Below, piece by piece: positions 1-64,000 of a DNA stretch of 64,000 bases. The notes under the pieces were generated by a model. It was not told the origin of the DNA, searched no databases, and saw nothing but the letters and a program-made list of their open reading frames with translations. The first letter of the stretch is position 1. Every line of letters starts with the position of its first letter. The stretch comes from Scylla paramamosain. Taxonomy: Eukaryota; Arthropoda; Malacostraca; Decapoda; Portunidae. The DNA lies in the NCBI RefSeq assembly GCF_035594125.1, contig NC_087158.1:4670001-4734000 (forward strand). Reading direction: 5' to 3'. The translations under genes and the position numbers were made by a program.

Positions 1-2716
1 GTTAGCATGAAAATAGCGGTAGAAGACAGCTAGATATGCAACATTGCGGCGGTGAGAGAGAGGCTGAAGACAGTCAGTTAGAGGAGAGGAGTTGATGAGA
101 CGAAAAGCTTTTGATTACACCCTGTCTAGAAGAGCAGTATGAGTGGAACCCCCCCAGACATGTGAAGCATACTCCATACATGGACGGATAAGGCCCTTGT
201 ACAGAGTTAGCAGCTGGAAGGGGGGGTGAGAAAAACTGGCGGAGACGTCTCAGAACACCTAACTTCATAGAAGCTGTTTTAGCTAGAGATGAGATGTGAG
301 GTTTCCAGTTCAGATTATAAGTAAAGGACAGACCGAGGATGTTCAGTGTAGAAGAGGGGGACAGTTGAGTGTCATTGAGGAAGAGGGGATAGTTGTCTGG
401 AAGGTTGTGTCGAGTTGATAGATGGAGGAATTGAGTTTTTGAGGCATTGAACAATACGAAGTTTGCTCTGCCCCAATCAGAAATTTTAGAAAGATCAGAA
501 GTCAGGCGTTCTGTGGCTTCTCAGCATGATATGTTTACCTCCTGAAGGGTTGGACGTCTATGAAAAGACGTGGAAAAGTGCAGGGTGGTATCATTAGCGT
601 AGGAGTGGATAGGACAAGAAGTTTGGTTTAGAAGATCATTAATGAATAATAAGAAGAGAGTGGGCGACAGGACAGAACCCTGAGGAACACCACCGTCAAT
701 AGATTTAGAAGAACAGTGACCGTCTACCACAGCAGCGATAGAACGGTCAGAAAGGAAACTTGAGATGAAGTTACAGAGAGAAGGATAGAAGTCTCAGGAG
801 GGTAGTTTGGAAATCAAAGCTTTGTGCCAGACTTTGTGAAAAGCTTTTGATATGTCCAAGGGAACAGCAAAAGTTTCACAAAAATCTCTAAAAGAGGATG
901 ACCAAGACTCAGTAAGGAAAGCCAGAAGATCACCAGTAGAGCGGCCTTGACGGAACCCATACTGGCGATCAGATAGAAGGTTGTGAAGTGATAGATGTTT
1001 AAGAATCTTCCTGTTGAGGATAGACTCAAAAACTTTAGATAGGCAGGAAATTAAAGCAATAGGACGGTAGTTTGAGGGATTAGAACGGTCACCCTTTTTA
1101 GGAACAGGTTGAATGTAGGCAAACTTCCAGCAAGAAGGAAAGGTAGATGTTGACAGACAGAGCTGAAAGAGTTTGACTAGGCAAGGTGCAAGCACGGAGG
1201 CACAGTTTCGGAGAACAATAGGAGGGACCCCATCAGGTCCAGAAGCCTTCCGAGGGTTTAGGCCAGCGAGGGCATGGAAAACATCATTGCAAAGAATTTT
1301 AATACGTGGCATGAAGTAGTCAAAGGGTGGAGGAGAGGGAGGAACAAGCCCAGAATCGTCCAAGGTAGAGTTTATTGCAAAGGTTTGAGCAAAGAGTTCA
1401 GCTTTAGAAATAGATGTGATAGCAGTGGTGCCATCTGGTTGAAGTAGAGGAGGGAAAGAAGAAGAAGGAAAGTTATTGGAGATATTTTTGGCTAGATGCC
1501 AGAAATCACGAGGGGAGTTAGATCTTGAAAGGTTTTGACATTTTCTGTTAATGAAGGAGTTTTTGGCTAGTTGGAGAACAGACTTGGCTTGGTTCCGGGC
1601 AGAAATATAAAGTGCATGAGATTCTGGTGATGGATGGCTTAAGTACCTTTTGTGGGCCACTTCTCTATCATGTATAGCACGAGAACAAGCTGTGTTAAAC
1701 CAAGGTTTAGAAGGTTTAGGACGAGAAAAAGAGTGAGGAATGTACGCCTCCATGCCAGACACTATCACCTCTGTTATGCGCTCAGCACACAAAGACGGGT
1801 CTCTGACACGGAAGCAGTAGTTATTCCAAGGAAAATCAGCAAAATACCTCCTCAGGTCCCCCCAACTGGCAGAGGCAAAACGCCAGAGGCACCTTCGCTT
1901 AGGGGGATCCTGAAGAGGGATTGGAGTGATAGGACAAGATAAAGATATGAGATTGTGATTGGAGGAGTCCAACGGAGAAGAAAGGGTGACAGCATAAGCA
2001 AAAGGATTAGAGGTCAGGAAAAGGTCGAGAATGTTGGGCGTATCTCCAAGACGGTCAGGAATGCGAGTAGGGTGTTGCACCAATTGCTCTAGGTCATGGA
2101 GGATAGCAAAGTTGTAGGCTAGTTCACCAGGATGGTCAGTGAAGGGAGAGGAAAGCCAAAGCTGGTGGTGAACATTGAAATCTCCAAGAATGGAGATCTC
2201 TGCAAAAGGGAAGAGAGTCAGAATGTGCTCCACTTTGGAAGTTAAGTAGTCAAAGAATTTCTTATAGTCAAAGGAGTTAGGAGAGAGGTATACAGCACAG
2301 ATAAATTTAGTATGAGAGTGACTCTGTAGTCGTAGCCAGATGGTGGAAAACTCGGAAGATTCAAGAGCGTGGGCACGAGAGCAGGTTAAGTCATTGCGCA
2401 CATAAACGCAGCATCCAGCTTTGGATCGAAAATGAGGATAGAGAAAGTAGGAGGAAACAGAAAAGGGGCTACTGTCAGTTGCCTCAGACACCTGAGTTTT
2501 AGTGAGGAAAAGAAGATGAGGTTTAGAAGAGGAGAGGTGGTGTTCTACAGATTGAAAATTAGATCTTAGACCGCGAATTTTGCAGAAGTTAATGAAGAAA
2601 AAGTTGAGGGGGGTGTCAAGACACTTAGGGTCGTCGACAGAAAGGCAGTCCGACCTGGGGATATTTATGGTCCCCTCCCCAGATGGGGACTCCGAGGCTG
2701 GTGTAGGAGTCGCCAT
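1..2716 (-). pseudogene. Broken endonuclease/reverse transcriptase ORF of LINE-1x copy A
   Basis: The ORF encodes an apurinic-type endonuclease (EEP fold) followed by a reverse transcriptase, the two activities of target-primed retrotransposition. The first 640 codons (2,716 down to 797) are open. They contain the endonuclease motifs FCKIRG, LTKTQ (a LTETQ variant that has lost the usual metal-binding Glu), GDFNVHH and SNHNL (normally SDHNL), and the RT fingers and palm up to [10 protein letters not shown] stop follows at about 791-793, where other copies read SYGF, and the same frame continues to about 521. The polymerase YADDT box is mutated to YANDT near 590, so the first catalytic Asp is lost. 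A further segment at 454-74 shifts frame in a C-homopolymer near 225. Both the endonuclease and RT are therefore inactive. Start chosen because the same ATG, preceded by AAAATCATC-like sequence, is conserved in the other copies. Confidence 0.88.
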
Positions 2717-2960
2717 GATGATTTAAAAATTTTTGAGTGAAGGGTGTGTGTGTTATTAGGTGCTTGTAGTTTTGTGTGGAGGAAGAGAGTTGTCTTTAGA
2801 GGGCAGGCTGTGACTGCCCCCTTGTGTTGTGAGACACAAAGGGAAACGTTCAGTGAGGTCACAACTGGGTTTAATGATAAGTTCACAGCACCCCCTGAAC
2901 AGTGCTTTAGACCTCACTGGGAGTAATTATCGTTTCGGCAGGTGTCTACTGCCTCCTCCT
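1..2960 (-). mobile_element. LINE-1x copy A, 5'-complete, runs off the window edge
   Basis: This is a non-LTR retrotransposon of the jockey superfamily on the minus strand. Its 5' end, marked by the GGAGGAGGCAGTAGACACC-type start, lies at about 2,960. A 5' UTR of about 245 bp leads to the ATG at 2,716, and the copy leaves the window inside the 3' coding part, so its 3' UTR and poly-A tail are not seen. The same 5' end recurs at 19,185, 29,435 and 35,921, which shows it is the true element start. The copy abuts copy B head-to-head at 2,960/2,961. Confidence 0.9.
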
Positions 2961-4884
2961 GTGTCAAAGTCTTTCAAGATCTAACTTCTCTCGTGACTTC
3001 TGGCATCTAACCAAATAATATCTCCAATAACTTTGCATCTTCTTCTTTCCCTCCTTTTTTTATTAACCAGATGGCACCACTGCTATCACATCTATCTCTA
3101 AAGATGAACTCTTTGCTCAAACCTTTGCCAAAAACTCTAACTTGGACATTTCAGGTGTTGTTCCTCCCTCTCCTCCATCCTCTGACTACTTCTTGCTACC
3201 TATTAAACTTCTTTGTAATGATGTTTTCCATGCCCTCATTGGCCTAAACCCTCGGAAGGCTTATGGACCTGATGGGGTCCCTCCTATTGCTCTCCGAAAC
3301 TGTGCCTCCGTGCTTGCACCTTGCCTTTCAGCTCTGTCTGTCAACATCTACCTTTCCTTCTTGCTGGAAGTTTGCCTACATTCAGTCTGTTCCTAAAAAA
3401 GGGTGATCGTTCTAATCCCTCAAACTACCGTCCTATTGCTTTAATTTTCTGCCTATCTAAAGTTTTTGAATCTATCCTCAACAGGAAGATTCTTAAACAT
3501 CTATCACTTCACATCCTTCTATTTCTATTTGATCGCCAGTATGGGTTCCGTCAAGGCCGCTTTACTGGTGATCAGCCTTTCCTTACTGAGTCTTGGTCAT
3601 CCTCTTTTAGAGATTTTGGTGAAACTTTTGCTGTTGCCTTAGACATATCCAAAGCTTTTGATAGAGTCTGGCACAAAGCCTTAATTTCCAAACTACCCTA
3701 CTACTGCTTCTATCCTTCTCTCTGTAACTTCATCTCAAGTTTCCTTTCTAACCGTTCTATTGCTGCTGTGGTAAACGGTCACTGTTCTTCTCTTAAATCT
3801 ATCAACAGTGGTGTTCCTCAAGATTCTATCCTGTCACCCACTCTCTTCCAATTATTCATCAATGACCTTCTAAACCAAACAACTTATACTATCCAGTCCT
3901 ATGCTGATGATACCACCCTGTACGTCTTTTCATAGACGTCCAACCCTTCAGGAAGTAAACAGTTCACGCAAGGAAGCCACAGAACGCCTGATCTCTGATT
4001 TTTCTAAAATTTTTGATTGGAACAAAATAATGACACACTTTCGTTCTTAGACAAAGCAAACTTGTTATAGTTCAGTGCCTCAAAAACTCAACTCCTCCAT
4101 GTATCAACTCGGCACAACCTTCCAAACAACTATCTCCTCTTCTTCAATGACACTCAACTGTCCCCCTCTTCTACACTGAACACTCTCGGTCTGTCCTTTA
4201 CTTATAATCTAAACTGAAAACTTCACATCTCATCTCTAGCTAAAACAGCTTCTATGAAGTTAAATGTTCTGAGACGTCTCCGCCAATTTTTCTCCCACCC
4301 TTCCCCCCCAGCTGCTAACTGTGTAGAAGGGACTTATCCGTCCATATATGGAGTATGCTTCTTATGCCTAGGGGGTTTCCACTCATACCGCTCTTCTTGA
4401 CAGGGTGGAATCCAAAGCTTTTCGTCTCATCAGCTCCTCTCCCCTAACCGACTGTCTTCAGCCTCTCTCTCATCGCCGTAAGGTTACATCTCTAGCTATC
4501 TTCTACCGCTATTTGCATGCTAACTGCTCTTCTGATCTTGCTAACTGCATGCCTCCCTTCGTCCTGCGGCCTCGCTGCAGAAGACTTTCTTCTTTCTCTC
4601 ACCCCTATCCTGTCCACCTCTCTAATGCAAGAGTTTACCAGTATTCTCAATCATTCACCCCTTTTTCTGGTAAACTCTGGAACTCCCTGCCTGCTTCTGC
4701 ATTTCTATCTTCCTATGACTTGAATTCCTTTAAGAAGGGCGTTTCAAATCACTTATACTTCAAATTTTTTACTACCGCTTTGAACCTTGTTTGGGGACTG
4801 GCATCTCAGTGGGTTTTTTTTTTTCATTTGAATTCTGTTGCCCTTGGTCAGTGTCCCTCCTACATGAAAAAAAAAAAAAAAATT
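2961..4884 (+). mobile_element. LINE-1x copy B, 5'-truncated, with poly-A tail
   Basis: The copy starts inside the linker between endonuclease and RT (the CQNLSRSNS region) and runs to the standard 3' UTR ending at the CCTACAT-like motif, followed by about 17 A. Coding remnants at 3,142-3,396 and 3,321-3,935 carry RT motifs ([31 protein letters not shown] near 3,900), but they are in different frames because of small indels. The conserved C-terminal domain remains readable at 4,405-4,740. The 5' truncation is typical of incomplete target-primed reverse transcription. It is a dead copy. Confidence 0.87.
3142..4740 (+). pseudogene. Frameshifted reverse transcriptase of LINE-1x copy B
   Basis: This is the RT palm, thumb and C-terminal region of the LINE-1x protein, split over at least three frames. 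The catalytic YADDT is intact near 3,900 and the upstream DISKAFD motif is intact near 3,645, so the polymerase residues survive although the frame does not. At about 3,330 a deletion removes the VKLFQL segment and shifts frame. After YADDT the reading frame fails in the FHRRPTLQE region. The C-terminal [14 protein letters not shown] block is preserved at 4,678-4,735. There is no gag-like ORF1 nearby. Confidence 0.8.
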
Positions 4885-4939
4885 AGTGACTATTCTTAAT
4901 AAAAGAAAAATAATAATAATAATAATAAAAAAAAAAATA
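4885..4939. repeat. A-rich/AAT simple sequence between LINE-1x B and the Penelope-like element
   Basis: This A-rich stretch includes a short AAT run (about 4,912-4,927) and a poly-A run. It may be the expanded tail of copy B, or target sequence of the element that follows. Confidence 0.6.
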
Positions 4940-6575
4940 AAACTAACAACTCGGATAACCTCATTAAGAATATTACCTCTGTTGCCCACACATCCTTTCG
5001 TGAATTTCCTGATTATAAAATAGCTTTCCCTATCTCGCCACAATTTCTTTTTGATGCACTGAAGTCGTTAAGATCAGATAAGTTAATAATAATCACTGGA
5101 CTAGATAAAGGATGTGGCACAATCATCTTAGATAAAATGGAATATATTAATAAAGTAACTACTATTCTTGATGACCTCACTAAATTTAAATGTATCGTCG
5201 AAGATACTTTCAAAAATATTATTTGTTAGAAGATAAATTAGCTCGCCTCCTGAGAAAATATCTGAAAAATAAATAAATTTCTAATGATACATTTAACTAT
5301 ATTTCCTAGCGGTTCCTCTCCAGGAGTCCTCTATGGTTTGCCAAAAGCTCATAAAGCTGGCATACCTATTAAACCACCTTTCAGCACTAGAGAAACCTTT
5401 AATTATAATATGGCTAAATGTCTTGTCCCTATTATATAACCTATTACAATTAATGAATATACTCTTAAAAAATTCTTATGAGTTTGTTAGCAACATGAAA
5501 GGGACTGATGTGAGCAACAAAGTAATGGCTGGTTTTGATATCCAGTCACTTTTTATTAATATACTTTTGAATGAAACCGCAGAAATGATAATAAATGGCC
5601 TTCTTAAAGATTTACCTAAATTTATGGGATTTACACGTAAGCAATTCAGTCTTATTAGAATTAGCTATAAAAGAATCACCTTTCATTTTTTATGATAAAT
5701 TATACATTCGGACTGATGGTGTTGCCATGGGCTCTTATCTAGGTCCTGCTTTAGCCAATGCTTTTTCAAGTTACCATGAGGTTAATTAGGTCTGAGATTG
5801 TCCTGCAGCTTTCAAACAGTATATTATAGGAGTTATGTTCATGACACTTACCTACTGTGTGATAACAATAGAAATATTCTACTGTTTCTCCAGTATCTCA
5901 ATATTAAACATCAGAAAATTAAATTCACGTGCAAAATTGAAAATAATGACGAACTCTCGTTCTTAGATGTTCTTGTCTCTTGTAACAATGGTAGTGTCTT
6001 GACCTCTGCTTATACGAAACCAACTTTTACAGGTTTAGGTACTAACTACTTGTCCTTCATTCCACGATTGTTTAAAGTCAATGCTATCAAGACACTGTTA
6101 CATAGGTGCTGTATCTTCTCCTCGAACTGGTTAATTTTTCATGATGAACTAAATTTTCTAAATGATTTATTTATTTTTTTCCAAAAATAGTGGGTATCCA
6201 CTTGACATTACTGAAAATTGTATCTCAAAGTTTATAAATGATGCTATCAACCCAATTCAGACAAAAGAACATGTCTCGAACACACATTACATTAAACTCC
6301 CCTTCTATGGTCATTTAAGCTATGTGATTAAAAAGAATTAGATCAGTTATTGATAATCCACTTTCCTGATCATAACTATAAGTTTATTTTCACGAGCCCT
6401 TATGCTTTAAACTTAGTCATTTTTCCCTTACAAAGATTTCATCCCTTCTAAACTTATTTTCAATACAGTGTATCAATACACTTGTCTTTTCTTGCTCCGT
6501 AAATCTCTTCCTTCTGTTGTCCCTCACTACAGTCACTTCTCTCCTTGACTCCATCCACACCAGGTAATAACCTAT
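4940..6575 (+). mobile_element. Degenerate Penelope-like element (PLE)
   Basis: Conceptual translation in shifting frames gives the hallmark PLE reverse transcriptase blocks in order. These are a LDKGCGTIILDK block near 5,105 (PLE consensus: PDKGGGVVI-like); LPKAHKAGIPIKP near 5,340; AGFDIQSLFINILLNE near 5,530 (consensus FDVKSLFTNVPL); GVAMGSYLGPALANAF near 5,720; YVHDTYLL near 5,835, replacing YVDDT; and LSFLDVLVS near 5,955. The downstream VYQYTC near 6,470 resembles the lead-in to the GIY-YIG endonuclease of PLEs, but the domain itself is not recognisable. Several frameshifts and stops make it a relic. PLEs are telomerase-related retroelements found in many arthropods. Confidence 0.85.
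5320..6190 (+). pseudogene. PLE reverse transcriptase relic
   Basis: Three open fragments (5,333-5,695; 5,595-5,789; 5,798-6,190) hold the PLE palm and thumb. The polymerase motif reads YVHD instead of YVDD, so one of the two catalytic Asp residues is replaced by His. Frame changes near 5,430 and 5,650, and loss of frame after 5,780, confirm that it is non-functional. No terminal repeats typical of PLEs were seen, and the left and right limits are approximate. Confidence 0.8.
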
Positions 6576-6618
6576 TTATTTATTTTTTTATTCTACTCTC
6601 TATGTTTTTTTATAGGAA

Positions 6619-7193
6619 AGGTGCAAGCACGGAGGCACAGTTTCGGAGAACAATAGGAGGGACCCCATCAGGTACATAAGCCTTCCGAGGGTTTAGGCCA
6701 GCGAGGGCATGCAAAACATCATTGCAAAGAATTTTAATAGGTAGCATGAAATAGTCAGAGGGTGGAGGAGAGGGAGGAACAAGCCCAGAATCGTCCAAGG
6801 TAAAGTTTTTAGCAAAGATCTGAGCGAAGAGTTCAGCTTTAAAAATAGATGTGATAGCAGTGGTACCATCTGGTTGAAGTAGAGGAGGGAAAGAAGAAGA
6901 AGCAAAGTTATTGGAGATATTTTTGGCTAGATGCCAGAAATCACGAGGGGAGTTAGATCTTGAAAGGTTTTGACATTTTCTGTTGATGAAGGAGTTTTTG
7001 GCTAGTTGGAGAACAGACTAGGCATGGTTCCGGGCAGAAAAATAAAGTGCATGAGATTCTCGTGATGGAAGGCTTAAGTACCTTTTGTGGGCCACCTCTC
7101 TATCATGTATAGCACGAGAACAAGCTGTGTTAAACCAAGGTTTAGAAGGTTTAGGACGAGAAAAAGAGTGAGGAATGTACGCCTCCATGCCAG
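6619..7193 (-). mobile_element. LINE-1x copy C, inverted 5' segment
   Basis: Minus-strand LINE-1x sequence running from the [14 protein letters not shown] region (7,193) to ASVLAPC (6,620). It is fused head-to-head with a plus-strand LINE-1x segment starting at 7,194 that continues the same element. The two share about 100 bp ([16 protein letters not shown] to ASVLAPC). This matches the 5' inversion structure expected from twin priming. Coding is broken, and only short ORFs remain (6,610-6,798). Confidence 0.85.
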
Positions 7194-7960
7194 ATGATGT
7201 TTTCCATGCCCTCGCTGGCCTAAACCCTCGGAAGGCTTATGGACCTGATGGGGTCCCTCCTATTGTTCTCCGAAACTGTGCCTCCGTGCTTGCACCTTGC
7301 CTAGTCAAACTCTTTCAGCTCTGTCTGTCAACATCTACCTTTCCTTCTTGCTGGAAGTTTGCCTACATTCAACCTGTTCCTAAAAAGGGTGACCGTTCTA
7401 ATCCCTCAAACTACCGTCCTATTGCTTTAATTTCCTGCCTATCTAAAGTTTTTGAATCTATCCTCAACAGGAAGATTCTTAAACATCTATCACTTCACAA
7501 CCTTCTATCTGATCGCCAGTATGGGTTCCGTCAAGGCCGCTCTACTGGTGATCTTCTGGCTTTCCTTACTGAGTCTTGGTCATCCTCTTTTAGAGATTTT
7601 GGTGAAACTTTTGCTGTTCCCTTGGACATATCAAAAGCTTTTGATAGAGTCTGGCACAAAGCTTTGATCTCCAAACTACCCTCCTACGGTTTCTATTCTT
7701 CTCTCTGTAACTTCATCTCAAGTTTCCTTTCTGACCATTCTATCGCTGCTGTGGTAGACGGTCACTGTTCTTCTAAATCTATTGACAGTGGTGTTCCTCA
7801 GGGTTCTGTCCTGTCACCCACTCTCTTCTTATTATTCATTAATGATCTTCTAAACCAAACTTCTTGTCCTATCCACTCCTACGCTGATGATACCACCCTG
7901 CACTTTTCCACGTCTTTTCATAGACGTCCAACCCTTCAGGAGGTAAACATATCATGCTGA
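7175..7960 (+). pseudogene. Open RT core of LINE-1x copy C (partial)
   Basis: This is a 261-codon open stretch. Its first few codons are accidental, read from the inverted segment. From about codon 8 it carries an uninterrupted RT palm: [71 protein letters not shown] and [10 protein letters not shown] (near 7,885). All visible catalytic Asp residues are present. It ends at a TGA after VNISC near 7,960, the same place as in copy A. Without the endonuclease, 5' UTR and C-terminus it cannot be a working gene. It is useful as a near-consensus RT sequence. Confidence 0.82.
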
Positions 7961-8566
7961 GAAGCCACAGAACGCCTGACTTCTGATCTTTCTAAAATTT
8001 CTGATTGGGGCAGAGCAAACTTCGTATTGTTCAATGCCTCAAAAACTCAATTCCTCCATCTATCAACTCGACACAACCTTCCAGACAACTATCCCCTCTT
8101 ACTCAATGACACTCAACTGTCCCCCTCTTCTACACTGAACATCCTCGGTCTGTCCTTTACTTATAATCTGAACTGGAAACCTCACATCTCATCTCTAGCT
8201 AAAACAGCTTCTATGAAGTTAGGTGTTCTGAGACGTCTCCGCCAGTTTTTCTCACCCCCCCCCCTTCCAGCTGCTAACTCTGTACAAGGGCCTTATCCGT
8301 CCATGTATGGAGTATGCTTCACATGTCTGGGGGGGTTCCACTCATACTGCTCTTCTAGACAGGGTGTAATCAAAAGCTTTTCGTCTCATCAACTCCTCTC
8401 CTCTAACTGACTGTCTTCAGCCTCTCTCTCACCGCCGCAATGTTGCATATCTAGCTGTCTTCTACCGCTATTTTCATGCTAACTGCTCTTCTGATCTTGC
8501 TAACTGCATGCCTCCCCTCCTTTCGCGGTCTCGCTGCACAAGACTTTCTTCTTTCTCTCATCCCTA
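7194..8566 (+). mobile_element. LINE-1x copy C, forward 3' segment
   Basis: This plus-strand segment starts at [13 protein letters not shown] and continues through the RT palm and thumb to SSFSHP near 8,560, where it stops abruptly without 3' UTR or tail. The next base continues a different part of LINE-1x (copy [11 protein letters not shown]). The missing 3' end suggests a later deletion or recombination between copies C and D, because target-primed insertion should leave a 3' tail. Confidence 0.85.
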
Positions 8567-10954
8567 GGTGCAACACCATACTCGTATTCCTGACCGTCTT
8601 GGAGACACGGCCAACATTCTTGACCTTTTCCTGGCCTCTAATCCTTCCGCTTATGCTGTCACCCTTTCTTTTCCGTTGGGCTCCTCTGATCACAATCTCA
8701 TATCTGAACCTTGTCCTATCGCTCCAATCCCTCCTCAGGATTCCCCTAAGCGAAGGTGCCTCTGGCGTTTTGCCTCTGCTAGTTTGGGGGACCTGAGGAG
8801 GTATTTTGCTGATTTTCCTTGGAATGACTACTGCTTTCGTGATAGAGACCCGTCTCTGTGTGCCGAGCGCATAACAGAGATGATAGTGTCTGGCATGGAG
8901 GCGTACATTCCTCACTCTTTTTCTCGTCCTAAACCTTCTAATCCTTGGTTTAACACAGCTTGTTCTCCTGCTATACATGATAGAGAGGTGGCCCACAAAA
9001 GGTACTTAAGCCTTTCATCACGAGAATCTCATGCACTTTATATTTCTGCCCGGAACCATGCCTAGTCTGTTCTCCAACTAGCCAAAAACTCCTTCATTAA
9101 CAGAAAGTGTCAAAACCTTTCAAGATCTAACTCCCATCGTGACTTCTGGCATCTAGCCAAAAATATCTCCATTAACTTTGCTTCTTCTTTTTTCTCTCCT
9201 TTATTTCAACCAAATGGCACCACTGCTATCGCATCTGTCTCTAAAGCTGAACTCTTCACTCAGACCTTTACTAAAAACGCTACCTTGGACGATTCAGGGC
9301 TTGTTCCTCCCTCTCCTCCACCCTCTGACTACTTCATGTTACCTATTAAAATTCTTCGCAATGATGTTTTCCATGCCCTCGCTGGCCTAAACCCTCGGAA
9401 GGCTTATGGAACTGATGCATGGACCTCTTATTGTCTCCGAAACTGTACTTCCGGTTCTTCCACCTTACTTAGTCGAACTCTTTCAGCTCTGTCTTTCAAC
9501 ATCTCCCTTTCCTTCTTACTGGAAGTTTGACTACATTCAGCCTGTTCCTAAAAAGGGTGACCGTTCTAATCCCTCAAACTACAGTCCTAATGCTTTAATT
9601 TCCTGCCTATCTAAAGTTTTTGAATCTATCCTCAACAGGAAGATTCTTAAACATATATCACTTCACAACCTTCTATCTTATCGCCAGTGTGGGTTCCATG
9701 AAGGCCGCTCTGTTGGTGATCTCGCTTTCCTTATTGAGTCTTGGTCATCCTCTTTTAGAGATTTTGGTGAAACTTTTGCTGTTGCCTTGGACATATCGAA
9801 AGCTTTTGATAGAGTCTGGCACAAAGCTTTGATTTCTAAACTACCCTCTTATGGTTTCTATCTTTCTTTCTGTAACTTCATCTCAGATTTCCTTTCCGAC
9901 CGTTCAATTGCTGTTGTGGTACACTGTCACTATTCTTCTAAATCTATTAATGGTGGTGTTGCTTAGGGTTTTGTCCTGTCACCAGCTCTCTTCCTATTAT
10001 TCATTAATGGCCTACTAAACCAAACTTGTCCTATCCACTCGTATGCTGATGATACCACCCTGCACTTTTCCACGTCATTTCATAGACGTCCAACACTTCA
10101 GGAAGTAAACATTTCACGCAGGGAAGCCACAAAACGCCTGACTTCTGATCTTTCTAAAATTTCTCATTAGGTCAGAGCAAATTTGGTATTGTACAATGCC
10201 TCAAAAACTCAATTTCTCCATCTATCAACTCGATACAACCTTTCAGACAACTATCCCTTCTTTTTCAATGACTCTCAACTGTCCCCCTTTTCTACACTGA
10301 ACATCCTTGGTCTATCCTTTACTTATAATCTGAACTGGAAACTTCACATCTCATCTCTAGCTAAAAGAGCTTCTATGAAGTTAGGTGTTCTGAGACGTCT
10401 CCAGCAGTTTTTCTCATCCCCCCCAGGTGCTAACTCTGTATAAGGGCCATATATGGAGTATGGTTCACGTGTCTGGGGGAGTTCCACTCATACCGCTCTT
10501 CGAGACAAGGTGGAATTAAAAGTTTTTCGTCTCATCAACTCCTCTCTTCTAAATGACTGTCTTTAGCCTCTCTCTCATTGCCGCATCTCTAGCCGTCTTC
10601 TACCGCTATTTTCATGCTAACTGGTCTTCTGATCTTGCTAACTGCATGCCTCCCCTCGTTCCGCGGCCTCGCTGCACAAGACTTTCTTCTTTTTCTCACT
10701 CCTATTACGTCCACCTCTCTAATGGGAGAATTCTCTATCATTCATCCCTTTCTCTGATAAACTCTGGAACTCCCTGCCTGGTTCTGTATTTGCACCTTCT
10801 TTTGACTTGAATTCCTTCAAGAGGGAGGTTTCAAGACACTTACCCTTCAATTTATGACTACCGCCTTGGACCCTTTTCTGGGACTGGCATCTCAGTGGGG
10901 CTTTTTTTTTTTTTTGTTTCCCTTGGCCTGTGTTTCTCCTACATAAAAAAAAGT
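8567..10954 (+). mobile_element. LINE-1x copy D, 5'-truncated, with short A tail
   Basis: The copy starts in the endonuclease domain ([13 protein letters not shown]) and extends through RT and C-terminal regions to the 3' UTR and an A tail at about 10,944-10,952, where satellite A begins. Coding fragments are 8,568-9,065 (ended by a stop near 9,062), 9,285-9,530, 9,406-9,966 and 10,183-10,443. The endonuclease motif SSDHNLI is at about 8,685 and YADDT is at about 10,045. Multiple indels break the frame. The polymerase residues look intact but the copy cannot be translated as one protein. Confidence 0.85.
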
Positions 10955-12455
10955 GTTATTAACGCCTTTCCCTGTTTTCGTACCCAAGAAGCTAAAAAAA
11001 AAAAACAAAAAAAACATTCATAATACACGTTTCTCATAATTTCTTTTCGTTTCACCATATATGCTACTTTGCCTTCATTTTGGCATTTTTCAACGTAACA
11101 AGCTCAAAAAACCTGAATACTTTTTTTTTTTTGGTAATGTTATTCTGTTTCTCCATTCAGAGTGTTTTGGATGCGTTTTAGCGTTTTGGTACGAAAGAAG
11201 TACAAAAACACTCAAAAGATACGTTTTCTTAGTTCTTTTTTGTGGTAATAAATAGGGTGATTTCCATATTTTTTAGCGTTTCGGTGCCAACCAAGCTGAA
11301 AAACACACAAAAGACACGTTTCTGATAAAATAGTTTCGTTTCCCCACATGCTTTACATGCATTTCACATGTATGCTAAAATGCATTTTACCTGCATTTTT
11401 GCATTTTGGTATCTAATAATTTGAAAATACTTTAACGTTTTTTTGGTAATGTTGTTCTATTTCTCGATATAGAGTGCTATCGATGCATTTTAGCATTTTG
11501 ATACCTAAGAAGATGAAAAAAAAAAAATTATAATTTACGTTTTTCGTAATCTCTTATATTTCCCCATATAAAATACTTTCTTTGTACGTAGGTAACTCAT
11601 AAACACTAAAAATACTTGTTTTTTGGTAATGTTATTTATTATGTTTCTGCATAATTTTTTTTTTTTGTATTTAGTTTAAATTTTTTGCATGTAAAAGCAC
11701 TTAAAAGACACGTTTTTCGTAGTGTTGTTTTATATTCCTCTAAAGGATGATTTCCATCCTTTTTTTTAAGCGCTTTGGTGCCTAACACGCTCATAAAAAG
11801 TCAAAAGACATGTTAATGGAAATGTCGTTTCTTTCCCCATATAGCAGAATATGTATGCATTTCGGCGTTTTGGTACCTAACAATGTGAGAGAGAGAGAGA
11901 AAAAAAAAAAAAACATTAAAATACAAGTTTCTAGTAATGTTGTTCTGTTTCTCCATATAGAGTCTTATTTATGCGGTTTACTGTTTTGGTACTTAAGAAG
12001 CTTAAAAACACTCATAATACACGTTTCTCGTAATGTCTTTTCTTTTCTTTATATAGCGTATTTTCCATGTATTTTCGCGTCTTCTACGTAACAAATAAAA
12101 AAAAAAAAACACTCAAAATACTGGTTTTTGGTAATGTTAGTCTTGTTCTCCATAAAGAGGGTTTGCATGCATTTTAGCGTTTTGATACGTAAATAGCTAA
12201 AAAATTCTGAAAAGAAACATTTATGGTACGTTTTTTTTTTTTTTTTCGTAATATTGTTTTGTTTTCCCAAATAGCGTGATTTCTATACTTTTTAGCGTCT
12301 TCGTGCCAAACGCGGTCATAAACACTCAATAGATACATTTCTGGAAATGTTTCATTTACTTATATACGTTACTTTGCATGCGTTTTTTGCGTTTTTTTAC
12401 GTAACATAAAAACTCAAAATACTTGTTAATGGTAATGTTATTCTGTCTCTCTCTC

Positions 12456-12494
<39 letters not shown>

Positions 12495-13597
12495 ATTCCA
12501 ATACTGGAAGCTTTCCATGCTTTTTAGCATTTTGGTGCCTAACACACTAATAAGTATTCAAAAGACACGTTTATGGAAATTTCGTTTCGTTTCCCCATGT
12601 AGAGGGTTTTGCATGCATTTTGGCATTTTTGGTACCTAACAATAAGGAAAACACTCAAAATACACGTTTTTTGTAATTTTGTTATGTTTCTTCATATAGA
12701 ATGAAATTCTTATATTTTTTGCAATGCAATGTAATGCTCAAAAACATTAATAATACACGTTTCTCTTAATGTCTTTTTGTTTCCCGATATAGGGTACTTT
12801 TCATACTTTTTAGTGTTTTTCTATTTAACAAGCTCAAAAACACTTGAAATACTTGTTTTTTGATGATATTACGCTGTTCCTCCATAAAAGGTGTTTTGCA
12901 TTCGTTTTACCTTTTCGGTACGTAAGATGTTCAAAAACACTCAAAAGACACGTTTTTGGTATTTTTTTTTTTTAAATTTCCATGTAGGGTGCTTTTTATG
13001 CTTTTTAGCGTTCTGAAATCTAACAAGCACATACAAACTCACAAGATACGTCTATTATAATGTTTCGTTTCCCCATATAAAGCGATTCGTACGTATTTTG
13101 GCGTTTCATTACCTAAAAATGTGAAAAACACTCAAAATTCACCTTTTTGGTAATGTTATTGTGTTTCTCTATATAAAGTGCTATTAACGCCTTTTCTCAT
13201 TTTGGTACCTCAGAACCTCAAAACACTCATAATACACGTTTCTGGTAATATGTTTTCGTTTCCCCATTTAAGGCATTTTACAGGCATTTTCTAGATTTTC
13301 TACGTAACAAGCTCAAAACACCTAAAACACTTGTTTTTGGTATTGCTATTCTGTCTCTTTATAAGGGGTGTTTTGCATGCATATTGTTAGTAAAAAGAAA
13401 GAAAAAAAAAGCCAAAAGTTACTGTCAAAAGAAACTATTTTTGCGATGTTGTTTTGTTTTTCCATATATGGTGCTTTCCATACTTTTCAGCGTTTTGCTG
13501 TCTAATACGTTCATAAACACTCAAAATACACGTATCTGGAAATGTCGTTTATTTTCCCCATATACGGTGCTTTGCATGCATTTTTATATTTTGGTAT
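10955..13597 (+). repeat. Satellite A, forward orientation, block 1
   Basis: Tandem monomers of about 90 bp. Each contains the order: a (T)GGTACSTAA box, CTCAAAAACACTCAAAA, an ACACGTTT-TGGTAATG box, TTTCTCCATATAG, and a GCATGCRTTTT-GCGTTTT box. Five monomer variants follow each other in a fixed order, distinguished for example by GTGCCTAACACGCTCATAAA, CTAACAATGTGAAA, CTAAGAAGCTC, TTCTACGTAACAAGCTC and GTACGTAAGAAGCTC. This gives a higher-order unit of roughly 460-500 bp. Around 12,055-12,445 a unit is shortened by loss of two monomers. A (CT)n tract at 12,446-12,494 interrupts it. No gene is seen. Confidence 0.9.
12446..12494. repeat. (CT)n microsatellite inside satellite A
   Basis: About 49 bp of almost pure CT dinucleotides, interrupted once by CCC, lie within a satellite A monomer just after its TATTCTGT box. 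The position suggests expansion from the CTGTTTCTCC segment of the monomer. Confidence 0.9.
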
Positions 13598-14664
13598 AAG
13601 ATAAGATAATTTATTCGTCAAGTTGTAATACAAAATGTAATACAAATGAAATTCATTTTGGCTTAAGAGCTCCCTAGTAGTTGCTTATACATAACATTAA
13701 AAGTAAATAAAATCAGTAAAACAATAAAACATGAAATCAGTAAAACAATAAAACAATAAAACATTAAGAAGAGTCATTACATGGGCTATCGTATACATGC
13801 AGTCTCGGGCTATTTCTGCCCTCATCAAGAACCATCACATACAGTAACCATGAATATTTCAATCTAAAAATTATAGTGATAATAGATGATTGAAAAGGAA
13901 AATGCTTTTAGGTACAAATGACTTCCTATATCTGTCTGTACGCTGTATGGGCAGAGCTAACCTTCCACCAGATTTTAGATAAGTGTAACAGTTATGTAGC
14001 GGATGAGTGATATCTTTCATTATCCTGTCCACTTGTTTCATTGTACCTGTCTGATAGAGCTTATCTAATGATATGGTCTGTGCACCTAATTTTCCTGCCT
14101 TCTTAACAATCCTTCCCAGCTTATTTTTATCTTTACAGGTAAGCTTTCCATACCAGGCAGTGATCGAAAAGTTTAGGACTGATTCCAACAATGATTTGTA
14201 GAATAGGCTAATGATCACTTTATCTACATGTAAGTTGCGCAAAATATGTACAAAGTGTAGTCTTTGGTTACATTTCCTTGACACCATATCTGTATTGACA
14301 CTGCCCTTCAACTGGTCATCGATCATAAAGCCCAGATACTTATACTGGTTTACTCTTTCTACGTTTTCTTCTCTAATTGTTAATAGGTCTGGTACATGTT
14401 TATTTTTAGTTCTGAAATCAAATATCATCTCCTTAGTTTTCTTTACATTGAGCTCCAAAAAATTTTGTTTACTCCAATCAACAAATTTTTTAACCTGAGT
14501 TAAATAGCCTTCATAATTATCATTTACAATTTTTCCTAAAATAACTGTATCATCAGCATATTTCACAATAGTACAGTCATCAATTCCACCTCTACAATCA
14601 TCTGTGTACAAGGTGAAAAGAACAGGGGACAACACACAACCTTGTGGGGCTCCTGTGGTAGTTA
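13598..14664 (-). mobile_element. Rex1/CR1-like LINE, 5'-truncated insertion in satellite A
   Basis: This minus-strand LINE fragment sits inside one satellite A monomer. The satellite reads TTTTGGTAT on the left and resumes as GGTATGTAACAATATG on the right. The hexamer TGGTAT (13,592-13,597 and 14,665-14,670) flanks the element as a plausible target-site duplication. Its 3' end on the minus strand carries a short TTATC-type tandem tail, seen on the plus strand as AAGATAAGATAA. The 5' part of the RT and any endonuclease are missing. The ORF is undamaged, so the insertion is probably young. Confidence 0.85.
13871..14664 (-). CDS. C-terminal reverse transcriptase fragment of a Rex1/CR1-like LINE
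   Basis: About 264 codons are continuously open from the RT palm to a natural stop at 13,871. The upstream 41 codons of the open frame (to 14,788) are read from satellite DNA and are not part of the element. Visible motifs are GAPQGCVLSPVLFTLYTDD (RT block before the active site), YADDTVILG (polymerase active site, both Asp intact), NVKKTKEMIFDF, and YKYLGFMIDD (thumb/C-terminal block typical of CR1, Rex and jockey groups). Fingers, primer-grip start and endonuclease are absent through 5' truncation, so it is not a functional gene. The family call rests on the APQGCVLSPVLF...YTDD wording typical of Rex1-type elements and is moderately sure. Confidence 0.8.
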
Positions 14665-15127
14665 TGGTATGTAACAATATGAAAGACACTGAAAATACAC
14701 GCTTTTGGTAATATTGTTCTGTTTCCCCAAAAAGGGTGCTATTAAAGCGCTTCCGGTTTTTGGTACCTAAGAAGATAAAATAAAACATTTATGAAACATG
14801 AGTCTTGCAATTTCTTTACGTTTCCTCGTATAGAATACCTTGCATGCATTTTGGCGTTTTTCTTCGTAATAAGCTAAAAACACTCCCCCAAATTTTTTAG
14901 AATTTATCCAGTTTCTCCATGAAGGGTGTTTTACATGTATTTTAACGTTTTGGTACGTAAGGAGCTCAAAAACACTAAAAAGAGACGTTTTTGGTAATGT
15001 TTTGCTTTTCCCTTATAGTTTGCTTTCCATGATTTTAAGTATTTTGGTGCCTAGCGCACTCATAAAAACTCAAAAGTCACGTTTCTGGAAATCTCGTTTC
15101 CTTTTCTCATATAGTGTGCTTGGCCTG
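14665..15127 (+). repeat. Satellite A, forward orientation, block 2
   Basis: Satellite A continues after the Rex-like insertion in the same register (CTAACAATGTGAAA-type monomer first) and runs to an orientation switch at about 15,127. Confidence 0.88.
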
Positions 15128-18100
15128 CAAAACGCTGAAACCCATGAACAGCACTATATATGAAGAAACAGAACAACATTACCAAAATCGTTTATTATGA
15201 GTGTATTTCACATTACTAGGTACCAAAAAGCCCAAATGCTTGCAAATCATTCTATATGGGGAAAAGAAACATTTCGAGAAAAGTGTCTTTTAAGTGTTTA
15301 TGAGCGTGTTAGGCACCAAAACGCTAAAAAGCATGGGAATTACCCTATATGGGAAAGTAAAACAACATAATGAAAAACGTGTCTTTTGAGTGTTTTTAAG
15401 TTTCGTGCCAAAAAGCTAAACTGCATTCAAAAAACTTTTTTTTTATAAAGATCCAGAATAACATTACCAAAAAATAAGAGTTTTTGAGTGTTTTTGAGCT
15501 TCTTACGTACAAAAACGCCAAAATGCATGGAAAGTTCCTTATATGAAGAAACGAAAGTACATTACGAGGAACGTGCATTATGAGTTTTTTGAGCTTCGTA
15601 GGTACCAAAAAACGCGAAAACGCATGAATTTCAATTTATATGGAGAAATAACAATATTACCAAAAACGTGTATTTTGAATCTATTTCACATTGCTAGATA
15701 CTAAAACGCCAAAATGCATGCAAGGCATCCTATATGGGGAAAGGAAGATTTTCATAAACGTGACTTCTGATTTTTTTTTTTTTGAGCGTGCTAGGCACCA
15801 AAATGATAAAAAAAAAACATGGAAACATGAAAACAAAACAACATTACCAAAAATGTTTCTTTTGATTGTTTATGAGCTACTTTACTTACGTACCAAAACA
15901 CTGAAACTTATGTAAAAAACCCTTTATGAAGAAACAGTATGAAACGTGTATTTTGAGTGTTTTTGAGCTTGTTACGTAGGAAAATGCAAGGGAGAAAGGA
16001 GAAGATTTTTTGGGAAACGTTTATTATGATAGTTTTTGAACTGTTTAGGTACCACCAAATTCCTAAAACGCATGAACAGTACTCGATATCGTGAAACACA
16101 ACATTACCAAAAACGTGTATTTTGAGTGTTTTTTTTTTTTTACCTCATAATGTAACAAAACGCCAAAATGCATGCAAATACCCCTATATGGTGAAACAAA
16201 ACGATATTACCAGAAATGTGTATTTTCAGTGTTTTGAGCATGTTAGGAACCAATACGGTAAAAAAGTATGTAAATCACTTTATAAGGGAATATAAAACAA
16301 CATTACGAAAAACATGACCTTTGAGTGTTTTTGAACTTCTTACGAACAGCACTCGATATAGAGAAAACAACATTACAACGTGTTTTTTCAGTATTTAAAA
16401 AAAAAAAAAGTTAGCTACCAAAATTCCAAAATGCATGCAGAACACCCTATATGGAGAAAAGAAACGACATTTCAAGAAGGATGTGTTTTAAGTAATTATG
16501 AGCGTTTTAGTTACCCAAACTACTATATTGGAAAAGCACACTGTATGGGAAAACAAAGCATTACCAAAATCGTGCTTTTTGTATCTTTTTGAGCTACTTA
16601 CGCACCAAAACGCTAAAACGCATGCAGAACATCCTTTATGCATATACATAATATCATTACCATAAACAAGTATTTTGAGCGTTTTTGAGCTTGTTACGTA
16701 GAAAAACGCCAAAATGAATGCAAACTACCTTACATGGGGAAATGGAAAGACATAACGAGAAATTTATTTTATGAGTGTTTTTGAGTTTCTTAGGTACCAA
16801 AACGTTAAAACGCATGAATAGCACTTTATACGGAGAAAGAGAACATTATCAAAAACATGTATTTTGATTATATTTCGCATTGTTAGGTACCAAAACGCCA
16901 AAATGCATGCAAAGTACCCTATATTTGGGAAAGGAAACGACATTTCCAGAAATGTGTCTTTTGAGTGTTTATGAGCGTGCTGGGCACTAAAACGCTAAAA
17001 AGCATGGAAAGCAAACTATATGGGAAAACAAAACATTAACAAAAAGGTATCTTTTCAGTGTTTTTGTGATACCTTCTACCAAAACTCTAAAATGCATGGC
17101 AAAAAACTTTTATGGAGAAACAGTATAAATTTATATTAAAAAAAAAATAATAAAAAAAGAAAAATTATTTTGTGTTTTTTGGGGTCAATACGTAGAAAAC
17201 TCGAAAATGCCTGCAAAGTACCCTATATGTGAAACGAAAAGACATTACGAAAGCGTGTATTATTAGTGTTTTTGACCTTCTTACATAGGAAACGCGTAAG
17301 AGCATGAAAGCACTGTATATGAAGAAACAGAACAATATTACTAAACACGTCAATTTTGAGAATTTCTTTTATTGTTAGATACCAAAACGCCAAAATGTAT
17401 GCAAACCACCCTATGTGCGGGAAAAGAAAGGAAACGAGATGTCTAAAAACGTGTCTTTTGACAGTTTATTATCGTGCTATGCACCAAAACGCTAAAAAGC
17501 ATGGAAGGCATCCTATAAGAGAAAACAGAGCATTACCAAAAAACGTCTCTTTTCAGTGTTTTTGAGTTTCTTACCTACCAAGACGCTAAAACACATGTAA
17601 AACACCCTTCATGGAGAAACAGGATAATATCAGAAGCAAGTATTTTGAATTTTTTTTTACAGTTTTTCACGTAGAAAACGCCAAAATGCATGCAAAGTAT
17701 TCTATATGGGGAAACGAAAAGACATTGTGAGAAGCGTGTATTATGAGTGTTTTTGATCTTCTTGGGTTCGAAAACGCGAAAAAAGCTTTAATAACACTAT
17801 TTGGAGGAAAACAACATTATCAAAAAAGAGTAATTGGGTGTTTTTTCACATTATTAGGTACGAAAATGACAAAATGTATGTAAAACATCCTGTATGGAGA
17901 AAACAAACAACATTTCCAGAAAGGTGTCTTTTGAGATTTTATGACTGTTATAGGCACCTAAAAAAACAAAAAACAAAAAACGTGTCTTTAACAATCAAAA
18001 CGTTAAAACACATGAAAAAATTCCTGTATGGAGAAAAGAATAGCATCACCAAAAACAAATATTGTGAGTGTTTTTGAGTTTGATGCGTACAAAAACGCCA

Positions 18101-19184
18101 CAATGCATGCAACGAATCTTGTTTGGAGAAGCGACAAGACATTACGAGAAACGTGCATTATGTGTGTTTTTGAGCTTCTTAGGTAACAAAACGCTGAAAC
18201 CCATGAATAGCTTGAGTGCAAAGCATTTTCTATGTTAAATTGAAATGACATTTCCATAAACATGACTTTTGAGTGTTTATGAGTGTATTAGTCACCAAAA
18301 TGCTTAAAAAAAAAAAAACATGGAAAACTCTTCATATCGGAAATCAAAACATTTCCAAAAATATGTCTTTTGAGAGTTTTCAGCTACTTACGTAGAAAAC
18401 GGTAAAACGTATGCAAAACACCGTTTATGGAGAAACAGGCTTACATTAAGAAAAATAACTATTTTAAATATTTTTGAGTTTCTTACGTACAAAAAAAAAA
18501 AAAAAATAAACAAACAAAAATAAATAAATAAATAAAATAAGATACATGAAAAGTACCTTGGAAAACGAAAAAGACATTACTAGAAACGGGTATTATCAAT
18601 ATTTTTGAGCTTTTTAGGCAGAAGAACATTATAAAAACGTGTATTTTGAGCGAATTTCACATTCTTAGGTGCCATAAGGTCAAAATGCATGTAAAGCACC
18701 CTATATGGGGAAACGAAAAGTCATTACGAGAAACGCATATTATGAGTGTTTTTTAGCTTTTTAGGTACCAAAACTTGAAAACGCATGAACAGCACTCTAT
18801 GTGGAGAAGCAACATTACCAAAAAATATGTTCAGCGTACTCGTATTTCACATTGTTAAGTAATAAAACGCCAAAATACATGCAAAGCACTCTATATGGGG
18901 AAATGAAACGAGATTTCCATAAACGTATGTTTTGAGTGTTTATGAGCTTTCTAGGCACCAAAACGCTAAAAATCATGGAAAACACCTTATATGGGAGAAC
19001 AAAACATCAATACCAAAAAAGTCCCGTTTTAGTGTTTTTGAGCTACTTTCGCAGGGAAACGCTATAACGCATGAAAAACACTCTTTATGGAGGAACAAAA
19101 TAACATTACCAAAAATAAGTATTTTGAGCTTTGTTACGTAAAAAAAACGCCAAATTGCATGGAAAGTAACCTATGTTGGAAAAC
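15128..19184 (-). repeat. Satellite A, reverse orientation, block 3
   Basis: The same monomer families now read as reverse complements on the plus strand, for example AAACGCCAAAATGCATGCAAAG, CCCTATATGGGGAAA, CATTACCAAAAACGTGT and TTTTGAGTGTTTTTGAGC. The five-variant order is kept in mirror image over about 4 kb. Small A- and T-rich simple repeats occur within it (for example AAAT runs near 18,505-18,540). No gene is seen. Confidence 0.9.
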
Positions 19185-20920
19185 GGAGGAGGCAGTAAGC
19201 ACCTGCCGATACGATAATTACTTCCAGTGAGGTCTAAAGCACTGGATCAGAGGGTGTTGTGAACTTATTAAATACAACCGTGACCTCACTGAGCTCTCTT
19301 TGTGTCTTACAATAAAAGTGGGCAGTCACAGTCTGCCCTCTAAAGACAACTCTCTTAATTCACAGGAATCTACAAGCACCCAATTATACACACACACACA
19401 CACACACACCCTTCACTTAAAATTCAAAATTATCAGGACGACTCCTAATGATGGAGTCCTTCCTATTTTTCTCCGAAACTGCGCCTCCATGCTTGCGCCT
19501 TACCTAGTCAAACTCTTTCAACTCTGTCAACATCTCCCTTTCCTTCTTCCTGGTAGTTTGCCTACATTCAACCTGTTCTTTAAAATGGTGACCGTTTTAA
19601 TAACTCAAACTACAGTCCCTTTGCTTTGATTTCCTGCCTATCTAAAGTTGTTTAATCTATCCTCAACAGGAAGATTCTTAAACATCTATCACTTCACAAC
19701 CTTCTATCTGATCGCCAGTATGGGTTCCGTCAAGGCCGCTCTGCTGGTGATCTCGCTTTCCTTACTGAGTCTTGGTCATTCTCTTTTAGAAATTTTGGTG
19801 AAACTTTTGCTTTTGCCTTAGACATATTGAAAGCTTTTGATAGAAAAAAGCTTTGGTTTCTAAACTACCCTCCTATGGGTTCTATCCTTCTTTCTCTAAC
19901 TTCATTTCAAATTTCCTTTCCGACCGTTCTATTGCTGCTGTGGTACACGGTCACTGTTCTTGTCACTTCTTGTCCTATCCACTCGTACGCTGATGATACC
20001 ACCCAGCACTTTTCCACGTCTTTTCACAGACGTCCAACCCTTCAGGAAATAAACAGCTCATGCAGTGAAGCCACAGAACGTTTGACTCTGATTTCTCTAA
20101 AATTTCTTATCCGGGCATGGTATTGTTCATTGTTTAAAAAAAAACTCAGTTCCTCTATCTATCAACTTGACACAAGTTTCCAGACAACTACCCCCTCTTC
20201 TTCAATAACACTGAACGTGTTATTGAATATCTTCGGTGTGACCTTTTTTTTTTTTTATAATGTAAACTAGAATCTTCACATCTCATCTCTAGCTAAAACG
20301 TCTTCTATGAAGTTAGGTGTTCTGAGACGTCTCCATCAGTTTTCCTCACTCCCCCAGCTGCTAACTCTGTACAAGGGCCTTATCCGTCCATGTATGGAGC
20401 ATGCTTCACATGTCTGGGGAGGTTCCACTCATACTGCTCCTCTAGACAGGGTGGAATCAAAAGCTTTTCGTCTCATCAACTCCTCTCCTCTAACTGACTT
20501 CAGCCTCTCTCTCACCGCCGCAGTGTTGCATATCTAGCTGTCTTCTACCGCTATTTTCATGCTAACTGCTCTTTTGATCTTGCTAACTGCATGCCTCCCC
20601 TCCTCCTGCGGCCTTGCTGCACAAGACTTTCTTCTTTCTTTCACCCCTATTCTGTCCACCTCTAATGCAAGATTTAGCCAGTATTCTCAAACATTCATCC
20701 CCTTCTCTGGTAAAATCTGGAACTCCCTGCCTGTTTCTGTATTTCCACCTTCCTGTGACTTGAACTCCTTCAAGAGGGCGGTTTCAAGACACTTATCCTT
20801 TCACTACCGCTTCGGACCCTATTGTGGGAGCGGCATCGCTTTTTTTATTTCTTATTTTTTTATTAGATTTTCGTTGCCCTTGGCCGGTGTCCTTCATAAA
20901 TACCAAAAAAAAAAAAAAAA
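19185..20920 (+). mobile_element. LINE-1x copy E, internally deleted but with both ends
   Basis: The copy has the authentic 5' end (19,185), most of the 5' UTR, a (CA)n run at 19,389-19,409 and the 3' UTR with A tail near 20,904-20,920. The coding region jumps at about 19,440 from the start-codon region directly to GVLPIFLRNCAS in the RT, which removes the endonuclease and linker. RT remnants are frameshifted. YADDT is readable near 19,990 and the C-terminal domain near 20,307-20,780. It is a non-autonomous deletion derivative flanked by satellite A on both sides. Confidence 0.87.
19389..19409. repeat. (CA)n microsatellite in LINE-1x 5' UTR
   Basis: About ten CA units occur where other copies have only ACACACACACCC. 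It is a copy-specific expansion in the 5' UTR just upstream of the start codon region. Confidence 0.9.
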
Positions 20921-21505
20921 AGGACATTACCAAAGACGTGTACTTTGAGTATTTTTGACCTTCTTAGGTACCTGAACGTTAAAACGCATGAACAACACTC
21001 TATATAGAGAAAGAGAACACCTTTACCAAAAAGTGTATTTTGAGTGTACTTCACATTATTAGGTACCAAAACATCACAATGCATGCAAAGACCCCAATGC
21101 GGGGGAAAGAAAACATTTCTAGAAACGTGTCTTTTGAGTGTTTATGAACATGTTAGGCACCAAAATGCTAAAAGGCATGGGAATCACCTTCTATGAGAAT
21201 ACAAAAAATAAATGGATAAATAAGTAAATAAATAAATAAAAAAAAACATTAAGAAAAACAGTCTTTTGAGTATTTTTGAGCTTCTTACATACGAAAACGC
21301 TAAGCACCCTTTATGGAGGAACGTTATAACATTACCAAAAACAACTATTATGAGTGTTTTTGAGTTTATTATGTACAAAAACGACAAAACGCACACAAGG
21401 TATCCTATATGGAAACGAAAAGACATTACGAGAAACGTGTATAATGAGTTTTTCAGCTTCTTATGTACCAAAACGTTAAAAGACATGAATGGTACTCTCT
21501 ATAGG
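20921..21505 (-). repeat. Satellite A, reverse orientation, block 4
   Basis: Reverse-complement satellite A monomers follow directly after the A tail of LINE-1x copy E. The block ends where the strand sense flips at about 21,506 (ATAG|GGTAATG). Confidence 0.87.
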
Positions 21506-21812
21506 GTAATGTTATTTTGATTCTCCATAAAAGGTGTTTTGCATGCGTTTTAGCGTTTTGGTACGTAAACAGCTCAAAAACACTGAACAGAGACGTTTTT
21601 CGTAATGTTTTGTTTTCCCATTTGCGATGCTTTCCAAGCACTCAAACGACACATATCCGGAAATTTCGTTACCACTCCCCATAGAGAGCACTTTGGGTGC
21701 AAATTGGCGTTTTGATAGCAAAGAATGTGAAATACACTGAAAATACAAGTTTTTGGTATTTTTTTTTGTCTTTATATAGAATGATATTCATGCGTTTTAG
21801 CGTTTTTTGTAC
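21506..21812 (+). repeat. Satellite A, forward orientation, block 5 (short)
   Basis: About 0.3 kb of forward monomers (CCATAAAAGGTGTTTTGCATG, then GTACGTAAACAGCTC) lies between two reverse blocks. Confidence 0.82.
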
Positions 21813-22535
21813 CTAAAAAGCTCTTTTGAGTGTTTCTGTGCATGTTAGGCACCAAAACGTAAAAAAACATGGAAAGCACCCGTGTCTTGTGAGTCTTTTT
21901 GAGCTACTTCCGTACCAGAAGGCTAAAGCGCATCCAAAATACCCTTTAAGGAGAAAGAGAATAACATTACAAAAAATAAGTATTTTAAATGTTTTTGACC
22001 TTGTTACGTACATAAACGTCAAAATGCATGGAAAGTACCCTATATGGGGAAACGAAAAGACATTACAACAAACGTGTATTATAAGTGTTTTTGAGTTTCT
22101 TCGGCACCAAAACGCTAAACCGCCCGAATAGCATTCTATATGGAGAAACGGAAGGACATCACCATAAATGTTTATTTTGAGTGTATTTCACTCTTAACAA
22201 ATAAATTTATTATTTGATATCAGAACGATAAAATGTAGATGTAAAACACCCTATATGAGGAAAGGAAACGAGATTTCCAGAAACGTGTAATTTGAATTTT
22301 TGAGAGCATGCTAGGCACCAAAAACGATAAAAAAAGCTTGGAAAACACCCTATATGGGAAAACAAAACATTGACAAAAACGTCTCTTTTCATTGTTTTTG
22401 ACCTTTTAACGTACGAAAACCCTAAAACGCAAGCAAAAAACCTTTAATGGAGACACAGTATAACATTACCCACAACAAGTATATTGAGTGTTTTGAAAAA
22501 CGCCAAAATACTTGGGAAGTAAGCCAAATAGAGAT
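21813..22535 (-). repeat. Satellite A, reverse orientation, block 6
   Basis: Reverse monomers (TGTTAGGCACCAAAACG, CCCTATATGGGGAAACG) run to a short degenerate T-rich segment at about 22,530, after which the forward sense returns. Confidence 0.83.
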
Positions 22536-22872
22536 TTTTTTTAGTTTTTAGATTTTTAGTGTTTTGGTACCTAAGAAGCTCAAAAACTTTCGTAAAACAT
22601 ATCTCTCGAAATGCCCTTTATTTTCTCAATATAGGATATTTTGCATGCATTTTGACGTTTTTCTATGTAAGAAACTAAAAAACACACAAAACACTTGTAT
22701 ATGGTAATGCATTTCTTTTCTCTGTAAAAGATGTTATTCATGTGTTTTAGCGTTTTCGTAAGAAACTGAAAACACTCAAAGGGAACGTTTTTGGTTATGT
22801 TGTTCTCTATTCCCATATAGGGTTACTGCTTCTTATTGCTTTAGTGCTTAACATGCAAAAAAAAAAAAAAAA

Positions 22873-22903
<31 letters not shown>

Positions 22904-25164
22904 TAAATAAGAAAAAAAATAAGTTCATTGTAATGTTGTTTTCTTTCCCCATATAGCTGCTTTGCATGCATTTTGACGCTTTTATACCTAACAATGTTAA
23001 AAGCACTTGAAATACATGTTTTTGGTAAAGATATGTTTCTTATTTAGAGTGCTTTTAACGCGTTTTCGCGTTTTGATACCTCATAAGCTCTAAAACACCA
23101 GTAATACACGTCTCTTCTAATGTCTTCGATTCTCCATATAAAGTACTTTTTATACATTTTGGCCTTTTTCTACATAACAAGCTCAAAACACTGAAAATTA
23201 CACGTTTTCGTTAATTTTTGTTTCTATTTCTCCATAAAGGTATTTTGCATGCATTTTGGCGTTTTGGTTCCTAATAATGTGAAATACACTCAAAATACAC
23301 GTTTTTTTTTAATGTTGTTCTGGTTCTCCATATAGACTGCTATTCCTGCGTTTTATCGTTTTAACACTAGAAAACTCATAAACATTCATGATACACGTTT
23401 GTTTACCCATATAGGATACTTTGCATGCATTTTGGCATTTTTTACGTAACAAGCTAACAAACACTAACAAATTCATGGTTTTGGTAATGATATTTTGTTT
23501 CTCCATAAAGGCTGTTTTATATGTGTTTTTGGCATTTTGGTACGTAATTAGCTTAAAAACACTTAAAAAGGCACATTTTTGGTAATGTTCTTTTGTTTCC
23601 TCATATAAGGTGCCTTTCATGCTTTTTAGCGTATTGATGGTTAACACGCTCATAAACAATAATAAAAAAAAAAAAAAAACAGGCTTCTGGAAATATAATT
23701 TTCTTTCACCATATAGTGTGCTTTTCAATGCATTTTGTGTTTTATGTAACCAAAAATGTGAAAAAAAACACACGTTTTAGGTAATATTGTTCAGTTTTAC
23801 CATACAGAGATTGATGCGCTTTAGTTTTTTGGTACCTAAGGAGCTAAAAATAACCTCTCATAATAAACGTTTCTCGTAATGTCTTCGTTTCCCCATATAG
23901 GGAGGGTACTTTGCATGCATGTTGACGTTTTTCTACGTAACGAGCTCAAAACACTCCAAATATACTTAATGCTATTTGCATGCACTTCTTGCGCTTATAG
24001 CGTTTTTGTAAGTAATTACCTCAAAAAACACTCAAAAAGACATGTTTTTGGTTATGTTCTTTTGTTTTCCCATATAAAGTTCTTTCAATGCTTTTTAACG
24101 TTTTGGTGCATAACATGTTCATAAACACTCAAAAGACACGTTTCAGTAAATGTTTCTTTTTCCCTGTATACGGTGCTTTGCATGCATTTTGGCGTTTTGG
24201 TAGCAAAGAATGTGAAGTACACTCAACATATACGTTCTTTGTTATGTTTCTCCATTTAGAATGCTATTCATGAATTTTAGCGTTTTGATACCCATGAACC
24301 TATGAACCCAAAAACACTCATAACACACGTTTCTCGCAATGTCCTCGTATTCCCATATAGAATAATTTTCATGCATTTTGGCGTTTTTCTACGTAACAAG
24401 GACAAAAAAAAAAAAACCTCTAAATACACGTTTTTAGTAAAGTTGTTATGTATTTCCTTTAAGGCTGTTTTGCATGCGTTTTAAAGATTTGCTATGTAAA
24501 TAGCTCAAAAAACTCCTAAGACAAGGTTTTTGTAACAATGTTTTGTTTTCTCCCATTATGAGCTTACCATTCTTTTAAGAGTATTTGTACCTAACACACT
24601 CATAAACACTCAAAAGATACGTTTCTGGAAATGTCGTTTCCAATCCCTATATAATATGCTTTGCGTGGATTTTGGCGTCGTTGTACCTAACAATGTGAAA
24701 AAACTCTCAAAATACATGTTCATTTGATAATCTTCTCTTTCTCCATGTAGAGTGATATTAATTTGTTTTAGCGTAATGTCTTTCCATTTCCACCTTTCCA
24801 TGCATTTTGACGTTTTTTACGCAACAAGCTGAAAACACTCAAAATCAACGTTTTTTGGTGAAGTTTTTCTGTTTCTCCATAAAGTGTGTTTCGCAAAGTA
24901 CGTTTTAGTTTTGCATAGTACGTATTAGTTTTAGTACGTTAGTAACTCAACAACACTTAAAATACACATTTTTGGTTATGTTGGTTTGTTTTGCCATTTA
25001 TGGTGCTTTTCATGCATTTTAGCGTTTTGGTACCTAACAATATGAAATACACTTAAAACACTCGTTTTCCGTAGTGTTGTTCTGTTTCTCCATATAGTGC
25101 TATTCATGCGTTTTAGCGTATTGATACCTAAGAAGCTCTCGTAATGTCTTTTCGTTTCCCCATA
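22536..25164 (+). repeat. Satellite A, forward orientation, block 7
   Basis: Forward monomers in the five-variant order, with an A-rich/AAAT simple repeat at about 22,857-22,920 expanded from the AACATGC-AAAA region of one monomer. No gene is seen. Confidence 0.88.
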
Positions 25165-25279
25165 TACTTTATACGGGAAATGAATGGACATAACGATGCA
25201 CGTTTATTATGAGTATTTTTTTTTCAGCTTAGATATCAAAACGCTAAAACGGTAAAATGTATGCAAATTACCCTATATG
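25165..25279 (-). repeat. Satellite A, reverse orientation, block 8 (left of a fold-back)
   Basis: About 115 bp of reverse monomer ends in the left arm of a palindrome. The next block begins with the mirror sequence. Confidence 0.82.
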
Positions 25280-25306
25280 GCATATAGGGTACTTTGTATA
25301 CATTTT
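25254..25306. repeat. Near-perfect palindrome at a satellite A orientation switch
   Basis: The 26-bp arms 25,254-25,279 and 25,281-25,306 are reverse complements with two mismatches and a 1-nt spacer (G at 25,280). The centre reads CCCTATATGGCATATAGGG. It marks the exact point where the satellite flips from reverse to forward sense. Confidence 0.92.
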
Positions 25307-28300
25307 GGCGATTTTCTACGTAATTAACTCACAAACACTGAAAATACACGTTTTTGGCAATGTTATTCTGTTCCCCATAAATTGTGTTTTGCATGCGTTT
25401 TTACCGTTTTGGTACGTAATAAGCTCAAAACACTCACAAGAGAAGTTTTTGTAATCTTTTCGTTTCTCATATTGGGTGCTTTCCATGCTTTTTGGCGTAT
25501 CTGTGCTTAGTAAGCTCATAAAGACTCAGACCTGTTTATAGAATTGTCGTTTCTTTTCCCCATATAGCGTGCTTTCCATGTATTTTGGAGTTTTGGTACC
25601 TAACAATATGAAATCCACTCAAAAAATACACGTTATTGTTATTTATTTTTTATCCTTTTTTTTTTCCTCCATAAACAGTGCTATTAACGCATTTCGCGTT
25701 TTGGTGCGTAATAAGCATAAAAACACTCATAATACAAGTTTGTCTTAACGTTCTTTGTTTTCCTATATGGGTTGATTTGGATGCATTTTGCCGTTTAGTA
25801 CGTAATAATGAGAAAAACACTCAAAATGCACGTGTTTGGTAATGTTCCCTTTCTCCATAAAGAGTGCTATTCATACGTCTTATCGTTTTCGTACAAAAGA
25901 AGCTCAAAAAACACTTATAATATACAATTCTTGTAATGTCCTTTCGTGTCACCATATAGGGTACTTTGTATGCATTTTGTTGTTTTTATATGTAAGAATC
26001 TCAAGAAACTCAAAATACACTTTTCTGGTAATGTTATTCTCTTTCTCCATAAAGGGTATTTTGCAATCATTTTAGCGTTTTGGTACGTAAGGAGCTCAAA
26101 AACACTAAAAAACACGTTTTTGATTTTTTTTTTCCATATAAAGAACTCTCCATTTTATCTATTTATTTATTTATTTATTTATTTGTTTATTTTTCAGCAT
26201 TTAAGTGCTTAACACGCTCAAAAACATTCAAGAGACATGTTTCTCGAAATATCGTTTCGTTTCCCCATAGACAGTGATTTGCATGCATTTTGACGGTTTT
26301 CATACATAGCATTGTAAAAATCACTCAAAATACAAGTTTTTGGTAGTTTTGTTTTGTTTCTCCATATATTAAAGCGTTTTCGCGTTTTGGTACCTAAAAA
26401 GGTCAAAACACTCATAATACATGTTTCTCGTTGCCACATACGGGTTTATTTACTAGTATTTTGGGTTTTGGTATGGAAAAATGTGAACACTCAAAATACA
26501 CTTTTTGATAATGTTGTTCTGTTTCTCCACATGGATTACTATTAATGTGCTTAAGCGTTTTGGTACCCAAAAAGATCTAAAACACTCATAATATACGTTT
26601 CCCGTAAATACTTTGGTATCCCTAAAAAGGGTTTTTTTTTTTAATGCTCTCTGGTGTTTTTTGCGTAACAAGCATAAAAACTCAAAATAACAATTTTTAG
26701 TAATGTAATTTTTTTTTTCTGCTTACAGGGTGTTTTTGCATGCATTGTAACGTTTTGGTACGTATGAAGTCAAAAACACTCAAAAGACACGTTTTTGGTA
26801 ATGTTTCGTTTTCCAAAATAGGGAGCTTTCCATGCCTTTTAGCGTTTTGGTGCCTAGCACGCTCATAAAAATTCTGTAATTGTCGCTTCGTTTTCCTACA
26901 GATGGTGCTTTATGCATTTTAGTGATTTGAAACATAACAATTTGAAACCACTCAAAATACAAGTTTTTGGTAATGTTGTTTCTCCATATAGAACGCTATT
27001 TATGCATTTTACATTTTCCATGGATTTTTTTACGTTTTTTGTATGTAACAAGCTTAAAACAAACCTAAAATACATATTTCCTATAATGTTATTCTGTTTC
27101 TATAATGTTATTCTGTCCATAAAGTTTTTTTTTTGTATGCATTTTTGCCTTTTAGTACGCAAGCAGTTCAAAAACACTCAAAAGACATGTTTTTGGTAAT
27201 GTTGTTTTGTTTTCCTATATAGTGAGCTTTCCATGCTTTTTAGGGGTTTGGTGCCTAACATGCTCATAAATACTGAAACGACATGTTTCTAGAAATGTCG
27301 TTTCCTTTTCCCCATAGATGGTGCTTTGCATGCATTTTAGCGTTTCATTCCTTAACATTGTGAAAAGCCCTGAAAATACACGTTTTTGATAATGTTGTCC
27401 TATTTCTCCATATAGAGTCATGTTCATGCGTTTTAGTACCTAAGAACCTCTAAAACACTCATAATAGACGTTTCTCGTGATGTCATTTCGTTTCACCATA
27501 CAGGGTAATTTGCATGCATTTGACGTTTATCAACGTAAAAAAAAAAAAAAAAAACACGTTTTTGTTAAAGTTGTTGTGTTACTTCATAAAGGGTGTTTTG
27601 CATGCGTTTTTACGGTTTTGGACCAAAGTAGCTCAAAGCCCTCAAAATCCACGTTTTTCGTTATGCTGTTTTGTTTTTTCATATAGGGTGTTTTCCACGG
27701 TTTTTAGCCTCTCGGTGCCTAGCACGCTCATAAACACTCATAAGACACGTTTCTGATAAATGCAGTTTGTTTTTCCCCATAATGGGTGATTTGCTTGCAT
27801 TTTTTGCGTTTTCGTATCTAATGTCAAATACTCTCAAAATACAAGTTTTGGCTAATGTTTTTCTCTTTCTTCATATAGAACGCTACGTTTTACGTTTTTT
27901 GTACCTGACCTTTTTGTACCTCAAAAACAGTCATAATGGACGTTTTTCGTAATGTTTTTTCGTAATCCCGTATAAGGTACTTTACATTAATTTTTGTTTA
28001 AAAAAATATATAAAAGAAAAAAACACTCTCTGGCAATGTTAACCTGTTTCTATACAAAGTGTTTTGCATGCGTTTTAGCGTTTTAGTACGTAAAAAAAAG
28101 AACTGGAAACACTCAAAAGAAACGTTTTTAGTAAAGTTTTTTTTTTGTCCCACAAAGGGTTCTTTCCGTGCTTTTTAGTGTTTTGGTGCCTAACATGCAG
28201 AAAAAAAAACACTCAAAAGACACGTTGCTTGTAATGTCGTTTCGTTTCTTCATATAGGAAAATTTGCATGCATTTGGCGTTTTGGTACGTAACAATGGGA

Positions 28301-28692
28301 AAACACTCAAAATGCAGGTTTTAGGTAGGCAAGCAGCTGAAAACACTCAAAACTGAAAAAAACAACAATAAAAATAAATGTTTTTCCTCCAAATAGAGTG
28401 CTATTGATGCGTTTTCGCGTCTTGCTACCTAATAAGCTTAAAAAAACACTCATAATAGACGTTCCTCTTAAAGTCTTTTACTTTACCGATATAGGTTACT
28501 TGGAATTCATTTTGGCATTTTTCTGCGTAACAAGCTCAAAACACTGAAAATACATTTTTCTGTTTCTCCAGAAAGCGTGTTTTACATGCGTTTTAGCGTT
28601 TTGGTACGTAAGTACCTCAAAAAAACTTAAAAGACACGTTTTTGTTAATGTTTTGTTTTTCATATATGGTTCTTTCGATACGTTTTAGCGTA
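25281..28692 (+). repeat. Satellite A, forward orientation, block 9
   Basis: About 3.4 kb of forward higher-order repeats. The CCATAAAG-GTGTTTTGCATGC monomer recurs near 27,115, 27,585, 28,050 and 28,560, spaced about 465-510 bp apart. A TTTA/ATTT simple repeat lies at about 26,156-26,192. The array ends at the CR1/L2-type fragment. Confidence 0.88.
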
Positions 28693-29434
28693 TCGCCTGC
28701 AAGGCGATGGCAACTGATTCTGACCTAATTAATATACCTATCTTCTTGTCCTCCGCAAAAATCACTGTTAATTCCACTATCCGAGTCATTGATATATATT
28801 AAAAACAACAATGGTCCTAATACTGATCCCTGTGGCACCTCACTAATTATATGATCCCACTCGGATATATAACCGTTTATTACAACTTTGTCACCTATCG
28901 CTTAGCCATGACCTTCCCATCTATCCCGTGTGCCCTAACCTTTCTCTGAAGCCTCTGATAGGGTACCTTGTCAAACCCTTTGCTAAAGTCCAGATATAGG
29001 ATGTCATAACTGTAACCATTATCTACTGCCTCGTACACTTTATTGTAAAAACTTAACAAGTTCGTCAGGCAAGACTTCCCTTTCGTGAAGCCATGCTATA
29101 ACTGATTTATCAAGTTATGTTTGTGTAAATGCTCCCTAATGTTTTTCGCTATTATTGACTCCATTATTTTACCTACAACAGAAGTTAAGCTGACAGGTCT
29201 CTATAATTAGACGCTAAAGTTTTATCTCCTTTCTTAAAGATGGGCATTAGCCTGCCTCCACATTACTGGTACCTCACCTGACTCAAGTGATTTCCTAAAG
29301 ACAGTACTAACGGCTCATTAATAACTTCTTTGCATTCCTTATGTACTCTGGGATATATTTAATCTGCCTCTGTGCCTTGAACTTTTCAGCCTATCAATCT
29401 CCTGTTCCACTTTCTCTTTAGTTATGGTAATATC
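28693..29434 (-). mobile_element. CR1/L2-type LINE fragment P, degenerate
   Basis: Minus-strand RT relic of the same family as the copy at 57,270-58,559. The reverse complement encodes in broken frames the signatures [17 protein letters not shown], [23 protein letters not shown] and [12 protein letters not shown] blocks, plus an upstream KEKVEQEIDRLKSS segment near 29,400. Many indels and stops leave only one short ORF (29,339-29,569), which itself reads into the neighbouring LINE-1x 5' UTR. It abuts LINE-1x copy F at 29,434/29,435. It is dead. Confidence 0.8.
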
Positions 29435-29681
29435 AGGAGGAGGAGGCAGTAGACACCTGCCGAAACGATAATTACTCCCAGTGAGGTCTAAAGCACTGTT
29501 CAGGGGGTGCTGTGAACTTATCATTAAACCCAGCTGTGACCTCACTGAACGTTTCCCTTTGTGTCTCACAACACAAGGGGGCAGTCACAGCCTGCCCTCT
29601 AAAGACAACTCTCTTCCTCCTCACAAAACTGCAAGCACCTAATAACACACACACCCTTCACCCAAAAATTTTAAAATCATC

Positions 29682-31679
29682 ATGGCGACTCCTACACCAG
29701 CCTCGGAGTCCCCATCTGGGGAGGGGACCATAAATGTCCCCAGGTCGGACTGCCTTTCTGTCGACGACCCTAAGTGTCTTGACACCCCCCTCAACTTTTT
29801 CTTCATTAACTTCTGCAACATTCGCGGTCTAAGATCTAATTTTCAATCTGTAGAACACCACCTCTCCTCTTCTAAACCTCATCTTCTTTTCCTCACTGAA
29901 ACTCAGGTGTCTGAGGCAACTGACAGTAGCCCCTTTTCTGTTTCCTCCTACTTTCTCTATCCTCATTTTCGATCCAAAGCTGGATGCTGCGTTTATGTGC
30001 GCAATGACTTAACCTGCTCTCGTGCCCACGCTCATGAATCTTCCGAGTTTTCCACAATCTGGCTACGACTACAGAGTCACTCTCATACTAAATTTATCTG
30101 TGCTGTATACCTCTCTCCTAACTCCTCTGACTATAAAAAATTCTTTGACTACTTAACATCCAAAGTGGAGCACATTCTGACCCTCTTCCCTTTTGCAGAG
30201 ATCTCCATTCTTGGAGACTTCAATGTTCACCACCAGCTTTGGCTTTCCTCTCCCTTCACTGACCATCCTGGTGAACTAGCCTACAACTTTGCTATCCTCC
30301 ATGAACTAGAGCAATTGGTGCAACACCCTACTCGTATTCCTGACCGTCTTGGAGATACGCCCAACATTCTTGACCTTTTCCTGACCTCTAATCCTTCTGC
30401 TTATGCTGTCACCCTTTCTTCTCCATTGGGCTCCTCCGATCACAATCTCATATCTTTATCTTGTCCTATCACTCCAATCCCTCCTCAGGATCTCCCTAAG
30501 CGAAGGTGCCTCTGGCGTTTTGCCTCTGCTAGTTTGGGGGACCTGAGTAGGTATTTTGCTGATTTTCCTTGGAATGACTACTGCTTCCGTGTCAGAGACC
30601 TGTCTTTGTGTGCTGAGCGCATAATAGAGGTGATAGTGTCTGGCATGGAGGCGTACATTCTTCACTCTTTTTCTCGTCCTAAACCTTTTAAACCTTGGTT
30701 TAACACAGCTTGTTCTCGTGCTATACATGATAGAGAGGTGGCCCACAAAAGGTACTTAAGCTTTCCATCACCAGAATCTCATGCACTTTATATTTCTGTC
30801 CGATACCATGCCAAGTCTGTTCTCCAACTAGCCAAAAACTCCTTCATTAACAGAAAATGTCAAAACCTTTCAAGATCTAACTCCCCTCGTGATTTCTGGC
30901 ATCTAGCCAAAAATATCTCCAATAACTTTGCTTCTTCTTCTTTCCCTCCTCTACTTCAACCAGATGGCACCACTGCTATCACATCTATTTCTAAAGCTGA
31001 ACTCTTTGCTCAAACCTTTGCTAAAAACTCTATCTTGGACGAGTCTGGGCTTGTTCCTCCCTCTCCTTCACCCTCTGACTACTTCATGCCACATATTAAA
31101 ATGCTTCGCAATGATGTTTTCCATGCCCTCACTGGCCTAAACCCTCGGAAGGCTTATGGACCTGATGGGGTCCCTCCTATTGTTCTCCGAAACTGTGCCT
31201 CCATGCTTGCACCTTGCCTAGTCAAACTCTTTCAGTTCTGTCTGTCAACATCTACCTTTCCTTCTTGCTGGAAGTTTGCCTACATTCAACCTGTTCCTAA
31301 AAAGGGTGACCGCTCTAATCCCCCAAACTACCGTCCTATTGGTTTAATTTCCTGCCTGTCTAAAGTTTTTGAATCTATCCTCAACAGGAAGATTCTTAAA
31401 CATCTATCAATTCACAACCTTCTATCTGATCGCCAGTATGGGTTCCGTCAAGGCCGCTCTACTGGTGATCTTCTGGCTTTCCTTACTGAGTCTTGGTCAT
31501 CCTCTTTTAGAGATATTGGTGAAACTTTTGCTGTTGCCTTGGACATATCAAAAGCCTTTGATAGAGTCTGGCACAAAGCTTTGATTTCCAAACTACCCTC
31601 CCACGGTTTCTATCCTTCTCTCTGTAACTTCATCTCAAGTTTCCTTTCTGACCGTTCTATTGCTGCTGTGGTCTCCTAA
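29682..31679 (+). CDS. LINE-1x endonuclease and N-terminal reverse transcriptase (truncated by frameshift)
   Basis: The ORF encodes 665 codons. Residues about 41-260 form an EEP (APE-type) endonuclease that nicks target DNA: FCNIRG (43-49), LTETQ with the metal-binding Glu (71-75), GDFNVHH (178-184) and SSDHNLI (251-257). Residues about 400-490 are a linker. Residues from about 490 are the reverse transcriptase, which copies element RNA at the nick: YGPDGVPP (492-499), [25 protein letters not shown] and [12 protein letters not shown] with the first catalytic Asp near 621. A deletion of about 17 bp throws the frame off just before the GVPQG and YADDT blocks, which lie downstream in other frames (YADDT near 31,780). 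The start is fixed by conservation among copies. No ORF1 precedes it. Family placement in the jockey superfamily is fairly sure; the clade is not. Confidence 0.88.
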
Positions 31680-32535
31680 ATCTATTAACAGTGGTGTTCT
31701 TCAGGGTTCTGTCCTGTCACCCACTCTCTTATTATTCATTAATGATCTTCTAAACCAAACTTCTTGTCCTATCCACTCCTACGCTGATGATACCACCCTG
31801 CACTTTTCCACGTCTTTTCATAGACGTCCAACCCTTCAGGAGGTAAACATTTCACGCAGGAAAGCCACAGAACGCTTGACTTGACTCTGATTGGGGCAGA
31901 GCAAACTTCGTATTGTTCAATGCCTCAAAAACTCAATTCCTCCATCTATCAACTCCACACAACCTTCCAGACAACTATCCCCTCTTCTTCAATGACACTC
32001 AACTGTCCCCCTCTTCTACACTGAACATCCTCGGTCTGTCCTTTACTTATAATCTGAACTGGAAACTTCACATCTCATCTCTAGCTAAAACAGCTTCTAT
32101 GAAGTTAGGTGTTCTGAGACGTCTCCGCCAGTTTTTCTCACCCCTCCCAGCTGCTAACTCTTTTCAAGGGCCTTATCCGTCCATGTATGGAGTATACTTC
32201 ACATGTCTGGGGGGGTTCCACTCATACTGCTCTTCTAGACAGGGTGGAATCAAAAGCTTTTCGTCTCATCAACTCCTCTTCTCTAACTGACTGTCTTCAG
32301 CCTCTCTCTCACCGCCGCAATGTTGCATATCTAGCTGTCTTCTACCGCTATTTTCATGCTAACTGCTCTTCTGATCTTGCTAACTGCATGCCTCCCCTCC
32401 TTCCGTAGCCTCGTTGCACAAGACTTTCTTCTTTCTCTCACCCCTATTCTGTCCACCTCTCTAACGCAAGAGTTAATCAGTATTCTCAATCATTCATCCC
32501 TTTCTCTGGTAAACTCTGGAACTCCCTGCCTGCCT
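31680..32535 (+). pseudogene. Out-of-frame RT palm/thumb and C-terminus of LINE-1x copy F
   Basis: Open fragments at 31,660-31,884, 31,913-32,290 and 32,187-32,408 continue the protein: the SGV-QGSVLSP block, [22 protein letters not shown], and the C-terminal TDCLQPLSHRRN and ANCSSDLANCMPP blocks. Frames change at a C-rich run near 32,145 and near 32,400, where CCGTAGCC creates a stop. The catalytic Asp pair is intact. Confidence 0.82.
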
Positions 32536-32538
32536 GTC

Positions 32539-33468
32539 TTTGAGCTTGTTATGTACAAAAACACCAAAATGCATTCAAAACACTCTATATGAGTAAACGA
32601 AAAGACATTATGAGAAACGTGTATATTGAGTGTTTTAAGCTTCTTAGATATAAAAAAAATGATAAATAAGTAAACGCATGAATGTCACTTCATTTGGAGA
32701 AACAGAGTACCATTACCAAAAACGTGTATTTTGAGTTTCTTTTACATTATTAGGTACCAAAATGAAAAAAAATAAAGAAATGCATACAAAGCATCCTCTA
32801 TGTAGAAAGGAAATGACATTTTCAGAAACGTGTATTTTGAGTGTTTATGAGCATAATAGGCACCAAAACGCTAAAAAGCGTGGAAATCAACCTATATGGG
32901 AATACAAAATAACATTACCAAAAAACGTGTCTTTTGAGCGTCTTCTGAGATTCTTTCGTACCGATACGCTAAAACGAGTGTCAGACACACTTTTTGGAAA
33001 AGAGGACAACATTTTCAAAAACGGGTGTTTTATTTATTTATTTATTTATTTATTTTTATTTTTTTCAGATTGTTAGGTACCAAAGGGCCAAGACACATGC
33101 AACGTAGCCAATATAGGGACACGATATGATATAATCACAAACTTGTATTATGAGTGTTTTTGATGTTCTTAAATATCAAAACACCAAAACACGTTAATAG
33201 TACTCAATATTGAGAAACAGACCAAAATGACCAAAAACGTGTATTTTGAGTCTTATTTACTATGCTAGATACAAAAACGCAAAAATGCTTACAAAGAACA
33301 CTATATGAAGAAACAGAATAACATAACGAAAAACCTGTATTATGACTGTTCTTAAACTTGTTAGGTACCAGAACTCCATTGTGCATGGAAAGCACACTAT
33401 ATGGGAAAAGAAAACATCACCAATTTTGAGTGTTTTTTTTTTTTTAGCACCTTACGTACAAAAACAAC
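32539..33468 (-). repeat. Satellite A, reverse orientation, block 10, ending at the A/B junction
   Basis: Reverse satellite A monomers start exactly where LINE-1x F is cut. A TTTA simple repeat lies at about 33,028-33,062. The block runs into satellite B near 33,468 through a shared ACAACGAAGG-like stretch. Confidence 0.85.
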
Positions 33469-34548
33469 GAAGGGGTTGGGTTTGATGCTGCCAAAAGGAG
33501 ATTGTTCCCACCAAGGAGCCATAATGAGATTCTACCCTCGATGCAGCCACAACATGCTTGCTACCTATAAGAAGCAACAATTAGAGGGTTGGATCGATGC
33601 TGCCTCAAAATGATTGTAGACTCGATGCAGCCACAACGACATTGTTGCTTCGGTGCAGCAACAACGAGATTGTTGCCTGAATGCAGCCACAACGAGCTTG
33701 CTGCCACGATGCAGCTACAACAAGATTGTTGCCTCGATGCAGCCAAAAACAAACAACACAAACAACAAGATTGTTGCTTTAATGCAGTCAGAAATAGTTT
33801 GCTGCCTCGATGCAGCCACAACGAAATTGTTGTCTGTATGCAGGGACAACGAAGTGGTTGGCTCGATGCAGCCACAACGAGATTGTTCCCTCGATGCAGC
33901 CACAACGAGGTTTGAGCCTCGATACAGCCACAACGAGGGGTTTGGGGTCATTCAGCTGAACGAGACTTTTGCCTCGATGCATCTACAACAAGCTTGGTAC
34001 CTCGATGCATCCAGAACGAGATTGTTTCCTCGATGCAGCCACAACGAAGGGTTTAGGTTTGATGCAGCCACAAGGAGACTGTTGCCTCAAATAAGGCACA
34101 ATGACATTCTTGCCTCGATGCAGCCACATCATGCTTGCTGCCTCGAAGGTACAACAACAAAGGGTCGATGCAGCGAAAATAAATGGGTTTGCTCGATGCA
34201 CACACAACGAGATTGTTGTCTCGATGCAGTCACAAAGAGCTTGCTGCTTCGATGCTGCCACAAGGAGATTGTTGTCTCGATGCAGCGACAACGAAGGGGT
34301 TTGCTCGATGCAACCACTAAGACATTGTTGCTTCGATGCAGCCACAATGAGTTTGCTGCCTCGATGCAGCTAGAACGAACTTGATGCATCGATGCAGCTA
34401 CAAGGAGATTGTTGCCTCGATGCAGCTACAACGAGATTGGTGTCTCGATGCAGCCACGACGAGATTGTTCCCTCGATGGAGCTACAACGAGATTGTTGCC
34501 TCGATACAGCCACAACGAGGTTTGTGTCTTGATTCAGCCACAACAAGT
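33469..34548 (-). repeat. Satellite B, 28-bp minisatellite, orientation 1
   Basis: Tandem 28-bp units. In this orientation the core is CCACAACGAGATTGTTGCC followed by TCGATGCAG. Sequence variants of the middle part alternate (ATTGTTGCC, GGGGTTGGC, CTTGCTGCC). Long ORFs run through it on both strands (for example 33,653-34,384) only because the unit has no stop codon in any frame. Strand is given relative to the orientation that dominates after 39,857. Confidence 0.92.
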
Positions 34549-35586
34549 TTTTTTTTTTTTATGTAGGAAGGACACTGGCCAAGGGCAACAAAAATCCAAT
34601 AAAAAAAAAATGCCCACTGAAATGCCAGTCCAATAAAAGGGTCAAAGCAGTGGTCAAAAATTGTTGAATAAGTGTCTTGAAACCTCCCACTTGAAGGAAT
34701 TCAAGTCATAGGAAGATGGAAATACAGAAGCTGGCAGGGAGTTCCAGACTTTACCAGAGAAAGGTATGAATGATTGAGAATACTGGTTTACTCTTGCGTT
34801 AGAGAGGTGGACACAATAGGGATGAGAGAAAGAAGAAAATCTTGTGCAGCGAGGCCGCGGGAGGAGGGGAGGCATGCAGTTAGCAACATGAGAAGAGCAG
34901 TTAGCTTGAAAATAGCAGTAGAAGACAGCTAGATATGCAACATTGCGGCGGTGAGAGAGAGGCTGAAGACAGTCAGTTAGAGGGGAGGAGTTGATGAGAC
35001 GAAAAGCTATTGATTCCACCCTGTCTAGAAGAGCAGTATAGGTGGAACCCCCCCAGACATGTGAAGCATACTCCATACATGGACGGATAAGGCCCTTGTA
35101 CAGAGTTAGCAGCTGGGGGGGTGAGAAAAACTGGCGGAGACGTCTCAGAACACCTAACTTCATAGAAGCTGTTTTAGCTAGAGATGAGATGTGAAGTTTC
35201 CAGTTCAAATTATAAGAAAAGGACAGACCGAGTATGTTCAGTGTAGAAGAGGGGGACAGTTGAGTGTCATTGAAGAAGAGGGGATAGTTGTCTGGAAGGT
35301 TGTGTCGAGTTGATAGATGGAGGAATTAAGTTTTTGAGGCATTGAACAATACCAAGTTTGCTCTGCCCCAATCAGAGTCAAGTCAAGCGTTCTGTGGCTT
35401 TCCTGCGTGAAATGTTTACCTCCTGAAGGGTTGGACGTCTATGAAAAGACGTGGAAAAGTGCAGGGTGGTATCATCAGCGTAGGAGTGGATAGGACAAGA
35501 AGTTTGGTTTAGAATATCGTTAATGAATAATAAGAAGAGAGTGGGTGACAGGAGAGAACCCTGAGGAACACCACTGTTAATAGAGG
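34549..35586 (-). mobile_element. LINE-1x copy G, 5'-truncated, inserted in satellite B
   Basis: Minus-strand copy with its poly-A tail at 34,549-34,560 and 3' UTR, extending 5'-ward to the INSGVPQG region at 35,586. Satellite B continues on both sides in the same orientation. The C-terminal region is open for 184 codons. It carries the same shortened segment near 35,375 as copy F near 31,880, so the two belong to one subfamily. Confidence 0.88.
34654..35208 (-). CDS. Intact C-terminal domain of the LINE-1x protein (copy G)
   Basis: This is a 184-codon open stretch ending at the natural stop after RHLFNNF. It contains [46 protein letters not shown], the HRRN...YFQANCSSHVANC Cys-bearing segment and [19 protein letters not shown]. 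It is the only copy here where the C-run before QLLTLYKGL has the in-frame length (7 C), so it shows the correct frame for the others. The downstream function of this domain in jockey-type LINEs is not well defined. The RT palm lies upstream in another frame of the same fragment (YADDT near 35,475). Confidence 0.82.
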   Translation of the reverse strand: MNWKLHISSLAKTASMKLGVLRRLRQFFSPPQLLTLYKGLIRPCMEYASHVWGGSTYTALLDRVESIAFRLINSSPLTDCLQPLSHRRNVAYLAVFYCYFQANCSSHVANCMPPLLPRPRCTRFSSFSHPYCVHLSNARVNQYSQSFIPFSGKVWNSLPASVFPSSYDLNSFKWEVSRHLFNNF

Positions 35587-35920
35587 TTGCCTCGATGCAG
35601 ATTAACGAGACATTTGCTTTGATGCATCCACAACGAGTTTGCTACCTCGATGCAGCCAGAACGAGATGCAGCCATAAAGAAGGGCTTGGGCCTCATGCAG
35701 CCACAAGGAGATTGTTGCCTCGAAAGGACCACAACGAGATTCTTGCTTCGATGCAGCCACAACGAGCTTGCACACTCGATGCAGCCACAACGAGGGGGTT
35801 GGACCGGTACAGCCATAAAGAGACTGTTGCCTCAATGCAGCCACAACGAGGGAGGTTCTGTTGATGGAGCAATAACGAGATTTTTGCATCGGCAGTCACA
35901 ACGCGATAGGTGCCTCTATA
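35587..35920 (-). repeat. Satellite B, orientation 1, between LINE-1x copies G and H
   Basis: About twelve 28-bp units (CCACAACGAG...GCCTCGATGCAG) in the same orientation as before copy G, ended by the 5' terminus of LINE-1x copy H. Confidence 0.9.
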
Positions 35921-38103
35921 GGAGGAGGCAGTAGACACCTGCCGAAACGATAATTACTCCCAGTGAGGTCTAAAAGCACTGTTCAGGGGGTGCTGTGAAC
36001 TTAACATTAAACCCAGCTGTGACCTCACTGAACGTTTCCCTTTGTGTCTCACAACACAAGGGGGTAGTCACAGCCTGCCCTCTCTTCCTTCACACAAAAC
36101 TACAATCATCTAATAACACACACACCCTTCACTCAAAAATTTTAAAATTATCATGGCGACTCCTACACCAGCCTCGGAGTCCCCATCTCGGGAGGGGACC
36201 ATAAATGTCCCCAGGTCGGATTGCCTTTCTGTCGACGACCCTAAGTGTCTTGACACCCCCCTCAACTTTTTCTTCATTAACTTCTGCAACATTCGCGGTC
36301 TAAGATCCGATTTTCAATCTGTAGAACAACACCTCTCCTCTTCTAAACCTCATCTTCTTTTCCTCACTGAAACTCAGGTGTCTGAGGCAACTGACAGTAG
36401 CCCCTTTTCTGTTCCCTCCTACTTTCTCTATCCTCATTTTCGATGGATGCTGCGTTTATGTGCGCAATGACTTAACCTGCTCTCGTGCCCACGCTCTTGA
36501 ATATTCCGAGTTTTCCACCATCTGGCTACGACTACAGAGTCACTCTCAAACTAAATTTATCTGTGCTGTATACCTCTACTTAACTTCCAAAGTGGAGCAC
36601 ATTCTGACCCTCTTCCCTTTTGCAGAGATCTCCATTCTTGGAGACTTCAATGTTCACCACCAGCTTCGGCTTTTCTCTCCCTTCACTGACCATCCTGGTG
36701 AACTAGCCTACAACTTTGCTATCCTCCATGAACTAGAGCAATTGGTGCAACACCCTACTCATATTCCTGACCGTCTTGGAGATACGCCCAACATTCTTGA
36801 CCTTTTCCTGACCTCTAATCCTTCTGCTTATGCTGTCACCCTTTCTTCTCCGTTGGGCTCCTCCGATCACAATCTCATATCTTTATCTTGTCCTATCACT
36901 CCAATCCCTCCTCAGGATCCCCCTAAGCGAAGGTGCCTCTGGCGTTTTGTCTCTGCTAGTTGGGGGGACCTGAGTAGGTATTTTGCTGATTTTTCTTGGA
37001 ATGACTACTGCTTCCGTGTCAGAGACCTGTCTTTGTGTGCTGAGCGCATAACAGAGGTGATAGTGTCTGGCATGGAGGCATACATTCCTCACTCTTTTTC
37101 TCGTCCTAAACCTTGTAAACCTTGGTTTAACATAGCTTGTTCTCGTGCTATACATGATAGAGAGGTGGCCCACAAAAGGTACTTAAGCCTTCCATCACCA
37201 GAATCTCATGCACTTTATATTTCTGCCCGGAACCATGCCAAGTCTGTTCTCCAATTAGCCAAAAACTCCTTCATTAACAGAAAATGTCAAAACCTTTCAA
37301 GATCTAACTCCCCTCGTGATTTCTGGCATCTAGCCAAAAATATCTCCAATAACTTTGCTTCTTCTTCTTTCCCTCCTTTATTTCAACCAGATGGCACCAC
37401 TGCTATCACATCTATTTCTAAAGCTGAACTCTTTGCTCAAACCTTTGCTAAAAACTCTACCTTGGATTCTGGACTTGTTCCTCCCTCTTCTTCACCCTCT
37501 GACTACTTCATGCCACCTATTAAAATTCTTCGCAATGATGTTTTCCATGCCCTCGCTGGCCTAAACCCTCGGAAGGCTTATGGACCTGATGGGGTCCCTC
37601 CTATTGTTCTCCGAAACTGTGCCTCCGTGCTTGCACCTTGCCTAGTCAAACTCTTTCAGCTCTGTCTGTCAACATCTACCTTTCCTTCTTGCTGGAAGTT
37701 TGCCTACATTCAACCTGTTCCTAAAAAGGGTGACCGTTCTAATCCCTCAAACTACCGTCCTATTGCTTTAATTTCCTGCCTATCTAAAGTTTTTGAATCT
37801 ATCCTCAACAGGAAGATTCTTAAACATCTATCACTTCACAACCTTCTATCTGATCGCCAGTATGGGTTCCTTCATTCATCCCTTTCTCTGGTAAACTCTG
37901 GAACTCCCTGCCTGCTTCTGTATTTCCACCTTCCTATGACTTGAATTCCTTCAAGAGGGAGGTTTCAAGACAATTATCCATCAATTTTTGACCACTGCTT
38001 TGACTCCTTATGGGACTGGTATTTCAGTGGGCATTTTTTTATTAGATTTTTGTTGCCCTTGGCCAGTGTCCTTCCTACATAAAAAAAAAAAAAAAAAAAA
38101 AAA
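35921..38103 (+). mobile_element. LINE-1x copy H, both ends present, internally deleted
   Basis: Complete 5' end (35,921), 5' UTR, ATG at 36,153, 3' UTR and a poly-A tail of about 22 nt at 38,081-38,102, inserted in satellite B. About 0.9 kb or more is missing inside: at about 37,870 the sequence jumps from RQYGF in the RT palm to SFIPFSG/SLVNSG near the C-terminus, which removes the catalytic YADDT block. It is a non-autonomous deletion derivative like copy E, but with different breakpoints. Confidence 0.9.
36153..37944 (+). pseudogene. LINE-1x endonuclease/partial RT of copy H
   Basis: The ORF opens at 36,153 with the conserved [10 protein letters not shown] start. It shifts frame at about 36,445 through loss of 8 bp in the HFRSKAGC region, and stays open from 36,460 to 37,944 (494 codons). 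An in-frame loss of 12 codons near 36,575 removes the [12 protein letters not shown] segment. The endonuclease motifs GDFNVHH and SSDHNLI are intact, as are the RT motifs YGPDGVPP and NYRPIAL. The active-site half of the RT is deleted. It cannot make active polymerase. Confidence 0.85.
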
Positions 38104-39856
38104 TGCATCCACAAAGAGATTGTTTTCTTGATGCAGCCACAATGAGATTCTTTTCTCGATGCAACCACAACGAGGTTTGTGCCTCTATGCAGCCACAATG
38201 AGAGGGTTGGCACGATGCAGTTAGAACGACACTGTTGCTTCGATGCAGCCACAACGAGAATGCTGCCTCATTCCAGCCACAACGAGATTGTTGTCTCGGT
38301 GCAGCGACCACGAAGTGGTTGGCTCGATGTAGCTACAACGAGATTGTTACCTCGATGCAGCCAGAATGAGTTTGCTGCCTCGATGCAGCGACAACGAGAT
38401 TGTTGCCTTGTTGCAGCCACAACGAGCTTCCTGTCTCGTTGGAGCTACAACGAGATTGTTACATCGATACAGCCAAAACGAGATTGTTGCCTCAGTGGAG
38501 CCACAACGAGATTGTTGTCTCGATGCAGTAACAACGAGGGGATTCGCTCGATGCAGCTCAACGAGACGTTTGATTTGATGCATTCACAATAAGCTTGATG
38601 CCTCCATGCAGCCACAACGAAGGGGTTGGGCTTGATGCTGCCACAAGGAGATTGTTACCTCGAAGGAGCCACAACGAGATTCTCTCCTCCATGCAGCAAC
38701 AACGACCTTGCTGCTTCGATACAGCCGCAACAAGATTTTTGGCTCACTGTGGACAGAACGAGGGTGTTGCGTTGATAGAGCCATAATGAGATTTTTGCCT
38801 CAATGCAGCCACAGCGAGATTGGTGACTCGATGCAGCCACAATGAGACTGTTGCCTTAATAAAGCCACAACGACATTCTTGTCTCGATGCAGCCACGAAG
38901 AGGTTTAGGCCTCGATGCAGCCACAATGAGGAGGCTGGATCGATGCAGCCACAACGAGATTGTTCCCTCGATGCAGCCATAACGAGGTTGCTGCCTCATT
39001 GCAGAAATAATGAGATTGTTGCCTCAATGCAGGCAGAATGAAGGGGTTGGCACGATACAGCCACAACGAGCTTTTTGCAGCGATATAGTCACATCGAGGG
39101 GGTTGTCTCGATGAAGCCACAACGAGATTGTTGTCTCGATTCAGCTATAAAGAGATTGTTGCCTCGATGCAGCCACAACGAAGCTGTTAGCATGATGCAA
39201 ACATAATTGTATTGTTGCCTTGATGCAGTCACAAGGAACTTGCTTAATCGATGCAACAAAAACGTGATTGGTGCCTCGTTGCAGCCACAACGAATTTACT
39301 GCCTCGATGCAGGCACAACGACAGTGTTGCCTCGATGCAGCCACAACGAGATTGTTGCCTCTATGGAAGCCACAACGAAGGAGTTGGATTGATGCAGCCA
39401 CAACGATGCAACAACACCGAGACTGGTGCCTTGAAGGAGCCACAACGATACGGTTGCCTTAATAGAACCACAACGAGATTCTTGTCTCGCTTGAGGAACA
39501 ACGAGGTTTGTGCCTCGATGCAGCCACAATGAGGGGGTTGGCTCGATGCAGCAACAACGATATTGTTACCTCGATGCAGCCAGAACGAGTTTGCTGCCTC
39601 ATTGTAGAAACAGCGAGATTGTTGCCTCGATGCAGCCACAATGAAGGGGTTGGCGCGATATAACCACAACGAGATTGTTGTCTCCATGCAGTCACATGGA
39701 GGGGGTTGGCTCGATGAAGCCACAACGATGGCCTCGATGCAGTCACAATATGTGACTCGATGCAACCACAACGAGATTGTTGGCTCGATGTAGTCATATC
39801 GGGCTTCCTGCCTCGATTCAAATACAACGAGATTGTTACCTCAATGCAGCAACTTG
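38104..39856 (-). repeat. Satellite B, orientation 1, last block before the flip
   Basis: 28-bp units in the CCACAACGAG...CTCGATGCAG sense, with the usual middle variants. The sense flips at about 39,856 (CAATGCAGCAACT|TGAAGCAACAATATCG). ORFs on both strands are repeat artefacts. Confidence 0.92.
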
Positions 39857-42800
39857 AAGCAACAATATCGTTGTGGCTGTATTGAGCCAACCTCTTCGTT
39901 GTGGCTAAATGGAGGTAACAATCGAGGTAACAATAAGCTTGCTGCATCGAGGCAGCAAGCTTGTTGTGATTGCATCGGGGCTGCAAGCTCGTTGCGGTTG
40001 CATCGAGCCAACCCCTTCGTTGTGGCTGCATCGAGGCAACAATCTTGTTGTGGCTGCATGGAGACAAATCCTTCGTTCTGGCTGCATTGATGCATCAGTC
40101 TCATTATGGCTGCATAGAGCAAACCCACTCGTTGAGGGAGCATCGAGGAATCAAGCTCGTTGTGACTGCATCGAGGCAAGAATCTCGTTGTGGCTGCATA
40201 GAGCCGACCCCCTCATTGTGGCTGCATCGAGACAACAATCTCGTTGTGGCTGCATGAAACCAACTTGTCCGTTTTGACTACATCGAGGCAGGAATCTCGC
40301 AGTGGTTGCATCGAGGCAGCAAGCTCTTTGTGGCTACATCGACGCTCGTGTTGGCTGCATCGAGTCATCTCCCTTGATGTAGCTGCATCGATGCATTGTT
40401 GCATCGATGCAACCTACCACCTTCACCTACCACAAGCACCTACAATGCTGTATCTAGACAACAATCTTATTGTGGCAGCATAGAGGCAACAATCTCGTTG
40501 TGGCTATATCGAGGCAGCAATCTCGTTGAGGCAGCATGGAGCCAATCCGATATTTGTGGCTGCATCGAAGTAACAAGCTCATTGTGGCTGCATCGACCGA
40601 AACCCTTCCTTGTGGATGCATCAAGGAAACAATATCGTTCTGGCTGCATCGAGCCAACACTCTCATTGTTGCTGCATCGAGGCAACAATCTCGTTGTGAC
40701 TGCAGAGATCCAGTCCCTTCGTTATGGCTGCATCGAGACAACAATTTCGTTGTGGCTCAATCGAGGCAGCAAGTTCGTTCTGGCTGCATCGAGGGAACAA
40801 TCTTGTTGTGGCTGTCTCGAGCCCAACCACCTCGTTGTAGCAGCATTGAGATAACAATCTCGTGGCTGCATAGAAGGAAAAATCTCGTTTTGGCTGCATC
40901 GATCCAACGACCGTTTTGTCACTACATCGAAGCAACAAACTCGTTGTGGCTGCATCGAGGAAGCAAGGTCGTAGAGGCACCATCGAGGCAATAATCTTGT
41001 TTTGGCTTTATCGAGCTAAAACACTTTTTCGCTGCATCGAGGCAACGGTCTCTTTGTGGCTGCATTGAAGCAACAATGTCGTTGTGGCTGTATTGAGTTA
41101 TCCTCTTTTTTTTTTTGTGGCTAAACGGAGGTAACAACGACTTTGCTGCATCAAGGCAGCAAGGTCGTTGTGATTGCATGAAGGCTGCAAGTTTGTTTTG
41201 GCTGCATCGAGCTAACCCCCTCATTGTGGCTGCATCGAGGCAACAATCTCGTTGTTGCTGCATGAAGCCAAATACTTCGTTCTGGCTGCATCGAGGCAAT
41301 AACCTCGTTGTGGCTGCATCGAGCCAACCCACTCGTTTTGGCTACATCAAGGAAGCAAGCTCTTTGTGGTTGCATCGAGGCAATAATCTCTTTGTGGCTG
41401 CGTCGAACCGACCCCCTCGTTGTCGCTGCATCGAGGCAACATTCCCGTTGTGGCTGCATTTAGCCAGCAATCGAAGCATTGAGGCAACCCTCCCTAGTTG
41501 TGGCTCCATAGAAGCAGTAAGATTGTTGTGGCTCCATCGGGGTAAAATTCTCGTTGTCGCTGCATCGAGATTGTTAGCTTGACGCAGATACAACAATATA
41601 GTTTCCTCGATGAAGCCACAATGAGATTGAACTACAACTGCAAAGAGACAACAATCTCGTTGTGGCTCCATCGATGCAGCAAGCTCGTTGCGGTTGCATC
41701 GTGGCAACACTCTCTTTGTGGCTGCATTGAACCAACTCCATCGTTGTAACTGCATCGAGGCAAAAATCACGTTGTGGCTGTATTGAGGTATGATCCTCGT
41801 TGTGACTGCATCCAGTCAACAATCTCGCTTTTACTGTATAGAGGCAACAGTCTCGTTGTGGCTGCATTTAGGCAGCAATCTCGTTGTAGCTGCATCGAGG
41901 CAACAGTCTCGTTATGACTGCATTGAGGCAAACCCCTCGTTGTGGCTGCATCGAGGTTGTGGCTGCAATCTTGTTGTCCCTGCATTTAGACAGCAATCTC
42001 GTTGTGTCTGCATCGAGGAAACAGTGTCGTTATATCCCCATCGAGGCAACCCTCCCTAGTTCTGGCTGTACTGAAGCAGCAAGATCGTTGTGGCTGCATC
42101 GGGGCAAAATTTTCGTTGTCGCTGCATCGAGATTGTTGGCTTGACGCAGATGCAGCCACAATGAGATTGAGCTACAACGTATGCATGTTGCATGGAGGCA
42201 ACAAACTAATTGAGGCTGCATGGAGCCAGTTCCCTCGTTGTGGTTGCATCGAAACAAAAAATCTCCTTCGTTGCGGCTGCATCGAAGCAACAATCACGTT
42301 TTGGCAGCAGTGAGCCATCCTTCTCGTTGTGGTTGCAAGGAGTAGGCAAGCTCTTTGTGGCTGCATCGAGGGAACAATCTCGTTGTGGCTGCATACTCGT
42401 AGATCCAACCCCCTCATTATGGCTGCATCGAGGCAACAGTCTCGTTGTGGCTGTATCGAGCGAACCCCCCTTCGTTGTGACTGCATCAAGGGGACCTTCT
42501 CTGTGTGTCTGCATCGAGGCAGCAAGATCGTTGTGGCTGCATCTAGGGAACAATCTCGTTGTAGCTGTATCGAGCCAAGTCCCTCGTTGTGACTGCATTG
42601 AGGCAACAATCTCGTTCTGGCTACATTGAGGCAACAATCTTTTTGTTGCCGCATCGAGCCCAACCCCTTCGTTATGGCAGCATTAAGGCAACAATCTCGA
42701 TGTGGCTGCATGGAGAAAAAAGAAAAAAAAAAAACTCGTTGTGGATGCATCGAGACAGCAACCACGTTGTCGTTGCATCGAGGCAACATACTATTTGTGT

Positions 42801-45186
42801 TTGCACCGAGGGGACCCCTTCGTAGTGGTTGCATCGAGGGAACAATCTCGTTGTGGCCGAATCGAACCAACATCTTCGTTGTGGCTACATCGAGGCCACA
42901 ATTTCGTTATGGCTGTAACGAGGCAGCAGGATCGTTGTGGCTGCATCGAACCAACATCCTCGTTGTGGTTGCATCGAGGAATCAATCTCGTTGTGGCTGC
43001 ATCGAAGCAAACCCTTCGTTCTGGCTGCATCGAGGAAACAATACCGTTGTGTGTGCATCGAGCTAACCCACTCGTTGTATCTGCATCGAGAAGGAAAGCT
43101 CGTTTTGGCTGCATGGAGGTAAGAATCTCGTTGTAGCTGCATAGAGGCGACCCCCATGTTGCAGCTGCTTTGAGGCATGAATCTCGTTCTGGCTTCATCG
43201 AGGCAGAAAGCTCGTTCTGATAAAATCGAGGCAACAATCTCCTTATAATTGCATCGTGGCAACAATCTCGTTGTGGCTGCATCGAGCGAAACCCTTCTTT
43301 GTAGTTGCATCCATGCAATAACCTCATAGTGACTGCATCGAGGTAGGAAGCTCATCGAGCCAACCCCGTTGTGGCTTTACCCTTTCGTTGTGGATGCATC
43401 GAGGTAACAATCTCACTGTGGCTGCATCAAGGCAGCCAGGTCGTTGTGACTTCATTGAGGAAAGAATCTCGTTGTGTTTGCATAGATAACCCCTTCGTTG
43501 TGGCTGTATCGAGGCAACAATCTATTTGTGGTTTAATCGAGGCAGTAAGCTCATTGTGGATGAAAATATGCAAGAATCTCTTTTTGGCTGTATTGAGCTA
43601 GACCCATCGTTGTAGCTGCATCGAGGCAACAAAGTCTTTGTGGAAGGATCGAGGGAGGAAGCTCGTTGCTGTATCGAGCCAACACTCTCGTTGTGGCTGC
43701 ATCGTGGCAACATTCTCGTTGTGCCTCCATCGAGGTAGCAATCTCGTAGTGTCTGCATCTAGCTCAAGCCCTTAGTTGTGGCTGCATCGAGGCATCAATA
43801 TCGTTGTAGCAGAATCGAGGCAGCAAGTTCGTTGTGGCTCCCTCGAGGCAGCAATCTCGATGTGGCTGCATCGATTGATCCCATTCGTTGTGGTTGCATG
43901 GCGGCAATAATCTCGTTGTGACTGCATCGAAGCAGCAAGCAACAAGTTGTGACTGTGTCGAGGCAACAATCTCGTTGTGGGTGCATCGACCCAAACCCTT
44001 CCTTGTGGCTGCATCGAGGCAACAATCTCGTTTAGGCTTTATCGAGGCAGCTAGCTCGTTGAGGATGGATCGAGACAACAATCTCGTTGTGGCTGCATTG
44101 ATGCAACAATCTCGTTTTGGCGGATTTGAGGCAACAATCTCGTTCTGGCTGCATCGATGCAGCAAGCTCGCTCTGGCTGCATCGAGGCAAAAATCTCGTT
44201 TGGCCGTATAGAGCCCAACCACCTCGTTGTGGCTACATTGATCCAACACCAGCGTTGTCACTGCATCGAGGCAACAAACTCGTAATGGCTGCATCGTGGA
44301 AGCAAGCAGTCATAGTGACTGAATCGAGGCAACAATCTCGTTGTGGCTTTATCGAGCAAACCCCCTCGTTTTCGCTGCATCGAGGCAACAATTTCTTTGT
44401 GGCTACATTGAAGCAACAATCTCGTTGTGGCTGTATTGAGGCAATCAATTAGTTGTGGCTAAATGGAGGTAACAATTGATGTAACAACGAGTTTGCTTAA
44501 TCAAGGCAGCAAGCTTGTTGTGGTTGTATCGAGGCCGGAAGCTTGTTGTGGCTTCATCGAGCCAACCACTTCGTTGTGTCTGCAACGAGCGAACCCACTT
44601 ATTGTGGCTTCATCGAAGGAAGCAGGCTCGTTGTGGCTGCATCAAGGCAAGTATCTCTTTGCGGCTGCATAAACCCGACCCCCTCGTTGTGGCTGCATCA
44701 AGGCAACATTCCCATTGTGACTGCATGAAGCCAACTTGTTCGTTGTGGCTACATCGAGGCAACACTCTCGTTGTGCCTGCATCGAGGCAACACTCTCGTT
44801 GTGGCTGCATCAAGCCAATTTTCTCTTTGTAACTGCATCGAGGCAACAATCTTGTGGTTGCATTGAGGTATGAACCTCGTTTTGGCAACATCCAGTCAAC
44901 AATCTCGTTTTGTCTGCATCGATCCAACAATCTCGGTGTGGCTGCATTTAGGCAGCAATCTCGTTGTAGCTGCATCGAGGCAATGGTCTCGTTATGGCTG
45001 CATCGAGGGAACCCCCTCGTTGTGGCTGCATCGAGGCAACAATCTCGTTGTGGCTGCATTTTAGCCAGCAATCTCGTTGTGGCTGCATGTAGGGAACAGT
45101 GTCGTTAAGGCTGCATCGAGGCAACCCTCCCTATTTCTGGCTTGTTGTGGCTGCATCGGGACAAAATTCTCGTTGTCGCTGAATAG

Positions 45187-45218
<32 letters not shown>

Positions 45219-48190
45219 GGCTTGACGCAGATGTAATATATTTGCCTTGATGCAGCCACAATGAGATTGAGCTACAACGAGATGAAGAATGCTGCATCTA
45301 GCCAACAATCTCATTGTGGCTGCATTGAGACAACAATCTCCTTGTGGCTGTATCAAGGCAACAATCTGGTTATGACTGCGTAAAGACAACATCTTGTATT
45401 AGCTGCATCTTGTAACAACTACATCTTGTATTAGCTGCATCGAGTCAACAATCTCGTTGTGGCTACATTGAGGCATGAACCTCGTTGTGGCTGTATCCAG
45501 GCAACAATCTCGTTTTTGGCTACATAGAAGCAACAATCTCTTTGTGGCTGCATTTAGGCAGCAATCTCGTTGTGGCTGCATCAAGGCAACAATCTCGTTC
45601 AGGCTGTATGGAGGCAACAATCTAATAGAGGCTGCATGGAGCTAATCACCTCGCTGTGGTTCCATCGATGCAACAATATCAATGTTGCTGCAACGAGTCA
45701 AACCCCTCGTTGCGGCTGCAACGGCTGCATCGAGGCAACAATCTCTTTGTAAATGCATTGAGTGAAAAATTTCGTCGTGGATGCACCCGCGTTGTCCCTG
45801 CTTAGAGGCAACAAACTCTTTGTGGCTGCACTAAGAAAACCCCTTCGTGGTGGCTACATCGAAACAATAATCTTGTTGTGGATTTATCGAGCCAACCCCC
45901 CTCTTGTTCGCTGCATCGAGGCTACAGTCTCATTGTTACTGCATCGAGGCAACAATCTCGTTGTGACTGAATCGAGCCAACATCTTCGTTGTGGCTATAT
46001 GGAGACCACAATCTCATTATGGCTGCATCCAGGCAGCAAGCTCGTTGTGGCTGGATCGAGGCGTCAAGCTCGTTCTGCCTACATCGAGCCAAACCCGTCG
46101 TTGTGGCTGCATCGAGGCACCAATCTCATTGTCGATGAATCGAGCCATCCCCCTCGATGTGTCTGCATCGAGACAATAGTCTCTTCGTTGTGGCTTTTTC
46201 GAGGAAACAATCTCGTTGTGGCTGTATCGAGGTCAGAAAATTCGTTGTGGCTTCATCGAGCCAATCCCTTCTTTATAGCTTGTTGTGGTGCATCGTGGAA
46301 GCAAGCCCGTTGTGGCTGGATGTAGGAAGCAAACTCGTTGTGGCTAGATGGAGGATGAAAGCTCGGTGTGGCTGAATTGATGCATAAATCTCGTTATTGC
46401 TGCATCGAGGGAACCCCTCGTTGTGGGTGCATCGAACACGTTGTGACTACATAAAGCCAAATATCTCGATGTTACAACATCGAGGCAACGATCTTGTTGT
46501 TGCTGCATATATGCATTAATCTCTTTTTTGTCTGCATTGAGGCATTAATCTCACTTTTTCTGTATCACGGCAACAATATCGTTATTGCTGCATCAAGGAA
46601 ACCCTCTACTTGTGGCTGCATTGAGGGAACAATTTTGTTGAGTTGCATCGAGCCAACACTCTTCTTGTTGCTACATTGAGGGATAAACCTTGTTTTGGCT
46701 GCATCGAGTCAACAATCTCGTTGTAGCTGCATCGAGGCAACAATCTCGTTGTGTCTGCATTTAGGCTCCAATCTTGTTGTAGCTGTATCGAGGCAAAAAT
46801 TTCATTATGTCTGCATCGAGGGAACCCCATCGTTGTGGCTGTATCGAGATAACAATTTCGTTGTGCCTAAATCGAGCAACCTCGTTGTTGTGGTTGCATC
46901 GAGGCAACAAACTCGTTGTGGCTGCATCGAGGCAGCAAGTTCATTGTGGCTGCATTGAGGAAAAAAGCTCGTTTTGGCTGCATCGAGGCATCAATCTCGT
47001 TGTAGCTGCATAGAGGCAACAATCTCTGTTATGGCTGCATCGAGGCAACAATCTCGTTGTGGCTGCACCAGGGCAATAATTTCGCTGTGACTGCATCGAG
47101 GCAATAGTCTCCTTATGGTTGCATCGAGGCACACATTCGTTGTGGCTGCATCGATTCAACAATCACGTCATGGCTCCATCGATCAAACCTCTTCTTTGTG
47201 GCACCTTTAAGGCAACATTCTCGATGTGGCTGCACCGAGGCAGCGTTGCGACTGCATGGAGGCAACAATATAGTTGTGGCTGCTTCATGCTAACCCCCTC
47301 ATTGTGGCTGCATCGAGGTAGATATTTCGTTGTGGTTCAATCGAGACAAGAATCTCGTTGTGGCTCCATTGAGGCAACAATGTCGTTGTGGCTGGTTCGT
47401 TGGCTGATCGTTGGCTGATCATTGTGGCTGGTTCGAGGTAACAATATCGTTGTGGCTGCATCCTGCCAAACACTTTATAGATGCATCGAAGTAACAATCT
47501 CTTTGTCGCTGCATCGAGAAAGCAAGATCCTTTTTTGCTGCATCGAGCCAACAATCTCGTTGTGTCTTCATAGAGCCAACCCCCTTGTTTTCGTTGCGTC
47601 GAGGCAATAATATCGTTGTGGCTGCATCAGGACAAAAATCTTGCTCTGGCTGAATCGAGGCAGCTATCTCCTTTTGGTTGCATCGGGTCAACAATCTCGT
47701 TGAGGCTGCATGGAGCCAATCTGATATTTGTGGCTGCATCGAAGTAACAATCTCGTTGTGGCTGCATCGACCATAATCCTTCCTTGTGGCTGCATCGAGG
47801 CAACTATGTCGTTCTGGCTGCATCGAGGCAACAATCTCGTTGTGACTGCACCGACCCAGCCCCTTCGTTGTGGCTGCATCGAGGCAACAATCTCGTTGAT
47901 GCTTCATCGAAACAGCAAGCTCGTTGTGGCTCAATCGAGGCAGCAAGTTCGTTCTAGTTGCATCGAGGGAATAATCTCGTTGTGGCCGCATCGAACATAA
48001 CCATCTCGTTGTGGCAGCATCGAGCTAACAATTTCGTGGCGGCATCGAAGGAAAAATCTCGTTGTGGCTGCATCGATCCAACGACCGCGTTGTCACTGCA
48101 TCAAGGCAACAAACTCATTGTGGCTACATCGAGGAAGCAAGCTCGTAGCGTCTCCATCGAGGGGACAATCGCTACATCGAGACTACATCG
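39857..48190 (+). repeat. Satellite B, orientation 2, main block
   Basis: About 8.3 kb of 28-bp units reading TGCATCGAGGCAACAATCTC then GTTGTGGC. Middle variants include GGCAACAATCTCG, GCCAACCCCTTCG, GGCAGCAAGCTCG and GGCATGAATCTCG. Superimposed are long-range duplications, for example 40,500-41,000 with 47,690-48,170, and 41,075-42,180 with 44,408-45,285. A non-repeat interruption of about 45 bp occurs at 40,411-40,455 after two TGCATCGATGCA palindromes. No gene is seen. Confidence 0.93.
45186..45219. repeat. (TTG)n microsatellite within satellite B
   Basis: Eleven or so TTG units expanded from the CGTTGTNG part of a 28-bp unit, directly before an inverted satellite B block with GGCTTGACGCAGAT. 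Confidence 0.9.
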
Positions 48191-48196
48191 TACTAC

Positions 48197-48642
<446 letters not shown>

Positions 48643-48907
48643 TTTTGGTAATGTTGTTCTGTTTCTCCATATAGAGTGATATTCATGCCTTTTAGCATTT
48701 TGTACATACGGAGATCAAAACCTCATAATACGCAATCCTCGCAATGTCTTTTTTGCATTCATGTTTCCATGAATTTTAGCATTTTTCTACGTAACAAGAT
48801 CAAAAACACTTAAAATACATGTTTTTGGTAATGATATACTGTTTGTCCATAGAAGGTTTTCTGCATGCGTTTTAGCGTTTTGGTACGTATGTAGCTAAAA
48901 AAAAAAA
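48643..48907 (+). repeat. Satellite A island inside satellite B territory, block 11
   Basis: Three forward satellite A monomers (TTTGGTAATGTTGTTCTG, CTACGTAACAAGATC, GTACGTATGTAGC) lie between LINE-1x fragment K and satellite B. They end at an A run at about 48,898-48,908 that joins TGGCTGCATCGAACC of satellite B. Confidence 0.88.
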
Positions 48908-50154
48908 ATGGCTGCATCGAACCAACTCCATCGTTGTAGCTGCATCGAGGCAAGCATCTCGTTGTGGCTGCATTGAGGCATGATCCTCCTTGTGGCTGCA
49001 TCCAGTCAACAATCTCGTTTTTACTGCATAGAGGCAACAATCTCGTTGTGGCTGCATTTAGGCAGCAATCTTGTTGTAGCTGCATCGAGGCAACTGTCTC
49101 GTTATGACTGTATCGAAACAATCAACTCTTTGTGGCTGCATCGTGGCAACAATCTCGTTGTCCCTGCATTTAGCCAGCAATCCTGTTGTGTCTGCATCAA
49201 GGAAACAGTGTCGTTATGGCTGCATCGAGGAAACAAGCTCTTTGTGGCTGCATCGAGGCAAGAATCTCTTTGTGGTTGCATAGAACCGACGCCCTCGTTG
49301 TGGCTGCATCGAGGCAACATTTTCGTTGTGGCTGCATTTAGCCAGCAATCTCGTTATAGCTGCATTGAGGGAAGAGTGTCGTTATAACTGAATCGAGGCA
49401 ACCCTACCTAGTTGTGGCTCCATAGGAGCAGCAAGATCTTTGTGGTAAGATTCTCGTTGTCGCTGCATCGAGATTGTTGGCTTGACACAGATACGACAAT
49501 ATAGTTTCCTCGTTGAAGCCACAATGAAATTGAGTTACAACTGCAGAGAGGCGACAATCTCGTTGTGGCTGCATCGATGCAGCAAGTTCGTAATGGCTGC
49601 ATCGAGGCAACATTCTCTTTGTGGCTGCATCGGACCAACTTCATCGTTATAGCTGTATCTAGTCAAAACTCTCGTTGTGGCTGCACTGAGGCATGATCCT
49701 CGTTGTGGCTGCATCCAGTCAACAATCTCGTTTTTACTGCATAGAGGTAACAATCTCGTTGTAGCTGCATTTAAGCAGCAATCTCGTTGTAGCTGCACCG
49801 AGGCAACAGTCTCGTTATGACTACATCGAGGCAACCAACTCTTTGTGGCTGCATCGTGGCAACAATCTCTTTGTCCCTGCATTTAGCCAGTAATCCCGTT
49901 CTGTCTGCATCGGGGAAACAGTGTCGTTATGGCTGCATCAAGGCAACCCTCCCTACTTCTGGTTGCACTGAAGCAGCAAGATCATTGCGGCTGCATCGTG
50001 GCAAAAATTTCGTTGTTACTGCATCGAGATATAACACGCAGATATAACAATATAGTTGCCTCAATGCAGCCACAATGAGATTGAGCTACAGCGAGATAAG
50101 CGATGCTGCATGTAGACAACAATCTTTTTGTTGCTGCAAAAAGATTGTTGCATT
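48908..50154 (+). repeat. Satellite B, orientation 2, left of R2-type copy 1
   Basis: 28-bp units, including two copies of a longer block (48,911-49,543 and about 49,628-50,099) that also occurs near 41,700-42,180 and 44,830-45,281. Each ends with a short inverted satellite B piece. A perfect 14-bp inverted repeat closes the block at 50,117-50,150. Confidence 0.9.
50117..50150. repeat. Perfect inverted repeat adjoining R2-type copy 1
   Basis: Arms CAACAATCTTTTTG (50,117-50,130) and CAAAAAGATTGTTG (50,137-50,150) are exact reverse complements with a 6-nt loop TTGCTG. The second arm ends 4 bp before the first base of the R2-type element. Confidence 0.93.
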
Positions 50155-50332
50155 GGCGGGAGTAACTATGACTCCTGGAGGTCCCGGGATGGTGTCATGC
50201 CGTGACTCCCCGAGTGACGTGAAAAACCTCCTTGAGACTTAGTTACTAGGGAAGCCTGCCTCCTAGTGGCGCCCGCTGGTAACGTAGGCACAAGCCCGAG
50301 GGATTGGGCCTACGGCTAAAGTGCTTACCCCG
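50155..50332 (+). ncRNA. HDV-like self-cleaving ribozyme, R2-type, copy 1
   Basis: The pieces of the HDV double pseudoknot can be placed by eye. P1 is GGCGGG (50,155-50,160) with CCCGCT (50,272-50,277). P2 is GGGAAGC (50,249-50,255) with GCTTACCC (50,323-50,330), with one bulged A. P3 is GCC (50,258-50,260) with GGC (50,268-50,270), closing the loop TCCTAGT. P1.1 is CC (50,262-50,263) with GG (50,278-50,279). P4 is GTAGGC (50,284-50,289) with GCCTAC (50,308-50,313). J4/2 is GGCTAAAG (50,314-50,321), with C at 50,316 as the expected catalytic cytosine. Cleavage is predicted just before 50,155, the first base of the element and within 28S sequence, as described for some R2 lineages. The long P1-P2 joining region (about 88 nt) is unusual for HDV but accepted in R2 ribozymes. 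Confidence 0.78.
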
Positions 50333-50759
50333 CGAGATGAATGTGGGGCTGGGAGTTGGACAAATATTCCATCCTCCCTTCTCAATAAACGTTCATAGAG
50401 TAATGGGACTCCGCCAGGCTTCAGAGCCCAGAACAGCTTCACTGGTCCGGAGTCCTTTCTGCTCCTTCGAGTTCTCTACCTCGTTGGGTGGTGGGCCGTC
50501 AGGGTGATTTGCCGAGTCGGTGGGCTAAACCCACTAACCCTCGACAGCGGTAGTGACTCTGGCGTTTCCGGGATGACGGCCCGCTGGTTTGGGGGGTAGC
50601 GCTCTTCCTGCCCCCAAGGGCCAGCGGGTTCATGGCTTTGAAATGGGGTACACGGGGTGGATGCGGTCCCAGTCCCCCTCAGGTCCGAGGGGCGTGCATA
50701 GAGCCTCCGTGCACGTCCTCTCTTACCCAGAGCGTCCTAGCAGAGCTCGTAGTCTGCGA

Positions 50760-51036
50760 ACGGTTTGTCATGCTGCGGTGGGCCTAGTAGCTCAGGCAGC
50801 CAACCGTCTGGCTGAGGGTGGCGTCCTCAGAACCGGAATCCTGTCGGGGGCGACCTCGGCAGGTAGGTTTCGCATCGCCTGTGCCGTTGAAGACGGTAGG
50901 CGTGAGTAGTGCTGGCTTTAGCCCGCTACCCTGTCGTCCCCTCCAAAGGGGTAATTCTGGCCGCCGGTCCCGGCTGCTTGGTAAACAAGCGCCAGTGAAC
51001 GGCGGCTCAATTAAGTATGACTCTCTCAAGGTAGCC
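50760..51036 (+). other. 3' region of R2-type copy 1, ending in 28S-like sequence
   Basis: This GC-rich, structured region is conserved with copy 2 (GGAATCCTGTCGGGGGCGAC, GGTAGGTTTCGCATC, CTACCCTGTCGTCCCC). Its last stretch, from about 50,990, aligns to 28S (AAGCGC..GT.AACGGCGG...TATGACTCTCTCAAGGTAGCC). In R2 elements the 3' UTR is the RNA structure that the R2 protein binds for target-primed reverse transcription, and this segment is the candidate for that role. The function is inferred. Confidence 0.55.
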
Positions 51037-51275
51037 GAGATTCTTGCATTGAGGCAAGAATCTCGTTGTGGCTGCACCGAGGCCAACTCCTTCGTTATGG
51101 CAGTTTCAAGGCAACTATCTCGATGTGGCTGCATGGAGGAAAAAAAAAAACTCGTTGTGGATGCATCGAAACAACACCCACGTTGTCGCTGCATCGAGGC
51201 AACAAACCATTTGTGGCTGCACCGAAAGAACCCCTTCGTTGTGGTTGCATCGAGGGAACAATCTCGTTGTGGCTG
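51037..51275 (+). repeat. Satellite B between R2-type copy 1 and a LINE-1x fragment
   Basis: It starts with a perfect 11-bp inverted repeat, GAGATTCTTGC (51,037-51,047) and GCAAGAATCTC (51,054-51,064). The rest duplicates about 42,690-42,870, including the GCATGGAGGAAAAAAA-ACTCG interruption. Confidence 0.87.
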
Positions 51276-51436
51276 AATCATCATAGCGACTCCTACACCA
51301 GCCTCGGAGTCCCCATCTGGGGAGGGGACCATAAATGTCCCCAGGTCGGACTGCCTTTCTGTCGACGACCCTAAGTGTCTTTGACACCACTCTCAACTTT
51401 TTCTTCATTAACTTCTGCAACATTCACTGTCTAATG
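51276..51436 (+). mobile_element. LINE-1x 5'-coding fragment L
   Basis: About 160 bp covering the start-codon region through the NFCNI endonuclease motif. The initiator ATG is changed to ATA (TCATAGCGACTCC), and a 1-bp insertion near 51,381 shifts the frame. It has neither 5' UTR nor 3' end, so it is a residual piece left by deletion or recombination. Confidence 0.87.
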
Positions 51437-51868
51437 TATCTAAAATTGAGCTATATTGAGCCAAGCATCTCGATGTGACTACATCGAGGCAACAATTTCT
51501 TTGTTGCTGCATCAAGGTAGGAAACTCGTTGTGTATGCATATAGGCAACAACCTCGTTCAGCTTCAATGAGCCAATACCCTCTTTGTGGCTGCTTCGAGG
51601 CAACAATCTCATTGTGGGTGCATCGAGAGAACAATGTCGTTGTGGCTGAATTGATGCAACAGTCTCGTTGTAGCAGCGTCGAGCTATCCCCTTCGTTGAT
51701 ACACAATCGAGGCAACGATATCGTTTTTGGCTTCGGAACCTCATCGTTGTACCTGCATCGAGGCAACAATCTTGTTTTGGCTGCATCGAGGCAACACTCT
51801 CTTTGTGGCAGCATTTATGCAGCAATCTTGATGTAGCCGTATCAAGGAGTATCTCGTTTTGGTTGGAT
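51437..51868 (+). repeat. Satellite B between LINE-1x fragment L and R2-type copy 2
   Basis: Degenerate 28-bp units (GCATCGAGGCAACAATYTC, GTTGTGGC). No gene is seen. Confidence 0.87.
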
Positions 51869-52051
51869 GGCGGGAGTAACTATGACTCCTGGAGGGCCCG
51901 GGATGGTGTCATGCCGTAACTCCCCGAGTGACGTGAAAACCCTCCTTGAAACTTAGTTACTGGGGAAGTGTGCCTCTTAGTGGCGCCCGCTGGTAACTCA
52001 GGAACAAGCCAGCCGGGGCATGATTTGGCCTATGGCTAAAGTGCTTCCCCA
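51869..52051 (+). ncRNA. HDV-like self-cleaving ribozyme, R2-type, copy 2
   Basis: The core matches copy 1. P1 is GGCGGG (51,869-51,874) with CCCGCT (51,986-51,991). P2 is GGGGAAG (51,962-51,968) with CTTCCCC (52,044-52,050), now seven perfect pairs, whereas copy 1 has a bulge. P3 is GCC (51,972-51,974) with GGC (51,982-51,984). J4/2 is GGCTAAAG (52,034-52,041), with the candidate catalytic C at 52,036. P4 is poorly preserved (CTCAGG against CCTATG), so this copy may cleave weakly or not at all. Confidence 0.7.
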
Positions 52052-52740
52052 CGAGATGAATGTGAGGTGGGTAGTTGAACAATATTCCATCCTCCTTTAT
52101 CAGACATTATAGAGTAATGGGGTTCCGCCAGGCTTCGTAGCCCAGACCAGCTTCACTGATCCAGAGTCCTTCTGCTCCTTCGAGTTCTCTATCTCGTTGG
52201 GGTGGGGGCCGTCAGGGTGATTTGCCGCGTCGGTTGGCCAAACCCACTTACCCTCGACATCGGTAGTCACTCTGGCGTTTCCGGGATGACGGCCCGCTAG
52301 TGGTAGCGCTCTTCCTGCCTTCAAATACCAGCGGGTTAATGGATTTGATAATGGGGTACACGGTGCGGATGCGGTACCAGTTCCCCCCGGGTCCGAGGGG
52401 CGGGCATACAGCCTCTGTGTTCGTCCTGAGGACCAAGGGCGTCCTAGCAGAGTTCGTAGTCTGCGAAGCGGTGTTTCGTGATGCGGCGGGCCTAATAAAG
52501 CAGGTAGCCAACCGCCTGGTCTGAGGGTGGCGTCCTGACTGGAATCCTGTCGGGGGCGACCTCGGCAGGTAGGTTTCGCATCACCTGTGCCGTTGAAGAC
52601 GGTAGGTGTGAGTAGCGCTGGCTCTTCCCACTACCCTGTCGTCCCCCAAAGGCGTTGTCCTGGCCGCCTGCTATCGGCTGCTTGGTCACCAAGCGCGGGT
52701 AAACGGCTGTCGGACAAAGCATGACTCGATCAAGGTAGCC
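51869..52740 (+). mobile_element. Non-autonomous R2-type element (SIDE-like), copy 2
   Basis: An 872-bp relative of copy 1 with the same two ends: GGCGGGAGTAACTATGACTC at the start, and 28S-like sequence at the end. Here the 3' piece includes AAGCGCGGGTAAACGGC (52,691-52,707), an exact 17-nt match to 28S as I remember it, and ATGACTC..TCAAGGTAGCC (52,721-52,740). The interior differs from copy 1 by many substitutions and small indels, so the two are not a recent duplication. No convincing target-site duplication was found, because the right flank AACCTCTTCGTTGTGG is ordinary satellite B. No ORF is credible. Confidence 0.74.
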
Positions 52741-53948
52741 AACCTCTTCGTTGTGGCAGCATCGAGGTAACAATCTCCTTGTGGTCACAACTGACATTGT
52801 GACCACCTCGTTTTCGCTACATCGAGGCAAGAAACTCGTTGTGGCTGGATGGAGGAAGCAAGCTCGGTGTGGCTGAATTGATGCATAAATCTCGTTATTG
52901 CTGCATCGAGGCAACCCCTCGTTGTGGGTGCATCGAACACGTTGTGACTACATAAAGCCAAATATCTCGATGTTACAACATCGAGGCAACAATCTTGTTG
53001 TTGCAGCATCGAAGCATTAATATCTTTTCTTTTTTCTGCATTGAGGCACTAATCTCATTTTGTCTGTAACGAGGCAACAATATCATTATTGCTGCATCAA
53101 GGAAACCCTCTAGTTGTGGCTGCATTGAGGGAACAATCTTGTTGAGTTGCATTGAGCCAACACCCTTCTTATTGCTACATTGAGGATTAAACCTTGTTGT
53201 GGCTGCATCGAGTCAACAATCTCGTTGTATCTGCATCGAGGCAAAAATCTCGTGTCTGCATTTAGGCACCAATCTTGTTGTGGCTGCATCGAGGCAAAAA
53301 TTTCATTATGTCTGCATCGAGGGAACCCATCGTTGTGGCTGTATCGTGATAACAATTTCGTTGTGCCTAAATTGAGCCAACCGCGTTGTTGTGACTGAAT
53401 CGAGGCAACAAACTCGTTGTGGCTGCATCGATGCAGCTATTTCGTTGTGGCTGCATCGAGGAAACAAGCTCGTTTTGGCTGCATCGAGGAATTAATTGTA
53501 GCTGCATAGAGGCACCAATCTCGTTGTAGCTGCATCGAAGCAACAATCTCGTTGTGGGTACATCAAGGCAGCAAGCTCGTTGTGTCTACATCAAGGGAAC
53601 AATCTCATTTAGGCTTCAACGAGCCAACAACTTCGTTCTAGCTAGAACAAGGCAAGAATTTGTTGGCACCAATCTCGTTGTGGCTGTACTGACCCAACCT
53701 CTTTGTTCTTGCTAAATTGAGGTAACAACGATCGAGGTAACAACAAGTTTGCTGCATCAAGGCAGCAAGCTCGTTGTGGCTGCATCGAGGCTGCAAGCTC
53801 GTTGTGGCAGCATCGAGCCAACCCCCTCGTTGTTGGTGCATCGTTCTGGCTCCTTCAAGGCAAAAATCTCATAAGGCGATATCGAGGCAACAGTCTCCTT
53901 GTGGCTGCATCGAAGCAACAATATCATTTAGGCCAGGTCAGGCCTAAA
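52741..53948 (+). repeat. Satellite B, orientation 2, right of R2-type copy 2
   Basis: 28-bp units. The stretch 52,845-53,540 is a diverged duplicate of about 46,340-47,010, with the same order of odd units (GCATCGAACACGTTGTGACT, GATGTTACAACATCGAGG). Near 53,690-53,810 it carries another block seen at 39,860, 41,075 and 44,408. Confidence 0.9.
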
Positions 53949-54824
53949 AGGTCAGGAATACGAGTAGGGTGTTGCACCAGTTGCTCTAGGTCATGGAGGA
54001 TAGCAAAGTTGTAGGCTAGTTCACCAGGATGGTCAGTGAAGGAAGAGGAAAGCCAAAGCTGGTGGTGAACATTGAAGTCTCCAAGAATGGAGATCTCTGC
54101 AAAAGGGAAGAGGGTCAGAATGTGCTCCACTTTGGAAGTTAAGTAGTCAAAGAATTTCTTATAATCAGAGGAGTTAGGTGAGAGGTATACAGCACAGATA
54201 AATTTAGTATGAGAGTGTCTCTGTAGTCGTAGCCAGACGGTGGAAAACTCGGAGAGCAGGTTAAGTCATTGCGCACATAAACGCAGCATCCAGCTTTGGA
54301 TCGAAAATGAGGATAGAGAAAGTAGGAGGGAACAGAAAAGGGGCTACTGTCAGTTGCCTCAGACACCTGAGTTTCAGTGAGGAAAAGATGAGGTTTAGAA
54401 GAGGAATGTGGTGTTCTGCAGATTGAAAATTAGATCTTAGACCGCGAATGTTGCAGAAGTTAATGAAGAAAAAGTTGAAAGGGGTGTCAAGACACTTAGG
54501 GTCGTCGACAGAAAAGCAGTCCGACCTGGGGACATTCATGGTCCCCTTCCCAGATGGGGACTCCGAGGCTGGTGTAGGAGTCGCCATGATGATTTTAAAA
54601 TTTTTGAGTGAAGGGTGTGTGTGTTATTAGGTGCTTGTAGTTTTGTGTGGAGGAAGAGAGTTGTCTTTAGAGGGCAGGCTGTGACTGCCCCCTTATGTTG
54701 TGAGACACAAAGGGAAACGTTCAGTGAGGTCACAGCTGGGTTTAATGATAAGTTCACAGCACTCCCTGAACAGTGCTTTAGATCTCACTGGGAGTAATTA
54801 TCTTTTCGGTAGGTGTCTACTGCC
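53949..54824 (-). mobile_element. LINE-1x copy I, 5' part only
   Basis: Minus-strand copy with the 5' UTR (start lost by about 10 bp at 54,824) and the endonuclease coding region from ATG 54,587 down to RIPDLLG near 53,960, then satellite B. The ORF is broken by small deletions near 54,255 (ALESSEF region) and 54,390. The RT and 3' end are missing. This is not what target-primed insertion leaves, so a later deletion removed the 3' part. Confidence 0.87.
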
Positions 54825-54918
54825 TTAGTGAAGTGCGTTCACTGGGCCTTCGGGCTTATGCATTCGAAGGCCACCCACCAGTGGGTGGCCTTCGTTGATT
54901 CATATAATAATAATAATA

Positions 54919-54969
<51 letters not shown>

Positions 54970-54970
54970 G
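54825..54970 (+). other. GC-rich hairpin sequence followed by a (TAA)n tail
   Basis: An 80-bp non-satellite piece contains CGAAGGCCACCCAC (54,865-54,878) and its exact reverse complement (54,881-54,894) separated by CA, plus a third GGCCTTCG at 54,845-54,852. It is followed by ATTCATA and about 65 bp of (TAA)n (54,905-54,969). The hairpin plus trinucleotide tail looks like the 3' end of a SINE or LINE whose body is missing. I do not recognise the family. Confidence 0.6.
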
Positions 54971-57269
54971 TTTCCCTCGAGGCAGCACGGCCGTTATTTA
55001 TACACCAAAGTAAATGTCTCGTTGCATCGAGCCAATCCCCTTGGTGTGGCTGAATGGAGGCACAAACCTCGCTGTGGCTGAATTGAGGCAATAATCTCGT
55101 TGTGGCTGTATCGAGGCAAGAATCTCGTTGTAGCTGCATCGATGCAGTAATCTCGTTGTGGTTGTATCGAGACACCAATCTCCTTGTGGCTCCATCGAGG
55201 TAACAATCTCGTATCTGCAGCGAGGCAGCAAGCTCACTAAGGCTGCATCGAGGCAACAATCTCGTTGTGTCTACATCAACAAGAATAGTCTCGTTGTGGC
55301 TGTAATGAGGCAGCATGCTCGTCGTGGCTGCATCGAGGCAACAATGTAGTTATGGCTGCATCAAGGAAGCAAGCTCCTTGTGGATACATCAAAGCAAATG
55401 TCTGGTCGAGCTGCATCAAGCCAATCTCCTCGTTGTGGCTGAATCGAGGCACAAACCTCGTTGTGGCTGCATCGAGCAACAATCTCTTTTTGACTCCATT
55501 GAGGCAACAATCTCGTTGTGGCAGCATAGAGGCAACAATCTCGTTGTAGATACATCGAGGCACCAAGCTCGTTGTGGATGCATCAAGGCAACAATCTTAT
55601 TGTGGCTCCATTGAGCCAACCATTTCGTTGTCGCTTCATCGAGACAACAATCTCATTGTGGCTGCAATGAGGCAAATGTGTCTTTGTGGCAGCATCGAGA
55701 CAACCACCTCATTGTGGCTGTGGCTGCATCGAGGAAACAATGTCGATGTGTTTACATCGGGGTTCCTATCTCGTTGTGGCTGCATGGAAGTAAAAATCTT
55801 GTTATTACTCCATAGACGCAACGAGGCACAAACTTCGTTGTGGTTGCATCGAGGTAACAATCTCTTTGTGGCTGCATCTATCCAAACCCCTCGTTATGGC
55901 TGCATCGAGGCAACAAGCTCATTGTGGCTGCATAGAGGCAACAATCTCCTTCTGACTGCATCAAGCCCAACCCCTTTTTTTGGCTGCATCTCGTTCTGGT
56001 AGCATCGAGGTAGCAAGCTCGTTGTGGATGCATCAAAGTAAATGTCTCGATAAGCTGCATCGAGCCAACCCCCTCGTTGTGGTTGTATCAAGGCAGAAAC
56101 CTCGTTGTGGCTTTATCGAAGAACCAATCTCGTTTTTAGCTGTATCGAGGTAACAATCTCTTTGTAGCTGGATCGAGACAGCAAGTTCGTTGTGGCTACA
56201 TCGAGGCACCAATCTCATTATGGCTGCATTGAGGCAAGAAACTCGTAGTAGCTGCATCGAAGCAACAATCTCGTTGTGTGTGCATCGAGCCAACCCTTTC
56301 GTTGTGGCTGCATCGAGACAACAATTTCGTGGTGGTAGCAAGCTCTTTGTGAATGCATCGAAACAACAATCCCGTTGTGTGTTCATCGAACCCAACCTTT
56401 CGTTTCGGCAGCATTGAAACAACAATCTCGTTGTAGCTGCATGTAGGCAGGAAGCTCCTTTTTTTCCAGCGAGGCAACAATCTCGTTGTGGATGCATCGA
56501 GACAGCAAGTTCGTTCTGGCTGCATTGAGGCAGTAATCTCGTTATGGCTTCATTGAGCCAGCCTCCTGGATGTGACTGCCTCCAGGCAATAATCTCTTTG
56601 TGACTGTATCGCGCCAACCCTTTTGTTATGGTTTTACCGAGGCAATCCCCTTTTTGTGGCAGCATCGACGAAAAATCTCATTGTTGCTGCATCGAGCCAA
56701 CACCATCTTTGTGGCTTAATAGACGCAACAAGCTCGCTGTGGCTGCATTGAAGCAGCCTCATGGCAGCAAGGTCATTGTCGATGCATCAAGTCAACAATT
56801 TGGTTGTGGCTCCATCGAGGAAACAATATCGTTATGGCTGCATAGAGGCAACCCCTTCGTTGTGGCTCCATCGAAACAACAATTTTGTGGCTGCATCACG
56901 GCGGCAAGCTCATTGTAAATGCATCGAGGCAACATTTTCGTTAAGCTGCATCGAGCCAACCCTTTCGTTATGGCTGCATCGAGGCAACAAAATCCTTGTG
57001 GCTGTATCAAGGCAACAATCTCGTTGTGGCTCTATCGAGGGAACAGCGTGGTTATGGCAGCATCGAGGCAACTATTTCGTTGTGGCTGCATCGAGGCAAG
57101 AATCTCTTTATGGTTCCATCGACACAACCCCCTCATTTTGTCTTCATCGAACCAATAATTACGAGGCACCAATCTCATTATGGTTACAATGAGGCAAAAA
57201 TCTCGCTGTAGCTGCTTTGAGGCAGCAAGATCTTTGTGAATGCAACAATCTTCGTTTCGCCAGCATTAA
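54971..57269 (+). repeat. Satellite B, orientation 2
   Basis: About 2.3 kb of 28-bp units (GCATCGAGGCAACAATCTCG, TTGTGGCT), degenerating towards the CR1/L2-type copy. ORFs on both strands, up to 210 codons, are repeat artefacts. Confidence 0.92.
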
Positions 57270-58559
57270 AGCAACAATTTGTCCGTTCCACTCATCTACC
57301 ACTATTTGAGAACCAATTTTTTTCAATCTCCTTCCTAAACCTAAATTTTTCAAGCTTGAACCCGTTATTTCTTGTTCTACCCTGGTTGCTGATCCTAAGA
57401 ATTTTGTCTACATCCCCCTTATTATAACCCTTATACCACTTAAAGACTTCTATCACGTCCCCTCTTAACCTACGTCTCTCTAAAGAATGTAAATTTAAGA
57501 GCTTCAACATCGCCTCGTAAGGAATACTCCTCATCCCCTGTATCCTTTTAGTCATTTTCCTCTGTACTGATTCTAATAAACCTATAACTTTCCTGTAATG
57601 TGGGGACCAGAACTGCACAGCGTAGTCTAGATGAGGTCTGACCAGCGCCAAGTTTAACTTTAATATTACTTCCGGCCTTCTACTTTTAACACTCCTAAAA
57701 ATGAATCCTAGTACCCTATTTGCCCTGTTCCTGGCTTCTATGCATTGTTTCCCTAGATGGAGTTCAGAGCTAACTATAACTCCTAAATCTTTCTCGTACC
57801 CTGTAACTACCAGAGTTTGGTTGTTTAATGTGTGCCTATTGTGTGGGTTTCGTCTACCTACGCTAAGCACTTTGCATTTATTGATATTAAATTGCATTTG
57901 CCATCTATCCATCAATTCATTCATTAATAGAATGAATTGAATCTGCCTGGAAGGCAATGGCATCCGATTCTGACCTAATTAATCTACCTATCTTTGTGTC
58001 ATCCGCAAATTTACTAACATCACTACTAATTCCACTATCCAAGTCATTGATATATATTAGAAATAACAATGGCCCTAATACTGATCCCTGTGGCACCCCA
58101 CTAATTACATGACCCCACTCGGATTTCGAGCCGTTTATTACCGCTCTCTGTCGCCTGTCACTAAGCCATGACCCTTTCCAGCCTAACACCTTTTCATCTA
58201 TCCCGTGTGCCCTAACCTTTCTCAGAAACCTTTGATGGGGTACCTTGTCAAATGCTTTACAGATATAAGATATCATAACTATCACCATTATCTACTGCCT
58301 CGTACACCTTACTGTAAAAACCTAACAAGTTTGTCAGGCAAGACTTCCCCTTCGTGAAGCCATGCTGTGACTGATCTATCAAGTTATGTTTGTCTAAATG
58401 TTCCCTAATGTTCCTCGCTATTATTGACTCTAACATTTTACCTACAACTGAAGTTAAGCTGACAGGTCTATAATTAGACGCTAAAGTTTTATCTCCTTTC
58501 TTAAAGATGGGTACTACATTAACCTGCCTCCACATTACTGGTACCTTACCTGACTCCTG
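57270..58559 (-). mobile_element. CR1/L2-type LINE copy Q, truncated at both ends
   Basis: Minus-strand LINE carrying most of the reverse transcriptase and C-terminal region but no endonuclease, 5' UTR or 3' tail. It is the same family as the fragments at 28,693-29,434 and 48,197-48,281. Its 5' edge abuts LINE-1x copy J. Its 3' edge enters satellite B inside a VVDEWN block that is out of frame. Confidence 0.87.
57292..58535 (-). pseudogene. Reverse transcriptase of CR1/L2-type LINE copy Q, three frames
   Basis: Three overlapping open stretches on the minus strand give the protein in order. 58,535-58,257 carries VPIFKKGDKTLASNYRPVSL and HGFTKGKSCLTNLL. 58,288-57,917 carries [31 protein letters not shown] and [10 protein letters not shown] with both catalytic Asp residues. 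57,963-57,292 carries [41 protein letters not shown] and RRLRGDVIEVFKW. At the first junction the LDFSKAFD block has lost its leading part (YLDFS) through a small deletion, removing the first catalytic Asp. The frame shifts between the blocks mean it is not functional. Confidence 0.83.
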
Positions 58560-61500
58560 ATTTTAAAATCATCATGGCGACTCCTACACCAGCCTCGGAG
58601 TCCCCATCTGGGGAGGGGACCATAAATGTCCCCAGGTCGGACTGCCTTTCTGTCGACGACCCTAAGTGTCCTGACACCCCCCTCAACTTTTTCTCCATTA
58701 ACTTCTGCAACATTCGCGGTCTAAGATCTAATTTTCAATCTGTAAAACACCACCTCTCCTCTTCTAAACCTCATCTTCTTTTCCTCACTGAAACTCAGGT
58801 GTCTGAGGCAAATGACAGTAGCCTCTTTTCTGTTCCCTCCTACTTTCTCTATCCTCATTTTCGATCCAAAGCTGGATGCTGCGTTTATGTGCACAGTGAG
58901 TCAACCTGCTCTCGTGCCCACGCTCTTGAATCTTCCGAGTTTTCCACCATCTGGCTACGACTACAGAGTCACTCTCATACTAAATTTATCTGTGCTGTAT
59001 ACCTCTCACCTAACTCCTCTGACTATAAGAAATTCTTTGACTACTTAACTTCCAAAGTAGAGCACATTCTGACCCTCTTCCCTTTGCAGAGATCTCCATT
59101 CTTGGAGACTTCAATGTTCACCACCAGCTTTGGCTTTCCTCTCCCTTCACTGACCATCCTGGTGAACTAGCCTACAACTTTGCTATCCTCCATGACCTAG
59201 AGCAATTGGTGCAACACCCTACTCGTATTCCTGACCGTCTTGGAGATACGTCCAACATTCTTGACCTTTTCCTGACCTCTAATCGTTCTGCTTATGCTGT
59301 CACCCTTTCTTCTCCGTTGGGCTCCTCCGATCACAATCTCATATCTTTATCTTGTCCTATCACTCCAATCCCACCTCAGGATCCTCCTAAGCGAAGGTGC
59401 CTCTGGCGTTTTGCCTCTGCTAGTTGGGGGGACCTGAGGAGGTATTTTGCTGATTTTCCTTGGAATGACTACTGCTTCCATGTCAGAGACCCGTCTTTGT
59501 GTGCTGAGCACATAACAGAGGTGATGGTGTCTGGCATGGAGGCATAGATTCCTCACTCTTTTTCTCGTCCTAAACCTTCTAAACCTGGGTTTAACACAGC
59601 TTGTTCTCGTGCTATACATGATAGAGAGGTGGCCCACAAAAGGTACTTAAGCCTTCCATCACCAGAATCTCATGCACTTTATACTTCTGCCTAGAACCAT
59701 GCCAAGTCTGTTCTCCAACTAGCCAAAAACTTCTTTATTAACAGAAAATGTCAAAACCCTTCAGGATCTAACTGTCCCTCGTGATTTCTGGCATCTAGCC
59801 AAAAATATCTCCAATAACTTTGCTTCTTCTTCTTTCTTTGCTTCTTCTTCTTTCTTTCCTCTATTTCAACCAGATGGCACCACTGCTATCACATCTATTT
59901 CTAAAGCTGAACTCTTTGCTCAAACCTTTGCAATAAACTCTACCTTGGACTATTCTGGGCTTGTTCCTCCCTCTCCTCCATCCTCTGACTACTTCATGCC
60001 ACCTATTAAAATTCTTTGCAATGATGTTTTCCATGCCCTCGCTGGCCTAAACCCTCGGAAGGCTTATGGACCTGATGGGGTCCTTCCTATTGTTCTCCGA
60101 AACTGTGCCTCCGTGCTTGCACCTTGCCTAGTCAAACTCTATCAGCTCTGTCTGTCAACATCTACCTTTCCTTCTTGCTGGAAGTTTGCCTACATTCAAC
60201 CTGTTCCTAAAAAGGGTGACCGTTCTAATTCCTCAAACTACCGTCCTATTGCTTTAATTTCCTGCCTATCTAAAGTTTTTGAATCTAACAGGAAGATTCT
60301 TAAACATCTATCACTTCACAACCTTCTATCTGATCGCCAGTATGGGTTCCGTCAAGGCCGCTCTACTGGTGATCTTCTGGCTTTCCTTACTGAGTCTTGG
60401 TCATCCTCTTTTAGAGATTTTGGTGAAACTTTTGCTGTTGCCTTGGACATATCAAAAGCTTTTGATTTCCAAACTACCTTCCTACGGTTTCTATCCTTCT
60501 CTCTGTAACTTCATCTCAAGTTTCCTTTCTGACCGTTCTATTGCTGCTGTGGTAGACGGTCACTGTTCTTCTCCTAAATCTTTTAACAGTGGTGTTCCTC
60601 AGGGTTCTGTCCTGTCACCTACCTCTTCTTATTATTTATTAATGATCTTCTAAATCAAACTTATTGTCCTATCCACTCCTACGCTGATGATACCACCCTG
60701 CACTTTTCCACGTCTTTTCATAGACGTCCAATCAGGTAAACATATCACGCAGGGAAACCACAGAACGCCTGATTTCTGATCTTTCTAAAATTTCTGATTA
60801 GGGCAGAGCAAACTTGGTACTGTTCAATGCCTCAAAAACTCAATTCCTCCATCTATCAACTCGACACAACCTTCCAGACAATTATCCCCTCTTCTTCAAT
60901 GACACTCAACTGTCCCCCTCTTCTACACTGAACAACCTCGTATATGCTTGTATGAAGTTAGGTGTTCTGAGACGTCTCCGCCAGTTTTTCTCACCCCCCC
61001 CAGCTGCTAACTCTGTACAAGTGCCTTATCCGTCCATGTATGGAGTATGCTTCACATGTCTGGGGGGTTCCACTCATACTGCTCTTCTAGACAGGGTGGA
61101 ATCAAAAGCTTTTCGTCTCATCAACTCCTCTCCTCTAACTGACTGTCTTCAGCCTCTCTCTTACCGCCGCAATGTTGCATATCTAGTTGTCTTCTACCGC
61201 TATTTTCATGCTGACTGCTCTTCTGATCTTGCTAACTGCACGCCTCCCCTCCTTCCATGGCCTCGCTGCACAAGACTTTCTTCTTTCTCTCACCCCTATT
61301 CTGTCCACCTCTCTAACGCAAGAGTTAACCAGTTTTCTCAATCATTCATCCCTTTCTCTGGTAAACTCTGGAACTCCCTGCCTTCTTCTGTATTTCCACA
61401 TTCCTATGACTTGAATTCCTTCAAGAGGGAGGTTTCAAGACACTTATCCAACAATTTTTGACCACTGCTTTGACCCTTTTATGGGACTGTCATTTCAGTA

Positions 61501-61560
61501 GGCATTTTTTATTAGATTTTTGTTGCCCTTGGCCAGTGTCCTTCCTACATAAGAAAAAAA
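58560..61560 (+). mobile_element. LINE-1x copy J, lacks only the 5' UTR
   Basis: It starts about 14 bp before the conserved ATG (58,574) and runs through the whole coding region and 3' UTR to CCTACATAAGAAAAAAAA at about 61,560. It is 5'-truncated by only about 230 bp. Satellite B follows. It is the only copy with all protein domains from start codon to final stop, although in several frames. Confidence 0.9.
58574..61461 (+). pseudogene. Full-span but broken LINE-1x ORF, copy J
   Basis: Domains in order are the endonuclease (FCNIRG, LTETQ, GDFNVHH-equivalent in a shifted frame, SSDHNLI near 59,325), the linker, the RT (YGPDGVLP near 60,070, [29 protein letters not shown] near 60,450, [11 protein letters not shown] near 60,590, YADDTT near 60,683) and the C-terminal domain ending RHLSNNF at 61,461. 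Lesions include a 1-bp loss in a T run near 59,085, TAC to TAG at 59,545-59,547, a stop near 59,692, a tandem duplication of about 19 bp near 59,825, loss of the DRVWHKAL segment near 60,465 and loss of about 50 bp near 60,940. An 8-C run near 60,994 (7 is in frame) is offset by a 6-G run near 61,062 (7 is in frame). Confidence 0.85.
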
Positions 61561-64000
61561 ACCCTTGTTGTGGCTCCATTGCGTCACAAAACTCGCTGTG
61601 GCTGCATCGAGGCAAGAATCTTGTTGTGGCTGTATCGAGGCAACAATCTCGTTGTGGCTGCATGAAGGCACCAATCTCGTTGTGGCTGCATCGAGTCAAC
61701 AATATCATTTCGTTATAGCTGTATCGAGACAGCAAGTTCATTTTAGCTTAATAGAGGAAACAATCTCGTTTTGGCTGCATCTTGCCAAGTTGTGGCTACA
61801 TCGGAGTGCATCATGGCAGGAAGCTCTTTGTGAATGCATCGAGGCAAAATTCTCATTGTGGCTGCATCGAGGAATCAATGTCGTTGTGGCTGCATCGAGG
61901 CAAGAATCTCGTTATAGCTTCATCGAGGCAACAAACTCATTGTGGGTGCATCAAGGCAACAATCTCGTTGTGGCTGCATCGATCCAACCCCTTCGTTGTG
62001 GGTGCATCGAGACAACAATCTCTTTGTGGCTGTATCGAGGCAGTAAGCTTCGAGGCAACAATCTGGTTGTGTGTACATTGATCTAACCCCTTCGTATCGG
62101 TAGCAACAAGCTGGTCTCGTTGTGGCTGCATCAACAAGTGGCTGCAAACAAGTCTCGTTGTGACTGCATCAAGGTAGCAAGTTTGTTGTGGCTGCATCGA
62201 AGCTAAAATCTCATTGTGGCTTCAACGAGCTAACTCCGTCGATGTGACTGCTTTGGGACAACAATCTCTTTGTGGCTGTAGGGCAAAAGCCCTTTCGTTG
62301 AGGCTGCATCGCGGCAACAACCTCGTTGTATTTGTATTGAGCCAGCCCTTTTAACCAGCCCTATTGTTGCTCCTCCATCGAAGTAAAAATCTCGTTTTGT
62401 GGCTACATCAAGAAAATCCGTTCGTTGTGGTTGCATTGATGTAATAATCTCTTTGTGGCTACATCGAGGAAGTAAGCTCGTTGTGGCTGCATCGAGCCAA
62501 TCTCTTCGTTGTGGCTGCATCGAGGCAACACTCTCCTTGTGGTTGCAATGAGCCAACCCCTTCTTAATGGCTCAATTGAGGCAACAATCTCGTTCAGGAT
62601 GCATCGAGCAAGCTCCTTATGGATGCTTTGTGGCTTATGGATCTCATTGTGGCTGCATCAAGGCTGCAAGCTCGTTGTGGCTGCATCGAGGCAACAATGC
62701 CGGTGTGGCTGCACAGAGGCACCAAACTCGTTGTGGGTGCTTCAACGCAACAATCTCATTCTGTCTCTTTATGGCTCTATCGAGGAGATTCCCTCGTTCT
62801 GGCTGCATCAAGGGAACAATCTCGTTGTTGTTGCATCGAGCCAACCCCGTCCTTGTGGCTCCACCGACGCAACAATCTTGTTGTGGCTGCTTTGAGGCAT
62901 CAAGCTTGTTACGGCTGTATCGAGGCAACAATCTCGTTGTGGCTGCATCGAAGCAGCAAGCTCGATGTGTCTGCATCGATGCAACAATCTCATAGTGGCT
63001 GCAATGAGTCAACCCTCTCTTTGTGGCTGCATCGACTGAACAATCTCGTTGTGGTTGTATCAAGGGACCAATCTCATTGTGTCTTCATCTAGACAACACT
63101 CTCTTTCTGGCTGCATCGAAGCAACAATCTCGTTGTGGCTGGATCGAAGCAGCAATCTCGTTGTGGCTGGATCGAGGCAACAGTCTCTTTGTGGCCGCAT
63201 CGAGGAAACAATCCCGTTGTGGCTTCATCAATCCAATCCTGTCTTTGTGGCTGTATCGAGACAACAATCTCGTTGTAGCTGCATCGAGGCATCAAGCTCG
63301 TTGTGGCTACATTGGGGCATCAATATCTTTGTTTCTGCATCCTGCCAACTCCCTCGTTGTGGCTACGTCTAGGCAACAATCTCGTTGTAGCTGTATCAAG
63401 GCAACAATCCCGTTGTGGCTTGATCGAGCCGACCCTCTCGTTGTGGCTGTATCGAGACAACAATCTCGTTGTAATTATATCGAGACCTCAAGCTCGTTGT
63501 GGCTGCATCGAGGCATCAATCTCTTTGTGGCTCCATCCGATCAACCCCCTCGCTGTGCCTATATTGAGGCAACAGTCTCGTTCTGGCTGCACTGAGGCAA
63601 CAATATCGTTGTGACTGCACTGAGCCATCCCTTTCGTTGTGACTGCATTGAGCCAACATTTTCATTGTTGCTGTATCGAACCAATCCCCTCTTTGTGATT
63701 GCATCGAGGGAACAATCACTTTGTGGATGCATCGAGTCATCAACCTCGTTTCACCTGAATTGAGGTAACAATCTCGTTCTGGATGCATCGAGGCAGTATC
63801 CTCGTTGTGGCTGCAGGGAGGCATCATTCTCGTTGTGGCTGCATCGAAGCAACAATCTCATTGTGGCTGCACTGAGGCATCAGTCTCATTGTGGCTGTTT
63901 TGAGGGAACCCCTTCGTTCAGGCTGCATAGGACTGTTGGCCTGATACAGTTAAAACAAGATTGCTGCTTCGATGGAACCACAATAAAATTATTGACTTGA
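61561..64000 (+). repeat. Satellite B, orientation 2, to the end of the window
   Basis: 28-bp units in the GCATCGAGGCAACAATCTCG then TTGTGGCT sense continue to the window edge, with a possible return to the opposite sense in the last 50-60 bp (GTTAAAACAAGATTGCTGCTTC, GATGGAACCACAA). No gene is seen. Confidence 0.92.

Follow-up and report, generated by a model that had tools for sequence, protein, structure and literature searches.

Two related units in a 28-bp minisatellite

The 64-kb stretch of DNA analysed here (the window) contains a 28-bp minisatellite (GGCTGCATCGAGGCAACAATCTCGTTGT; 39941..63897, plus strand), which is interrupted by LINE pieces and other DNA and holds two units that we describe as R2-SIDE-like insertions. 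Unit 1 (50155..51036, 882 bp) and unit 2 (51869..52740, 872 bp, with a 28S match that may extend to 52742) both lie on the plus strand and are 84.5% identical over 892 columns in BLASTN; at E up to 1e-3, BLASTN matched the units only to each other and found no further copy in the window. Columns 1-120 of the alignment are better conserved than the remainder (112/120 vs 637/742 identical, Fisher p 0.028). The GC content is 0.596 in unit 1 and 0.578 in unit 2, compared with 0.402 in the 2 kb to the left, 0.462 in the 2 kb to the right and 0.474 between the units. These data confirm what an earlier note on this DNA had observed, namely two R2-type relics in a minisatellite; its coordinates, its pairing of two units of about 0.88 kb, their GC-richness in AT-richer DNA and their location outside rDNA all hold.

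The minisatellite itself was considered as a derivative of the R2 target and rejected, since 2208 of 3000 letter shuffles did at least as well as its local alignment score of 14. LINE proteins in the window presumably resemble jockey-type LINEs of decapod crustaceans. Searches with exact patterns returned 0 matches in collections of viral contigs and of genome contigs, including one viral-contig pattern of plain 28S that probed whether such collections contain animal rDNA; this result is uninformative on copy number.

28S sequences at both ends of the units

Both units begin with a piece of 28S. Using the 28S sequence printed in PMC12180492 as reference and counting positions relative to the R2 site, the first 20 nt of unit 1 (50155..50174, plus strand) and of unit 2 (51869..51888, plus strand) equal 28S -28 to -9 in 20/20 letters each. 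The last 8 nt of 28S before the R2 site are absent from the 5' junction of the units; R2 5' junctions lacking a few 28S bases are known from the springtail (7 bp) and the sow bug (4 bp). In the available text of PMC3774820, -28 is the most frequent site of R2 cleavage. The R2 core CCUCCUCGUGG, the most conserved according to the portion of PMC5035012 available, was rejected as stand-alone evidence because it matches the window 71 times at ≤ 2 mismatches, mostly within the minisatellite.

The 3' ends are also related to 28S. A diverged copy of 28S -43 to -1 lies at 50986..51031 (plus strand) of unit 1 and is followed by TAGCC (51032..51036, plus strand), identical to 28S +1 to +5 directly downstream of the R2 site. 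Likewise, unit 2 ends with a diverged copy of -43 to -1 (52690..52735, plus strand) and TAGCCAA (52736..52742, plus strand), which equals +1 to +7, although the AA may belong to the flank. Tail and TAGCC of unit 1 match 28S in 41/48 letters with a 3-nt insertion; for tail and TAGCCAA of unit 2 the match is 42/50 letters, again with a 3-nt insertion and at roughly the same position. When aligned to 28S, the terminal 75 nt of either tested stretch scored 61, a score that 0/5000 letter shuffles of each reached, compared with peak scores of 20 and 28 among 29 interior 75-mers per unit; the 28S-like 3' ends proposed before stand. As in R2 elements with a 28S-like 3' UTR, the diverged copy runs up to the canonical R2 3' junction, between AAGG and TAGCC.

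Both units have three tail changes in common, namely the 3-nt insertion and two substitutions, C to G and T to C. The outer 28S pieces are perfect in both (20/20 at the 5' end and 5/5 at the 3' end). Perfect outer pieces combined with a diverged tail carrying common changes suggest a source copy residing at the 28S R2 site.

A predicted ribozyme that starts at base 1

The 5' parts of the units can be arranged as an HDV-like ribozyme of the R2 type, predicted to cleave within upstream 28S, at -28. In unit 1 (50155..50330, plus strand; strict and relaxed descriptors, letters checked), P1 pairs 50155-50160 with 50272-50277 and the J1/2 stem pairs 50161-50168 with 50240-50247, the 5' strands of both lying within the 28S piece. 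P2 (50249-50254 with 50324-50330, one bulged A), P3 (50258-50260 with 50268-50270), L3 (50261-50267), the GG of P1.1 (50278-50279), P4 (50284-50289 with 50308-50313) and J4/2 (50314-50321) complete the layout. The corresponding elements of unit 2 (51869..52050, plus strand; relaxed descriptor only, letters checked) are P1 (51869-51874 with 51986-51991, the 5' strand again within the 28S piece), P2 (51962-51968 with 52044-52050, 7/7 pairs), P3 (51972-51974 with 51982-51984), L3 (51975-51981), the P1.1 GG (51992-51993) and J4/2 (52034-52041). With P4 relaxed, both units thus contain P1, P2, P3, P1.1 and J4/2 with the catalytic C in double-pseudoknot order; a P4 of at least 4 bp is present in unit 1 only. 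The weak P4 of unit 2, and a U in its L3 where C is expected, count against the origin that we favour below, while 8 nt complementary to the 28S part (AGTAACTA/TAGTTACT), located directly before P2 in both units, count in its favour. The GGGAGTAAC letters, potential competitors of the true P1 and J1/2 strands, have been lost from the tails of both copies; this loss could reflect selection against misfolding.

A strict descriptor, which required a P4 of ≥ 4 bp, matched only unit 1, at base 50155, and matched 8 of 1500 random 1.75-kb sequences with the dinucleotide make-up of the units. The relaxed descriptor was written post hoc, once unit 2 had escaped the strict version; it dispenses with the P4 rule because R2 P4 is reported as highly variable in the text available from PMC3774820. 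On both strands of the window it matched three places, 50155, 51869 and 25301 (minus strand), and in both units the predicted +1 is base 1. Among 4000 random 882-bp sequences modelled on the dinucleotide make-up of unit 1, 92 matched anywhere and 0 at base 1; the random controls for both descriptors were draws from dinucleotide frequencies of the units rather than exact shuffles. This outcome supports the HDV-like parts placed in the earlier note and the position, base 1, at which that note predicted cleavage.

The coincidence of the ends with the predicted +1 bears on whether the units moved as DNA. Fragments of rDNA outside the array are common in genomes, and 28S letters border the body left and right, which would fit transfer of an rDNA fragment with its R2-type insertion, by recombination or circle insertion and with no retrotransposition. 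However, in both units the left end falls exactly at the ribozyme +1 and the right end at 28S +5 to +7, minisatellite follows beyond both ends, and the flanks of the units are unrelated apart from the repeat; we consider such a transfer very improbable.

Covariance and folding analyses were less favourable. Rfam returned nothing at gathering level on the window. Over 50100-52800 at E up to 10, the HDV family RF00094 scored 19.9 bits in unit 1 (gathering 50, E 8.1) and had no match in unit 2. The score is at background, which counts against our preferred origin; the covariance check proposed in the earlier note has failed, and a background score was half of what that note said would refute it. 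RF00094 is built without an 88-nt J1/2 such as the units have, and the result is nonetheless scored as a miss. For the ribozyme stretch of unit 1 (177 nt), the fold with P1, J1/2 and P3 is co-optimal (-70.5 constrained and -70.5 free), with P1 pair probabilities of 0.495-0.557 when the stretch ends with P2; after addition of nine more 3' bases another fold wins and the P1 probabilities are 0.002-0.003. The nested ribozyme fold of unit 2, with P2 excluded, is 7.5 kcal/mol worse than the free fold. Both of these last results also count against the favoured origin. On these models, the ribozyme fold can be adopted by unit 1 and less well by unit 2. Minimum free energy folds without the pseudoknot gave z-scores of -2.35 and -1.70, values of little use for a pseudoknotted ribozyme.

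Coding content and class membership

None of the eight stop-to-stop ORFs of ≥ 110 aa that overlap the units had an above-cutoff Pfam match, and seven lacked a match at E up to 0.1; the remaining one (51021-51371, mostly outside unit 1) had a below-cutoff cysteine-rich match (E 0.019). Of the 14 indels between the units, 11 have lengths not divisible by 3, and the substitutions are spread over the codon positions as 30/27/24, with no codon phase, which makes the body look non-coding. By the Pfam searches and the frame-breaking indels, the ORF of an autonomous R2 (zinc finger, Myb, RT, RLE) is not recognisable in the units, in agreement with the non-autonomous make-up assumed before. Specifically, the units have the ribozyme layout of R2 SIDEs and, as in these, no ORF, and they are not inserted between TTAAGG and TAGCC of 28S, both copies being in the 28-bp minisatellite. 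Their R2 ancestry is read from the position of the ribozyme and the R2 3' junction, not from R2 coding sequence. The earlier claim that they are R2-derived stands on the first two of these and finds no counterpart in the third.

SINEs derived from 28S exist, and the size of the units and the absence of coding would fit a SINE of another kind, with a 28S-derived head, driven by Pol III and bearing a ribozyme-like fold by chance. Searches with consensus motifs found no A-box followed by a B-box near the 5' end of either unit; A-box matches occur only at 825 of unit 1 and 165 of unit 2, and a B-box match only at 511 of unit 1, with 2 mismatches. Moreover, the ribozyme +1 at base 1 would then be a coincidence that 0/4000 random sequences reproduced, and we regard a SINE of this sort as extremely unlikely.

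Probable insertion into the minisatellite

Unit 1 is flanked by a possible target-site duplication, AGATTGTTGCATTG on the left (50142..50155, plus strand; its last G is common with the unit) and AGATTCTTGCATTG on the right (51038..51051, plus strand). The halves agree in 13/14 positions, but the duplication is weak because an equally good match was obtained for 219 of 4000 random flank pairs from the minisatellite. At the flanks of unit 2 no target-site duplication was found. Both outcomes count against the origin proposed below.

The two units share orientation and array, and lie 1.7 kb apart. Both 5' junctions also seem to fall at the GCAT position of the repeat (GCATT in unit 1, GGAT in unit 2), as read by eye and, for unit 2, also by alignment; the chance of this is about 1/10 with one base of slack. 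A single insertion, later duplicated in the minisatellite by unequal exchange, would give this picture. In contrast, the 60-bp left flanks scored 13 against each other, whereas 2000 random in-phase pairs averaged 20.9 and 87% of them scored at least as high; for the right flanks the score was 20, against an average of 26.0 in 150 random pairs (80% at least as high). Flanks no more alike than random in-phase minisatellite make two insertion events likelier than one duplicated copy; the 3' junctions differ between the units as well. We judge a duplicated single insertion to be distinctly unlikely.

Origin of the units

Judging from the features of the sequence, each unit probably arose by ectopic insertion of an RNA whose source is a short, SIDE-like, non-coding element of the R2 type that resides in 28S genes. 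Source copies would occupy the R2 site there and be co-transcribed with 28S. The HDV-like ribozyme, taking the 5' strand of P1 and part of J1/2 from 28S, would cleave at -28 and so set the 5' end of the RNA, whose 3' part would consist of the diverged 28S copy that ends the element (-43 to -1) and of 28S read-through (TAGCC or TAGCCAA). A LINE-type reverse transcriptase, either that of R2 acting off target or that of another LINE in the same cell, would then copy the whole RNA into the minisatellite. Ribozyme cleavage, the 28S-resident source and the enzyme are steps that we infer; what the letters themselves show is that both ends consist of 28S pieces, that the parts of the ribozyme can be placed, that the 5' ends are exact and that the site is outside rDNA. 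That no copy residing in 28S was observed counts against this origin. End-to-end copying of self-cleaved RNA, as the earlier note had put it, would be the simplest way to obtain such exact 5' ends.

The same note had envisaged a family spreading outside rDNA. A dispersed non-autonomous family might multiply there from read-through host transcripts, its own ribozyme freeing the RNA: since P1 and all other parts of the ribozyme layout lie inside the inserted unit, cleavage at base 1 could occur in any read-through RNA. Two copies differing by 15% are found in a span of 2.6 kb, and the available parts of PMC5035012 and PMC7650587 describe R2 families that lack target specificity. Against this, TAGCC(AA) and the perfect 20-nt 5' end appear to have been renewed from genuine 28S genes, and two copies are known, within the 64-kb window. 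Of the earlier idea, the two ectopic copies stand, whereas their 28S end pieces point to 28S sources and off-target insertions rather than to spread; we regard a dispersed family as unlikely. It is similarly doubtful that the units represent an R2 parasite, with a 28S-borrowing ribozyme and a target-rebuilding 28S-like tail, that colonises the minisatellite and spreads from ectopic copies by self-cleavage of read-through RNA.

If an off-target insertion from 28S-resident sources is correct, a -28 ribozyme together with a 28S-mimic tail outside rDNA would constitute a natural record of off-target use of R2-type RNA, which bears on the site choice of R2 and on R2-based gene insertion tools. In literature searches whose scope left out most subscription journals, titles and abstract openings among the matches listed indicated no ectopic non-autonomous R2 copies, and no paper on R2 retrotransposons in decapods was found.

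Comparison with known R2-type elements

Drosophila 28S genes are known to contain SIDEs (PMC3414825). From what the available text gives, these resemble the units in being short and non-autonomous, with a 5' R2 ribozyme used from a 28S co-transcript and a non-coding body partly of unknown origin. They occupy the R2 or R1 site of 28S, whereas the units are in a minisatellite; the D. willistoni R2 SIDE terminates in poly(A), whereas the units have a 28S-like tail and no poly(A); and, unlike Drosophila SIDEs, the units have a predicted cleavage at -28 with 28S in P1.

R2-type elements outside 28S include R2NS-1_SMed and R2NS-1_CSi (PMC5035012, in part) and BLAG 1-6 of Blattella (PMC7650587, in part), and the units share this location. 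The BLAG elements have an ORF and a 3' flank of their own for each copy, in contrast to the units, which lack a recognisable R2 frame. In the consulted portions of the papers, 28S pieces at the ends of such elements are not mentioned, whereas the units carry 28S pieces at both ends.

A 28S-like 3' UTR is found in fish R2 families, which we compare with the units together with hydra R2Hm-B (PMC5035012, same portion). As in the units, the 28S-like 3' stretch of these elements is less 28S-like than true downstream 28S, and the 3' junction is at the canonical R2 nick. They differ in being R2 families proper. Three of the fish families have known 5' junctions, located ∼110-130 bp upstream, compared with -9 in the units, whose tail spans about -43 to -1.

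Parallels at the 5' end are the R2 elements with a -28 ribozyme from the earwig, Nasonia giraulti and the silkmoth (PMC3774820) and that of Bacillus rossius (PMC4370867), again as far as the available text of these papers goes. These reside in 28S with an intact or degenerate ORF, in contrast to the units, which lie outside rDNA and have no recognisable R2 frame. Like the units, they build P1 with 28S from -28, have a variable P4 and show small 28S deletions at some 5' junctions.

Two GC-rich units within a degenerate minisatellite

Two units resembling short internally deleted derivatives (SIDEs) of R2-type retroelements lie on the plus strand at 50155–51036 (unit 1, 882 bp) and 51869–52740 (unit 2, 872 bp). 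They are 84.5% identical, and of 862 columns aligned without a gap, 749 agree. A search of the whole window with an E-value limit of 1e-3 gave no further match to them. The GC contents of units 1 and 2 (0.596 and 0.578 respectively) exceed those of the outer 2-kb flanks (0.402 and 0.462) and of the inter-unit DNA (0.474), in agreement with the earlier note, which had described two GC-rich units of about 0.88 kb in AT-richer satellite DNA. Both are embedded in a degenerate 28-bp minisatellite that occupies much of 33–64 kb; its orientation flips near 39.9 kb (reverse complement at 33001–40000, forward at 39900–63900), and a perfect (TA)89 run is present at 48282–48459. The minisatellite between the units also holds a 159-bp piece (51276–51434) from the 5′ part of a jockey-like LINE ORF, of which there are five more window copies with 94–96% identity.

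Substitutions in the body of the units were distributed over the three codon positions as 30/27/24, i.e. with no codon phase, and 11 of the 14 indels were not multiples of three. We scanned the eight stop-to-stop ORFs of at least 110 aa that overlap the units, and seven matched nothing in Pfam at an E-value of 0.1 or lower. The eighth, mostly outside unit 1, matched a cysteine-rich domain (E 0.019) at 15.6 bits, below the cut-off of 27; we put this match down to chance. Elsewhere in the window, one LINE is present in several copies (29646–32290 and other places); its scanned ORF contains endonuclease and reverse transcriptase domains (Pfam Exo_endo_phos, RVT_1), and it presumably resembles LINEs of decapod crustaceans. 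Two ORFs at 5297–6190 resemble parts of a Penelope-like element; the one tested, 5297–5692, had no Pfam match.

28S sequences at both ends of the units

Taking 28S as printed in PMC12180492 for reference, we found that both units begin with 28S positions −28 to −9 (numbered from the R2 site, with TAGCC from +1 onward), bearing out the previously reported identity of their 5′ ends. Their 3′ ends, earlier called 28S-like, indeed aligned to 28S from −43 to +5 in unit 1 (41 of 48 letters) and from −43 to +7 in unit 2 (42 of 50), each with a 3-nt insertion. The alignment score of 61 was reached by none of 5000 letter shuffles for either unit, and 29 interior 75-mers per unit gave top scores of only 20 and 28.

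Three departures from 28S recur in both diverged 3′ tails (the 3-nt insertion and the substitutions C to G and T to C), and the tail had therefore diverged before the copies separated. In contrast to these tails, the first 20 nt and the closing TAGCC match 28S perfectly in both units; had all sites drifted alike, 25 unchanged letters would be expected ∼3% of the time (hand arithmetic from 749/862). The simple reading of the sequences is that the perfect pieces represent host 28S acquired at co-transcription and the diverged tail the element's own end, which would place the source copy at the R2 site of 28S. Alternatively, constraint on the ribozyme strand could preserve part of the 5′ end.

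A candidate HDV-like ribozyme

The earlier note had placed HDV-like ribozyme elements in both units, with predicted cleavage at base 1 (the first base of each). This placement held for both with a descriptor relaxed for P4, and for unit 1 only with the strict descriptor. In unit 1 the layout runs P1, an 88-nt J1/2, P2, P3, a 7-nt L3, P1′, GG, J4/2 (GGCTAAAG) and P2′. Among 4000 random sequences with the dinucleotide make-up of unit 1, the relaxed descriptor matched 92 anywhere and none at base 1. A third match to it, on the minus strand at 25301, is likely to be due to chance.

P2 was excluded from fold energies because the folding program makes no pseudoknots. When unit 1 was cut at the end of P2, the structure comprising P1, a J1/2 stem and P3 was co-optimal with the free fold; with nine more nucleotides, the balance moved to a different pairing. 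The ribozyme fold of unit 2 costs 7.5 kcal/mol relative to its free fold. The covariance-model check suggested earlier came out negative, with Rfam giving no more than a background-level result. Judged by descriptor, fold and Rfam results, unit 1 is a good ribozyme candidate; the case for unit 2 is poorer.

Insertion into the minisatellite

The flanks of the two units are no more alike than random in-phase repeat pairs, which argues that two insertion events are likelier than duplication of one inserted copy. By eye, both 5′ junctions apparently coincide with the GCAT of the 28-bp repeat (GCATT in unit 1, GGAT in unit 2); the alignment shows this for unit 2 and leaves the last bases of unit 1 unaligned. 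These junctions hint weakly at a preferred insertion spot. A possible 14-bp duplication at unit 1 was equalled in 219 of 4000 random pairs; the flank comparison revealed none at unit 2, and neither unit is followed by poly(A). The insertions may have been carried out by an R2-type enzyme or by that of another LINE.

Comparison with known R2 elements

The main text of PMC13188248 does not use the terms crab, crustacean, decapod or non-autonomous. Two R2 families are described as lacking target specificity, and 28S-like 3′ UTRs are described in seven R2 families, all from fish (PMC5035012); scattered R2-like elements are reported in a cockroach genome (PMC7650587). In R2 ribozymes, 28S often supplies P1, the commonest cleavage site is −28 and P4 is highly variable, while a few 28S bases may be missing at R2 5′ junctions (PMC3774820). 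A stick insect R2 likewise cleaves at −28, an activity no longer seen in a degenerate relative (PMC4370867). SIDEs are described as requiring only a ribozyme and a 3′ end that is bound by the R1 or R2 protein (PMC3414825).
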